From Perkinsus olseni (taxonomy: Eukaryota; Perkinsozoa; Perkinsida; Perkinsidae), in the NCBI GenBank assembly GCA_013115135.1, contig JABANP010000001.1:124001-188000 (forward strand): 64,000 nt of DNA, read 5' to 3'. Both the position numbers and the translations under genes were made by a program. Under the pieces are notes generated by a model that saw only the letters and a program-made list of their open reading frames with translations, ran no database searches and had not been told where the DNA came from. Positions 1 through 64,000 of the stretch are shown one piece after another (within the stretch, counting starts at the first letter, position 1; every line of letters begins with the position of its first letter).

Positions 1-1
1 G

Positions 2-289
2 TCTGAGAAAGAGATCGCTGAAATAAAATCCCTGTTTCCGATCCCTAAAGGCGACCACCAGAGATGCGCTGCTTTGTTCGACTTCATGGCTATTCACCCG
101 CCAGAAGGCGCAGAGAAGGGTTACGACTGGATTAAGGACTATTACTTTGAGAGAGCTCAAGAGGGAGGCAATTTGATTGCTGACTGGAATGCCAGGCACG
201 GCGCGCTCCGTAGAAAGAAAAGCACACTTCGTAGGAAACCGTCGCAAGTTGGAAAAGTTAAGCCTAAGAAGGAAGAAGCTAAAAAGTGA
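2..289 (+). CDS. C-terminal end of an unrecognised gene (partial)
   Basis: An open frame enters from the left edge and stops at 289, giving about 95 residues. The last 35 residues are very rich in Lys and Arg, with repeated RRKK/RRK runs. The part before it is acidic to neutral and mentions no motif I recognise. The basic tail could be a nucleic-acid-binding or nucleolar-type tail, but that is inference. No start is visible because the gene begins outside the window. An intron inside the segment cannot be excluded. Confidence 0.4.
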   Translation, partial: SEKEIAEIKSLFPIPKGDHQRCAALFDFMAIHPPEGAEKGYDWIKDYYFERAQEGGNLIADWNARHGALRRKKSTLRRKPSQVGKVKPKKEEAKK

Positions 290-1092
290 TCCTCTTTATG
301 ACCATCATGATGTGTGTATGTTGTTAGATGTTCGAATCAGTAATTTACTGCTATTTCTGAGTTACCAGTTATCACTACAACCCAGCACGACCAGCCGATA
401 CGAGTAGGGACTATCCACCGTCTCTCGGAGGCTGTCAGTACTCGAGTAGCGCCACTGCGCCATCTCATGACGCCTCCGATGAGCAGATCTGCTCTCTCTG
501 GAGGTCGTTGGTCATCTAGCAATGGCGATTAGGATAGGGAATTATTGACGGAAAGCAGGCAGAGTGCCTGCAATCGTCGACCAGTGCGGTGCGTGAACAT
601 CGCTCGCCTCGTGAAGGCTGTGAGGTACTCTGAAAGTGTGAGTTATTAGATGTCCAACGAGGACAGTACGGTTTGGGATGAGGAATGACTGTATGTGTGT
701 TTGTCCGCGATCGTAGTCTACGAAACCTTGGCGTCTTACTCTTCTTGATATCCAGCAGGGGTTTCAATGTCAAACATTCACTTCTTGGCGATAGGAACGC
801 TCATCCACACCGGAGTCGAACACCCTCAGCGACTTTTCGTGAACCTTCGCATTTCTGTCTGTTCCAGCAGAGGTGATACAATCGCACGATCGAGTTTCTG
901 AGATTAAATGTACGGTGTCCGGCAGAACGAGCCCCTTCAGTCATACGGCAGTGGCTGTTCGAGCAGTGTCTAGAGCAGTACTTTCGGGAGATGGAGGACG
1001 AGTTTTGAGTGCTACCCATTTTAGGCAGAGTTCGGCGAAGAAGCTCATAGACTGTTCTACGCAACAACTTTCAGGCTGAATTTCAAGCTGTA
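290..1092. other. Intergenic, no gene supported
   Basis: Only short overlapping open frames on both strands, none with recognisable motifs or convincing splice structure. It separates the end of a plus-strand gene from the 3' end of the minus-strand kinesin, so it should hold two convergent 3' ends. No clear terminator signal seen. Confidence 0.4.
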
Positions 1093-4000
1093 TCATATGC
1101 TGGACGTGGATGGTGATGATGAATTATTCAATTTCCATACACGGAATGACCGGTCGTGAGAAACTGTGACGAACATCCCCTCAGCCAACGGGCAAGAAGT
1201 CACACCGGCGATGGGCCCCTGAGCATTGGAGACACTGTCGCTCTCGACAGGCAACTGACTCACATTGGAATGGCGCGACGCGTACTCCCGCTGCAGCGAG
1301 GTACCGTGAAGGCTCCACACCTTCACTATGCCATCACGACCAGTTGACACGAGTCTGGAGTCTCGAGGACCCTGGCAAGGACAATTATCAGCAGACTTGG
1401 TTATCCAACTTACCCGGACGAGGCTCAACGCGGTGATCCAATCGCTGTGAGCTTGAACGCTGGCTAGACACTGTCGACTGCTCATCCGCATACTCGTGTC
1501 CTGTTGGCCAGATTTCGACGCTGGTACCTGGGCATTGCCCGATAGGTATTTCGGTGGAGAATGATGGAGATTGTCACCTCCCAAAGTTTGATGAATTTAT
1601 CGCGGGAGCCGCTCACGAGATGAGACGGCCCCCACGGTTGTAGCGAGGAAACGGCGTCGAAGTGTGGGGGTTGGAATCTGAGCACTGGATGGAGGAGACC
1701 TTCGGTCAGCTCGCCTACACTTGGCCCGTCGGAGTCCTAGTCGGGTCGGTCCACATGCGTATCTGATCAGCTCGGGCTATGAACACTGAAAGACCACCGC
1801 TGCTGCTTTTCACTGTTTTCTCTCTTCCCCCAGCGAAGAGCTTAGAGTCCTCAGATGCGGCCACCGCGAAGAGGTCCATGTGCCCACTGGAAAGCTTCAC
1901 GGGCTGCGGCACAGCCTCCGATGCCCTACCAAGCACACCTTCAACGTCGAACGTCGTCAACCCTGACCTACGTGGACTCCCGCTTGGTGCCCCGATCGAG
2001 CTCCTCAAAGCTTCGTAAATCATACAACTTGAGTCCTGTGGCGGCGATGGCCAGATGACCAGCTCCCCCGCTAGGCCTGCTCGAGAGCGTCAGCTACTGC
2101 GACCAGGGCACGCAGGAGATGACAACACTACAGGAGAGCGACTTGACTGATGTCCTTGTTCTCTCCCGTCAGAATCGTGGCGACGCAGCAGCTGTGGGAA
2201 GGACATCCTATAATAAGCCGATTCAATTCGCAGACAGGATGGGGTACCGCACTTTTGTCAATGATCTTAACATTATTGGCCACGGCTGCGGCAACGAGGT
2301 TGCCGTCAACAGCACACATACTCCTCACAATAACGTTCTGTCCACCAGCTGGTATTGGGACAGATTTAATCTGCCCAGGGGATGAGGTCCATTGCCCTCA
2401 TCGACGCAGTTTACTTGTGTTGGTCGAGCGCCAAGATCCCAAACTCGGATGTTCCCCATGCTTCCCGTCCACAGATGGAGGCTCGGCCCTTCGGTAAGGC
2501 AGCAGCTCGTGAGGAAGTAGTCGTGGGCGTCTCGTTCTCGATGAGTGCAACACCAACTACAACACCCCGCCCGGGTTCGAATCCCGCGGACTGCACATTT
2601 TCAATCGACCCCCCTACGGCGCATTGGCATCATCAGCTCCCCAGAGCACCTCTCGGTCACCCAAACGAAGGTCTGCCACCGAGCCTGCGCTCCAACAACT
2701 TCTCAAATCCCTCTACGCTGGTCCGCACCTTTCCGACTGAACTCGAATGGTCTATCCAAATTCTTCCGATCCCCTTCGTTCTCATTCTCGGTACTCCACT
2801 TGCGGATAGGCTGCGAGCCTACAGACAGCAGATCGACCACCTTCCCGAGACGAAGCAGCACCTACGCTTGTAGTCCGCGGACTCCGTCGTTCGAGTTACT
2901 TGAGCTAGCCGTGCCCTCTTAGTCGCCTTCAGTGACCCTGCACGTTCAACCTACGCAAGTCACCTTGCGGGTTGTCTCCGCCATGGCGACTCACCGATGA
3001 TGATGAATGGCCTCGTTCTTTCTGAAGAAGTTCCCTCTCTTCTTCTGCCGTCATCAATTTCCGCCTCAGACTGACATTGATGTCCTCGAGCTCTTCGATG
3101 CGGTCCTGCAGCGCCTTGATATGCTCCGATCGTGTGCGTGACAACAGGGCTTCCTGGTACACTGTCTGGGACCTGGTGGCAGACCTAGCTGGAGAGCAGC
3201 TGCTGCCTGCTAGCCCCCTACTGGAGTTCAAGAACCTCCTGACTCTCGATGTCATCCACTAGAGAATGCCTCATCCCCTTCCTCCGGAGGGGCATAAACG
3301 AAAGGGTGTCGTTGATGCTTGGAGACACGGGTGATGTTGTGAAGGCCTGATCGAAACGTGTTACCAGTCTGCTGACGAGTGCGGTATCCAAGGTCGAAGC
3401 TGGCATGCCACGGACAGCCAAGATATCGACTTGGCCGGGCCTACCTCCGGTGCGTCTTCACCAACAGGAGGGGTGTCCTTATTCATGATTGGTATCTCCG
3501 ACACCTGAGAGCCCCACTGCCCCTCCGGCAAACAAAGACTCCCCACCTCGGTTCGTCCAGGCGTCGATTGCCTTCCCATCTCCCGACACGGTCCGCTGGC
3601 TGGAGCTGGCGAGCCTTCTCGGGAGACATCGGACGACCGTACTCCACTACGGCGGCGATGTGTGACTGAGAATAGAAGGCCGCTTTCAGGCTGATGCGCA
3701 CAGGCTGAGAAACGACGCAGATTGCAAACGACCAAAAAACCAAAGACAATCATCACCTACGTGCTTACGAGGGGTCGAGGCCTCCACCAGCTGCTTCGAA
3801 ATCATGGCAAGGTCGGATATCTTTCTCTTTGAGGTGAGCTCGGATACCCTCCTGGAGAAGTCGTTCCTCAGGAGGGCCATCTTGGAGGCCTGCTCGGCTA
3901 GTTGGGATTCCTTCCTGGCGCATTGGTCGCGCAACTCCGTCAGACGGCTCTCAAGGCTTCCGATCTGCTTGCGGCCTGAAAAGGAGCTTCGCCGCCACCA

Positions 4001-7000
4001 GAATTTCGTGGCGCGCGACGTGAGTGACCATCAAAATACATCACTACAACGACAGGGCTTTAACGTAGTAATACAAGGGAGCTGAACTATGGTTATCAAT
4101 AAACAGTTCATGCGATCCAACTGGTCCAATGATGAGTTTAAGTCCTAGCGACCGGAGAGTCGTGGAGGAGGGCCGCAGCCTCACCAGCAAGGAGCTCCTC
4201 CCAGAAGACTCTCGCCATGGCGTCGAGGTTAGAGGATACCACCGACAGCACCTACACAAAGTCCTCTAGCGGAGCGAAGCACAAAACTTTTCACCTCCTT
4301 CAAGCTATCCCCCGGCTGAGTTATTCGATTGGAAGGGTCAGTGAGCTGAGGTGGGATGGTCGCTCCTCATCGCCGACTAGGTGAGACGGCAAGACCCACC
4401 TCGATGTACCGCTTCTGCATCACGGACCATTGAGCCGACATCGAATCGAGATTCTCCTGGGCGTCCAATAGCTCGGCCTAATGAGCCAGTAGCTGGGCAA
4501 TTTCGTGGCGCGCGACATACATGGTATCGTTCCCGAGATTTCCTTCTGTTCTTCAACCCCTCAGTGTCGTCCAGCTTGGCCTCGAGCTCAAGAATGTATC
4601 GTCTACTCCAAGATCGTTCCTCTCAGACAGCTTCGCTCCGCCGTCGTTAGCCTACCTCTGCGAGTCCAGCCTTTTTCAAGGTCATCCAACTCCTCCGAGA
4701 GTTTCTCTGCCTGCCATGGGGAAGACTACGCGACTCGTTGCCGCTGCCAACCTACAATCTCAGCGGTGCCATCCCGAGCCATCTGCCGGTCTATCATGTC
4801 GTGCAGCCAGATCTTGATACTGCTCGGCTCAGTTCCCGGCCCCCCATCCCTTCGTCCTCGAGACCGCTGCTGCTTGGCCCTCGCAGCAGGGCCGAGGGAT
4901 TTCTTCCGAGAGTCGACTCCTGGGCCGTTGGAAGGCAGATCAGATCGCCATTGCAGGCGCTTATACCGCAAATCCACCAAATCACGCGATGCCGAGATTC
5001 TGGCCCCAAACCACTACTATCTACAGCGGTTCAATCTCAGGTAAGCTACTGAGAAGATCAATATGTGATGCCCAGACCTCGAAGGAGCGTGGGACTATAG
5101 AGAAGCCTTACGACCACCCAGGTTCATGCATCGCCACCGTCAGGCTCATCCGTGCCCGGGGGTTCCTCCGAAAGCGTTCACCGTCAAAGGAGGGGAATCA
5201 CCTCTGCTACCATGACCACGCTCAACGAGGACCTACGTCGTTTCTGAGCCTCCTTCAGTGCATTCAGTTGCTTCAACAGCGTCTCGTTGCGGACCGCGAG
5301 TGTAGTGAGAGTCTTCTTAGTAGACTGATCGGCAATCACCCATCCACCCCAGCCGCTGCCGACCAAAACCACGTCTGCGTTCTTTCTAGCCTCCAACGTC
5401 TTCTTCGCCTGGACTCTTTTCAACTGATTTATCACTCTGTCACGATCTTGGAGAATTTTCCGGTGTGCCTGAGAGCAAGCAAATCGCACAGACCCAACCT
5501 CGCAGCACCCGCAGGGGAACGTTGCGCCGATTCAGCTGATTCAGACACGCATGGAGCGAAACCAAAGGCTACCCTCTAGTGTGGGAGAGGGTTTGGATGA
5601 GGAATGGAATGACCAGTCGTCACCCCCTCAATGGAGCAGCAAACACAAACCATACCGACCGACCTCGTCGTGCTCCTTCCTCTGTCGTTGTATACGGACC
5701 TTCTCCGCCTTGGCCACCGACAGCTCCTTCTCCAGCCGGGCAACCTTGCATCAGGTTTCCTGCCTCACCGTCACAGCGCCCTCTGAGCCTACCTCCTGAC
5801 CACAGCGGTCCTTCGCCTTCTGTATGCTGCTCAGCTCTCGACGCAGCTGCTGCATCTCCTTCTGCTGTTGATCCAACAGCCTCTGGTTGTCCCTCTGCCT
5901 GAGGATAAGATACTCGACGAACCTCAAAAAACTTCGCTCCGCTGTCACTTTCTTTCAAGCAACTCCGTCATTTTCCTGTCACTTTTTTTGGCGTTAATCT
6001 GGGCGGCCAATTCCTAAATTCGGCCAATCGTGAGCGGAGCGAAGCAGTTCCTCCCGACCTCCTTCTCCTTGTTAGCCTTGGCCACCATATCCTCATACAT
6101 CCTAATTTTCTCAAGATACGCCTGCTGCATGGCCGCGTGGGAGTCGTGCTCACTACGCAGGCCCTCCAAGTGCCGCTCCTGCGCCGCGATACTGAAAGGA
6201 GGAAACCAGCTGCAGTCGTACACGTGTCGCCCGGCAGACGACGAGAGCATACGAAGAACGCAGTTCGGTCGGGATACCTATTTTTGAGCTCATCGTCATC
6301 GTCATGGCCCTTGTTGTCCTCGGCACCCTTGTCCATCCAACTGCTGGTAGCGTGCAACAATGCTTCTACGGCCCCCGCCAGGTCCTCGACCTCCTCCTGA
6401 CAGAAGTAACAGCGGCAGCTCTGGAGAGACCATCACCACCAATAACCGGAGCAAGCCCCAGACCCCTCAGCATGTATTTCGTGGCGCGCAGTTCGAAGCT
6501 CGGACTCCGAACCAAGGACGAAGCCAGAAGCACTGTACCCACCTCTCCGCCCTCCTCCTCCTGCTGCTGCTCGGCCACTGCGCCGATGAGGTCCGAGAGA
6601 TTACTCTCATCGAGCGCCAAGTGCTGAGTAATTCTATAACCCCACCCCCAGGAAGAATGGTCCCACCTTTGCCAGTCGATCGGTAGTGTCTTGCCCAGCA
6701 CTGCTGGTGGACGCCGTATCACCAGCTACCGATGAGGTGTCCAGGCCTGTCTCCTCCGGTGGAGCCTGAGATCATGGCCGAGGACTATGTGAGCCTCCGC
6801 TTCCCAGATTTTCTAGTCAATAGTTTCACTGCTATCACTAGACATCAATAAGGCAAACTTAAAACCCTAAGACCGACAGAGCTCGCCTCGAGCCCCAAGT
6901 TTAACGCGATGGCCGAGTACTCCGAGAGCCACCGCTTCCCGGAGAGCTGAGGTCACTAGGAGAGCATAAAGGAACATTATACTAGATATCAATATGACAG

Positions 7001-10000
7001 CCGGGCTGTCACAGCCCTACCCTCGAATCCACGGTCGAACGCGCGGCACCCTCCTCCCGTACCTCACTATCGCCTCCTCCTCGAAACCTGCTGATTTCAG
7101 CATCCAAGTGCTTGTTCCGAGCCCACACCTTCGCCATCACCTCCCGATACTCGGCCAGTTGGGCCTCGAGCGACGTGCACCTGCAATCCAGCGCCGCCCA
7201 ACCCATGAAGGGCGAGCGGGCTTTGCCGCACTCACCGCTCCATCAGGCGCTTGTTGTTCGCATCGGTACGCTGCGTCGTCGACGACTTAGCCTCATCAAT
7301 ACAGCCCGGGTGACTGGACGGTGCCTCAAAGCCTTCCTCGGCTGGATCGATGCCTCGTTCGATGCACAGGGCATGAAGGCGAGCGTATCTTGCAAAGCGT
7401 GCGGACTCTTGTTGTAATACCCAGTGCCATGGTGCGCTTCATTGAAAAGCGAACTGCAAATCCAACTTCAGCTGACTAGCATGTCCTTATGATATTGGGA
7501 AGTTGCGGTACTCTCGAAAGGGCGTCACACGCAACTAATACTAGAAGTAGCAGAGGAAGGTCTCATTCTTAACGGCTTTCTCTTCGATCACTCCTGTCGT
7601 CATAGAATAGTTTTTCCCACCGACGGATGAACACTCGCACTCGAGGGAGGAATCCTCACATCTCCCTAGCCGGCTGCGCCCAACTTACTTCCGCTGCCAT
7701 TGCTCAAGTTCAATCCTAACGCCCTCAGCACCCTCACCAGAACCCAAGCCCATGAACCGAAGCTTCTCCTCCGTCAGATCTCGAATCTGCACTTATCGAC
7801 TGGACGAGCGCTTCGACCTCTCCTCTCACCTGCTGCCTCAACTCCATCACCAACTTCTTCGTAGGGTCCGTGTTCACTACTGGACGATTGGTGATGCATC
7901 GAGCACGACTGGCGTATCTTAGGTTGACCCCAGTAAGATACGGAACTGCACTCAAGCAGCTGACTTGATCGTGTTGTAGGTCTCGGCAAAGTCCGCTGCT
8001 GCCGGAGACACACAGGCGATCATCACCGTACGAGAGTTGCCGCCGAGCGAATCCTGAACGGTCCGATAGACGAGTCCGCTCCATTAGCGAAGCGGCTTGC
8101 CAGCACGACAACACCTTCAAGTGGAACCACACGGGAGGCTGAGATGAGCGGTACAATTTCCTGGTCGGGCGAGGAGTGGCAGCAGCCGACTAGCGGTTGA
8201 GACACACCGCAGTCGGGCAGCGCATCAGTCAGTAGAAATAGTGAACCAGCACGACGTGAACCAAACAAATGGGAAATCATCGGATCCCATTTACATAGCG
8301 AGGACAACTTTCCCGCGCGCCACGAAATTGCTGATCGACTCAGATAACCCTTACCTGTAATATTCTAGTCAATTTACTGTCCCTATAGGGTATCTGAGGT
8401 GCTAAGTCATAGTAAGCTACTCTTCAAGCCACTAGCCCTACGTGAGACTGACCCGACGCCGCCGAGCCTCCAGTCGAGTCGGTTGCGTTGAAAGCCACCC
8501 CGGCAGTGGTGGTGGTGCTGGTGCCCCCCTCCATGGCCGAGCTCAGGGCGCATATAACGTTACCCAGAGCCAACAGACCGCTGAAGAAGAGGAGGGGAAG
8601 AGGGTACGTCACAGGTGATGGCAGTTCCTTATAAGACTAGCTTCGACCTAAGATTCCCTTCAGCTGCGATGGAGACGATAGTCGTAGGCCAAAATACCGC
8701 AAAATGCAGGAATCGCTTAGAACCCCAAAAGACCACCGAAAAGAACGTTTCATTGCTGCTCTTGATATCGATAGCTCTGGAAGTTCCCAGTGCCATGAAC
8801 AGCCACAAGAACATCTCCGCTCCGGCAAGGCACTCCCCTTGGTGATGCTGAGCCGTACACTACGCAGGCCTTCTCACCTGTTGATGTGAATGCCCTCCCT
8901 CATGCGGTTGCCAGTCGCCATTGTCCGCTTTATTCGCTCACTACCGGCAAGGTCAACGAAATGGAACTTCGCCACCCGATACGAGCACTCCCCCGCAGGA
9001 GCGCCATCATCGCTGCCTGGGGGGTCGGAATGGGCTGAGAAGTGAGCAAGTGTGAAGGAAGTCTCAGAGCTCCTGTGCCCCGGCTACTCGAGGAGACCCA
9101 CGTGACGATTTTTACAGAGATATGCTCCTCGCGGACTAGCTGTATTACTCCGTTCGAAAATGCAGGAAAGCTGCGTGAGGGATGGTCATAAACATTTTAT
9201 GCTACTTTTACGTTGATAACGATTTTACGTTCAGATGTACTGTGATAATACTGCCGCAAATGGGTGGCCGTGTCTATTAGAAATCGATACCTTCCCATTG
9301 AAGGCCGCCACCCTCCGAGCTACACAACGTCCTAAGTCTGTCCGCTTACTTCTAACAACCATGCCGATTGTGAAGATGGCGTGGCTCCGAGACGATTGGC
9401 TGTTCATACCGGTGGAAGCCGTTCTGAAAGCAGCACCACTACCACCTACTCGGTCACTTCCAGTGCTTGTCTTCGAATTTCAAAGTTTAAAAGTTCCATA
9501 TTTGCACAGGAAAATTTGTCCTCTTTTCCTGTACTGAATTTTTAGCCTTTTCGGACTTTGAATTCTTCCGCTGCGAACGACTCGAGACGAAGAAAAGTCC
9601 TATCAGGTCCTTGAAGATCCTATCCACATCTTGGATCCGCAAAACGCATTCGAACTCATCTACAAGGAGAGCAAAGCGTACGCCCTATAGCAGTGGCATG
9701 ATCTGGGACCCTCCAATAAGAATGGCAAGTGTTGATGAGTTCAGCGGCAGTCCACTAAAGTCGCCTGCGTGTGTTTTGCCGGCCCTCTTACTGTCTGACA
9801 ACAGAGCCCCGGTCGAGGCAAAGATGTAAGTCAGCTGCGCACTCCACTGGCTCTTCTGTACAGCCGATAACCTAAACAGTAGTATGCTGGTATATATCGA
9901 TTATCGATCAATCGGGCGCGCGCGACTTACAATAATGTTCTTCAGAGGTTGGATCTTCTATGATACGAATCTTATCACTTGGAGCCACAGTTCGGCTGAT

Positions 10001-10962
10001 TCCGCGTTTCCCACCAGTGAGGCCGCCATTGTTAGTCGACCGAGCTGCTGAAAGATACCACTCGGAAAATCTTCGCTGTGCGCATGATGTCCATCATGGA
10101 GTGACTTACATGAAGTTGACTCCACAACAGCCGCTGAGGGATCAAGTAGGTCTCGAATTTCCTCGTTGTAAAGCTCGATAAAACTGAAGGGAAAAGTGGT
10201 CGGATACTGCGGGTGGGAGAAGTCCCAGCGCCCCTCGCTCATTTTACTGAGACCACAAGCTGACCATTTTTTCGATGTAAAAATCGCGGGAAATTTCGGA
10301 GAATTTACGATCGTTGAACTGACCTGCACGTGAGCTCGATTGTCTCATCAGGGTTGCCTTCCTCCACTCGTCGGCAAATCTCCGCGATGACCTGACGGAG
10401 GAGGTCCGACGATTAGTAGGCTGGAAGACGCACGCGAGGGATAAGACCGGAGTCTTGGGACACGTAGCTAGCGCTGCCCATGGTGTAGGTCTTGCCAGAA
10501 CCTGGGAAGAGGAGAATGGCAGGTGCCGGGATCGAACCCGGGACCTTCACCTGTTTGGCCATATGCAATTACCGTGCAGTTGTAGCCTGCGAAAAACTGG
10601 TTAACAAGGGGCTCGATAGAGGCAGTGTAGAGCGAACTCTGAAGAGAATGAGTCGCGTGCTCATCTTCATGGCCACCAAAAGGCACCTGGTCAGAGTCTT
10701 GATCGTAGACGCGGTCGAAGGTGTAGGCCTTGCTGAGTGAGGAGATGCACACGGTCCTCTCCCCGTCCACTGTTATGCACGTCGAGGAGCCACCGCTCGC
10801 CAGGGTCTCGCTGGTGGTCAAGGGCCGAACTCGGATACAGACCTATCGAGGCTCACAGAGAATTACCCAACACGCCTGATGCGCTACATTGATGTTCTGG
10901 GAAGATGATGATGAATTAATTGAATCAATTGTTGAGGATGCGGCGCTGCCAACAGTGGGCAT
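1093..10962 (-). CDS. Kinesin with C-terminal WD40 repeats (KIF21-like architecture)
   Basis: A microtubule motor ATPase spread over many small exons. The motor is read in order on the minus strand: VCIRVRPL (near 10,840), [13 protein letters not shown] then SGKTYTMG P-loop (10,477-10,502, split by an intron), [15 protein letters not shown] (near 10,170), switch I NSQSSRSH (near 9,390), switch II DLAGSER (near 8,950), [17 protein letters not shown], and [18 protein letters not shown] (8,000-8,070). The motor ends in [15 protein letters not shown] after a 47-bp intron at 7,918-7,964. A long coiled coil follows (about 7,200 to 2,930; e.g. [28 protein letters not shown]). WD40 repeats ([42 protein letters not shown]) end at 1,093. 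Motor plus coiled coil plus WD40 is the KIF21 layout of the kinesin-4 group. Start chosen at MPTVGSAAS, one 45-bp intron before VCIRVRPL; an upstream Met is possible. I could not thread the usual PYRDSKLTR segment near 8,100 cleanly, so one exon edge there is unresolved. Several introns carry the repeated motifs described separately. Confidence 0.85.
4002..4019 (-). repeat. Intron motif A, copy 1
   Basis: Copy of the 18-nt motif AATTTCGTGGCGCGCGAC on the plus strand. It lies in a kinesin intron whose acceptor is at 3,976, so the motif is about 26-43 nt from the acceptor. The host gene is read on the minus strand, so in the transcript it appears as its complement. Confidence 0.7.
4268..4281 (+). 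repeat. Intron motif B, copy 1
   Basis: Copy of AGCGGAGCGAAGCA inside the kinesin intron that ends just before the exon [16 protein letters not shown]. Same core GCGGAGCGAAG as copies at 4,629, 5,931 and 6,033. Confidence 0.65.
4478..4520 (-). other. 43-bp kinesin intron carrying motif A
   Basis: GT..AG intron whose removal joins coiled-coil exons ..[13 protein letters not shown].. and [13 protein letters not shown] in phase 0, which fixes both splice sites. Motif A (4,499-4,516) starts 4 nt after the donor and makes up 18 of the 43 nt. This intron is therefore almost half motif. Confidence 0.75.
4629..4641 (-). repeat. Intron motif B, copy 2
   Basis: AGCTTCGCTCCGC on the plus strand, the reverse complement of motif B. 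It lies in a kinesin intron whose donor directly follows the coiled-coil exon ending EKGWTRR. The acceptor is not fixed. Confidence 0.6.
5899..5948 (-). other. 50-bp kinesin intron carrying motif B
   Basis: Removal joins ..KMTELLER to [13 protein letters not shown] in frame (phase 2), giving a continuous coiled coil, so both splice sites are well supported. Motif B core (5,931-5,942 on the plus strand as ACTTCGCTCCGC) begins 6 nt after the donor. Confidence 0.75.
6014..6058 (-). other. 45-bp kinesin intron carrying motif B in the opposite orientation
   Basis: Removal joins ..ANKEKE to [13 protein letters not shown] in phase 0. Motif B sits at 6,033-6,046. Relative to the gene it is inverted compared with the intron at 5,899-5,948, only one small exon away. 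The same motif is thus present in both orientations in two neighbouring introns. Confidence 0.75.
6476..6489 (-). repeat. Intron motif A, shortened copy
   Basis: ATTTCGTGGCGCGC on the plus strand, in a kinesin intron that follows the exon ending [11 protein letters not shown] and ends before [15 protein letters not shown]. The AC after the GCGCGC is replaced here. Confidence 0.55.
8315..8329 (+). repeat. Intron motif A, opposite orientation
   Basis: GCGCGCCACGAAATT on the plus strand, so the motif reads forward on the transcribed (minus) strand. It falls between kinesin motor exons, in sequence that does not match the motor, so it is most likely intronic. Confidence 0.5.
10502..10550 (-). 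other. 49-bp intron splitting the kinesin P-loop, containing a tRNA 3'-half-like sequence
   Basis: Removal joins AYGQTG to SGKTYTMGS exactly, so the boundaries are secure. About 28 nt of the intron (10,518-10,545) read on the minus strand as the T-arm and 3' acceptor strand of a tRNA, including the box-B-like GGTTCGATCCC with a self-complementary CCGGG/CCCGG stem. No matching 5' half is present. Confidence 0.6.
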
Positions 10963-11041
10963 GATGGACAAGACTGCTAAGTTCGAACCCGAGCCTCTCC
11001 CGAAAAAACACCCGGGAAGGGAAATGTTCAATTCAGGCATG

Positions 11042-12678
11042 CTACTGCTGAGTACAGACTGACGGGCGTTCCCCATCCGTATCAACGCCTTCAGGGAGTC
11101 GACTGGGTCGGCCTTCGTGGACACAGGCCGGGGTCCTCGCCTGAGGATTCAATCGCTCACCGGGCCATCGCAACAGCCCTACGTATGTCGTGAACCATCT
11201 CCCGGAACAACTTGCCGACTTGCCGAAAATCTTTCGCCGACACACGCCAGGACCGCATGCCTTGCTCTCGAGCGAACAGCTCAGCGGTGTGAGCGATCTG
11301 CTGGTACCTTCCACATGAGCCTAAACTACCCACCTATTGCCGCGCTGAGGATAGGCAAGATAGCAAGATGTCGTGGAGAGTTTCACCCCGACGGTAACCG
11401 CCTTACTTCGAGGAATCTGGGTTCAAATCACATTTGTTGGCTACGAGGTAGACGACGGGTCGAACTCGAACTCTCTTCCTCTTGAAAGTCTCCTCCATCA
11501 ACAGTGCAATGTTCAACGCCTCCTCATAAGACTCCTGGCTCGTACCTGCACCCGACCTCAGGTGCAGCGAGTCCGTGCATCACACTGAATCCCGATCTTT
11601 AAAGCTGCTACGGACAGCGCTGATGTCTATCGGCATGATAAAAATTGCATTTCACAACGCAAGTCGATGGCCGATGGTAGCTCCCATAAAGATGAGCAAG
11701 GTGTCCTCAGGCGCGACTACAGAGGGGCTGGCAACGGCATCGAAGCGAAGCGCAGCCCGCCTCACAGATCTTACTGTCGAAGACGATCATAAATCCCATG
11801 CGACCCTCCGAAACCGGACGATACCTGCCGGAGATGAAACATAGAGGGTGTCTCGCCATCCAGCTTTCGCGCTGAATTTCTCGTGAAAGACGAAGTGTTC
11901 GGTGAAGATTCTCTGTCAGCGCACGGTCGGGGGTATACCTAGCGCCATTACCGGCCAGCCTTCGGGGCTTCAGCCAGTCCGAACGGGAGTACCGTCTCAT
12001 CGACCTGGTCCCTCCCGATGCTCTAATGGCGGAGAGGCTGCTATGGTGGGCTGCTCGGAGCGATCTCACTGCTTCTGCGTCCGAGATGCGCCGCTTCAGG
12101 CCGAGAAAATTCTTAACGTTCCGGGCCACGGGGGCCATGCGACCGTTCTCGCTCAAGGTCTGAGGATGATCAATTCAGTCGGCCCTGATTGACATTGAAA
12201 AATCCGGAGACAGCGTGTCCGAGTGGTTAAGGAGGTGGACTAGAAATCCACTGGGCTCTGCCCGCGCAGGTTCGAATCCTGCCGCTGTCGTTATAATCAC
12301 CAGCAAAGTCCATCTTTGCTAAGTCCTCATCAAACACACCCACCTTCCCGTCCGCTCTGTAGCTCGAATACGTATCCTCGATCTCCACCATCGACCACTC
12401 ATCCGGGCCTTCACAGCCTCTAGTTGACAGAACGGTCTACAACCGCAGCGGTCACTGACACGAGGGTTCGCCAAGTGCACGCACCTTATAATACAGAGTA
12501 GGATGGTCCGTCGGGGTATGTGCATCAATCGCTGTGTTGTTGACCTAGTGGAAGGGGTATCACGATCATCCAACGCCTCACCACAGGGTCTTACAAATGC
12601 ATTGACCAAGGACGTCTTACCACTGCCGCCCATCCCGAGCAGGGTAACACGCAGAATCGGGCAAGTCTCGGCAGCCAT
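11042..12678 (-). CDS. Ras/Rab-like small GTPase
   Basis: A small GTP-binding protein, probably a signalling or traffic switch. Exon 1 has ILRVTLLGMGGSGKTSLVNAF with the P-loop GMGGSGKTS (G1). A 50-bp intron (12,545-12,594) leads to VNNTAIDAHTPTDHPTLYYK with the G2 Thr of switch I. After a 48-bp intron comes MVEIEDTYSSYRADG. Later exons give RMGFMIVFDS, then YLVANKCDL with G4 NKCD (near 11,440), and RVSAKDF with G5 SAK (near 11,230). The end is LFREMVHDIRRAVAMAR, with an optional extra exon to 11,042. No CAAX box is seen. A G3 DxxG was not located because the middle exons are hard to thread. One intron (about 12,160-12,300) holds a tRNA gene on the other strand. The kinesin start lies about 80 bp downstream, so the two minus-strand genes are almost adjacent. 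Confidence 0.75.
12209..12290 (+). tRNA. tRNA-Ser (AGA anticodon)
   Basis: A full 82-nt cloverleaf can be folded. The acceptor stem GACAGCG pairs with CGCTGTC, with discriminator G. The D-arm region contains GAGTGGTTAAGG. The anticodon stem GTGGA/TCCAC encloses loop CTAGAAA with anticodon AGA at 12,242-12,244. A long variable arm typical of class II tRNAs follows, and the T-arm contains GGTTCGAATCC (box B). No intron and no encoded CCA, as expected for a eukaryote. A T-rich Pol III stop is not obvious right after it. It lies antisense within an intron of the GTPase gene. Confidence 0.93.
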
Positions 12679-13752
12679 AGTTTACATATGAAGATGACAC
12701 GACTGTGTTAACAACCCGGGAGATGCTCTTCACTTCTTGGCGGAAAAAGGCGGACTAGGTATTTCCGACACCCGATTCTCGCGCCTCTCTCCCAACCCTG
12801 GATGGACTTCTGCGGACCACCGGAAGTCGGTAGAGCACCATTTTGGAGAGTACGGAAATCCTACGTCCAAATAGGATTTGTGAGCTCGAGCAGCCCTGCC
12901 AATCTCCCAGACCATTCACAGACGCAACATATTACTCCTTCGAGAGTATCAACTTCCTTGACGGAGGGAGGGCGAGATCACCATGAACAGCAGCACCAGT
13001 AGCAACATGCGATCATTGACTACTTACGATGTCGGGTCGTAACTTCTCTCCCTGATATCCAGTGGATACTATCCACCACCTGGCAGACTACTCGCGATGA
13101 TACGCCGGACCATCGGTTGAAGCCTTGCGAAGAAGCGTCACTACAGCCACCCTCATCTAGAAGCCCCTTGACTATCCCCTCTACCATCCTTTACAGCAGT
13201 GTGAAGTGAGAGAGCTCAGCTGGTACTATTATCGACTAGCTCCGTCCACTACAACTCGGACCCTACGTCCACTCTGACGACTACAACTCAACAGGTAAGC
13301 TAGACTCCTCTTATACTCCACAATATACCCGATGCAAGCAACAGCAGCAGTGCAGGAGACGCTACTGGCTTGGCTTACGTTAGAGAGGAGACGGAGGAGG
13401 ACGAAGACTAATGTACTGCTGGGTGAATAGTCTGGTGAATTTATTCTACACATAGTTGTTCGCTTAGTTGTGGCGGCCCTTAGGGCGAATGGGGAGCAGT
13501 TGTTGCCTCGGTCCGGGCGGACATGACCGGAGGGCTCGATTTGGTTGGCCGTGACTTCGTTTCCACTGGGGCATCGGCATGGGACGAGAAGCAAAACAGC
13601 TTCTCATACCTAAAGCTCGACATATCCAAGCTTGAACCATGCAAGATACAGAAAAGCTCAACAACCCAACCCCTACTACCATTTCCGCTCCATTCCTGGT
13701 GGCTTTCGCTACGTTCTTCCCCTCAGGTGCCGCTTCCTTCTCCCTCTCATCA
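12679..13752. other. No gene supported
   Basis: Between the GTPase start and the coiled-coil gene. Only short frames without motifs. Part may be promoter of the GTPase or unrecognised 3' exons of the coiled-coil gene, whose true end I could not fix. Confidence 0.35.
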
Positions 13753-16044
13753 TCACCCTCCGCCGTGCTTCCTCACGACCGTCTTCCAATCCTCAGCTGG
13801 GCCATTGCTCTTCGCTCCAACCTCATTGGTATCTTCAACCTCCGACGATGAGGATTCCCCCTTATCCGACTTCTGCATCATTTGCTTCGTCCGCAGTTCA
13901 TTGAGCTCATTCGTGACCCTCTCCAACTCCGCCTGAAACAACCCCACGAATATTCGACCAAAACGAAAGATGCCGTCCCGCTGATTCACAAATAATTGCT
14001 ACACTACAGCCTCGCCGCTATAACTTCCGCTAAATGTCTTTGGAAATGGCAGGCGCCCCAGCAGTGTGAAAATCTTAGAACTTCAAGACCTTACAAATTC
14101 ATCGCAGGAAAATGCTACTCGGTCTCAAAACTTCATCAATCAGCCAATGAGCAATGCTCATTGAGCATACACAGCAGCCGCTGACCTCAACTCAAGCATA
14201 CGTAACGGCACATCTACCGAAGCATTCACGCAGTATCCCTTCACAACACTGACTCGATTCCCCTCAATGGTTACACCAAACCTGCTACCCCCGTACGCGA
14301 GAAAATATTCACACGCTTCTCTCCACCTCTTGCTGCTAGCTCCAATACGACCGGCCCGTCATTACCTTCAGCCGGGTTATTTCCTCATCCCTTTCCTTGC
14401 AGCCATTGGCCAGTGCTCGATTAACCATCTCCAGAGTAACCGACTGACCCTCCGGAGGTCCCATCATGAAACGGTTAGATTCTCCCTCCTGCTTGGCCGA
14501 CTCCAACCTGATGATTACCAAACTACACATCCACACCAGATCTTCGACTGGGGAAACTTGGCATCTTTATTTCTGTTTTTCCCTAGCATCAACCTCACGA
14601 ATTTAAATTCTCCTCATTCATACCATCAGTTTCAACTCTATAAGAAATACACAGCATCGTTTTACACGGATTAGCTACACGAAGAGCTGCCAGAATTTCC
14701 TTCGTCGCAAAATTTTCCCGACCTCAGATACCCTCATCATCACCCCACCCTTCAGTCCAGCTTCGAGCTTGCCCAGGAAATGGACCACGGAATTGGCCCA
14801 AAATTTGTTATCGATTCCACCAAAGTCCCTCACAGCGACCAACTGCATATTGGCGCGAGTCCTTCCAACTCCTGCTGTCCGTCCCCGAATATTACGTTTG
14901 CTCCATGGCCTGGTCAAAGAATCTTTTCGACCCTCGACTATCGGCACTACTGAATTAGAAGTATCGTAATCCGACGCCGCCCGGGAAGGGTTTTACTCTT
15001 CCGTAGGTTGGACGATACTAACAGTACTGTCACCCTCATCCGGAATCTCCTCATCCCCGTCATCATCAGCCCCACTGCTAGCGGCCGCTGCGGTATCACT
15101 AGCTCTTAGGCGATCAATCTGATACAAAAACCGGAAATTAAACTGTCTGCGCTGATGCTCGGCAATCACATTGACAGTCTACTGCGGAGCTCACATAGAA
15201 CTCGATTAGCACTTCGAGACATCGCTACACGCAAAGTTCATAACGACGGCTACGAGCGAGTACGCGTGCAGCTGTCTGGAGTCGCTATGAACAACCACCT
15301 CTCAGGCTTCCTAAACTAAGTGAAGTCTATCAAGCTGCCCGTGTAACGACTTCTACTACCACTACTATCATACCACTTGGCGATGCCAAGGACGGGCTAG
15401 GTCGTCGTCAACAGGAAAGCGTCGAATGCCCCTTGAACTCAGTAAAACCCTTACCTCCTCCTTCAGTTGCTTCTCATTAATTTCCTTCTCCATCTCGACA
15501 TCCTGTAGCCGGCCTTTCAAAGCGTTAACCTACACCTATACGTTACCGCAAGGCAAGGCTCTCCTCGCAACTTGATATCCGTCAGTTTACGAAGAACCGA
15601 CTCGACCTTGCAAGATCCCTTCAGCGGAATCTCCAAAGCGCAACGACTCTCCCATGACGGTATCTCTGTGGCCGACTCAACTGGTCGTAAACTAACGAGC
15701 GGTAATCGACAAAAGCTAATAATGGGGCTCAAAGTTACTTGGTCTACGCTGGTGACAACCAATGCCGCGAAGACGCGAACGCACTCGACGATTTTGGAAG
15801 CCGCTGGAAACCCCACAGACGCTTGGAAGAGATGAAAGCCAGGAGTACCTCGCTCTCCAACTTCCTCATCCCTCGCAAAGCGGATACTGTAGCATTCCGC
15901 GCCTTGGCCAGCTTCTATTTGTTGTCGAGTTCCCATGTCCATCGGCCAAATAACGTCGGATGCGTGCGCCGATACCGTAACGTCTACCTCCGGTGGAGGG
16001 CTGAGTAGCACGGCGTGAGGATCGTTACTGTAGCGACTCGCCAT
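13753..16044 (-). CDS. Coiled-coil protein, unrecognised
   Basis: Proposed start MASRYSNDPHAVLLSPPPE at 16,044, followed by an intron and KLAKARNATVSALRGMRKLESE. Further exons read LKGRLQDVEMEKEINEKQLKEE (near 15,480), FNFRFLYQIDRLRASDTAAAAS followed by an acidic stretch (near 15,080), and AELERVTNELNELRTKQMMQKSD (near 13,900), ending in an acidic/Ser-rich tail. The exons are charged heptad-like segments typical of structural or cytoskeletal proteins. No catalytic domain is seen. The same strand as the kinesin and GTPase does not imply shared function. Exon edges and the true stop are uncertain, and the 3' end may lie below 13,753. Confidence 0.5.
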
Positions 16045-16727
16045 GGACGTTGCATAGGAGAATGTGGAGTCCGTCCTGAGAGACCGGAAGCAGATGCGGA
16101 CGGGTCCTCTGGTTTCGATCGAGGAAATGACAGAAATTAACCTCAGCCCACATAGTTCAGCTATTTACTCTAAAGCACATGAGTCGGGGTGGTTTGACGC
16201 TTGGGCGGGTAATGATGTATCCGAGCTGGACATGGAGTTCGAGCCCTTCTTTGTGGGCTCGAAGCGCCCTCTGGGATACGATAAGGGTTGCGTGACGACG
16301 TTGAGCGTATAAACCATCAAAGTCCTCGGGACTGTCCTCAGACGTTCACAATACCTTCCCATATCCGATCCCCCTCACCCCCCTATAAAGAGTCTGATAA
16401 TCAGGGAAACAGAACAAGTATTGCAGCGAAAGAGGGCGTGCAGTAGATTTCAGGCTAAAGCAGAGCGAACACGGCGCCCAGGGAAGAATTAAGTCCGCTC
16501 AGAATTTCATAGATCACGTTAACCAACACGTAACTTGTGGCGGTCCCACATGAAGCTGTTTCCGGGCAATAACTACGACAGCCGAACCACCATAGTACCT
16601 CTTCACCCTGCCGGCTGCGCTAGGTTGATCAGGATTTTCCATAAACAAACAAAGAATGGCCTGAGAGAGCTATTAAGCATCAGCACCCTGGACACGTCTC
16701 TGACTTATTCACCACCACCCGCCAATA
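16045..16727. other. Intergenic, no gene supported
   Basis: Upstream of the coiled-coil gene and left of the retrotransposon. Contains only short frames without family signals. The BEL/Pao element is inserted at its right end. Confidence 0.35.
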
Positions 16728-16731
16728 GTAA
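16728..16731. repeat. Target-site duplication, left copy (GTAA)
   Basis: GTAA directly outside the left LTR, repeated at 27,466-27,469 outside the right LTR. A 4-bp duplication is within the 4-6 bp range usual for LTR-retrotransposon integrases. Confidence 0.65.
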
Positions 16732-17110
16732 TGTGCAGGAATCGATGGGAGCCTGGTTATAGGGGAAGAGGAAAAAGCAGTAGATTTGCCTCTAGATCTC
16801 CCTTTGCGGACAGGACCGACAAAGGGAGGCAACTTAGAACCAGAACGTAACTCCATAACTCCTGAGGCTTAACGCAATGAACTAGAGCGTTGAATAGATA
16901 ACAGATCTATTGATTCTAGGGTAGGCGATAAGTAGAGATACTTCCCCGATACTATCAGATAGATAGTACACTCAGATTACTCGTAGAGAGCACTCAAAGC
17001 ACCAAAAAGGCGACTAGATTAGCCAACTTTGGCCCCAGCCGTTTCAACAACATCGATCTCGGCGAGCGAGAAATCAAATAGCGCTGGCCCGACGGAGCGG
17101 CGCCTGCACA
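16732..17110 (-). repeat. 3' LTR of the BEL/Pao element
   Basis: 379 bp, identical by eye to 27,087-27,465. On the minus strand it begins TGTGCAGG and ends CCTGCACA. It contains a second copy of the gag start codon region because gag begins inside the LTR. Confidence 0.95.
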
Positions 17111-17367
17111 TACCCCGCGTGCGAAAGATGAGCACTTATTGATACTTATCATTAACGACTAGATGCAACAATAGATGTACCTCTTATCAAAATAATCATA
17201 GATCCGAACAACCATAGACCATGTTCTAGATTCCACTACTCGACCATCCTAGATAATAACTCTCTTCTACGCCTCTTATGAAATAGATAATGACTATCGA
17301 TACCGCGATAGATGAGCGGAGAATGGATAATAACTATCGATACCGCGATAGTTGAGAAGGTCGAATA
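17111..17367 (-). other. 3' untranslated stretch of the element, with two hairpin repeats
   Basis: Non-coding sequence between the pol stop and the 3' LTR. At about 17,291-17,354 a unit of about 40 bp is repeated, each carrying CTATCG-ATACCG-CGATAG, a 6-bp perfect stem. A good polypurine tract is not evident beside the LTR; the nearest purine run is CGCGGGGTA in sense. Confidence 0.6.
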
Positions 17368-20300
17368 CTATAGCTTGCATAACCTTTCCAGTAGATTTTG
17401 CGTCCTAGTCAGCAGAGATCTCGTCAGGTTCCTAGTAGATGGAGCAACATAGACAAGCTCTTCTTGTTGAACAATGACGCTATCGACATCCGGGGAAATA
17501 GAGAGATCACCAAGTAGACCAAGGGTAATAGGTCGGATGTGCACTAGTTTGGTTTCTTTTCCACAGTACACTGTAGAGTTGCTAGTCACTGTGTCATTGG
17601 ATACCACCGCTAGTCCCACATAGACCCTAGATGTAGAAGCCACCAACCAACCATCTTGAGGATAGTCCGTCAACCTTGAGCCAAACCTCGCCGTTGTCGT
17701 GATAGTCGTCAACTCAAGGTCGTTAGATCGCTGACCCTCCGGCACTGGATCTGCCGTCGAAGATGAGCTAGAACTTGACGGACCAGCATCACATTCAGGT
17801 GTAGATGGACTTGATCTCTCCGGGGTAGATTCATCCGACGAACGTTGGGAGCATAGTTGTCGAGTTCGCTCTCGCAGTATCCTCGATTGGTCAGATCCAT
17901 CATTAGATGCTTCCATAGTGGAGGAATCTCCTCGGATATCTTGGTATACACGGATACCTCGTCGATAATGTTCATAGATTAATTTCTTGAGAGAGTTGGC
18001 CGGTACTAGATTACGAGTTGCAGCTTGTACTAGTTTCTCTGGTAAGGGCCAGTTCTCTATAGATTTCCCATCATCAGATAGTTGGAGTGAACCACCGTAG
18101 TCCGAAGGCAAGACAACTCCAAAGATTAGCTTGGCCATACTGGATCCAGCCATAGAGACAACGGTGTAGGGGCCGCGCCACTTGCTAATTAGATGATTCC
18201 CAGTGTCGACATCAGGGGCGTTCAACATATAGACTAGGTCGAAGGCCGCTAGTTGGTCACATTGCGGAGTCTCCTTGATGTAGCGCTCACGTAGATCAGC
18301 CTGTTTTTGACGCCAGGCTTCTACGTATTCCTCTACGCTCGACCGCATACGCTCTTGATAATCTGATAGAACTGGTAACAGACCTCGAGCGAAGGGTAGA
18401 TATTCGGCGTTGAGGTAGCGGGAGTCCAATTTATCGTAATCGATGGTAGATGGAGGCGCATCACCAGGTAGCCTCCCACCATAGCTATAGTGTAGATAAC
18501 TTGGGCTCATGTAGGTCCAATGCTTAGGACTGCAATTATAGATACGGATGGCTAACATAAGGTTATATAGTTGCTCCATAGCATCCTCACTAGAACCGCT
18601 GATGGTGCGAACAGTCTCTGTTAGATCACGATGTGCCCTCTCCCAAAAGGAGAGATGGGCTGAATAGCCAGGTAGGCAATACAACCGGCACCGATGTTTA
18701 GCCATCATAGATATCACTGCCTTAGATAATATCGATCCATGAGCTTTGTCGCACAGGGCTACACTTGGCGGCCCATGTTCGCAGAATATAGAGTGGATCG
18801 CAGCAGCGATAGTAGGTCCTTTGCAGTTGCGTAGTGGTCTAGATGCGATAAACCCACTTACAGCATCTTGGCAGACTAGAGCATAATAATCCTTAGACGG
18901 ATCGAGTAGATAGGTATTCTCGCCATGAGAATCTCCACCTCGATTCCGCGTAGATGCTCTTCCGTAAGGACCTAGGATATCGATCCCAACCAGTTGCCAT
19001 AGCTGCGTAACAACCATATCCTGGACCGCATTGTTAGCATATCGAATGGCTTTAGATGCCCTCGCCTTGAGACACAGAGTACAACTAGATGTCGTTTTAG
19101 ATATGATCTTGGACAAGCCACGGCCCATGAATCGTCTCTGCAGGTAGAGACGCAGTTTCCGTCTCCCTGGGTGCGATAGAATATAGTGGTAGATCGCGCA
19201 GAGGAGGCTGCATACTAGGCGCGCATACCTTGATACGCCCAGATAGATCATACCATCGGCATCATCATCTTCACGTGAGGGCCCTTCATACCATGGTCGC
19301 TGCCTTATGATCCCATTAGGATCTAGATGACAGTGGTGCTCCATTCGATTGAAGGTAGTAGTTCTCATCCCTACTGACCCTCTAGGAACGTGTCCTGATA
19401 GATAATCTCGGAGCTTAGCAAGATCTTCGTCTTCAGACTGACAGCGTCTGAGGCAGGTATTTAGATCGTCGTTGAACTCGATGTTGTCCTGCAGAGAGCT
19501 TAGATCCGCATTGCTCCCTCTAGAAGTATCGATATGTCTTGCAAGTCTTCTTAATTCGTCCTTCATCTCAGCCGTCAGGTCTGTCTTGTCGATATCAGGG
19601 ATATCTAGACCATCACAGTTGATAAGATGACATCTCCCGCATAGATTAGGATCAGTCGTCTCACTCGGCGAAGGACACTTAGTACACTGGATCATAGCCA
19701 TAGATTTTTGGCTAGGGTCATGATTTCCTAGCTCAGGCTGTTTGCCCTGACCGCGGCCCGCGTTCACGACAGTGCTAGTGGTCGTCGTAGATGTAGACTC
19801 ACAGCCTAGGATAGTGGATCCAGTGGTAGAAGTAGATGACCATGAGGTTGTAGGTGCAAGCACAGCGAAGCACCCCGCGTTACCAATAGTGCAGTCATGG
19901 TCGAGATTTGATGCTGCCGGACGGCAGCACCCCGCGTTACTGGTGTTAGTGGGTTCCGTTGGACGAGCCCACCCCGCGTCGTCCATAGATGACGCAATAG
20001 AGCAGTAGACTTCCCCATCGATCTTGAGGTCTTTCTCCTCGTCGCGTACATCATGAGGGTCATAGATGACTTTCGACGAGTCGATGGCCTCAGGTAGCTT
20101 ACTACCATCGAATATCCGTCCCATAGAGTAACGTGATATAGAATCAGCTGGATTGCAACCAGATGGTATGTGCCTAACTGTAGCGTTTAGTTGAGCACAT
20201 AGATCACGTACAGCTTGGAGGCGACGTTTCTCAGGGCTAGGTAGCCGTTCGTCGTTAGCTGGCCGCCTAAGGCGATAGACGGTTAGCTCAGAATCGATGG

Positions 20301-22821
20301 CAACAACCAGGGGGTAGATGGGCACTTCTGGACTCAGATTATTGACAGGGGCTTGGTTCTTCCCATAGACAGTAGTTATGGGTAGATACGCCGACAGAGT
20401 CCTCACCCATAGTAGACCACGATGGAGTGCGTCTAGCTCTTTCCTGGGAATAGACCAGGATAGGTTTGCAGTAACGTAGAGGCCTCCTTTAGCAGAGAGT
20501 CGGACACCAGGATGAGACTTGAGCCGTAGATCAGCTCCCCAGGCATCTTTAGATGCGTCGGTGCTGAGGATCAACTCGCTGTCGTAAGGTAGATACCGTG
20601 GAGTAGATACCACCTTACAGATTCGAGTCGACTCACGAGTCCATCTAACAACATGTTGTTGTAGTTGATGGGAGATAGTCACATCCCACTCCTTGGTCTC
20701 TTGGCAGATGCTCCTCCAGATAGATCTGCCGAGGATATCATGCTCGATGAGCAGGCCAAGAGGATCATATAGAGAAGCCAAGGCGCTACTGGCAGAGCGC
20801 TTGGTCATAGATGTAGGTCTCAAGGGTTCTAGGCTAGGATCAGCAGACATAGTTGGGTAGAGACCGTCATTCGAAGGCAGATAGTCGTACCCTAATAGAT
20901 GCCCGCGTCTCTCGATCCCACCTTCGAGCTGAGATAGCCAGTTCTCAAATTTCTTGAGATCTTCAGCTGGTAGGTCATGCCCCTTGAGGACGTAGGATAC
21001 AAAGCCATAGTTGCGTTGAGCTTCCGCAACCGAGGACCCTAGAACGTAGATGTCGTCGACGAACTTCAACATCTTTATGCCGCTAGGTATCGGAGGACCA
21101 TTAGATAGGTACTCGAAGGCCTTGTCAGAGGGGTAGAGTAGACAATCCTTAATCTTAGCGGCTTCTATAACAGATAGACCCAACTCGACGGCATTGCCAT
21201 CGGTCTCACGCACTAGTTGCGTCAGATGGTAGATCTCGTCGGTGACATCGTCCACAGAGCTGTCTAGCATATTAGGTGCTGACCTAGTTCCGAACCCTAC
21301 GCGGGCCCATAGAACTGTAAAGGGTCCTATACAAGTGTATCCGACATAGGGGATATCACTGTAGTTAGATTGCATCCTACAAAATGCTTTACTTAGATCT
21401 CCAGCAACGAAATATTTAGATGATCGTAGCAGGAGTAGGGTACCGTGTAGGTTATTTTGAGGATGGCCGCCTCTCAGGGAGAATAGATTGGCCTCTCGAT
21501 AATCCAGAACGATGCGGCAAGGCGTCGTTGGATGTTGGTCTCGGTACACTAGATGGCTCGCCGTGAAATGTTCTGGTAGGGGGACCGCAGAACCGCAGTA
21601 GGGAGTACCTTTGGCTAGCTGATCCCAGACCGATTGGCATCTCGATGGGGTCGGCTTAGATTGGTCAAGACGATTGTCCTTGACGATAGCGCAAAAGCCC
21701 TTAGATATGTAGCTATCAAGGGCTCGATGGAACATCTCCATGCGTTCGCCAGTGATAGCCTTGATAGACGCTAACCCTCTCTTGGCAGCCATGTGGTAGT
21801 TGTAGCGAGGCCTGGATGTGGGATGTTTCCACGGAACTTGAGGCCTAGCTCTCCCCATTGGGGCTAGCTCATCCTCGACCCATTCCCTTTCGATCGCACG
21901 CTGGGGAGGTAGATCATCCCGAACGATAGTAGGGACGCTGGTAGGACCAGCAGGGTCACCCAGCTCGTCGTAAGGGGTCGATGGGTCATATAGATCACCG
22001 TCGCAGATCTCCGGGTAGATCCCGCAGTTGGGGTTCAGCGACTTATAGGCTCGGAGGCTTCCGGTAGGATCCTCTGACCAAGTCGCATCATAGATCGCCC
22101 CCCTTGGTGCTGGTTGTCGACAGCCCGTTTTAGATGGTGCACTCTCGCTAAGGCACATAACACCAACCTTGCGAACGTGCGCCGTAGATCGGGGGGACAT
22201 GAGAGATTCACACGGCTCAACCCGTAGATCTGGAGCTAGTTTGTTGCCAATAGTGACACGTACAGACCCGCCAGGCAAGAAGGAGATAACAGCGTTGAGC
22301 TTCGCCATCGTAGAGCATCCTATGATGATAGGTGTGCTTAGATGGTCGGAGGCCAATAGAAAGGTGTCAGTTACCTTATAGTTACCAGACCCCACTGGTA
22401 GATTGACCTTGCCCAAGATGTTTAGTTGTCCACCATTGGCAACGTTCACTCGTCCAATAGGCGAGTTGATAGGTAGACATAGCTTCTTGTCTGGCGCTAG
22501 CTTCCGAAGTGTAGAGAGAGCTATAAGGCTAACGTCAGCTCCCGTGTCAAAGAGCACAGGCCTAGTAGTCCCATAAACACATAGATCTCCGACCACCATA
22601 GTAGCTCGCTTGGAACTCTGCCTAGAGCTAGATGTAGTGTCCGGTGTCAGAGCATGGAAGTTGATATCCACGTCGTCGGAGGTGACAGGGACAATACATA
22701 GATCGCTCGAGCTTTCTTGGATGGCATGGGCATTGCCAACCGAGGTCACAACTTCGGAATTAGATGGGGGAGTCTTAGGAGGATTAACCTTAGTAGTAGG
22801 TGAACGGAGGGCGAGTTCCAT
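17368..22821 (-). CDS. BEL/Pao Pol polyprotein (protease, RT, RNase H, integrase)
   Basis: One intact 1,817-aa frame. The aspartic protease active site LFDTGADVSLI is at residues about 90-100. Reverse transcriptase follows, with the catalytic FVDDIYVLG near residue 587. The BEL/Pao connector DPLGLLIEHDILGRSIW lies near 684. RNase H has LSTDASKDAWGADL near 753. The integrase zinc region carries HPGRRKLRLYLQRRF and CTLCLKA near 1,210-1,240, and the catalytic core begins VGIDILGPYGR near 1,277, with DAVSGF and FCEHGPPSVALCDK after it. A Ser/Thr-rich tail follows. The Met shown may not be the real start, since the segment upstream is probably an insertion and Pol may normally be made by frameshifting from Gag. 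No stops or frameshifts inside, consistent with a recently active copy. Confidence 0.93.
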   Translation of the reverse strand: MELALRSPTTKVNPPKTPPSNSEVVTSVGNAHAIQESSSDLCIVPVTSDDVDINFHALTPDTTSSSRQSSKRATMVVGDLCVYGTTRPVLFDTGADVSLIALSTLRKLAPDKKLCLPINSPIGRVNVANGGQLNILGKVNLPVGSGNYKVTDTFLLASDHLSTPIIIGCSTMAKLNAVISFLPGGSVRVTIGNKLAPDLRVEPCESLMSPRSTAHVRKVGVMCLSESAPSKTGCRQPAPRGAIYDATWSEDPTGSLRAYKSLNPNCGIYPEICDGDLYDPSTPYDELGDPAGPTSVPTIVRDDLPPQRAIEREWVEDELAPMGRARPQVPWKHPTSRPRYNYHMAAKRGLASIKAITGERMEMFHRALDSYISKGFCAIVKDNRLDQSKPTPSRCQSVWDQLAKGTPYCGSAVPLPEHFTASHLVYRDQHPTTPCRIVLDYREANLFSLRGGHPQNNLHGTLLLLRSSKYFVAGDLSKAFCRMQSNYSDIPYVGYTCIGPFTVLWARVGFGTRSAPNMLDSSVDDVTDEIYHLTQLVRETDGNAVELGLSVIEAAKIKDCLLYPSDKAFEYLSNGPPIPSGIKMLKFVDDIYVLGSSVAEAQRNYGFVSYVLKGHDLPAEDLKKFENWLSQLEGGIERRGHLLGYDYLPSNDGLYPTMSADPSLEPLRPTSMTKRSASSALASLYDPLGLLIEHDILGRSIWRSICQETKEWDVTISHQLQQHVVRWTRESTRICKVVSTPRYLPYDSELILSTDASKDAWGADLRLKSHPGVRLSAKGGLYVTANLSWSIPRKELDALHRGLLWVRTLSAYLPITTVYGKNQAPVNNLSPEVPIYPLVVAIDSELTVYRLRRPANDERLPSPEKRRLQAVRDLCAQLNATVRHIPSGCNPADSISRYSMGRIFDGSKLPEAIDSSKVIYDPHDVRDEEKDLKIDGEVYCSIASSMDDAGWARPTEPTNTSNAGCCRPAASNLDHDCTIGNAGCFAVLAPTTSWSSTSTTGSTILGCESTSTTTTSTVVNAGRGQGKQPELGNHDPSQKSMAMIQCTKCPSPSETTDPNLCGRCHLINCDGLDIPDIDKTDLTAEMKDELRRLARHIDTSRGSNADLSSLQDNIEFNDDLNTCLRRCQSEDEDLAKLRDYLSGHVPRGSVGMRTTTFNRMEHHCHLDPNGIIRQRPWYEGPSREDDDADGMIYLGVSRYARLVCSLLCAIYHYILSHPGRRKLRLYLQRRFMGRGLSKIISKTTSSCTLCLKARASKAIRYANNAVQDMVVTQLWQLVGIDILGPYGRASTRNRGGDSHGENTYLLDPSKDYYALVCQDAVSGFIASRPLRNCKGPTIAAAIHSIFCEHGPPSVALCDKAHGSILSKAVISMMAKHRCRLYCLPGYSAHLSFWERAHRDLTETVRTISGSSEDAMEQLYNLMLAIRIYNCSPKHWTYMSPSYLHYSYGGRLPGDAPPSTIDYDKLDSRYLNAEYLPFARGLLPVLSDYQERMRSSVEEYVEAWRQKQADLRERYIKETPQCDQLAAFDLVYMLNAPDVDTGNHLISKWRGPYTVVSMAGSSMAKLIFGVVLPSDYGGSLQLSDDGKSIENWPLPEKLVQAATRNLVPANSLKKLIYEHYRRGIRVYQDIRGDSSTMEASNDGSDQSRILRERTRQLCSQRSSDESTPERSSPSTPECDAGPSSSSSSSTADPVPEGQRSNDLELTTITTTARFGSRLTDYPQDGWLVASTSRVYVGLAVVSNDTVTSNSTVYCGKETKLVHIRPITLGLLGDLSISPDVDSVIVQQEELVYVAPSTRNLTRSLLTRTQNLLERLCKL

Positions 22822-22833
22822 GCGGGGTACCTC

Positions 22834-23878
22834 ACAAATGTTAGCCCGAGCGGGAAGGGCCCCGCGAGGGCCTAGGGCGAGCGCGGGTGGTCTCTGCCAC
22901 CGGAAACAACCATATTACATCTGCATCGACTCAGAGCGATTTTCGAAATTCGCCGATACTTTTTCCTCAAACTTTGCATGAACACTTCTATCATGCACAC
23001 AAGTTATCCTGCAAAGGCTCATGTCAAACGAAAACATCCACCCCACGAACCAACCATTTCTCATGGGAAATTCGGGTGACGTGGCGCACAAAAGAGACAG
23101 AACTACGCTCCGCTGCCAAAATGGTGCACGTTTCACAATTGCCGTTTATACGCCGTGCAGGAGGCTTCAAATGAGGTATATTTTGCACAAAAATTGCCAC
23201 GAATGTCCCCAACAGCTATGAGATCTACATGCTACTCTCTGAAAAGTTGAATCGTGTTGGATGAGCCTTTGCCTGCGGAATTCGTATTTGGGGGCGCGCG
23301 CTAACATAAACAAGAAAGCGCACGCCATGGGAGCCGGGCTGGGCGTGGGTGTTCGGTGTTCGGGTTCGGGACAGGGACGCTATTAATGGCCTTGTGTGCA
23401 GCTCTGATTGGGCCATACTGCCAACTTATGCATCACTCCCTGTCATGTACGATTATTACGAAACGTGACCCAAGTACTTCGGCCAAACAGTTACTGGTCG
23501 ACTTGCAACATACTGTGTCGCAGATTTTCGCTTATCGGTTCGCTCGGGAAGATGGGCATGCCATGTTTGCCAGTACGAATGGAGCCCAGCGATTGAGTTT
23601 CCTTAACCTTGCAAGCCAGCGACAATGCTTAACCACGAAGTCGCAATGTCGATATTGCGGCCCGGCAGCGTTCTCCATCGGAGAGCTGGCCGGGCCGCAC
23701 ACATCTCCTCTCGCATCTGCATCGCGCGTTCATCGCCCTCTGTTCTTTCACCTATGCCTGACCTCTCACATATATCTCTCACATCCAGAACCTAGTAACA
23801 TGTTCTATTATGCTGTGGTTTGCTCACGGTATACGACCTAAGCGTAGCGTCGGTTGAAACGATCTCCATCACATCTCA
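22834..23878. mobile_element. Probable nested insertion between gag and pol (about 1.05 kb)
   Basis: GTACCTC occurs at 22,827-22,833, just upstream of the pol ATG, and again at 23,879-23,885, touching the gag stop codon. The gag stop (23,876-23,878) is the first codon past the repeat. The intervening 1,045 bp has many stops in the element's sense frames and lacks the TAGAT pentamer that saturates the rest of the element. It holds an inverted repeat near 23,658-23,698 (CGGCCCGGC / GCCGGGCCG) and an antisense 161-aa open frame at 23,356-23,841 without recognisable motifs. No terminal inverted repeats are clear, so its class is unknown. It could instead be an original spacer of this lineage. Confidence 0.5.
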
Positions 23879-26800
23879 GTACCTCCTGATCTTACGTTGC
23901 ACGTCTAGCGGCTCAGCTGCGAGTGTTGCTAGATTCATCCTTAGTGCTCGGCTTAGAACCCTTATTCTCAGCCGGCTTGTAGTTGGTCTTAGACTTAGAA
24001 GTTCTAAGTTAGAACTCCCCTTCTTAGGCTGTCCACCAGTAGGTTTCTTAGCTTTGCAGACATAAGCTAGATGTCCCTTCTGCTGGCAGCGTAGACATTT
24101 TAGGCTCTGGCTCGGCACCTCGCAGGTAGATTGATCGTGGTTAGGATTACCACACTTAGAGCAACGAGAGTCCACCTGGGCGACATTAGGAGCGGTGCAT
24201 AGACGCGCAGGGTGGCCACTCTCCAAACAGCGGTAGCACTTGATGGATACTAGATCGGCCCCAACTGCGTAGCAGTAGTTGTTGTAGTCATCGATGTCAG
24301 AGTCCTCGCTATCACACTCGATGGTGTGAACGCGTCCTTTAGGGCGCGAGTTAGAGACTGGTTTGTCTCTGCGTAGCTGAGGTCCTTCGATGGTACCCGA
24401 GGCCGTAGTTGCTCTGCGTTGTCGTCCTAGACGTCTGCGGTCATAGTCCGACAGTAGTTCGACGAACTCTTCATAGGAGACTCTGTGATCGCCCACTTCG
24501 ATCTCAACCTTCTCCTTAAGATGGTTAGAGGAAAGTCCATCATAGAGTCGTCTTTTCAGCGTAGATTGCCGAGGCCCAGCCCGTAGATAGACCAGTTCAT
24601 CAGCTAGGGTCTCAAGCCTGCCGATGAACTTGAATAGGGTTTCGCTAGGTTGTTGAACACAAGTATTGAACTTGTATTCGGTCCTAGCTAGAGCTTCATC
24701 AGTATCGAACCTCCTGCGGAGTTCTTGATAAAGCCGATTTAGATGCCACTCGTAGCTCTCATGACACCTAGCTGGGGGCTCCAGCGAGTTAGTTAACTTA
24801 CGCCAGAGGCCCGGATCGATATTGTGCTTAGCCCATAGATAGCGGCTGACCGCATTGTGGCCCTCCATCGCTTGATCAATCTCTCGACAGAAAGTAGATC
24901 CACTCCTGTCGTCATCGTTGCCAATGAAGATAGACTTAGAGGAGCGCTTAGTGGCATTGTTAGATGCCGAGTCGAAGTCCTTGTCTAGGATACGCGAAGC
25001 GCATGGCTTATGATGGCATCCAGGGCACTTAGAATGATACCCAGCGATAGATCGCTTGGCAGGGACATAGAATTCCTCAGTTCGATAGGTCTTCGATCGA
25101 GGACGTAGTCGACTCGTAGCTCCACGAGTAGGCTTCCCATGCCTCCCGTGGTAGCTTGATGAGCTCCTAGAATACGAGGACCCCCTAGAGCTCGAGAGTG
25201 TCCTGCGACGGCTAGATGAGGAATGATCACGTTGGCGACGTCGATCTCGATGACGCCTTGAGGATCGCCTCGAGCGGTCAGTGTGGGAACCGTCATCCCT
25301 AGATGAGCAACTGGGTTGCTGCCTAGGATGAGTAGATGCTGGGCTTTGATCCTCACGCATATCGCGTTGATGGAGTGCTTGATGTCTTGGGCGACAACTA
25401 TCGATATTGTAATACTGAGCTCCATATCGAGAGTCAGTAGTGCCAGCGGGAGCGCTAGCTAGATGGGGTCCCAATCCCATAGTTGCAGGATTCATAGGTA
25501 GCTGTCCGTTAGGCGAACAGTAGTATGATTGTGGACCAGCATGGCCCATAGATGTACCATAGTAGACAGCGTTACCAACCGGAGGTAGATGCTGTGAATT
25601 AGGATTAATGGTAACATGTGGAGCTCGAACACTAGAAGAGGGATGATAGGTTGCAGCAGGTGTCGGCTCCTGATGTCGCCCCATCTCGAAGACGGAAGGC
25701 GGGTAGATCTCATTGCTGCCTGAGATCAGTGGGTTTGCACCCATAGATGAAGGATAGGTCGGGTCACCCCCAGAATAGCCGGGTGAGACCGTGCCAGGAT
25801 CATCATAAGTAGATTGGCCATTGCGATAGGCTTGGCCTTGTAGATCGTGCCCCCTAGCATAGCTAGGTTGGTCTCCGTACTCGACTGGACCATGTGGACC
25901 ACGTCCACTTGGGTAGGTTGAACCCATAGCAACCTTGTTAGAGTACATCTTAGTGTCTCTAGAATATCCATCATAACCCCCACCATCACCATTAGGGAAA
26001 CCATCGATGCCACCACCAGTTAGATAACCACCACCACCACCAGATTGATGCCCACCAATACCAACACCACCACCAGATTGATGCCCACCAGTCTCAGTGT
26101 GATCGCCAGCGTTGTAGATGTCGTTAACCTGATGACCATTGTAGACCGGGTTGGATCTATTAGATAGATCCTGGTAGGGACCGCCTTGGCAGTGTGAGGG
26201 TTCTGAGCCACGTGACCGTGCCGGCCGGGGGCACTGAAGGGGCGCTACTAACCGTAGATTATGTCTAGGCTTTCGCTCATCGACCTCACCTTTGCCCTCG
26301 TGGTAGATGTGACTAATTGAATACCCGTACTGACACGGTGGAAACTGGTTAGAACACGCAATAGTAGGCACAGAACATGGTATAGATTCGTCACTCATCA
26401 ATCTTTCTGCCGTCCTCGGGCTCCCCTCTACGGGGCCTTCCGCAGGGGCTCGGATCGGTCTCGATGGCGAAGTCGATAGATGCTCGGCCTCGACGGGACT
26501 AGACTCTGGGTCGTCCTCAGGGCGTGTCTTAGATGGGGCTGTGGTCTCCATGGTTGGGGTTAATCCCTTCATAGGTTCACCGAAGCTGGGGGAACCATAG
26601 GGAAGTGTAGGGTTAGATGGACTGGATGTGGGACCAACAACATTAGATTCCTTAGAAGGATTGGGCTTCTTGGAGGTATCTCCCGAAGCGTTGTTGGAGG
26701 CCACGAAAGCGCTTCCAATAGTTGGAAGGCCTTGTAGTTGATGCCTTGTTGTAGATGACGACCCTTGTGAACTCGCTGTCAAGGTCTTCGGACCGCTTAG

Positions 26801-27211
26801 CCCACGCCCTATGAGTCTAGCAGAGGGAGGTCTTAGGCGAGTCTGGCTCCTCGTGCCATAGAGGCCTTTAGAAGATCTCCGTGCCGCCCGCGGACTCGTT
26901 CGGTCACCTTGAGGATCTAGATGCCCCCCCTCTCGTCTGGAGGGTAGAGTCACTAGGGGGTGGTCGCTGAAGCCTTGTGCAGGGGGTTCAGTACAGATAG
27001 ATCGCTCCTTGTTGTCAGGGGCGTCGCTGTAGATGGCGTCGTCACCTTGAGGCTCGGACTGGGCTCGGGGAGAGATCCCGGTAGAATGTGCAGGAATCGA
27101 TGGGAGCCTGGTTATAGGGGAAGAGGAAAAAGCAGTAGATTTGCCTCTAGATCTCCCTTTGCGGACAGGACCGACAAAGGGAGGCAACTTAGAACCAGAA
27201 CGTAACTCCAT
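23876..27211 (-). CDS. Gag of the BEL/Pao element
   Basis: An intact 1,111-aa frame. The first about 41 codons lie inside the 5' LTR. The N-terminal half is disordered and Pro/Ser/Gly-rich, with a Gly-His repeat (GGHQSGGG) around 26,040-26,100. An Arg/Ser-rich block follows (RRSSRRHRDRRRQRD, then SSSSRRRTLSSSRGSSYS) near 25,150-25,260. The capsid-like helical region is near 24,500-24,850. Three zinc knuckles close the protein: CYRCLESGHPARLC, CSKCGNPNHDQSTC and CLRCQQKGHLAYVC (24,050-24,250), all CX2CX4HX4C, which bind genomic RNA. The frame ends RKIRRY right at the putative insertion, so the native C-terminus may be missing. Confidence 0.92.
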   Translation of the reverse strand: MELRSGSKLPPFVGPVRKGRSRGKSTAFSSSPITRLPSIPAHSTGISPRAQSEPQGDDAIYSDAPDNKERSICTEPPAQGFSDHPLVTLPSRREGGHLDPQGDRTSPRAARRSSKGLYGTRSQTRLRPPSARLIGRGLSGPKTLTASSQGSSSTTRHQLQGLPTIGSAFVASNNASGDTSKKPNPSKESNVVGPTSSPSNPTLPYGSPSFGEPMKGLTPTMETTAPSKTRPEDDPESSPVEAEHLSTSPSRPIRAPAEGPVEGSPRTAERLMSDESIPCSVPTIACSNQFPPCQYGYSISHIYHEGKGEVDERKPRHNLRLVAPLQCPRPARSRGSEPSHCQGGPYQDLSNRSNPVYNGHQVNDIYNAGDHTETGGHQSGGGVGIGGHQSGGGGGYLTGGGIDGFPNGDGGGYDGYSRDTKMYSNKVAMGSTYPSGRGPHGPVEYGDQPSYARGHDLQGQAYRNGQSTYDDPGTVSPGYSGGDPTYPSSMGANPLISGSNEIYPPSVFEMGRHQEPTPAATYHPSSSVRAPHVTINPNSQHLPPVGNAVYYGTSMGHAGPQSYYCSPNGQLPMNPATMGLGPHLASAPAGTTDSRYGAQYYNIDSCRPRHQALHQRDMREDQSPASTHPRQQPSCSSRDDGSHTDRSRRSSRRHRDRRRQRDHSSSSRRRTLSSSRGSSYSRSSSSYHGRHGKPTRGATSRLRPRSKTYRTEEFYVPAKRSIAGYHSKCPGCHHKPCASRILDKDFDSASNNATKRSSKSIFIGNDDDRSGSTFCREIDQAMEGHNAVSRYLWAKHNIDPGLWRKLTNSLEPPARCHESYEWHLNRLYQELRRRFDTDEALARTEYKFNTCVQQPSETLFKFIGRLETLADELVYLRAGPRQSTLKRRLYDGLSSNHLKEKVEIEVGDHRVSYEEFVELLSDYDRRRLGRQRRATTASGTIEGPQLRRDKPVSNSRPKGRVHTIECDSEDSDIDDYNNYCYAVGADLVSIKCYRCLESGHPARLCTAPNVAQVDSRCSKCGNPNHDQSTCEVPSQSLKCLRCQQKGHLAYVCKAKKPTGGQPKKGSSNLELLSLRPTTSRLRIRVLSRALRMNLATLAAEPLDVQRKIRRY

Positions 27212-27465
27212 AACTCCTGAGGCTTAACGCAATGAACTAGAGCGTTGAATAGATAACAGATCTATTGATTCTAGGGTAGGCGATAAGTAGAGATACTTCC
27301 CCGATACTATCAGATAGATAGTACACTCAGATTACTCGTAGAGAGCACTCAAAGCACCAAAAAGGCGACTAGATTAGCCAACTTTGGCCCCAGCCGTTTC
27401 AACAACATCGATCTCGGCGAGCGAGAAATCAAATAGCGCTGGCCCGACGGAGCGGCGCCTGCACA
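27087..27465 (-). repeat. 5' LTR of the BEL/Pao element
   Basis: 379 bp, TGTGCAGG to CCTGCACA on the minus strand, identical by eye to the other LTR. The gag ATG is at 27,211, so 125 bp of the LTR are coding. The promoter and transcript start must lie upstream of that, between 27,465 and 27,211. Confidence 0.95.
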
Positions 27466-27469
27466 GTAA
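27466..27469. repeat. Target-site duplication, right copy (GTAA)
   Basis: Matches 16,728-16,731 on the other side of the element. Confidence 0.65.
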
Positions 27470-27713
27470 TCCGACTGGGCGAGCGAGAAGAAAAAAGATT
27501 CTCTTCCGGCTGCGCAGCACTACAAGGACTACAGGCCGTCTATCACAGCTCCTGGCGATGTGAACGGGCTTGACTGAATGCATCGAGTGTTGCTAGCAAT
27601 AGGAACTCGAGGCAGAGGAGGAGAAGACGCCGCTCCAATACCTCATCCCTGTGGTCCGCCGAACAGTGAAGATACTTTGGTCCAGTGTCATTATCGTTGC
27701 ACAAGTTCCCAAT

Positions 27714-28650
27714 GCCTGCTGCTGCTGCTACTACCAACGCCAGCAAAGCAAATGAGGACAGTCTTCAACACTCTAAGGCATTTACCGACGAAGATAGTAA
27801 TAACCGGGACTTGGTGGTGCGCTGGTATACGAGAAGTCGCTTTACTATGTGTGGTCGGATAAGTCCGAGGCTTCTACTCATCACCGCTGGTGGCCTTCGG
27901 GAGGGGAGTTCGGGTTGGCAGTTGGACGAGGGTGATGATGTAGTTGAGAAAAAACCGAATAGAATTCTCCAGCCTATACCACATTTCTGCGAACTCGTGC
28001 TCATCTTCCTAACAGTAGTCGACAGTTCCTTGGCACTCGACCTTCTCAGGTTGCGGAGAGGACCGACCAAGGCGGACTGCTCCCATTAGCACTACAGCGT
28101 CGGATTCCTCAGGGTAAGGCCTCTCGACCTGGGCACACACAAGCCAGCACAAGTTGTGCTGTTCTTATTTCTGAGAAGCACTGATGTTGTTACCATTTTG
28201 GGCCTATTTTATCGGCCAAAATGCGTGATATTATGAATAGTGAATGTAGTGGTGGTGGTCATGAATCATGGGAAATGTGGTATAGCACCACTAGATCCGA
28301 GAATAACTTAAGGCGGGTTTATTTTGGTCTCTTGGCCTGATGAATTTGGCTGAAGGTCGCCGAACCGTTGCCATTAAGTGACGTATGAGACCCTCACAAC
28401 TCTGGAACGTTCCCCCCTTTTTGTTGTCAGGGATGCGACCGTGGATAGCGCGGACGACGCCCGGACGCCGTGGCCTGCTTACGGTCCTCAAGATGGTGCT
28501 CTTACTACTCTGAGTGATGATAGGCAGGCTGGAGAGACCCGGCAGCAGGTAGTGGACCGGTTGGTCAAGCCCTGCAGCTTCTCTGCGCCTTTGTGGATTG
28601 AAGGGAGGAACTTCATTGTTGTAATTAATATTATGATAGATATTACCTAG
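27714..28650 (+). CDS. Unrecognised spliced gene
   Basis: Proposed start MPAAAATTNASKANEDSLQ at 27,714. A second exon in another frame reads LVYEKSLYYVWSDKSEAST, a third reads SRQFLGTRPSQVAERTDQGG near 28,030, and a last exon follows a strong acceptor (TTTTTGTTGTCAG) at 28,430 and reads RDATVDSADDARTPWPAYG to a stop at 28,650. The exon order is plausible but the junctions are not proven. No family recognised. It starts about 250 bp right of the retrotransposon, so its promoter may be affected by the insertion. An inverted repeat (CATTTTGGGCC / GGCCAAAATG) at 28,194-28,223 falls in an intron. Confidence 0.4.
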
Positions 28651-28720
28651 TATTAGTATAAAAATATAGGCTATCTCTATATAATAATAGCTAGTTTATA
28701 ATATCTTGTTTCGCGGACGC
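28620..28720. other. AT-rich segment between genes
   Basis: About 100 bp of mostly A and T, with TATAAAAATATA and repeated TAGTATTAG-like words, at the 3' end of the preceding gene. It stands out against about 50% GC around it. It may be a 3'-end or polyadenylation region, or the promoter of the FAD synthase. Not resolvable by eye. Confidence 0.3.
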
Positions 28721-29059
28721 TACCCGTTTGCAAAACCGAGCTACGGTTGAGATCTTAGTTTTGAGAAGACGCGAGATTCCTTATAGTAATCTTGAGAAAC
28801 ATGCAGACTCCTCATGACCTAACACTATCGCCGGCGTATATGCCCAATGGCCCAGCACGGATAAGATGATTTGCCCGAATCGCTGATGATCGTCCAAGGA
28901 GCGGCGTGTCCTCTATGATAACACTGCTGCGGCTACGAGACCTTCCCCGAAACCCTCCTTCTTTTTCCAACATCGTTAAGCCACGTTTGATTCGGAAACG
29001 CGCTCTCTAAGTTCTCACGGAACTATCTTCGTCTAGCTTCGTGTCACCCTTCCCCTCAG

Positions 29060-30207
29060 ACCGTCAAAAGTCTCGCTATCATCACCGAGGCGTATGACAA
29101 GTATAAACCCGAAGAGCTCTGCCTGGCCTTCAATGGAGGTACTTAACATATCGTACATGTCTTCGAAAAAAAAGATTCTTATGGACCCTGTTGGTTGCGT
29201 CACGCCGGTTTTCGAGTTTACAGGTAAAGATTGTACCGTTTTGCTTCACATGGTGGATCATGTTTTTCGGCAGAAGCACAGCGAAGGAGTGCCGTTGAAA
29301 ACTTTGTACGGCGTCGGTGGCAAAGGCCATGAGATGGCGGATTTGTGGTACTCTCTCAGGTATATAGCAGATCCTAAGAACGACACTTTCGAGGAAGTCG
29401 AGAGTTTCATAGCGGACATGCAGAAAATCTACAATTTGGACATTATGCGGGTAGGAGGAGGATGATGGGAGAGGGCGCGCCTGTGCGTAGATGAATGGTA
29501 GATTCTGAATTACCTGCTCGATTTCACAATTTAAATTGCTTTGGGGTTCACTAATCTGGTCTGAGCTTCATTTAATTGCTCTAAGGTTTTAGAAGAAGGT
29601 CTGGATATGGTTTAGATGGTATCCATCTGAGCTTTCCCGCAGTTTCGTTTTCGTTTGACTCGCGTGACCAGGTTGTTGGAGGCGTGAAGGTCGGCCTAGA
29701 ACGCGTCAAGGAGGAGCATCCCGAGGTAAAGGCCATTTTCATGGGCAGTCGGTCCACAGGTGAGTTACCACTGGCTCATTACCCTGTCTAAGAGACTTTC
29801 TTCAGACCCTTACTGCGGGGATTTAGTGCCCTTCGCGAGAACGTCGGAAGGCTGGCCGGATTTCATGCGAGTTAACCCCATTTTGGACTGGAGTTATCGC
29901 GATGTGTGGGAGTTCATCGACCTGTGAGCAGCTCCTCGAGGACTTGGTGTTTTTTCACGACGGCAGAGTCAGGTACGGAGTGCAGTACTGTGAGTTGTAC
30001 AAATACGGTTACACTAGCATCGGCCGCAAGAGCGATACAATACCAAATCCCGACCTCCTCATCCGCGATGGTGAGCCTCGGTTGCCGTCCTCGTGATGAG
30101 GATTATTCTCTTTCTATTCAGATGATGGTCATGCCCATTACAAGCATGCTAGAGAGCTCGTGGATGGCTCCAAGGAACGCTCGGGTCGATACGTCAAACG
30201 CCAATAA
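29060..30207 (+). CDS. FAD synthase (FMN adenylyltransferase), FAD1/PAPS-reductase type
   Basis: Makes FAD from FMN and ATP, the last step of flavin cofactor synthesis, usually cytosolic. Exons threaded with introns at 29,139-29,223, 29,451-29,671, 29,760-29,805 (46 bp), 29,924-29,966 (43 bp) and 30,071-30,121 (51 bp). Joined, they read SLAIITEAYDKYKPEELCLAF, then the pyrophosphatase-type loop NGGKDCTVLLHMV (a SGGKDS variant). VGLERVKEEHPEVKAIFMG and SRSTDPYCGDLVPF come next, followed by the family hallmark MRVNPILDWSYRDVWEFI, and finally KYGYTSIGRKSDTIPNPDL. It ends at RYVKRQ with TAA at 30,205-30,207. These motifs define the FAD1 family. The N-terminal exon(s) before 29,060 were not identified; an acceptor CCTCAG precedes it. 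Coding strand matches the unknown gene upstream. Confidence 0.88.
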
Positions 30208-31929
30208 CGGCGGGCGTCTTGGAGCCTCAGCATCACTGTCGAGTCACTTTTTGCAACATACTTGTGCTTCTCACTGCTGCCTTGTTTCCGATAGAGTTCC
30301 TCTTGTTGTACGATATTGTTGGCTGGAGAGCAGCAGCGTCACGGATATGACGATGACGATATTGTTATCTCGCATGTGTTCTATTTGTTTTGTGGCTGCT
30401 GGTCTTGGGTAATTTCTGGGACTTCGCAATTATATGGTTGTTATAATACAGTTACTCGGTAGCACAGACTAAGATCTTGTAGCAGGGACAATTCACACAA
30501 GTCCGCGAGTTCTTGTGTTCTTATCATCAGGACAGGTTAATAACAATGGGGGTACTCGGGAAAGAGCAACTTGAACGTAAGCTTGGTAGCCATCTTACGC
30601 AGGAGGATCGGCGTGAGCCTACGAGCGTACAAGGCGGACGTGTGCGCGCTAAAGATTAGGAGAGAATGGCGGTAGTTCAATATAGTTCGATGCTAGAGCT
30701 AACAAGGTGCTAGCAGAAGGTCCAGCCCTTCGCCCCCTGGATGTGGAGGTAGGATACCAGAGACTGCTGACTCGACCCAGACCGGGTATGTAGTCGGGCA
30801 GCTCTCGTGTCCTACTGAAGCGTGGTGGCTTCCAACTGATAGTTGGCAGCAGACACAGGCTACTGCCTGGTCGCTGGCTCTGACACTGATCGAGGTTTTA
30901 CAGGTCAGAGCAGAACCACTCACTGTTCACACTCCAACCTCTGCACCATGGGAAAGTCGTTTGAATGAGAAACTCAGGGAGAGTTTATGTTGTATTACTA
31001 ATACCGAGCAAGTGATCTTGGGATCATCCACCAGTACCGTATTAGTAAATGAACCCAAAACCGTTTGAAGATAAACGCAAGAATGCGTAACACTTGTTGC
31101 ACGTGCACTACAAGAGTCTCGTGTAATCGCCAGGCATGGTGCGATGGGTCAACTGAGACCTGCTGGGGGTGCCTGCGGACTTTAATCTCGAACCTCTACG
31201 AAGGTGTAAAGACGACAACATTCGGTATTGGGATGAGCCTGCAAGCATTCTCCCGTACATGAGAGTTCGTCAGGCGTTCGACTTGGAAGGGCTCGTCGAG
31301 AGCTTCTCAATAGTTGTTTGCTGCTTCGAGAGGATGTGGGATCTGGGGTCGAAGAAGTAAAACGTTAACAACCGTCTGGAGTGACCCGATCCCGACAAAC
31401 TGTACCCTTCTCAATTTTCCACTTCTCCCCGGTCGAGTAGGGTTGTGTCGCCCCAGCCACGTAACGTTCCCGAAGCTGCGATAGCACAGCGCAAAGTTTC
31501 TACTTGGTGTGTCTCGCGTACGAAACGTGACTCGCTAAGTATTCACCCAGTCCTCGCTGTTTGCACAACACAACAATGCAAGATGACAAAATTCTCCATT
31601 TAAGAGACGGATAGACGCCCTCAGGAAGTCAACCGGGGGATCCTACGATACAACCGAGATCCTTTCTGAAATGGCGATAACGTTGATGTCTAGAGTAGCG
31701 AGAGAATTCGTAATACAGAAAATCTGAGTCCATTCGCTTACTGCTGGATAATACGATCCACGTCATATGACGGTAAGCTCAACGGCAATTATACAGGCAT
31801 GTTCTTAAGAACATGGTTAACGCCCAAACATCATCACAGTAGCGTACGTTTCAGTAGGCTTTCCTGGTAATATAAAATTCAACGTATGCGACACTACAGT
31901 CGCGAAACTCATACCACAACTACAGAAAA
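30208..31929. other. No gene firmly supported
   Basis: Long stretch without recognisable exons. A plus-strand frame at 31,169-31,360 reads NIRYWDEPASILPYMRVRQ and looks somewhat protein-like but has no family and no clear splice partners. This region holds the 3' flanks of FAD synthase and of the convergent transporter gene. Confidence 0.3.
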
Positions 31930-33441
31930 TCATTTGGTAGGGGAGACCGTGGCGGAAGCCTGGATGCTGCTTGTCCCACTACCGACTCGGTACCTACGCT
32001 CGAAGTAGGCCTGAATCTCCTCGAAGGTTTTGCCCTTGGTTTCGGGGACCAGGAATAATACGAACAATACCATGATGAGACATATTCCAGCGAAAAGCCA
32101 GAAGACACCATAAAAGGTAATAGCTTCAGTGACTTGGTTCAAGAAGTGCGTGACAATGAAAGAACATAACCAGTTGACCATAGTAGCGATGGAAGCGGCC
32201 AAAGCTCTCACTTCGTCAGGGAAGAGCTCAGCCATTATCAACCACGGTATAGCACCCACACCGAAGGAGAAGGATGCGATGTAACAATACGCAGCCGTGA
32301 TGGCCAACCACCCAACATTCTGATTACCAGATACATTACTCAGATAAAAGAACAGACCCTCGCAGACAGCGCTGATGCACATGCCTGAAGCTGCTGATAT
32401 TAAGAGAACTCTTCTGCCGAGTTTGTCGACGATCGCCACGGCGATGATCGTTACACCGACTTGGACAGCCATAACCGTCAGCGCCACTTCGTTCCTATTG
32501 TCAATGCCTGCCGCTTGAAAGATAGAAGTCTGGTAGAAAATGATAGCGTTGATGCCCGAGAACTGCTGCAGTACTTGTAGCATAATGCCGATGAAAAACT
32601 GCATTCTACTTCTGTTCAACGCCTTCAAAGATTTCATAATGGAGCCCTTCTCCTCAGTGTCTTTCTTAGCTCGGATCGCGTCAAGGGCCATAAGCTCAGC
32701 GTTGACCTCGGGGTCACTCTCGTCGGCACCACGCAACCTGATGAGGACGGCTTTGGCTGCCTCGTTGCGAGACTTCTCGGCAAGCCAACGTGGGGACTCC
32801 GGCGCGAAGAACATGCATATACCGAAGAGGGCAGCAGGGATGATGTAGATGAAGCTGAGGAGCCGCCAGTTACAGAAGGTAGTGGAAGTAGCGTTTGGAT
32901 CGGTGGACCCTGCCTGAGTGCGGAATGCCAACCCGAGGACGTAGGCCAGTAGAATGCCGATGGTGATACCGAGCTGGTTGCACGCTCCCAGCAGGCCACG
33001 GTACTTGGTGGGGGCTACCTCGCCGATGTAGGTAGGCACACTGAAGGAGCTCATACCGAGGGCAATGCCGATAACGACGCGGGCCAGGATGAGCTGCCAA
33101 GCTGTGTTGGCAAGACCGATCCAAAGGAAGGCTAGCAGGAAGAGAGGGGATGCTCCAATAAGACTCCACTTGCGACCGATTTTCTCGTTAACAGGACCAC
33201 CGCCGAGGGCGCCGACGATGGCACCGATGTTGACCATAGAACCGAAGAGGGACGCTTCGTTGTCAGTGCGTAAGACGAAAAAGGAAGATCCCTGGCCGAT
33301 CTGGATAGGGTCCCCACCGGTGGTGGTCACGGTGTTCCTCATAGTGTCGATGGCTGGCCCTGAGAACCCCAGAGACAGGCCGAAAAGCAGCGCTCCGAAG
33401 AGGGATGCTGATACGGATAGAACCGCACAGGTATGATTCAT
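31930..33441 (-). CDS. MFS sugar transporter (SLC2/hexose family), intronless
   Basis: Single exon of about 503 residues, near the usual 450-550 for the family. Twelve hydrophobic segments are evident. Family signatures in order: GSMVNIGAIVGALGGGPVNEKIGRKWS (the G-x3-D/E-R/K-x-G-R-R/K loop after TM2, here NEKIGRKW), PTYIGEVAPTKYRGLLG after TM4, ESPRWLAEK after TM6, QQFSGINAIIFYQTSIF in TM7, DKLGRRVLL after TM8 and PETKGKTFEEI after TM12. It should move hexoses across the plasma or another membrane. I prefer the Met at 33,441 (MNHTCAVL), next to TM1; an in-frame Met at 33,483 adds 14 residues. The lack of introns contrasts with all large neighbours. Confidence 0.93.
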   Translation of the reverse strand: MNHTCAVLSVSASLFGALLFGLSLGFSGPAIDTMRNTVTTTGGDPIQIGQGSSFFVLRTDNEASLFGSMVNIGAIVGALGGGPVNEKIGRKWSLIGASPLFLLAFLWIGLANTAWQLILARVVIGIALGMSSFSVPTYIGEVAPTKYRGLLGACNQLGITIGILLAYVLGLAFRTQAGSTDPNATSTTFCNWRLLSFIYIIPAALFGICMFFAPESPRWLAEKSRNEAAKAVLIRLRGADESDPEVNAELMALDAIRAKKDTEEKGSIMKSLKALNRSRMQFFIGIMLQVLQQFSGINAIIFYQTSIFQAAGIDNRNEVALTVMAVQVGVTIIAVAIVDKLGRRVLLISAASGMCISAVCEGLFFYLSNVSGNQNVGWLAITAAYCYIASFSFGVGAIPWLIMAELFPDEVRALAASIATMVNWLCSFIVTHFLNQVTEAITFYGVFWLFAGICLIMVLFVLFLVPETKGKTFEEIQAYFERRYRVGSGTSSIQASATVSPTK

Positions 33442-33483
33442 TGACGACAGCGAAATTATCAACTGGGTTGGTAGCTGTAGCAA

Positions 33484-33991
33484 GGCGTCTTGCGCTCGCG
33501 TGCAGAATATCTCGCTACGCCCGATAATGAAAACGCGTACGGGGACCCGAGTGAGCTACCTCATTCAACCACGGCCTGCGTACGCTGGTCTGTCTTGCGC
33601 ACCGTAGTAGGCAAGCATGTCAATACTACTTACTATTGATTGGCCTGTGCTTGCGGGCGTTTGTCTGTCTGTTTGGCTGGTTAAGGTTGATAAACGTTTC
33701 ACTTGTGATCCGTATAATCTACCATGTCAGACGTGTATAATTCCGTTTCCACTCAAAAATAACCACGGCCTTCGGGTAAGAAAGGCCCCTGACGGAGAAT
33801 GGTGTGAGGCCAGAGAACAAGGGAACTGGAGGGTAGGGACAAGCGCCGCTGGAAGCTCTTGTGAGCATCGGTACGTAACCAGCTATGCACTGACGTGCTA
33901 ATTCTTTGAATGCGCAATGGGCTGTCCTCGCGAGCTTTGGCTGTGCACTCTTAAATCAACAGCATCACCGTTATACAGCAGAAGCGATCCC
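33484..33991. other. Upstream region of the transporter, no gene supported
   Basis: Contains only an unsupported plus frame (33,617-33,901). It probably carries the transporter's promoter. No recognisable motif. Confidence 0.35.
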
Positions 33992-34276
33992 TCACGAACC
34001 TCCCTTCAATGGGCCATAGACGTCTTCAACGGGGCTGGTTGGATGGCCCATTTTCCGAACCTTCCGGTGGTACGCGTAGCGTGACATTGCCTCGTCAACG
34101 GTCTCACGGTTCCATGTCGAGTGGCGAGTCATTCCACTATGAACAGACCAGGGTACGGAGTTGTAGTTGTGGGAGGCTGTAGCTTCCCAGTGAAGGTGCT
34201 CTATGGTTGTTGGAACCCAGGGACTTCTTGAATAGGGAAGACTGATTTGATATGAACAGAAACCCAACTCAATCAT
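33992..34276 (-). CDS. Small basic protein, unrecognised
   Basis: A 94-aa frame, or the last exon of a longer gene. The second half reads WNRETVDEAMSRYAYHRKV and then RKMGHPTSPVEDVYGPLKGG, with the composition of small mitochondrial or ribosome-associated proteins; that is only an impression. An acceptor-like sequence lies just upstream of the Met, so an upstream exon is possible. Confidence 0.5.
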   Translation of the reverse strand: MIELGFCSYQISLPYSRSPWVPTTIEHLHWEATASHNYNSVPWSVHSGMTRHSTWNRETVDEAMSRYAYHRKVRKMGHPTSPVEDVYGPLKGGS

Positions 34277-34422
34277 CGCCTTCTCAAAACTCTAATTGTT
34301 GCATCGCTCCGCTACACATGCCACACGAAAGTGAATCGCATTAAGTTTGAACGTGGGCAAGCAGCCTTTCTTTCTGTGTTCGCTACAGACAAATCGGACG
34401 TACGTGGTCAGCTGTATGGTGT

Positions 34423-35893
34423 ATGAGTTTCGCCGGCTCACTTCTACTGCGACATCACCGAAGCGACGATAAACCCAAGACGGTCATCACCCCCTCAGTG
34501 GCGGGAGTGGCTATTGAAACTATCGGGTAAGCGTCATTCTTCGTCGACAGTGATTCATTTCCATGCCCTCGCAACCTTTGCTCTGTTGCAAGTGGGTGTC
34601 ACTAATGTTGTGTCACACAACTTGTGTGATAACCGTGTTGAACTTAATATGCCTCGTTCGCTTTGGAGTGGTATCGGAATTCTACTTTCAGGGAGAGTGT
34701 CTACCAAGGCGGCGCTTTGGATGATACAGAATATCTGCTGTTTAATAATAGAATCATCGCATCTGACATCAGCTCGGATTCCCCTAAGGCTGCTTCCATA
34801 GATCCCGAAGGTCTCATCTTTGGCGCTATGAATTGGAGCGATCACGAGAGGGGAAAGGTGGGTGAAGCAGCGGTGTTATTGAGACCCTATCCCTGCGTAT
34901 CAGATACTACCCATGGTCAGTAAGGAAGAGTACACAGTACGAGTGAATAAGGACGTCAGCGTTCTAGTACGGGTTCGGACACTCTGCCTGTCCTCTCACG
35001 TATGCCCGGATAAGATCTCCCGTCGCGTTGCTGGTGGAAGTGGTCCGGCGAGCCAAAGATTGTACAGGTTTGAGAATCGTCCGTGTATCCTGGCCTTGCA
35101 TGATCTGGGTGATGAGAGGTCGACCTGGTTGCAGTGGATGCGCTTGGTTGTGGATATCTTTGAAGAGGGTATCTTTGATATTATCATGCTCGAGGTTGAC
35201 GCGTGGCGAAAAGATTCCTCCCTTTGGTTCGCCTACTTACCTATTATACTACCACACCTTCTGAGGCACTTGGGCGTTGAGAAGATTCACGTACTAGCCG
35301 ACGGGTTCGGTAGTGGCTGTTTCATAAGATGCCTGACGCAATGGTGGGCTCATGATGATGCCGAGGCCCTCAAGATCTTCTCGAGGACAACTCATCTCCT
35401 TCACAACTGCGACTATCCTCAATCCATCAGTCTGGGTGACGGCCGGTGGGTTGAAGTATTGCGGCGCGCGGTCGAGGAGAGTCAGCTGCAACTGTGGTTG
35501 ACTTGGCAAGATTCCGTCCTTCCGTCGAAAGTGACACGAACGCGCTTAAGCGTCCGAAACCGCATGACCATGCTGCATAGCTCCTTCACTGGGCTGGCTG
35601 AGGAGCTCCGCCGTCAACGACGGATCTACGAGTTGGACTTCGACCCGATCATTGTGAGCGAAGTACCGTCATCGGTGATGCGGACTGAGGTTGTGGGAAG
35701 CTCAGCAGGGAAAATATCTAAAACAACTTTCGTCAACTTGATCGATCTTGACGAGTTCGCTGAGTCGGTGAGGGAGTTCTTCCGAGAAGGGGAGAGGACG
35801 GGGATGCGGCTCACGAGGGAGTGTTTCCGGGAGGACCTCTTTATCAACGCAGAAGTGTTCGGAGCGGTCAATCGGATTGTCAATGAGGTATGA
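34423..35893 (+). CDS. Alpha/beta-hydrolase-like protein
   Basis: Three exons. Exon 1 starts MSFAGSLLLRHHRSDDKPK. Introns at 34,527-34,691 and 34,858-34,903 (46 bp) join in frame to ..GESVYQGGALDDTEYLLF.. and ILPMVSKEEYTVRVNKDVSV. Total about 420 residues. The core reads PCILALHDLGDERSTWLQWM (oxyanion-hole type HDLG loop), then FDIIMLEVDAW, then LGVEKIHVLADGFGSGCFIR at the nucleophile-elbow position. That elbow is GFGSG-like instead of the usual G-x-S-x-G with Ser at the centre, so catalysis is doubtful. The C-terminal third is charged. It resembles lipase or NDR-like folds; substrate unknown. Confidence 0.6.
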
Positions 35894-36141
35894 GGTTGTT
35901 GGGCGGCGGAGTTACGTGTAATCGCATTCTGAAGGTTCCTGAAGGAGGGGCCATTTTACCAGCATTACTGCCAGAGGAAGAGAAGAGAAAACGGTAGTAT
36001 TGGTGGAATGGGCCAGGGGTTGTCCATAATCCGGATAATAATCAATTGGCGAAGGTTCGATCCTTTGCGAGGGCGCATTTCGATCTGCTCTCTTGAATTA
36101 TCATCATCTCGTTATATTGGGGAGAAGTCCGATGGTCCGCC

Positions 36142-36570
36142 TTGTGGTTAGCCAGGAAATGGCTGGATGGCCTCAGGTTCCCTCCGAGGCCTAGCGCTAG
36201 GGCGTTGGCTCTTCAAAGGCAGAGGACCGAGGCGATGAAGAGATGTAGTATGATACAGTCGCTCCTGGTCGCTCCTGCCCTGGTCAAAGTTTATCGTAGC
36301 TCTCGCTTCTATCGTAGAAGTGGGAGCTACGATAAACTTGACTGTATCTGATACAGTATGATACAGTGTATCATACCACATCTCATCGTCGCCTCGGTCC
36401 TCCGATAGTAGCGTGGGAGCTGGGCACGCAGAAGTCGTGTTAACTGTGATCTTGTCGTTCAGTGGTGAAGAAGAAAGAGGTTGAGTCGGAGTTGAGAGGA
36501 CTGGCTGAGGACTATGAAGGGGAAAGATCTCTTCTTAGACATGTAGTACTCCTAAAGCGTAACTAAGTAC
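36142..36570 (+). CDS. Possible exons of an unknown gene
   Basis: A frame at 36,160-36,240 reads RKWLDGLRFPPRPSARALA and LQRQRTEAMKR. After a good acceptor (TTGTCGTTCAG) near 36,461 another reads KKKEVESELRGLAEDYEGERS. Both look like charged helical protein. The segment between them is a foldback. No family recognised. Confidence 0.3.
36222..36402. repeat. Nested foldback (long imperfect hairpin)
   Basis: The outer arms are about 38 bp each: left GAGGACCGAGGCGATGAAG from 36,222, right its near-complement ending 36,402, with few mismatches and one small gap. The inner perfect arms are 16 bp: AAGTTTATCGTAGCTC at 36,287-36,302 and its complement at 36,324-36,339, separated by 21 nt. The word TATGATACAGT recurs. 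Folded R-loop or RNA hairpin of about 180 nt is possible. It could be a MITE-like foldback element or a small-RNA precursor. Confidence 0.75.
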
Positions 36571-37148
36571 GCGAACCCACACAAGCCACACAAGGTCCCT
36601 TTGGCGTAAGGAATTTTGTAGCGGGTTCTTGTGGACTCGCTAGATATTTTTCGAGTGGTGTGGGCGGCGGAGATTCTCATTAATGTTGTAATTTCCGAAA
36701 TATCGTTCCCTAGTCGGGGCTCGTATCACCGATGGGTTAATTTCCGCATAGGTGCTCACCCAGTCAATGGAAACTGCGGAGTTGGAGGAAAGGACGCGCT
36801 TGCGACGGACCAACACCAAAAGCCTCACAGACGCCAGGGTCGATGACACCAAGTGACCTGCACATAATTTGGGTGCTCTCAGAATGCTGACAGGGCAGGT
36901 CGAGCAGGGTTTCTCTTAGGCGGGATTAGCCAGCGGACTGCCGGCGAGTGGCGCGAGGAAGCTCACGCGTATCCTAGGTTGAAGAGGGAGATAAATGGGC
37001 AGTCTTGTGCTTAGAGGTCTTAGCATGCTTACCAATTTATCATGTTACTTGCACGAGTGGCTTATCGCGCATCATATTCTTTGCGTTGGCTTCGGGCTTG
37101 CGATGATTCTCCTTGGCTGCTACAGTTGGTATCACAGTGGACTTTAAT
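36571..37148. other. No gene supported
   Basis: Short frames only. May hold the promoter or first exons of the gene that follows. Confidence 0.3.
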
Positions 37149-39960
37149 AATGACAGCCATCAACGCAGGGAAGTGGATCTGCTTCAGCATAGACGATCTT
37201 AAGAAATTCCAAGGTCTTCCAGAGTGCACCAAGAAACCCAAGAATTTTCCAGCCCTCATCGACAAGGACAACAATGAGTCACCATTATTAGGGAGTACTA
37301 GGGGGGAGGGTCGGCCTGCTGGTCGATGGGGGGCCGCAGAGGCGATAGGCTCTCCTGTCACGAGTAGTCGATGGTGTGGTAAATTTCCATGAGACTCGGG
37401 TTCTACTGCGCGAGAGATTGGGCCATAGAGTCCCTGGTTGTAAGCACTGAATTCGCCGGGCTGTTGAGTCTGTCTCGGATGAGTCAGCCACGCGTGGGAA
37501 GATATCTTTCTGTTTCAGCTTATCGAGGAGATCAGCGGAGAGGCGGCGGACAAGGCAGTGGTGGTCGTCCTAGAGGGACCAGTACAATGGCATCTGGATG
37601 GACGGGGTAATAGTGCCCTCCTGGCCTCTTCCCTTATACGCTGGTTATCAATCACATCAGTAGTTTCTGGGTTCTGAGGGTTTCTGTTAGGAATTGTAGC
37701 ATATTACTGCGCTCCAGTTCGACGATCACTTCGAAGCTCTCATCTTCATTAATGGGTCTCCCATCTCCTAATCAAAATACTCGGTGCACTCTCGCCATTT
37801 CCTTCCCGTCTCAGTGACCATCATGAGCGTGCGGGTGCTCGGGAAGTGGGCAAACCAGGCCAGTGGAGGTACGTGGGTTGAACGACTTCCGGGATTTTTC
37901 GTTTTTGATACCACATTTCCACGAGTTCGCGTGATTGCCATGCTCGGAGACTGGCTCATCAATGACGTGCGGTTCTGCAGTAGATCAGCATTGGGCCCTT
38001 CGGTTGTTATTCTCACGGGAGATCCTGGTGAGAGGCTCGGAGGAGAGTTGGGCGTTTTGTGGTATCTCAGAGATGGGGAAGAAGACAGAGCGGGGGACAA
38101 GCATCATCATCAGCGAGGTGCTCGGAGGTAGTATCTTGGAGAATCTTTATACTGCGCAAAGGATGGTGGTACGAATGTTTAGAGATGATGACCGTGGGGG
38201 TCGATACTCCAGTGGTTATCCAACTACTGCTGGTAAAGGTCGAAAGGGTGGGGGAGGCCGGTAGTACACTGGGCGCGGCCAGGCACACCTCTCAATGGCC
38301 CATCTCGGTCACCTAGCGCACTTTAAATATATTGTGGGCAGTGCGCCATACCACTCTTTTCGCAACATCCGGATCTTCCTAGGGTACCCTTTCTTGTCTC
38401 AGGAGACGCCACTCCACCAAGCAGTCCTCAAACTGGCGGTCTCGGCCGAGGGAGATTCTGGCCGGAAAGCCTCTGCCGACCGTCGGTGGAGGCGGTCTGG
38501 ATCAATTCACGTTGGGTGATATCAGGAAGGCTGAGAAAACCCTGGAGAAGGTGAGGGCTGGTTCTTATCGGCATTTGCGGAGGAAAAGCTCATTTCTGCA
38601 GTCCCATATGAGTCTGGGTCAGTACGCTCGTAAAGTTGCGCAAGGAGAGATCACTAAGACGGCAGATGAGGAGGACGCCAAGTAAGGGGGTCGGGTTCTA
38701 ACCTTTTCCGTATCTTGCACGGGTGAAGCTTGGATTTCCGTTTCTCTCAGTAAATTGCTCGATGATGACGATGGTTTCTTCGCGAGTGAAATTCCGGACG
38801 GTGAGGATGACGGAGGGAGGATGGCGAAGTGGCTGAAACCGACCGAAGGGAGCTCGGGGCCGCCGATGGTAATCTGATGGGGAAAGTCAACTCAGTGGTT
38901 CTGGGTAGTGCATCTCGAAAGCCTGGGGGAAATAGGGAACCGTCGCAAGGAGGGTTACAGTGAAAATCTTGGCGATAGCAATCGCGAGTCGTGTCTGCTA
39001 TTTGCAGGATTTGTGGATGTTCTGGTATTGATTGTAATTATTTTCAGCCCCAACCCCATTTGCCGGCAGGCGCCAAGACTCTTGAGGAATTGGAAGCTTC
39101 TCAGAGGCAGAAGCGACAACAGCGCGCTGCCGCAGAATCTTCGAGGATGCAGGGCCGAAATCAACAAAGTGTTGGACAGGTCAGCAGTACCAGCAGCAGC
39201 ACTCGCTATAATTTCGTGGCGCGCGGTCAAATGTCTAACGAATTTTCGATATATGCCCTTTCCCCTTAATTCCTATTGGCCCGGCCTTCTCGTTATAAAA
39301 TTCTTATCCGAACGATGGTTTGCTGCCGCTGTGCTTGCTGTTGCTACCCGTGGGTAGGTGTCAGAGTCTTTATACTATCAGGGAAGCAACCAGGCTGGTC
39401 TGCAGCTACTCTCAATGCTCCACTCAAAGGGCGGTGCTCAACAACAGCAGCAGAAGCAGCCGACGCCTAGGCCGTCCTCAGCAGTACCCCCACCTCCACC
39501 GGTCGGGGTGAGGGCCCCTCCACCACCGCCCCCTCCGCCGCAGTACCGTCCACAAGCACCACAGGTTGGACAGGGGCAGTCTGGGACCGTGTGGTCAGGA
39601 TGACTTCTCAGGCACCACAGGCTCCTCAGGCTAGGTTCTCGACCCAGCAGGTTATCGATCTGTTGCAGCAGGGGAGGCAGCAGCAGGAGGCTCAGAAGGC
39701 CCGACAGCAACAAATTGAGAATCTGTTGTTGCTGCAGCAACAGCTGGCTCGGGTAGGCTGGCTGCGACTCGAATGCTGTCGCGCGCCACGAAATTGTGGG
39801 TAGGCTCGAGCGCGTCAGGAGCAGACAGGACAGCAGATCACCCCCACGCCGAATATGATGGCGTTGTTGGAGCAGCTGCAGAGGCGACAGGTGAGACAGG
39901 GAGCCTCTCGCGAGTGGTTTTTCTCGGAAGTGAACCGTGTGACAGGCCCAACGCCAGCAA

Positions 39961-39992
<32 letters not shown>

Positions 39993-40401
39993 GCAGCAGC
40001 AGCAACAACAACAACGGCAGCAGATGTTGGCCTCCGCCATCGCCCAGCAACGAGCCGCTCAACACCAGCAGCAGCAAGCACATCAGTCGAATGCTTATCC
40101 ACAGCAGCAGCAACAACAGTAGGCATCCTGGGGTAGAGTGGCAGTCGTTCGAGTGGTCTTTATCTACAGGATCGATCCGGCCCTGCTGGCCCGTTTACAG
40201 CAGCAACAAGCTCAGTTGAGGATGCAGCAGCAGCGACAACAACAGCCGCAACAACAACAGCCGCAGTGGAACCCACAGGTAGGAACAGACGACTTAGCGC
40301 TCGCCCCAGTGATCGATTGTGGCCCTTTCTTCCAGCAACCTCAGTCCAACTACAGTAGTCCACCCAATGAGCAGGATGCCGAGCAGTGTAACCAGCAGTA
40401 G
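37149..40401 (+). CDS. Unrecognised protein with Gly/Arg segment and polyglutamine tail
   Basis: Many small exons. Early exon at 37,149 reads MTAINAGKWICFSIDDLKKF. After an acceptor at 37,517 comes LIEEISGEAADKAVVVVLEG, then LQFDDHFEALIFINVTIM, GTWVERLPGFFVFDTTFPRV and LGPSVVILTGDPEMGKKTE (43-bp intron between GDP and EMG). A Gly/Arg segment follows (RGGRYSSGYPTTAGKGRKGG), then LDQFTLGDIRKAEKTLEKVR, an acidic LLDDDDGFFASEIPDGEDD, and MAKWLKPTEG. The C-terminal third is Gln/Pro-rich: QLLSMLHSKGG, proline runs, FSTQQVIDLLQQGRQQQ, a long CAG/CAA tract at 39,955-40,020, and IDPALLARLQQQQAQLR. It ends at the TAG 40,399-40,401. The layout is that of an RNA-binding or mRNP-granule protein, but that is inference. 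Introns at 39,180-39,381 and 39,753-39,803 each contain motif A. The N-terminal part could belong to a separate gene. Confidence 0.55.
39210..39226 (+). repeat. Intron motif A, copy in the 202-bp intron
   Basis: AATTTCGTGGCGCGCGG on the plus strand, here in the same orientation as the host gene. It lies 31 nt after the donor of intron 39,180-39,381, which joins ..QQSVGQ to GSNQAGLQLL in phase 0. Confidence 0.65.
39753..39803 (+). other. 51-bp intron carrying motif A in opposite orientation
   Basis: Removal joins ..LLQQQLAR to ARARQEQTGQQITPTP in frame. Motif A, as GTCGCGCGCCACGAAATT, occupies 39,778-39,795, more than a third of the intron. Relative to the gene it is inverted compared with the copy in the upstream intron at 39,210. 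It is the same orientation relative to transcription as in the kinesin intron at 4,478-4,520. Confidence 0.75.
39955..40020 (+). repeat. CAG/CAA microsatellite (polyglutamine)
   Basis: A run of CAA and CAG triplets, broken by single CGG (Arg) codons, encoding about 19 consecutive Gln. Flanking exons are also Gln-rich (to 40,260). The CAA/CAG mixture suggests selection for Gln beyond simple slippage. Confidence 0.85.
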
Positions 40402-40551
40402 ATGGCGTTGGCGGTGGGCTCGGGGTTGTCGCTCTCCCGAATGGAGCACTCCTGCTAGGTGGAGCCATTTTCCTCTATTTGGAGCGGACCTGGTGTTGGG
40501 TTGTTAATGAAGTGGTGATGGGAATCTTAGGTTGATGCATGCAGTTGACAG

Positions 40552-43500
40552 ATGTCTGACGAAGCTGGGAGTGAGAAGCTGCATGTGGGATGGGAAATTG
40601 AGAAAATGACGGAATCGATCGAAACGACGCATCAGAACATTCAAAGCCTGAAAACGAAAATTGCCGGTGTTGTCGGAGGGCTGAGCCAAATAAGGCTAGC
40701 GGTCTCCCTAGCCATACCGCCAGCGGGTGAGGAACGCTTCTTCGTGTCACCATCGTGGATCCGTGAGGAGTGTGTAGGTGACAGAAAAGACGGTTTCAAA
40801 AAGCTTGATGCAGAAGTTGCTAGGCGACGGTTGGAGCAGCTAAGGAAGGACATCGCCGACTACAAGGCTCAGGTGGCGGACTCCTCCTCCCAGTGGTGGT
40901 GATTGCCCTGGTGGGTAGGTCTATGAGTTGGCGGAAACTAGCGATGACAAGAAGCGTCTTCGAGGGAGTCTGAGGCGGAAGGCCGTGATGGACGACAAGA
41001 GCAAGCCACTGTGAGTTGATGAGCAGCTCTGGGTGTGGTGTCAGCCGGTGAGCAGGTTCGAGAGGTTGGGAGGGGCCGCTGACATCGGCTCTGCTGTGGA
41101 CCTCGTCTACGACAAGGCACTTGCTGATCCCCGTGAGAGGGCGTTAACTGAGAGGGCTCTTGGACTCTAAGACTAGACTAAAGCGGCGGCGGCAAGACCA
41201 TCTTCCAGCCTAGAGGACCGTCCTTCTGCGACTTGTTCTTTCATTCTGTTTCCCGTCGGAAGAGCGCCCTCGAGGTAGAGGCTCACTCTCGTCTATGCCA
41301 AGGTACACGAGCATACTTCGATAAGGCCCAGAAGAAAATGAACCAAATTCGAGAGCGCATGCAGACCTTTGTCGTGAGCTACGTGGGGGGCCCGGCAAAT
41401 TATCAGGAGGAAGACCTTAAACCGGTAGGCTCTTGCCATCTGGAATGGGTTGGTGCCGGGCGTCATGATGATGATGAACTACTGTTGTGACCCCACGGTT
41501 GGTGAACCCGACATGATAGACGTAGAATTGATACAACCTTATTCATTCATGTGGATATTATATTTATACTCATGAATAATAATGAATCTAAAGTATTTAC
41601 TTATTTCAATTATTGCATCATAATAACCAAACCCTTGAATAATAATACGCCTAGCTAGTAATGATGTTACAGCAGCTACACTTATGATAACTGACCCAAC
41701 CATTCCTAGTTCAGCGTAAGGCAATCAACGGAGACAGTGTCCGTAGACGAGATGCCACAATTGGCCTAGACAAGACAATAGTGAGGTCAGGTCCACTACA
41801 ATATGAATATTATGGACTTCCACTTTGACGCCATGCTGGAACACTTCAACGCTGCCTTCCTGGAGATGGGCGTTCATTCTGAGGCCATCGCAGACTTCCT
41901 TCAACTTCTGGGCAGAATCCGCAAATACATAACGACCGGGAGTGGGTTTCCTCCGCGCGCTTCCGAGGAGTAGGTGGTGGTGTGGTAGGCACGGTGCGGA
42001 TGGCGCTGGCTCGAAAGGCCGCTGAGCATGGCAGGGACGAGATGTTCCTCAACCTGGGCGAGAGCGAAGGGATCGCTAAGATCATGAGTCGAACGTGAGC
42101 ATCCTGCTCTTGGCCTGCCCGGGGTTGTTCTATTCAGCGCACAGGTACGATATGGTACAAGTGGATGACCGCCTTCGAAGCGTCTTCAAGGGGAAGGACA
42201 TGGATGCTATCAGGCAGCAACAGACATTGTGAGTGACTCTGTCGTTTCTACTTGGCAGTATTAATAAAATCACGGATGATAAATGCTGTGTTGCAACGGG
42301 TCTGTTTATGTTTTGCGTACCTATCTGTTAGTTGCTCGTCATTAGTACTTCTGCATCCTGTTGTTGCTTGTGGTGTGATGATGGCGTTTTATGGTATGTG
42401 CGCACGCATGCACAATGAGACGATTGGCGCATACTTAGTAAAACTTAACCCTCCGAGTATAGAATCGGGATGATGATGATGTTGTTGATCCCCTACTTAC
42501 ACTGTTAACTTGATGCTCATTAGTTTGACTTGAATAGTAATAAACTCGATACTTAGTTCGAGTGTAAGGTTCTATTTACGTAGTGTTGTGGGGTCAAAGT
42601 TTCAGAAATGTGTTAATTATCTTCATGTGGAATATAGTAATGCTGCAAAATGTCTACAATGACGGAAATACCACTTTTCTTGCAAATCTCATTAGCAGTG
42701 TGGTAAGTCTTGCTATGCTTATCGCAAGTACTCCTGTGGTAGGTACATGTGTGAGCTGCTAGGAGGCCCTAGGATGTACGAAGGGAGAGGTATGCTGGAA
42801 ATACACGAAAACCTGAAGATAAGCGATTATTTATTCGACTGCTTCGTTATGGACGCTGACCGTGCATTACACAGTGAGTTGACTTGGTCGGAGGAATCTT
42901 AGGTTGAAGCGTGGTGAATATCCATCAGGTTTGAATATGACTGAGGAGCTGCATGACCTCGTCATCTCTATGATGGAAGAACAACGGAAGTATGTCGTGA
43001 AAGGCCACAACAAGGCGGACACACAGCGATTGGTGGACGGCAAAACGGTAACGGAAACTCTATTTCCTCGACCAGTCCTTTTGTTGTATCTTGTCCCTTT
43101 CTCAGATTCTCGATCGCATCGGAGGCGAGTTGAACGTCGAAGCCGTCGTGGAGACAATGTGAATAAATCGTCAATACCCCTCAGTTCTCACGGAATCGAA
43201 ATTTTCAAGAATTCTCGGAAAATCTTTATTCCGCTTTCATGCAAGTTGCTTAGGAAAATTTCTCAAGAGGCCAATCCGTGATGAATCATGCTGCGCCGAC
43301 GGCAGTCCGTCTTTCTCGGTGATCATCGACCGATCCTCCGTCTATTGTGTGATAGGTACTTCGGAGCTGAGCGAGATCCGAGGATAAAGTTCTTCTTCTT
43401 TCTAGACAAGGATAAGCTAGCCACAGTGAAACGAAGGGTCACAGACTTCCTTTGCGGTGCCCTCGGCGGCCAGTCGACGTGAGCGGTCCTCAACGCCTTG

Positions 43501-46500
43501 CTGAGGCTCATCAGAGGCCCTTGCAGGATCGACGTGAACATCGTGAGAGCTGTGCATTACCCGATGAATATTGGTGACCATCAATTCGACGCTCTGGTGG
43601 AGAATCTTTCGACCTCGATGGAGCTGATGGAGGTCGACCCCGACGTCAAGGCTGATGTCCTTGATGTGGTCAGCCATGTAAGTCCAACTCTGCCGCTGCG
43701 CGAGTTGAGAAGGTCAACTCTCAGTTGAGAGGGGAGATCACAGCAGGGGCCACGAGCAGGCTGGAGATCGCCCGAAGGAAAACGGAGTCTGCTGGTAAGA
43801 CGTCCCCGGACGAACCATTCCCCTAGGGCCTTGGTCGTTCAGGGACAGATGGCCTGTACAAGACGTTGGGCGGCGACGCTGGTATCATTCAATTCGTGGA
43901 AGAGCTGTAAGTTGCCTCTTCGCGCTCGGGAGCTCGTCCCACTTATTTGTTCAACTCTGCGGCTGTGTATACATCGTTGGGTGGTCGGTAGGGCTTAGAG
44001 TGTTTTAGGATAGCTCATGAACCTCATCGTAGCTCTCAAGGCCGGCGGAACCTGTCTTTGGCCTGCTGTGGTTTGAAGGCTTGAATCGATTCAGTATCTT
44101 GAAATCACCCATCAACTCGTTATCATGATATTTCAAGGTACAAGATATGCCTCCTCGACGATCGCATCAAGATGTTCTTTCAAGGCAGTAAACTCGACGC
44201 GGTGAAGGCGGCCCAGACCATCTTCATGCAACAGTTACTCGGTGGAGCTGTCGAGTGAGCATCGCCCGCACCATCACCATTCGACTGCCAAAATCATGAC
44301 GAGCTTCCCTCTTGTCGTCGTCACGCTGTCATCAACTCTTCCTCGATTACTCGTTTCTTGCGCTTCCGTTTCCCATCCCGAAAGACTTCTCGCATTACTG
44401 CTACCCGTCAGGTACACCGGACGCGAGCTGAAGAGGATCCATCAGACGCTCCTCATTCAAGACTGGCAATTTGATGCCTTCTTGGATAACGCTCGAAAGG
44501 CCTTAGCTTCACTCGAGTAGGCCGTGGACTTCTCTCAAAACGATCGAACGCTGCCTTCCTCAGTACTGATAGTGATACTATCGACGAGTGCACAGTGTTG
44601 ATGGAGACGACACGCCTAGTGAGTCCTTGATGTGAGAACACCCTCGGAGCTTCCTCTGTCTCAGGAAGTGGTTTCCGCTGTGAACCGACAGTTCGATGTG
44701 AAACGGATGATACAGGACGCCCATCGGAAGCCTCTTTACGAAAGGGTTGGAGGGGAAGTTAGTAGGTCGCAGCTGGTATAAGATTCTCTAAACAGTATCA
44801 CCGGTACTTTACCTCAGCGATTGCGAGGCTGTGCGACTCGATGTACACGGCTGCGCTGGAGGATGATCGGCTGAGGTTCTTTTTCGAGAAAGAACAAGGC
44901 TAAGGTCAGCGCTGCCTGACTCCCCAGCCCAATATATTCTTGACTCCGTCCCTCGGTGGTGCCGATGAAGTATTGGCTGGGGAGTCCTGGTTGGCCCCTC
45001 TGGCGTTATTCAACTGGCTGTTGGCCAAATGCAGTGGGCGTCGAATGACTGCGATAATAGGGCGTCGATAATTCGCTAGTGGTGATTGTGCATGGCTTTG
45101 GGTGGGGATCGGGAAGAGGAGATGTAGCTGTCTGCGCGTTGTTACCATCTTTCCTTCGTCGTCAGGTCCAATCTATCAAGAAGAAGATGACCCAGTTCAT
45201 CTGCGGTGCCATCGGTGGTGAGTCAGTTCGCTTCGGGCGTCCGTACTCGTCTCGCCTTCCCTTCTGCTATCATTCCTCTCGTGGAACGTTTCAGCTCTGC
45301 ATACAATTACGGTCTGAGACAAATGGGATGGTCTCTCCCACCGTTGATACTACCATACCGTATTCGGTGCGACGTTGACCCGCGCACTCGTCAGGTCCGT
45401 CGACCTACGACCCGGCGGATCTGCGACCAGCGCATTACTCGATGAACATCGCCTCCCACCATTTCGATGTCATGCTGTCTTTTATCAAGGAGGTGGACGA
45501 CAGGGGAGGCTGCCGTCCCTCAAGTCCTTGGATGTGTTTTCCATCAGATCCTCAAAACCGAGTTGGAGCTCGACAAGGCGGATGTGAGGGAGGTCCTCAG
45601 GGCTCTGCAACCCGTTAGAGGAGATATTATCAATGGGTGTAAGCCGGTGGGATTCATACCACATTTCCCCCTAATCACCAATTCATCGCTCTTTTCGCTA
45701 TTCCATCGCTCCACAACTCAGCAGTGGTTTTCAAGGAACGCCAGTCTCTCCTGTGAGGAAGGGCGAGCGACTGATACGACCCTCCAGATACTGTCCGGTC
45801 GGAGATAGCTCGACGTTCTACGGACAACGGCCTCGACCAGATGTTCCTCAGAGTTGGTGAGAATTCGCTATTGGCCTCGCTGCGCTAAAAGAGGTCACTG
45901 GCAGGGGAATCGGAAGGCGTCACGAGGATCGTCAACTCACTCTTCTCGATCCTCGCCACGGACGCACGGATAAAACGCTTCTTCAAGCCAGAGAAGCGAG
46001 ACCAGCTGAAACAAGGCGTCTCCGTCTTCCTCGTCGACAGGTTCGGTGGGCCTAAGAACTACCAAGGTGGTTCAAGTCTGCGGGGCTGACTTCCTCAAGT
46101 CGGGTTCTCACAGGTCGGGATCTTACAGCAGCTCATGAAGGCCTCGGCATCACCGACTACCACTTCGATGCATTCGTAGCTGATTTTTTGAGGTGGGCTG
46201 CTCTTCATCGTAACACCTTGTTTACCGACTGCCGCTGCCAGGGCACTGAGTGCCACCGATGTTGATGAAACTGTCGTCGACGAGCTGATCGTTACTCTGG
46301 AGCCTCTGCGGTCACAGGTGGGCAGTAGATACCAGCTGGATGCAGTTGCAAGGCCTATGCAGGTACTTGGTCGAAGCGATGAGGTTGATGTGGTCGTGAC
46401 GAAGAACGGGCAGACGCTGTTGGAGAGGTTGGGTGGAGACGACCAACTGGAGACTTTGGCTGATGTCATGTGAGGTTGCTCGATGAGGGCCTTCACAAAC

Positions 46501-48012
46501 CAACTTACTCATACGCCCGTAGATAGGACCTGACGGTAGAAATGTTGCCGTTATGGCGGGGATGCCAAGCCAGTCGTGAATCTCTGTCGTCATGAACGCA
46601 ACCAATGTCGACAGTTGCCCGTCTGCGCTCAACCGCAGTAGTCGGCGGACGAAGAAAGGGCCCGAGCGAACGAGACGCCCCGCGAGCCCCATTCGGTACA
46701 TTATCGAATAGTTCATCGACATGAATCCACTCTCGCTACAGCGCAGTTATCAATCTCCCCTACCAGGCTCCTCGACGCGGAAAGGTGTCTTTATCAGGAA
46801 TGAGAAAGTCTTGGAGGACAGCCGCCTTCGCTTCTACTTCGAGAAGAGTCACTTCAAACGGCGGAATATCCGTCGGAAATTATACCAGTTCATGTCTGGA
46901 GCGTTCGGCGGGCCACTCCAGTAAGCCTTGGAGCCACTCGGCCTCGCCGTGCTGCTCTGTAGGGGCGTCCTCCGGCTCAGGTACGACAACGCTCACCTGA
47001 AGCCCGCGCATTATGATATGAATATTACTGACTACCATTTTGATGCTTTCCTATCAGTTTGGATGGCCGCCTGTGAGTGTCATTCAGCTGCTGTCATTTT
47101 CCACTGCGCTAGTCCGCCCGCTCGAACGCTGATAGCGTATGGCAGGTAAGGAACTGGACGTGGATGGTGAAGCTGCTGAGGATTCCATTGAAGTGCTTAA
47201 CGGAGTCCGATCGGCAATCACCGGCGGATGCGTCGTCAGGATGGAGATGTCTCGGAAGAAGGTGAGGTCTGGGAGCGTCTTCCCATCGCACTTTGGCTCC
47301 ATCTCAGGCCCAGCTCGAGAGCCCCGGTCAACTCTTCGAGCGCCTCGGTGGGAGAGAAGGAGTGGTCGAGCTGGCCGACAAGCTCTTCACGATGGTTACA
47401 CGGGACCACCGTAGGCGGCTTTTTTGTATTCCCTCAGCACAGTACTGCCGATTGAATTGTTCAGGTATCGGAATGTTCTTCGAGGGAGCTAAACTGGCGA
47501 GTATGTGGCAGGGGCTCACTTCCTACTTATTGCAAGCCTTTGGTGGTCCGCAAGATTACCAGGGTCGACCTTTGGATGAGGTCCACGAGGTGAGAGGATT
47601 CTTCATGACCGCAGGCTATCTGGCTGAGATTCTAATCGATATCGTTTCCTTTTCTTGGCATCGTCTAGCCTGCGCTGCGTCATCGACCATTATTCGACCG
47701 CTTGCTAACAGTGACTATTCTCTCAGGTGCTGGCCATCGACGACTACCATTTCGATTGCTTCCTTCAACTACTTCACAGATCACAACGATTGCTTGGACA
47801 AGATCACGACCTCTGCAATGACACTTTGGTATCGTCGACGCTTCGGCGGCCTCTTCGCCTTCGCGCTGCCGTCAGATCATTCTCCAGGGATTTGCGGTTG
47901 ATTCCCATCTACTGATGTTTCAGGAAGTACTGGAGAACCTCCGCCCCCGGGTTCTCCATGCCCATTATCTGCGATCCGGCACAGCTCATGCCGATGGCTC
48001 TGCGGCGAAGTG
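40552..48012 (+). CDS. Eight-domain truncated (2/2) haemoglobin polyprotein with coiled-coil leader
   Basis: More than 30 small exons. The leader starts MSDEAGSEKLHVGWEIEKM and is coiled coil (RRRLEQLRKDIADYKAQVYE). Then come eight successive group-1 truncated-globin (trHbN-like) domains. Each has an A/B helix start (LFERLGG, MFLNLGE, ILDRIGG, LYKTLGG, LYERVGG, MFLRVGG, LLERLGG, LFERLGG). Each then has a CD/E segment DxR-(x)-FF, a FxxxxLGGP-type E helix, the proximal (F8) His and a G helix D-(Y/F/H/W)-x-FD. The family fold normally has a single domain of about 120-140 residues binding one haem; here eight are fused, with linkers such as VNSQLRGEITAGATSRLE and RSDEVDVVVTKNGQ. Well-supported introns include 40,873-40,918, 41,011-41,055, 41,425-41,790, 41,942-41,988, 42,095-42,144, 42,229-42,742 and 43,479-43,526. 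Stop TGA at 48,010-48,012. Likely role is O2/NO binding or NO detoxification (inference). Not a pseudogene as far as I can read: all exons join in frame, except one junction in domain 5 that I could not fix. Confidence 0.85.
41056..41941 (+). other. Globin domain 1
   Basis: Exons read LFERLGGAADIGSAVDLVY, then RAYFDKAQKKMNQIRERMQ, FVVSYVGGPANYQEEDLKP, then VHYNMNIMDFHFDAMLEHF. Proximal His codon at 41,794-41,796. B10 position is Tyr. The 366-bp intron before the His exon holds the AT-rich insert. Confidence 0.85.
41533..41716. other. AT-rich insert inside a globin intron, possibly organellar
   Basis: About 180 bp, roughly two-thirds A+T, with sharp borders against GC-balanced intron sequence. 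The minus strand has an uninterrupted 61-codon frame with A/T-ending codons and a hydrophobic stretch (ELGMVGSVIISVAAVTSLL). This is the style of mitochondrial DNA. I cannot assign it to a specific mitochondrial gene, so nuclear mitochondrial insertion is only a candidate explanation. Confidence 0.4.
42042..43047 (+). other. Globin domain 2
   Basis: Reads MFLNLGESEGIAKIMSRTY, DMVQVDDRLRSVFKGKDMDA, YMCELLGGPRMYEGRGML, EIHENLKISDYLFDCF. Proximal His codon at 42,804-42,806; B10 Tyr directly after the 50-bp intron 42,095-42,144. A larger 514-bp intron (42,229-42,742) interrupts the E-helix region. Confidence 0.85.
43106..43677 (+). other. Globin domain 3
   Basis: Reads ILDRIGGELNVEAVVETM, YFGAERDPRIKFFFF, VTDFLCGALGGQS, then NIVRAVHYPMNIGDHQFDAL. 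Proximal His codon at 43,555-43,557; B10 Tyr. Introns at 43,159-43,355 and 43,479-43,526 (48 bp). Confidence 0.85.
43846..44618 (+). other. Globin domain 4
   Basis: Reads GLYKTLGGDAGIIQFVEEL, YKICLLDDRIKMFFQG, IFMQQLLGGAVEYTGREL, KRIHQTLLIQDWQFDAF. Proximal His codon at 44,440-44,442; B10 Tyr. Introns 43,907-44,137, 44,255-44,411 and 44,517-44,563, all phase 2. Confidence 0.85.
44728..45657 (+). other. Globin domain 5
   Basis: Reads PLYERVGGE, then LCDSMYTAALEDDRLRFFF, KKKMTQFICGAIGGE, LRPAHYSMNIASHHFDVML, and ELDKADVREVLRALQPVRG. Proximal His codon at 45,433-45,435; B10 Tyr. The splice junction after VGGE (about 44,757-44,835) does not resolve to a clean GT..AG with full frame and helix length. 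That is either my limit or a local change. Confidence 0.75.
45836..46320 (+). other. Globin domain 6
   Basis: Reads MFLRVGGESEGVTRIVNSLF, SILATDARIKRFFKPEKRDQ, VFLVDRFGGPKNYQGRDLT, AAHEGLGITDYHFDAFVAD. Proximal His codon at 46,134-46,136; B10 is Phe instead of Tyr. It is the most canonical F/G segment of the eight. Confidence 0.85.
46402..47150 (+). other. Globin domain 7
   Basis: Reads LLERLGGDDQLETLADVM, NEKVLEDSRLRFYFEKS, KLYQFMSGAFGGPLQ, then YDNAHLKPAHYDMNITDYHF. Proximal His codon at 47,009-47,011. With the splice that keeps frame, B10 reads Asn; this depends on the chosen acceptor near 46,790. A linker exon (ELDVDGEAAEDSIEVLNGVR) follows. Confidence 0.8.
47318..48012 (+). other. Globin domain 8 and C-terminus
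   Basis: Reads QLFERLGGREGVVELADKLF, HRIGMFFEGAKLASMWQ, LTSYLLQAFGGPQDYQGRPL, DEVHE, then VLAIDDYHFDCFLQLL. Proximal His codon at 47,584-47,586; B10 Phe. The last exon reads EVLENLRPRVLHAHYLRSG and ends at 48,012. Confidence 0.85.
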
Positions 48013-48878
48013 ACGGCCCAGCGTAGCATGTATTCGGGAGTTTAACAGTCATTTATCATGCCCTCATGGGAATGACGATTTGTCGTACATTACCGATAGT
48101 TTCGCGTTGTAACCAGAGTTCAATGTTAGCAAGCTCGAAATTATTTGGAATTTGCGCAAGCACATCCCTGTTCCATGTAAAAGTAAGAGCGCTTGCATAA
48201 CAACATCCAACTGCCGCGCCGAAGATCGGGAGGGGCTGTCCTAAAAGCCTCTCACAACGCTAGAAGCGCTTCCATACGACGCTGAAGCCTCTCTCGAAAA
48301 CCTCCGAAGCCTTTAAACCAGGTGCGAATACTCGCCCACACTGAGGAGGTACTCGGTAAGGAACGTTTGGACCTCTCCGTTCCAAACGTGTGCTATGATA
48401 AGCGGGACAACTTGGGCAGTAACGGAACAGCAGGCCCCTTAATATATTTTGGTTACAATTTCTCGCTTTTTGCGAGTCAGAGCTCGGCGGTGTTACAGCG
48501 CCGCTGTACACATCGTGGTGTAATATCGAGGGGGCAACAGACCCTCCCCACCGAGACTGAACACAACATGATGTTATGCAGAGAGGCATGTGCCAAGAGA
48601 CAGTTCATCTGCTGCTGTTGTTGTTTATCGAGGCACTCAATAGAGGCTTTATAGCGATAATTGATTATTCAGCAGCTGTTGTAACGAATAGCACTATAAA
48701 AGTAATACGTTAATATGCGGAACAGTAATTAGTCACGAAGATTCACTTAACGACGACAACTAGGAGCACGCATGAAGTAAAGAATTTTATACAGCGACGG
48801 TGAGGTCAGTCCGGCCGCTAAGACATTGTCCTTTGCTGAGCAAGTAATAAAGTATCTGAGAAGGGAACGCAAAATCCC
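48013..48878. other. Convergent intergenic region
   Basis: Between the 3' ends of the globin gene (plus) and the K+ channel gene (minus). No exon-like frames or structured repeats that I can support. Confidence 0.4.
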
Positions 48879-51800
48879 TCACGAAGGAGCCGGAGCTGCG
48901 CAGACCGTACGAAGTTTCAATTCCATATCATCAATGGCAGGCAAGAGATCATCCTTCACCTGCAAGAAAAAAAAGCATTCGAATTTCCGATGAGAGGCCG
49001 GCGAAGGCTTACGAGACGCAGGAGAGATTCCTGCTGTTTCATGAGCTTGGAGGAGTTCTCATAGGGAGAGGCTGAATCGTCGCTTTCGTCCATCTGCAAC
49101 AAGCAGTCGAGGGCGAGCTCAAGCGGCAATGACTCACTAGATCGCTCTTCCCCAACTTGGTATCTTTGTGATGAGAGGAACCTGAGAGAAAACCGGTCGT
49201 TGATAGACTATGGATGATGACCTCTGAGGCTCACCTCGGGAGAACTCTCGATGGTAGGACAGGACAGCCGAGGTGTCGATCTTCTCTCGATGTATTGCCA
49301 AGTCGCTAACGTCGCTGATTCCACGCGCACTACGATCTGAATGATCGACCTGTCCTGCCGAGAGGAGCCCGCAGTCACTCACGATGAGCCACGAGATTCC
49401 GTCTTGTCTTGAGGGAAGCTCTGAACTGCTCCGCGTGAAGTCTTGGATGCACACAAAACTAGAGACAGCTGGATCGGCAGGTGCTGCCAATGGTAAACCC
49501 GTTACGTATTTCAGCTTCTCCGTCGCGTCCCTCTGCATCGACATGAGTAAATGCGGGAAGGCACAGAAGGTCTCTACAGAAGAAGGAACCATACACAGTG
49601 GAGACCTCCGCAAGGCGTGAGCTCACGGAATAGAGCGGCGGCATCCAAGGCGAACAGCTCCGCATCGCTGTAGGCTCTCACGTTGAACTGCCGATGCTCC
49701 TGAAGTACGTGGCGGGCTAGACTGAAGCCGTCCCTGGGCCGATTCCCCGTCGCAGTGCGCCCCATTTACGGTGGACAGCAAAGCACTCACCTGGCAGAAA
49801 AGCTCGACTTCACCAAAGTAGCTTCCCTCCTTATAGAACCAGAGGGGCGGACGAGGACCATCTGAGCAAGGACATGATAACCTGCTTGCACTGGTCAGCG
49901 CAGACTGGCAACGCCACAGCGGTGGGGTGCCGATGCTCTCACCTCCCTTAGCCTCATCCTGCGCACCATCCGACGGAGCCTCCACGCCCACTTGGCCCCT
50001 CACGACAAACACTACTTGGTCAGCGATATCGCCTGGCACGAAATCGGAGGTCGGGCCCGCCCATCGCTGAGCTTACCAACTTTCCATATAAGCCCGTTCT
50101 TCTCGTCCACAGGGCTCTTCACCACTCGTTGCAGGAGGGGCGCAAGATGACATATCTGCGTCGGTCGAGTCGGCTTCGGTCCTGGTGCGGTTGACGCCCT
50201 ACCAAAGCGTTCTTGTTACGCGAGTCAGAGAAAATGTCAAGGCTCAGATGCCGGCCACCGTGCATCGAGTAGGCTAGTTTTGTTCGAACCTGAGATCACG
50301 AGCAGCCCCGACGAAAAGATGATCGGACGTGGAACCTTAGACGGCGAGCGAAGGAACTTGGAGCTCTCGCGTGGCATTCCGAGTGCCGCATCAGAAGAGT
50401 ACTGTCGCAAATCCCCGAACGTCGTTTGTCAGTACTAACGCCTCGCAAGGTTTTACCGGAAGCCGACGGACTGACGTCCTGCAAAGCCCTAGGGCTTGGC
50501 GCCCCTTCCTCGCGCTACCTCCATTGGGAATGTTCCCATGATACTCGCAACCTGCTGTGGGTTGGGTGACGTGTCGGTCTCCGAGTGAGCCAGCATAAGA
50601 TCATCTGTCATACCAACTCATCTGCAACAACGAATCACCCGCTCACTCAAATCTTTGATCAGCTTGAGGTCGATCTCAGCATTCGAGCAGAACTCCACCA
50701 GGTGAGAGAGCCGCTGATTGCGCAGCTTCCTGTTCTTATCACGAAGGGCCAGGATGTCTAACAACCACAGATGGAGCCTCGAGGAGGAGGAGGCAGTGGA
50801 AGCTCACTAGCGACTCGACTGATGATCTGAGCATACACTGCAACGCCGAGGCACATGATGGCCATGGCGAAGACCTGTCAGGACATGCCGTACCCTCGAA
50901 AGCAAAGAAGACCTTCGTACGTATTCCGCCGGAGTGTTGGGTGTGATGTCGCCGTAGCCGACTGTTGTTACGGTAGTCACCACCCAGTAGACGGAGGCCA
51001 CGTATCTTAGGCACGAAGGAAACACCAAGTCAATAGAAAGGGGGGAGCAGATCGAATTGGGATAGCGCGGAATCGATTCTCTTCCGGACTCACCTGACCC
51101 CCAGCGGACGGATGCATTGATCGATGAGCTCCTCCGTATTGAGGTACTGTAGATCATCACAAGTCTCGTCCTGAGAGGCCACTCGCAGCAGAATCCGCGA
51201 ATGCTGAGCAGTTGTGTCGTACGAATGAGCTCAGCTGTCGCCGCGGCCAGCTCCGCTGTGAGAAGTCCTCCGCCCTAGCAATGAGGTACCTATGCTTCAC
51301 GAGATGCTCTAAACTATGATTATTCGTCTGCCCCTCTGACCATATGCAGGCAATGACGTGTATTGCAGTAGCCAGGAACACTCCGAAGAGGGCGAACTCA
51401 GCCCAGGCCTCACTCAGGAATCTGCCAGGGCTGCTTCTACAAGGGAGCTGCCAGTTGAGCTACTCACCGATGAAAGACGCCGCTCAACAGAGCGCGGTGC
51501 TGCAGCACTTTGAAAAGTCGAATTAGACGGAGTAGACGTAGAAGTCGGATAGCATTGAAGCCTGTGCTGTCCTGAGGTGGAAGGAGGCTGGGTGACGAGG
51601 CTCTAGGCGTAGGGCTACCGTGTCGAAATCTGGCACAGCTGCCGCGATTAGAGGAAGGCAGGCCAGGAGGTCGAATATAAACCAAGTGCAAAGATAGTGG
51701 TAGAAAATACGGCTGAAAAGAAGGAGGACCACATCACGACACGGACGTTCACTTAATACAGGTAGGGAGGCTCGAGGGCGAGTGCTACCATAAGATGAGG

Positions 51801-53265
51801 AATATGTGCTTATTTTCACTAAGTAGGTCTCTCATATTGGGCGCCATCAGTGAATATCAGAAACACAATCTGCGTGACAGTTTGGTTCACGTATTAATGA
51901 CTTTTCCTAGAGGGCGCCAACAGCTCCCACGCTGAGAGTAGCGCAGGGCCTCGCCTCACTTGCCGCGCTGCTCCAGCATGCCATCATCCGACCTCTGATA
52001 CATGAGGCGGAAGTTGAGTAGCAGATCCACTACGAATATGATATCAACGAGAATAGTGGTGACCTGATCACGACCATCCAAGAGGACATCACGAATCGAG
52101 TCGAACTCACCTCCCAGAAGGTCCTCGAGTCCTCCGCTGTGAGGAAACATAGACGGAACGTTTCCAGAGTGGCAGTGTACATCTGCCAACGACGCTGTAG
52201 GGGCGAATGGACTGGGGGACTGCACTCACTAGAGCGGTGAAGATGAGAGGGATCCATATCCGAATATACCATTTCTTCTCTGGTGACCTGAGCCGATGGC
52301 AGCTCCCAGTACAGCGAGGGCCTATCAGTACAGGATGGGCAGCCAAGGCATGCAGTCGTTGTTGGGGTTGAAGCATCCGCTCATGGATCGGCAACAGCCT
52401 CGGGTAGACGATCGGCGGTGCGGCGACTCCCCTGTGGAGGCCGAGGAGATCCTGTTCTCATCCGAGCCGGGCCTGGGCGACCAAGCGTGAGAGGCACTTG
52501 GAGCAGCAGATAATGGACAGCAATGGAACAACAGGGACATCCACAGCTGTCTCTCTTGCTCTTGCATTGTGCCTCCATTGAGAGAACGAAGACTCACGTT
52601 GTAGCTATGTCATCCTCGTCATCACGTAGTGATGGCTCTATCAAGAAGCGCTCGACAGTACGAGGACTGAGGAAGATATACCGAGTACAGAGTCGGGACG
52701 ATCAGAGTATTCCCTTACTCGATTTTCCTCTTCCGACGTCGACGGTTCTTCATCGCGACTTTCGCCTGCTTGACGGTGCGATTCACATCGGAAGTTCGTC
52801 TTGTCTACAACATCAACTTGTACAGCTCACGCAGCGCAATTTCTCCAGCGTGGCGAATCCCTCCCTACCTCAGCCACAGGTTGCGGCACAGCGTCCGCAT
52901 TTGCTTCACTGGGGGCCGCGGTTACTAGGTTGTCGAAGAACCTTGTGTGGGCTCTAGTCGTACCATTAACCGAGCACATTGATGCTGGAGGAGAGATGAG
53001 CTCGAGGTCACGCCGGGACAGGCGGTCGACGGAGACTGAGAAAGCAGGTGCATCGTCTGAGTTGAATTAGAAGGCCGGAGAATTCCGAAGGAGCCGACGC
53101 ACATCTAAAATTCTTACATTGATTCCGTAGATCGTAGACATCATCAGTATCGGCGGCACCCTCGGACAGAAGCCTCCGTTGAGGATGTTGTTGTTGATGC
53201 TCCCGACTGTTGTCCAGATTGTCATGCACGAAGGAAACAGGGGAGACGTCCACATCGGCGGTCAT
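48879..53265 (-). CDS. Voltage-gated K+ channel with cyclic-nucleotide-binding domain
   Basis: A six-TM channel subunit of the CNBD family (eag/HCN/CNG-like), acting at a membrane. Start MTADVDVSPVSFVHDNLDN. Long N-terminal exons follow: SVDRLSRRDLELISPP, DVNRTVKQAKVAMKN, DPRTVERFLIEPSLRDDEDD. The pre-S1 segment is FNPNNDCMPWLPIL, joined by a 44-bp intron to SPEKKWYIRIWIPLIFTAL (S1). S2 is VTTILVDIIFVVDLLLNFR, S3 near FIFDLLACLPLIAAA, S4 AIRLLRLLRLIRLFKVLQ, S5 MFLATAIHVIACIW. The pore is YWVVTTVTTVGYGDITP with the K+ filter GYGD (near 50,950), and S6 is AMAIMCLGVAVYAQII. C-linker: ILALRDKNRKLRNQRLSH. The CNBD has VVFVVRGQVGVEAP and FYKEGSYFGEVELFC. The tail ends KDDLLPAIDDMELKLRTV, stop at 48,879. 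Plus-strand frames at 52,523-53,070 are shadows of its N-terminal exons. Ligand specificity cannot be read. Confidence 0.85.
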
Positions 53266-53949
53266 GACGGCTGCTTCAAACACAATATATATTGAAAATT
53301 GAAAATCAGATCTGCCCGGAAAATCGTAGACTTCGCTCGCTTGGCAAAAATTCGAGAGAACCATGGCTCCCCCGAACTCAAATACTTTAGGGACCGGTTT
53401 TCCTGCAGAAACTCAGCGCTTAACTGACCGGAAAAAGTCACGCATGAAGATTCAAGAACCGCTCCGACGACCTTCACCATGGTTTCGTCACCCTGTACCT
53501 GAACCGACAGAGTACTCCATAGCGATCACGCATAACCGCGAGATCGCTGAAACGTTGATACTATTTCTGGGTCCCATTTTGAGAGGTGACAGCCAGAAGC
53601 GATAGTAGTTATCCACAGTCGAACCTAGTGACGCATTTTCTTCCACCCGCGGTGGAGAGCCCTCCACCCCAAAATCACCCGACTCGGGCTGGGCTACCAT
53701 AGCAGAGTAACTCGACTCGATCACACCGAAAAGTTACAAGACCATGCTGACTGCTCTCAAGCGTTGCTAGGTTCCACTGTGGCATCGTCACAGCTTACCA
53801 CAATGTGCTCGTGCACACTCCTCAGTCTCTCAGCCGTCAGAAGAATATCAGACAATCCTCGACACATCCCCAAATGAGAAGTCCGACCATCTCTTCTGCA
53901 CGGGTACGATATTCCTCAATACTTCATCGTCATCCTACAATCTGCAAAC
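53266..53949. other. Upstream of the K+ channel; no gene firmly supported
   Basis: A plus frame (53,363-53,605, MAPPNSNTLGTGFPAETQR) and a minus frame (53,488-53,724) overlap each other and neither shows family motifs. The channel's promoter should be here. Confidence 0.3.
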
Positions 53950-54735
53950 CTCCAAATTTGCTGCTGCTAGCGCTTGCCCGAGTTCGGCGAGCCTCCCTTG
54001 AAATCTGTGACGCTTAGTTTGTCCCGGAAGACGACCCTCTTCATATGGTTGTTCGTCCCTTCAATGCCGTTGTTGGTTGAAGGGAAGCTTGGAGCGAAAC
54101 CCTCCGAACCACCCCTTCATCACCAGCAAATATGCCCGTGAGAGAGAGCTACAGAGTAATACCGTAGAAAACGGTCTTAGAGAGCGCGAGGCCTCCTCAA
54201 CTCATATCCGGTGCCGCGAAAATAGCACCACCAGATTCTGCTCCACCCTTTGCAGCGGTTCCGGACGCGCCGCAGGGAATCCCCGCCAGAGATTTGTCGA
54301 AGAGTCCTTTCTCAAGAAGACGTACCTTGGTCCTATCCCATCGGGCGCCCGGGCTCACGAGGAATCTCTCACGTCGCCGCCTACCTATCTAGTGCTCCAC
54401 ATTGACCTCCTTCGCCGGACCACCACCGACAACGGCGGTAGTTATATTAGTTGGATTTGTAGTAGTCTGAGCGGCCGTCGACGACACAGCCTCCCCGACC
54501 ACTCGCGTAGGCGACACCGGTCGAAGTAGAGTTTGGGTCGGTTTTGTTGGTGGTGACGCCCGACGGCATCCACCTCGACAGTCGGTGGATGCGCATTATT
54601 GATGCGAAAGAACATCTCGAAAGTGATATCAGTACTACGTAGATGCTCGCCACGGCTACGAACTCTCCCAGGCCCAGTACGGTGATGCCACTGACTAGCA
54701 GCTATTCTTGGGTGGTGAGATTCGACTCGAACCAT
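53950..54735 (-). mobile_element. Possible MULE-type transposase remnant
   Basis: Near 54,010-54,085 the minus strand reads PSTNNGIEGTNNHMKRVV then FRDKLSVTDF. The TNN-x-I-E-x-x-N/H-x-x-x-K pattern is the conserved end of the MULE/Mutator-type transposase core. Upstream frames to 54,735 are short and broken, so if this is a transposase it is either spliced or decayed. The DDE acidic residues were not located and no terminal inverted repeats were found. Confidence 0.35.
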
Positions 54736-55550
54736 TTTCGAGCACTCTAATCGTTTGACACTCCGTCAACAAACCACGAGCTGTAGAACAGGTTTGCTCC
54801 TCTCCGAGTCCCCGGCTGGAACCGAACCGTCGAGGCAATGCTACTGGCCTACCAGCCGCAACATAAGAGGCCGAGACGAGGTTGGTTCAACTTGGCAGAT
54901 TCCATGCGGGGAAAACATTCAAATGACGTGATTGTCTCAATTTTCCCCAACTGCTCGTGCAGCCTTGATGCACACAAGTTGTCAATTTGTTCGGGTTTTA
55001 ATTTGAAGTCAATTTGAAAGTGATGCCAGCCTGTGAAAGAGGCTCAACCAAGGTTGCGGAGCATAGAGCCGCTGCGAACTTCGAAGGATGGGACGGTGAG
55101 CAGCTCGTCGTTCAGAGTACTATCCTTCTCGCGAACATGGCCTGCTGGAAAATCACAAATTGAGTTGAACGTTCCATGATCTCAGAAATCGCTAAACTAC
55201 GAGTTATCTAGAACCACGCCGTTTCCGGATTTTACACGTTGACCCCTACATAACCCAGACTTACGTGTAAAGCAATGGTCACTCAACCAGTCACAATGGG
55301 ACTCAATTCTACCCAAGGCCAATCGACAATGCGTGGCCTGATCTCATCAACATTCGATGAGATCAGCATTGGCGATCTCTGATCAACATTGTTGAATCAA
55401 CATTCACTCGCTCTGTTACAACCGCTAGGGCGTCGAACTCGGATCACCGATATCACAACTGGGGAAATACAAGGTTACTGACAAAGTTGTTACTGCCATC
55501 ACTCAACAAAACACATTCTCGTTTGGCTGCAATTACTTGCCCAACAAGAA
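54736..55550. other. No gene supported
   Basis: Includes a tRNA-like box-B sequence on the minus strand near 54,810-54,840 (GGTTCGGTTCC) without a foldable cloverleaf. Also contains repeated GATCAACATT / TCAACATTC words near 55,340-55,400. Confidence 0.35.
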
Positions 55551-56200
55551 ATGGTGACACTCCCGCTGTCCAACATGCCATGCTGCACTAAGGCTAGCTC
55601 GCTGAACTACATGTTCAATAGACAGCTTCAGCTCCGCGCAGCTCGCGAACATCATCGTCCTTCAAATGCCGTATCCAATAGTAACTGTCGCGCGCCTGCG
55701 ACGCCTGATCAACGGGCAATGTCGCCGAGCGTGAGTCCAGTATCGACCACGTCCACGCCGATGTCGACCAGTAATGCTCAGCACGAAGGATCAGGAGAAC
55801 CGATCCCTGCCTCCCCTGCGGAACCTTGCAGCTCTTCTATGTCCTCCTCTTCCTCCTCGTCATCATCGAATACCCGTGAAGTTGAGCCTGCGGTGAGCAT
55901 GCCATAGCAGGGGCATCTACAGCAGCCGAACGCATACTTGGTAGTGTTATAAGCGTATCATGTCGATCTGGCGAGTACTCCCATGATCTCGATGAGTGAG
56001 ACCTGACTAAAATGCAGGCTGTGTCTCCTAGCCTAGCACTGTCCGAAGGTCATTCGCCGTCACTTAGCCGCATACAATTCATATCAGGAGAGCGGTTTAA
56101 TTGTCGCGAGTACCCGCTCAAAGGAAACTCGCCGGTCAAGATTGAACGCGAATATTCGACTGACATGCTCACCCCTGTACTACCACAAATATCGCAATAG
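55551..56200 (+). CDS. Ser-rich protein, unrecognised
   Basis: Two exons joined at a 125-bp intron (55,893-56,017) in phase 0, total about 175 residues. It starts MVTLPLSNMPCCTKASSLNY, then runs through Ser/Pro/Thr-rich sequence with a run of 13 Ser (broken once by Met upstream), and ends CREYPLKGNSPVKIEREYS ... VLPQISQ. Low-complexity, probably disordered. The upstream Met at 55,551 was taken because it opens the frame. No function inferred. Confidence 0.5.
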
Positions 56201-56299
56201 TGGGGTATCGGGTTCGTCAACGCGAGGCGGCGTTGCAAGGGCCGGCGTTACGGAGAGTCCAAGGCTATCAACCTGACGAAGTAGGTCGGTAGAAGACGA

Positions 56300-57256
56300 T
56301 CAGCAGTGACCTGAGGGCCGTACGTCATCGCCCTCAGTGCTGTCATCATCATCGTCGTTACCGCCCTCCGTGCCTTCTTCGAAAATTGGGGTCAAACGGA
56401 AGACTTCAGAGTCTGGACGGCGGTCGGGCGTTGCGGAGTACTGAGAATACGTTGATTGAGCCGTTAACGAGACCTTTGAGATCACCGGCGGTCTGCACGC
56501 AATTTGTAAGACGAAAAGTCCATTTCCATCAGACTCAGAAGAAACGTTCTTTGAAGCAGCTTCCCTCGGTGTTTCGGGACACATTTTTTGGACGATCGCC
56601 GAGGGCTGTATCCCTGCCCGACAGAAGCTGGTGCTTATCTCCCATGATACGCTACTCGAATTACACATGTCCGCTCGCTGCTGGGCCTGGAGCACTACGG
56701 CAGGCGAGAGAACGAGGAAAGTGCTTCACGACAGGGCTCATATCATGAGCTGGGGAGAATAGTCATGAAACATCCTAACGCTTCCTCTGGCGTGTCATAA
56801 CGAAACCAAGCCTGTCCTCCCCGTACTACATAGTCGAAGTTATACTCCGATACGGCAGTCCGACCCGCCATTTTCCTCCACCCTCGTGAAGAGTGTTGCC
56901 ACCATCTCCGCCACTTGGTTTTAAACCAGGCGTAGATATCCGAGCATAGTAACGTAGGAGAGGCTCGGGGTGGACAACAGCAAGGGCAGATGGCGGTGAC
57001 ACGAGATCGACCCTAAGGATGCATCAGGAGAGAGGAAGGCGCACACCAACACTACGGCCGGGTTCTCTTCAACATGAGCTTTTCCTGTAGTGTCGCTCCG
57101 GCCGATGGTGCGGGGGCTGGGGGGAGAGCTCATCGAGGGAGAGGCACGAATAGAACGGTAGTAACAACGCGCGGGATTGCGCCGGGCAAATTTGGCAAGA
57201 ATCGAAAAATCTTGCGTTCTTATGAAATCTTGCATTACCTCAGCGCCTAAAATCAC
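56300..57256 (-). CDS. Unrecognised gene, two candidate exons
   Basis: The upstream frame begins MILGAEVMQDFIRTQDFSIL and continues through SSPPSPRTIGRSDTTGKAHV to about 56,921. The downstream frame ends EEGTEGGNDDDDDSTEGDD with a stop at 56,300. The acidic end and the even amino-acid composition suggest coding. The connection between the two frames is not established. Confidence 0.35.
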
Positions 57257-57316
57257 TTTCTGACTTGACAGAATCTTCCGATGCCTTTTGCTTTGTAATG
57301 GACTCCTTATCCCACG

Positions 57317-58468
57317 ATGCTGCCTGGTCCCGCCTCCAACCTAAGATTCTCTCAAGATTCCAAGCATGAGGTTGCGGCTCCGACCTCTCCTACCAGTACC
57401 TGCGATAGCATCACAGCTGAAGGCGGTCCCCTCGACGCGATGATGCTCGACAGTCTGTCCGAACCAGGGACTCCAAAAGACGAGCTCAACTCCGAGGTAA
57501 TACCGTCACCCACCGGCAATTTTTGGTGAAAATTTGGTATCAGGTTAGCGAATCAGACCTCTTTAACGATCTCCTAGACTTAGAGGAATCCTCTTCGTCC
57601 TCATCTCTCGGTCTTCTAGACATTCACGACGACCTGCTGTGTAATATCTTATCATTTTTGCCGGCGGCTTCTATAATTAGTTCGTCCAAGACGTGCAGGT
57701 AATACCAACTTTCCCAGAACTTTCACCGCCTACTGGAAACCTCGCTCAGGTACCTCCGATCATGCGCCAATCGTGACGAGCTGTGGTACTGGGTCTACCA
57801 CTACCGTTGGCCCCCCAGAAAGGACCGGTATGGCCGGACAGTACTAATGGGGCCAATCACCGTTTTCCTAATCGTCTATTGGTACCGTGGAAATCATAAA
57901 AAATTCCGAAAAAGGTTCGTTTCTGAAGCGATTCGATGGCCTGAGCCGAGCAACGTGATCTCAAGTCGGGCTGGTCGGAAAAATCGTCAGCACTATTACT
58001 CGGAAAATTATCGCGCAGAGGGCTTTCAGTACAAAATGGTGTATCTGTTCAGTCGAACTTACGGTATAAGCCCTTCGTCCGTTGTTGGAAGCAAGAGCTG
58101 CAGCTCCGGGCTGACTCTGAGGCCTCTGGCGTAGACAAGGCAGAGGTTGTCCATAAGAGTTGGGGTGATTTGGATGCTGCAGTGGCTCTAGGTGGCCGGA
58201 GAGTAATACCTCTCCCCTGACGAATAGTGTCATGGATCAGCTTCAGGCTCCTCGCGGCGCGCTTCCGACGAGCAGTTCTGAGCCCTCGGCACCATCATCT
58301 TTGCGTTCTCCGTTTTCTGCTTCTCGTGCGGCCCAGTTGGACCGAGAGCGGCGGATACACAGGGAAGCACGAGATGAGTGGATGCTGTGGCGCGTCGTCT
58401 ATCGAGACACAGAGGACCATCCCGACCCGAAGGACTTTCCCAGCCATACTTGCGATAACACTAGGTGA
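57317..58468 (+). CDS. F-box protein
   Basis: Probable substrate adaptor of an SCF ubiquitin ligase. Starts MLPGPASNLRFSQDSKHE. A 47-bp intron (57,497-57,543) leads to an acidic/Ser segment and the F-box: LLDIHDDLLCNILSFLPAA then SIISSSKTCR. A 51-bp intron (57,699-57,749) joins in frame to YLRSCANRDELWYWVYHYRW, the usual S-x-x-C-R ... LW pattern of F-boxes. Later exons read CWKQELQLRADSEASGVDK (near 58,100) and RRIHREARDEWMLWRVVY, with a stop at 58,468. No WD40, LRR or kelch repeats are visible, so the target-binding part is unknown. The last exons could belong to a separate gene. Confidence 0.65.
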
Positions 58469-58925
58469 ACGGAGATGGGCGGTGCTGAGTATTGTGAAGC
58501 CTGCTGATTAGATGCACACTATGGCGGTCTCGGAGGTTCCGGGACGCCTTCGTCTGTGATGAGACGGGCCACGTCCATGAGTGCAATGGCCGGACGATGG
58601 AGGACTCGGCATGTGATAGTGCGATGTGGGACAGGGAGAATCAATGCTGGGTCTGTCCGATCAGTATGAGGATATTCAGGTAGTAACACTGGGGCGGCAG
58701 CCTGGTTCATATCGGTCATCCCGCGACTAGTTGCATGCTTGAAGAGCGAGTATTTAACTCGACCCCTTTTATTGAAGCTCACTGAGTATGATGGCGTTTT
58801 CGAATTATTGATGATATTCTCAACTACCCATAGCACCTTAGTTTGACGTTATGCTCATGAGACCAGGAAGATTGAAGATTCATGGGAAGGGGGGTCAGGA
58901 GAATGAAAATTTCCTTGAGAAAGTC

Positions 58926-59402
58926 AGTATGTGAAAATTGTGGCGAGCGCGAAGTTGTGGTGGATGAGAACTTTCACTGATGTTATAATCACGAATGATT
59001 CTTCTCTCGTCAGATACGCGGCGCCTCGCAATGCGGCCGTTGAGCAGGGCATAGAGCCCGGTGGAGAGGACTTCGGGCCTATCCACCAGGCTGTCGAGGA
59101 TTCACGAGGTAAATGCCGTCGCTGTTGAAAGGCCGTCGTAGCGGCGGGTCTCTTAGGAATAGTTGATCCCCGGGCGGGAGAGGGAGAATGCGGCGAAGTG
59201 GAGGGTCAGGGTGGTGACGGCGGTGTCGCTGTTGGAAATAAAAAGTACCGACTTGTCAGTTCTGAGGGGTTCCAGTCTGGAGTTTCAGTTGCTTCGTGGA
59301 CTGGTATTACCAAGGATACGAGGCCTCTATGGCAGATGAGCGTCGTGAAGCTGAGGCGGAGCGAAGAAATTTCGAAAGAATGGGAGAGGCTCGTTTTAGG
59401 GG
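58926..59402 (+). CDS. Possible exons, unrecognised
   Basis: Frames read RYAAPRNAAVEQGIEPGGED up to a donor at 59,108 and MADERREAEAERRNFERMG up to a donor near 59,400. Charged, helix-like. They may be exons of one small gene or of the F-box gene. No family seen. Confidence 0.25.
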
Positions 59403-59681
59403 GGTAAGTTGGGCATGGTATGAGAGTGTCTTGTGGGTACCGATAGTGAATAGGCCGGACACCTGAGCGGTCGATGACGATGCGGGAGGGCTGCTAGTTC
59501 ATGTCACCCCCAGGTCTCCGTTGTAGGGAGGCCATGACCTTAGGGAAGAGGCCCTAGCCGAGGGCTCATCGCAAAATTGGGAGATAGCAGTATGGGTAAC
59601 ATTGTGTCCTGAGTTGCGAAGTATTAGGTTTATCGAATTGACACCGTCGTGACACGCTCTGGGTTCTTCAGTAATATACCG

Positions 59682-60290
59682 TTAGGGTAGTGCTTTCAGG
59701 CCCCACTGCGGAGTCATCGTTGCCAAGGAAGCGAAGACTCCAGAAGGAAGCGATCTCATCCACATGGAGGCACCGATCCCGACGATGGTGACGACGACGG
59801 AGGACCGGAAAGGCCCTGTGTTTTGCGCCGTTTGTTGTGACTGAATAAGTTGAACATTCCTCGAGTAACGTGTTGAGTAGTCAGCGATAAGTTCGATAAG
59901 AGGTGGCGAATCGTCGACGAGGCAGCCCATGCTGATAAATCGAATGCGAGAGGGGTGATCTTTAATGAAGTGCTTAAAGCGAGACGAGCCCGCCGACCGT
60001 ATTCATCTCCTCAGGATTTTGGGCTCCTTGACTGCTCAGAGAGAAAATCAGGCGTCTTCTTTATCACGGTAAGGCGGAAGGGCGAGTGTGCTGGGGGTGT
60101 AGCTGCCGAAGACCGAGTGTAAGCTGTTTTCTTCGTACACGTGCGTCTCCTGCTGGAACACCGCGATAGGAGAGAGGTATTGGACGCAAAAAAGAGACAC
60201 GCCGACAATATCGCCGTGCCAGAAGACAACTCCTGAGAGTGTGTCGGGGTTGGTTGACGCAACTGCCGCACCACCAAAGGAGGATTGGCA
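59682..60290 (-). CDS. Unrecognised gene, candidate exons
   Basis: One frame on the minus strand reads TNPDTLSGVVFWHGDIVGVS, then LFCVQYLSPIAVFQQETHVY and FGSYTPSTLALPPYRDKEDA (60,070-60,260), which is convincingly protein-like. A second frame (59,682-59,930) starts MGCLVDDSPPLIELIADYS and has a hydrophobic stretch VVVTIVGIGASMW. The junction between them is not established. Confidence 0.35.
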
Positions 60291-61280
60291 CTTTCGATGA
60301 TAATCGGTGATGCTGTAACGACGCTCCCGGCTGCTGAAACGCTTGATCGGTTATCCTGATAAACGTCGGAAGAGACTTGTGTACCGAAGCATAGGAGTAA
60401 CTAACGAGCCTGATAGTCTCATGACGCTCTCACACGTAAGCTTCACCTGTTCCGTCGAGGACGGCGCTAGCACGACTACTTGTCGCCTTGCCAAGTCTAT
60501 CTTTCTGCGTTTCGTGCGTTGTGGTCCCTGGATTCTGGCCATGATGGCTGTGCACATTGTGCATCAGATGACATCCTTCCGAAGCCTTCGGTGTAAAATA
60601 AAGCACCGAGATACCTCCGATGTCGTCCGATAGTCTCCTCAACTCTAACTTCGAAACGTGACATAGTAAGTCGGGAGTCTATTAGATGAATCCGATCCGT
60701 CGTTGCGTATATGGCTAACGCAAGAGTAGCCGTTGGATCGAAGCCGAGCTAACTTTCGATATCAATAAGTCTGAACTAGAAACAACATGATGGTAAAACA
60801 GATATTCCAACCCACTTTAGCGAGTGCCTTGCTCGCATACGCACGTTCCTACGCGGACGGCCTGTCTATAAGTAGACAGTCAGGAAAAATCATGAGCCCT
60901 CATCATAGACTTTTACAACAGGCCATTCAAAGGAAAGATAAGTAATTAGATAATATAACGCATGTCTCTATTGCGCTCAATGTCCCGCTGTCTCCCTTGA
61001 GACCCGCCTCAGCGCTTCCACCACAGCTGTCCCTAGGATCTTCCGTCACGCAGAGACGTGACGCCATGTCGTTGGCTGACGTTAGCCTCCCTGTTGTCTC
61101 TCTACGTTCAACGAAGTCCGTCGTGCAGTAGTGAGCTAGACTCGCGCGGGTGAAGTATACAGTGATCCAACTCACGACCACACATCGACTACAGTTCTCT
61201 TCTCCAGCAGCACAGCGACCTGGATGGGAGAATACTCGTTAGGGTCGATGACCTGCACGAAGACGCCAAGTTTGATGCAG
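60291..61280. other. No gene supported
   Basis: Short frames on both strands with no family signal. Confidence 0.35.
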
Positions 61281-61308
61281 CTAGCTTAGCATAGTTGAGC
61301 TAAGCTAG
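61281..61308. repeat. Perfect 10-bp hairpin
   Basis: CTAGCTTAGC (61,281-61,290) and GCTAAGCTAG (61,299-61,308) are exact complements with an 8-nt loop, about 75 bp upstream of the next gene's start. Partial copies of GCTAAG follow at 61,320-61,330. Could be a promoter-region dyad; no function shown. Confidence 0.7.
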
Positions 61309-61382
61309 AGCGGTCCGCTCAGCTAAGGCTAGTAAATATACTTGGTTCACTCAGGGTCATATCAACCTACGCTGTTATACAC

Positions 61383-61709
61383 ATGATTGCATTCTTCCCT
61401 GCGAGGATTCTGTTCGTCATTGCTATTGCTGCCGCTGTCCTAGATGGTGACCGCAGTGCTGAGGTTATGCGTGAACACAACCCCTACGTTGCGGAGGGTA
61501 GCCTTGGCTCGGTCCCCCATGAGGTGGGCGATGGAGCAGAGATGAGCGCTTCGGCTGAGCAAAGGCGACAGCTAAGTGGAAATGATGATGGAACCGCATG
61601 CTCGGATTGCCGATACTGCAGCGAACGTCCTGTCAGTGATGATTCCTACTGGAAGTGTTTAAATGCCTACACGGACTGCGGCGCGTCTTGCGAGTGTTGC
61701 ACCGCCTAG
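61383..61709 (+). CDS. Small secreted Cys-rich protein
   Basis: Single exon, 108 residues. It starts MIAFFPARILFVIAIAAAVL, a clear signal peptide with cleavage likely around residue 20-25. A pro-region-like segment follows (EVMREHNPYVAEGSLGSV), then AEQRRQLSGNDDGTACSDC. The mature tail carries nine Cys in about 36 residues, ending in CGASCECCTA, enough for several disulfides. The QRR before the Cys-rich end could be a processing site. It resembles secreted small disulfide-rich peptides of parasites and protists in layout only; no family recognised. Confidence 0.7.
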   Translation: MIAFFPARILFVIAIAAAVLDGDRSAEVMREHNPYVAEGSLGSVPHEVGDGAEMSASAEQRRQLSGNDDGTACSDCRYCSERPVSDDSYWKCLNAYTDCGASCECCTA

Positions 61710-62580
61710 CGCTGATGCTTTCGGCGAGGGAGCGATAGCTTCACGAAGGCTATCACGTACGAAGACGAGTCGGTACCCGATGCATTGTTATGAATAGATA
61801 GTGATTAGCTCCGCTACTTACTCTTTTCAAGGAAGAGCGTGGGAGACTAAGACTTTTTGTGATGAGCTGTTTACCATTACCTTGGACTTTTTGTTTCAAC
61901 TTTGAACATCACCGTTGATTTCCAGGTTACAGAGCTAGTATCGCAGTTTTCCGTAGACACCGCGATGCAGTTTTGTGAATGCCGGAATGTCTGCGCAGGA
62001 ACTATACTCTTGAGAGCGAGGAGCGTGTTGAGTTTGAGACAGATGAATCAACCGAGCAAAGACTCCCCCACATGAGTTGGTCCGGGCAGTCTAGTCATTG
62101 ACACTCCCAGTGCTTCGCTGATGGTAAGGTCGCAAAAGAGCACATCAAAAGTGGCAGGGTGGAGTCATCTCTACTGATCTCTTTCCTCGACCGACGTCGA
62201 ACTCGCGATCAGACGCGATAGTATCCGTGTTCAGAGCCCTTCGGAGCTCCAGAACGCAGGCAACCTTATTGGCGTTATGTTCTTATCATAAGTGCAGTTC
62301 TTCAGAGAGTGCTCAGCGTCAACGGTAAGAATATTGTAGGCTGCATTTCGATTGGTAAAGGACGATGGGTCTCCGAGCAGCGCGTCCAAACCCTAGGAGA
62401 AGATTGTTGTTAGACGACGCAGTAGGCTCGAATGAGCTAGGGTCATAATACTGAAGAGCGTTCCCGTGTTGAGAGAAACACCAATGCTGACTCATCATTG
62501 CTGAGCAGCTAGCTCGATGATCGTTGATTGTGCGAGTGAGTGCAGCTCCTCCTAGGTCAGTCTCTCCCGAATGATCTTCC
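61710..62580. other. No gene supported
   Basis: Short frames only. It should hold the 3' end of the Cys-rich gene and the promoter of the glycosyltransferase. Confidence 0.35.
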
Positions 62581-64000
62581 ATGCCTCGTCATGCCATCGT
62601 ACGACTGCTGACTTGTGTCGTCGCGATTGCTGCCTCTCCCAACTGTTGGCGAAATCGCTACACTGACTACTCTGACTCCCCGGTCGGGTACTCTCACTGC
62701 TGCGATCCTCTCAACGGTCCGGAGGGCCGCTCTGCATGCTTCAATGGTCGCAGTTACACCTATACAGACTGCTGTCTCAACTCACCATACGACGGCTTCT
62801 CCAACCTCACAGACGAAGCCAAGGAGCTTGGCATCCACTCTGACTTCAACTTGGTGGAGTTCCTCACGGCGCCGCCCTTCCACGAGAGATTCATTGAGCT
62901 CTTCCCGTTCATATGTTCCTTGCTACGAGATGGACGATATTCAACCCAATGCGACATCCTCGCGACTAAGTGGTTTTCCCATGTCCCGACGACCGAGGAA
63001 GAGGCCCGCCGCATCAGCCCGGCATGGGTGTGCTCCAAGCTTTCTGATAACGCTGACTTTTGCATGACCATTCATGCTCGAATGTGGCAGCACACCGTTT
63101 GGCGTCGAGACCTTCATCGTGGCCGACTCACCATGGCTCAGTGTACGTACGCGATGCGACTACTCTACGCCGTGGGGGTGTCCCTGGCTACCGATGATCT
63201 TGAAAACGCCTCACTTACTGAGGCAACACCGCGAATGACGAAGGAGTGGTTTTACTGGTGGTGGTCGGACAGAATACGAACATGTGAGGTTCTCAACCAG
63301 CAACGCGAGCGGAGGGCTGCCAACGGCGACATACAAGTCCCGGCGACGGCCGCTGGCGCTCCTCCAGCCAACCGCGTCGGCATTCTGATGTCAATAGCTT
63401 ATAATAAGAAGGAAACCCCGATGGCCACGGCAGCTATCGAGATGTGGAGATGCTACGCCGACTACCACGGCTACTCACTCATCCTCGATGACGACTCTTA
63501 CGACAGCTACGATGGGTTGTATGCTGTACGGTACCCCAGCATGAAGACTGAAGTTGCACATCGCATCAGTAATCACGAACCTGTTGATGTGAACCTCGTC
63601 AGTCCGCCCTCGGTGGGGTGGATGAAGTGGAGGGCTGCCCGTCGCTGGCTCGGCGAGTTCGATGCGCTCATCATCGTGGACCCGGACATGCTGGTCAGCT
63701 TCCCATGCTACAGTATTGCTCTCCATCACCTGCTACGCCAGGGGGCTGACGTGGTCCTGCGTGACTACCCACCGAAGGCTGAGCTCAACGCTGGTTTCGC
63801 CATCGTCAGAAACACACCCAATGGACGCTTCTTCTTGGACTCCCTACTCAGCAAGGCGGCATGGTACGGCCTAACCCTCGCCGATCAGGACGCCCTGGCC
63901 GAGACTGCGTTGCAGTACGTCAGCCACGAAGTCAATAATGAACTCCCGCAAGAGTCCTCGGTCAGCGTGATGAACCCCATCCGTTATGCAAGTCAATGCT
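62581..64000 (+). CDS. Secretory-pathway glycosyltransferase-like protein (partial, runs off the edge)
   Basis: Open from ATG 62,581 to the window end, at least 473 codons with no intron. A signal sequence RLLTCVVAIAAS is followed by a Cys-rich luminal segment: YSHCCDPLNGPEGRSACF and GRSYTYTDCCLN, with paired Cys. After a helical linker comes a nucleotide-sugar transferase-like core: VGILMSIAYNKKETPMATAA, EMWRCYADYHGYSLILDDD, then WMKWRAARRWLGEFDALIIV followed by DPDML. DPD is in the place of the metal-binding DxD of GT-A enzymes, and the WMKW-R-x(n)-DALIIVDPDM layout resembles GT34-type (galactosyl/mannosyl) transferases. Then NAGFAIVRNTPNGRFFLDSL, which matches the acceptor-side part of such enzymes. 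Probable Golgi or ER enzyme; sugar unknown. Confidence 0.7.
   Translation, partial: MPRHAIVRLLTCVVAIAASPNCWRNRYTDYSDSPVGYSHCCDPLNGPEGRSACFNGRSYTYTDCCLNSPYDGFSNLTDEAKELGIHSDFNLVEFLTAPPFHERFIELFPFICSLLRDGRYSTQCDILATKWFSHVPTTEEEARRISPAWVCSKLSDNADFCMTIHARMWQHTVWRRDLHRGRLTMAQCTYAMRLLYAVGVSLATDDLENASLTEATPRMTKEWFYWWWSDRIRTCEVLNQQRERRAANGDIQVPATAAGAPPANRVGILMSIAYNKKETPMATAAIEMWRCYADYHGYSLILDDDSYDSYDGLYAVRYPSMKTEVAHRISNHEPVDVNLVSPPSVGWMKWRAARRWLGEFDALIIVDPDMLVSFPCYSIALHHLLRQGADVVLRDYPPKAELNAGFAIVRNTPNGRFFLDSLLSKAAWYGLTLADQDALAETALQYVSHEVNNELPQESSVSVMNPIRYASQC

What the first reader, a model, noticed from the sequence alone, without database searches (positions are those of the whole stretch)
40552..48012. 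One gene encodes eight tandem truncated haemoglobin domains behind a coiled-coil leader
Truncated (2/2) haemoglobins are normally single domains of about 120-140 residues. Here eight complete group-1-like domains, each with N-terminal (L/M)-x-x-(L/I/V)GG, an LGG(P)-type E helix, F8 His and the (D)-x-x-FD G-helix start, follow one another in frame with short linkers. Multi-domain globins of the 3/3 type are known in some invertebrates. I do not know of an eight-unit trHb in a protist. High local haem density could serve O2 storage, NO scavenging or redox buffering (inference).
Basis: partly seen in the sequence, partly recalled or inferred. Interest (0 to 1): 0.93.

Follow-up and report, generated by a model that had tools for sequence, protein, structure and literature searches.

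The report
Eight-haem truncated globin in Perkinsus
A single gene in the clam parasite Perkinsus strings eight small oxygen-binding globin units into one protein, and relatives with the same eight-unit plan occur elsewhere in the genus and in a free-living plankton predator, so the number eight looks old and kept on purpose.

Summary
One spliced gene (ATG 40552, stop 48011-48013, + strand; 33 GT-AG introns placed, one junction unresolved) encodes a helical leader and eight group 1 truncated haemoglobin (trHb1) domains. Pfam PF01152 scores seven domains above its cut-off; D5 is hit in two pieces, because the frame breaks inside it. A P. olseni protein 97% identical up to that point crosses D5 unbroken, so the break is probably an assembly error or a private allele. 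The gene is not unique: the genome holds at least seven more eight-domain genes. All 17 relatives of 1,107-1,219 aa, including an Oxyrrhis marina transcript, carry eight domains. Domains alternate between two kinds (A odd, B even) with different distal pockets: E11 mostly Met in A, Gln in B. Linkers inside AB pairs are conserved and predicted helical. The tree suggests growth by doubling, 1 to 2 to 4 to 8. The proximal His is in 143 of 143 domains with a letter there. Best reading: an eight-haem O2/NO-handling protein; architecture near certain, function inferred. Multi-unit trHbs are known, so this is a new variant of a known kind.

The parts
40552..48013 (+). whole gene model: leader plus eight trHb1 domains, about 1,190 codons, 33 introns placed plus one unresolved junction
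   Evidence: spliced profile models; all 33 introns GT..AG, ATG at 40552, TGA at 48011-48013
40552..41002 (+). helical, heptad-like leader (exons 40552-40726, 40778-40872, start of 40919-41010)
   Evidence: model, matches start of P0021; hydrophobic periodicity p 0.0045 against shuffles; relative P0006 modelled as two helices at low confidence
41003..41941 (+). domain D1 (A type), coordinates include introns
   Evidence: PF01152 55.7 bits; pocket Tyr B10, Ile E7, Met E11, His F8
42036..43005 (+). domain D2 (B type), coordinates include introns
   Evidence: PF01152 52.8 bits; Tyr B10, Ile E7, Gln E11, His F8
43042..43748 (+). domain D3 (A type), coordinates include introns, start approximate
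   Evidence: PF01152 47.2 bits; Tyr, Val, Val, His
43848..44676 (+). domain D4 (B type), coordinates include introns
   Evidence: PF01152 56.5 bits; Tyr, Val, Gln, His
44728..45637 (+). domain D5 (A type), broken: N part up to about 44898, C part from 45166; frame break and one unresolved junction between
   Evidence: two PF01152 pieces, 17.1 and 30.8 bits; orthologues P0025 and P0021 read D5 unbroken
45835..46368 (+). domain D6 (B type), coordinates include introns
   Evidence: PF01152 56.2 bits; Phe B10, Leu E7, Val E11, His F8
46411..47228 (+). domain D7 (A type), coordinates include introns
   Evidence: PF01152 50.5 bits; Asn B10, Ile E7, Leu E11, His F8; nearest solved structures are group 1 trHbs
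47326..47956 (+). domain D8 (B type), coordinates include introns
   Evidence: PF01152 62.7 bits; Phe B10, Met E7, Leu E11, His F8; nearest solved structures are group 1 trHbs

Best explanation
The locus is one gene for an 'octaglobin': a helical leader followed by four AB pairs of group 1 truncated haemoglobin domains. Shown here: eight domains (D5 broken in this copy), eight proximal histidines (that of D5 from its C part and P0025), two alternating pocket types across the family, conserved linkers inside each AB pair, the same plan in at least eight genes of this genome and in Oxyrrhis, and a low dN/dS from D6 to D8. Inferred: each domain binds one haem (up to eight per chain). The B domains (Tyr B10, mostly aliphatic E7, Gln E11, as in the trHbN cage) hold O2 tightly and turn NO plus O2 into nitrate, or act on peroxide. 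The A domains (Tyr, Ile, Met) form a weaker-binding or electron-relay partner in each pair, the leader helices dimerise or dock the chain, and the protein stays in the cytosol. So it most likely works as a dense array of ligand and redox sites for O2 and NO handling. In the window's paralogue D6-D8 have drifted towards apolar pockets, so this copy has probably specialised.
For: Domains in order. Domain-free controls. At least seven further eight-domain genes in the genome, one matching the annotated FOZ60_015921 (P0023). Eight PF01152 stretches each in P0006, P0010 and P0021. 17 of 17 relatives of 1,107-1,219 aa have eight. P0006 is a transcript of Oxyrrhis marina, and P0012 is a transcript ORF marked complete. 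His F8 in 143 of 143 domains with a letter there. E11 Met 46 of 72 odd against 1 of 72 even; Gln 45 of 72 even against 0 of 72 odd. A-to-B linkers 0.45-0.66 identical, B-to-A 0.24-0.37, domains 0.45-0.55. AlphaFold of P0006: pLDDT 83.8, A-to-B linkers mostly helical. Foldseek best hit Tetrahymena trHb, TM 0.91 over the target. dN/dS 0.17.
Against: The window copy breaks frame in D5. Its D3, D6, D7 and D8 lack the usual pocket of their type. No haem binding, expression or activity was tested, and no transcript of this copy was seen. The role of Met E11 is a guess. 'Cytosolic' rests only on my seeing no obvious signal peptide; no predictor was run. Single-base exon insertions in C456 could also mean decay rather than assembly error. 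The 3' flank is about as similar to C456 as the exons are.
Confidence: 0.72

Rival explanations
1. A tandem cluster of separate single-domain trHb genes, each with its own start and stop, that only looks like one gene.
For: No transcript of this locus was available to me; searches return two chains because of the D5 break; single-domain trHb genes do exist elsewhere in the genome at C113 and C457.
Against: Domains are joined by in-frame exons and linkers in the model, apart from the D5 break. Relatives of the same length are single ORFs, some from transcripts. Annotated orthologue P0025 joins D2-D8, and P0021 joins leader to D8.
Confidence: 0.03
2. The window copy is a pseudogene or a dying paralogue of a working octaglobin family.
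For: Frame break in D5; distal pocket residues changed in D3 and D6-D8; near-copy C456 has four single-base exon insertions.
Against: dN/dS 0.17 from D6 to D8. Orthologue 64-83% identical in P. chesapeaki for the six domains cleanly aligned. Another P. olseni record reads D5 unbroken. E11 of D3, D6 and D7 and B10 of D6 are the same in P. chesapeaki, so those changes are old; D8 is not shared.
Confidence: 0.2
3. A plain oxygen store or carrier like the multi-domain 3/3 haemoglobins of invertebrates.
For: Eight haem sites per chain (His F8 at every position); multi-domain invertebrate globins are discussed as O2-binding pigments (PMC4503718, passages).
Against: Those are 3/3 globins (recalled) and many are extracellular (same passages); these are 2/2 group 1 folds with no evident secretion signal. 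The Tyr/Gln pocket of B domains suggests very tight O2 binding, poor for delivery (inference from trHbN knowledge).
Confidence: 0.2
4. A structural or haem-buffering array in which most haem sites are not catalytic.
For: In the window paralogue D3 and D6-D8 have largely apolar distal pockets but keep His F8. Across the family no odd domain has Gln E11 (0 of 72).
Against: Tyr B10 (104 of 144 domains) and, in B domains, Gln E11 (45 of 72) are mostly kept.
Confidence: 0.2

Closest known systems
Single-domain group 1 truncated haemoglobins (Tetrahymena trHb 3aq5-3aq9, Paramecium 1dlw, M. tuberculosis HbN 1idr)
   Same: fold, GG motifs, His F8; Tyr B10 and Gln E11 together in 43 of 72 B domains
   Different: here eight units in one chain with a leader; E7 mostly aliphatic (as in HbN, recalled) where Tetrahymena has Gln; Met E11 in most A units
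Chlamydomonas THB5, four consecutive 2/2 domains, and the 'multidomain truncated hemoglobins' of Hade et al. 2017 (title only seen in a reference list)
   Same: several 2/2 globin units on one polypeptide (PMC7082302 passages)
   Different: twice the units of THB5, constant number eight, AB alternation, leader, at least eight paralogous genes. Whether Hade et al. list Perkinsus is unknown to me; the paper is not held
Invertebrate multi-domain haemoglobins (Artemia, Daphnia, bivalves, Planorbidae)
   Same: many globin units in one chain, up to 10 or more (PMC4503718 passages)
   Different: 3/3 fold (recalled); crustacean and several mollusc ones extracellular (same passages); PF00042 not found in the window domains
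Symbiodinium haemoglobin-like proteins
   Same: globins of a dinoflagellate (PMC3631397, one passage)
   Different: 198-247 aa for the Hb-2 isoforms; the words tandem and multidomain do not occur in the text

Membership tests
group 1 truncated haemoglobin (domain level) | PF01152 match above curated cut-off | tested here: met
   7 of 8 window domains above 21 bits; D5 in two pieces, 17.1 and 30.8
group 1 truncated haemoglobin (domain level) | proximal His F8 | tested here: met
   143 of 143 domains with a letter there; one gap in 144
group 1 truncated haemoglobin (domain level) | 2/2 globin fold nearest to group 1 | tested here: met
   on relative P0006: best Foldseek hits are Tetrahymena trHb and M. 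tuberculosis HbN, TM 0.91 over the best target, each hit covering one domain; by sequence D7 and D8 hit chains named group 1 first. The other window domains were not compared with structures.
group 1 truncated haemoglobin (domain level) | polar distal cage Tyr B10 with Gln E7 or E11 (recalled as typical) | tested here: inconclusive
   met in D2 and D4 of the window; not in D1, D3, D5 (from P0025), D6, D7, D8
group 1 truncated haemoglobin (domain level) | binds haem | not testable with these tools
   needs purified protein
multi-unit truncated haemoglobins | several 2/2 units on one polypeptide | tested here: met
   8 PF01152 stretches each in P0006, P0010, P0021, 7 in partial P0025; window model, with D5 broken
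flavohaemoglobin | globin joined to FAD/NAD reductase | tested here: not met
   Pfam finds no reductase domain in P0006, P0010, P0021, P0025
invertebrate multi-domain 3/3 haemoglobin | 3/3 globin domains (PF00042) | tested here: not met
   domains score PF01152; PF00042 not reported for any window domain nor for P0006, P0010, P0021, P0025; one relative, P0007, carries a precomputed PF00042 label too

The most novel reading that the evidence does not exclude
Octaglobin is an obligate eight-haem machine whose paired, unlike A and B haems exchange ligands or electrons along a rigid helical linker. It arose by three doublings before Perkinsea and Oxyrrhis parted and has been held at exactly eight units since, which would make it the largest conserved truncated-globin array known and the first with built-in site alternation.
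Probability: 0.3. Interest if true: 0.82.

Novelty: new variant of a known kind. Interest (0 to 1): 0.62.

Why it matters
Multi-unit truncated globins are little studied as far as my searches show. Here a constant number (eight), a constant order (five of eight positions are clean branches of the careful tree, the rest nearly so) and two alternating haem-pocket types are shared by at least eight genes of one genome, other Perkinsus species and a free-living dinoflagellate. That makes a testable question out of why a cell would need exactly eight coupled haems. It also gives a case of protein growth by successive doubling, and names a large uncharacterised haem-protein family in a genus in which P. 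marinus is reported to lack catalase (PMC6642578).

Tried and rejected
Rejected: separate genes (linkers in frame, relatives are single ORFs). A viral or bacterial origin of the octamer: P0006 and P0010 gave no relative in IMG/VR and P0010 none in GTDB genomes. These scans reach close relatives only. A 16-domain fusion: P0002, P0003 and P0004 look like parts of two octamers run together, but at C945 a TGA ends the first gene and the leader ATG of the second follows about 140 bp later. Two-domain ancestors: the AB query gave two metagenome proteins (435 and 202 aa, on contigs under 1.9 kb) at E <= 1e-10, a word-limited search.

Led nowhere: intron positions differ so much between domain positions that they do not date the duplications. 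C456 could not settle the D5 break, because its match to the window's second half starts at 45939. Ten paper searches were run, eight of them on globins (44 was a transcriptome number, 63 the genome); none listed a description of an eight-unit trHb. Hade et al. 2017 is not held.

Dropped rows: window D5 left out of the domain trees and replaced by P0025 D5. P0034 and several relatives left out of the careful tree (83 of 147 rows kept). In the quick tree of all 147 rows, with P0034, only D1 and D4 are single branches, all labels together need 9 changes (least possible 7), and P0034 is the usual misfit. P0005 left out of the linker count (24 rows used). C801 was modelled after the tree and does not enter it; P0023, its annotated protein, enters only the linker count.

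Full report
What is there. A spliced-profile search of my own, seeded with four single-exon paralogue domains, finds seven complete truncated-globin domains and D5 in two pieces, in order on the + strand of the locus, as two chains split at D5, and the same after retraining. The minus strand of the locus, seven other 8-kb stretches on both strands and four block shuffles give none. With a profile of full-length relatives the gene runs as one chain from ATG 40552 to the TGA at 48011-48013. Of its 35 introns I discard one before the ATG and one in D5; the other 33 are all GT..AG, median 55 bp. The leader, start and end match P0021, the P. chesapeaki orthologue. Pfam scores seven domains at 47-63 bits; D5 comes in two pieces of 17.1 and 30.8 bits.

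The break. Inside D5 the reading frame is interrupted, in the exon beginning at 44818. P0025 (FOZ63_003368, P. olseni, partial) is 97% identical to window D2 to D5 N part and 92% to D5 C part to D8, and crosses D5 unbroken. The near-copy on contig C456 shows four single-base exon insertions against the window over about 1.1 kb of exon, so small indels do occur between contigs here. I read the D5 break as most likely an assembly error, but a private broken allele is not excluded. Exons differ from C456 by 3.3% (38 of 1,141), introns by 9.4% (87 of 926), the 3' flank by 3.8% (56 of 1,472); dN/dS is 0.17 over 380 codons. The flank being as similar as the exons weakens the exon-intron contrast; the dN/dS does not depend on it.

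The genome and the family. G000 is unnamed. Contig C801 is 160,893 bases long, as is the contig of P0023 (FOZ60_015921, P. olseni), and my C801 model is 95.6% identical to P0023 over 1,194 columns. So I take the genome to be P. olseni. It holds at least eight eight-domain genes: the window, two head to tail at C945, and one each at C179, C717, C201, C878 and C801, plus the C456 piece and single-domain trHbs at C113 and C457. The genome search scored 40 of 108 candidates, so this is a lower bound. Some models have gaps or odd stretches (C201 leader, D4 and D6; C801 start of D1 and D4). A database search with the C717 protein gave 37 long relatives and one other hit, a chemotaxis protein (P0038). 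The 37 are P. chesapeaki, P. olseni, P. marinus, an Oxyrrhis marina transcript (P0006; species from a table in PMC9983209, passage), two MMETSP transcripts of unknown species and metagenome proteins. Of the 37, the 17 with 1,107-1,219 aa all have eight domains. The 8 longer ones have 7-13 hits (gene-model fusions, partial records or split domains, as I read them) and the 12 shorter ones have 4-7. The two P. marinus records are among these last two groups, so no clean octamer was seen for that species. P0032 and P0034 are divergent and their positions do not line up cleanly. P0006 and P0021 also score Protoglobin above its cut-off for the whole protein, with no single stretch passing.

Two kinds of domain. 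On an alignment ruled by the Tetrahymena structure, His F8 is present in 143 of 143 domains (18 rows per position, one gap). E11 is Met in 46 of 72 odd and 1 of 72 even domains; it is Gln in 45 of 72 even and 0 of 72 odd. E7 is Ile, Val, Leu or Met in 65 of 72 odd and 70 of 72 even. Rows are related, so the Fisher values overstate independence. Linkers from odd to even are 0.45-0.66 identical with the pattern CTVRMELARK; even to odd 0.24-0.37; domains 0.45-0.55; leader 0.25 (24 rows). AlphaFold on P0006 (29 rows, pLDDT 83.8, pTM 0.68) runs each odd domain's last helix on into the linker (215-233, 466-499, 734-766, 1012-1033), and makes the leader two helices of low confidence. Foldseek's best hits are Tetrahymena trHb at TM 0.91 over the target, then HbN. 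pTM 0.68 does not fix how the pairs pack.

History. In the careful tree (83 rows, 119 columns) odd and even separate (100/98 and 99/91). D2 joins D6 (99/87), D4 joins D8 (98/95) and D3 joins D7 (78/65). D1 falls with D3 and D7 (98/96) and not with D5. D5, D6 and D8 are not clean single branches. Holding D1+D5 together is not rejected (p-AU 0.30), nor is D5+D7 (0.22). The rival pairings D2+D4 (0.077) and D6+D8 (0.086) are disfavoured but not rejected, and D1-D4 as one clade is rejected (7e-9). So single to AB is well supported, and tetramer to octamer is favoured, not proven.

Function. Nothing here measures it. Inference: B domains resemble the HbN cage, so O2 and NO chemistry; A domains differ. 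P. marinus is reported to lack catalase (PMC6642578, title and passages), which fits a role in oxidant defence, but the presence in free-living Oxyrrhis argues against a purely parasitic role. In the window copy D6 is Phe/Leu/Val, D7 Asn/Ile/Leu and D8 Phe/Met/Leu at B10/E7/E11. The E11 letters of D3, D6 and D7 are the same in P. chesapeaki, that of D8 is not, so this paralogue has long diverged.

Novelty. THB5 of Chlamydomonas with four 2/2 domains, and the statement that proteins with several 2/2 domains exist, are in print (PMC7082302, passages). Eight paper searches on globins listed no eight-unit trHb; that library lacks most subscription papers. One title (Hade et al. 2017) may hold it and could not be read. 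Hence: new variant of a known kind.

Noticed in passing
window 17371-22914 (-) and 23879-27223 (-): Long ORFs of 1848 and 1115 aa; the first matches Peptidase_A17 (Pao retrotransposon) at 48.6 bits, the second only weakly PNMA (21 bits, below cut-off): probably a Pao-like element.
   Followed up: partly
window 31933-33555 (-): Uninterrupted 541 aa open frame matching a sugar transporter, Sugar_tr 386 bits, in contrast to the intron-rich globin gene.
   Followed up: no
window 42402-42489, in an intron of the gene: Short dispersed repeat: 14 of the 22 matches (on 13 contigs) start here at 78-85% identity; a second one at about 41480-41547 recurs on C36 and C67.
   Followed up: no
L016 (G000:C456:37075-37802): At this contig end a stretch 84% like window 42870-43512 lies directly beside one 95% like 45939-46000: misjoin, or a shorter allele lacking the stretch between.
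   Followed up: partly
L009, G000:C945 near 101185-101325: Two octaglobin genes head to tail, a TGA and about 140 bp apart; some other Perkinsus annotations appear to fuse such neighbours.
   Followed up: partly
metagenome proteins P0008, P0010, P0016: Octamers of 1161-1166 aa on contigs of 31-60 kb; if called as one ORF, some protists have intron-free octaglobin genes. Species unknown.
   Followed up: no
window 39943-40120 (+): Glutamine-rich (CAG/CAA) open frame just upstream of the globin gene.
   Followed up: no
window 12209-12290 (+): tRNA-Ser (AGA), the only RNA gene found in the window.
   Followed up: no
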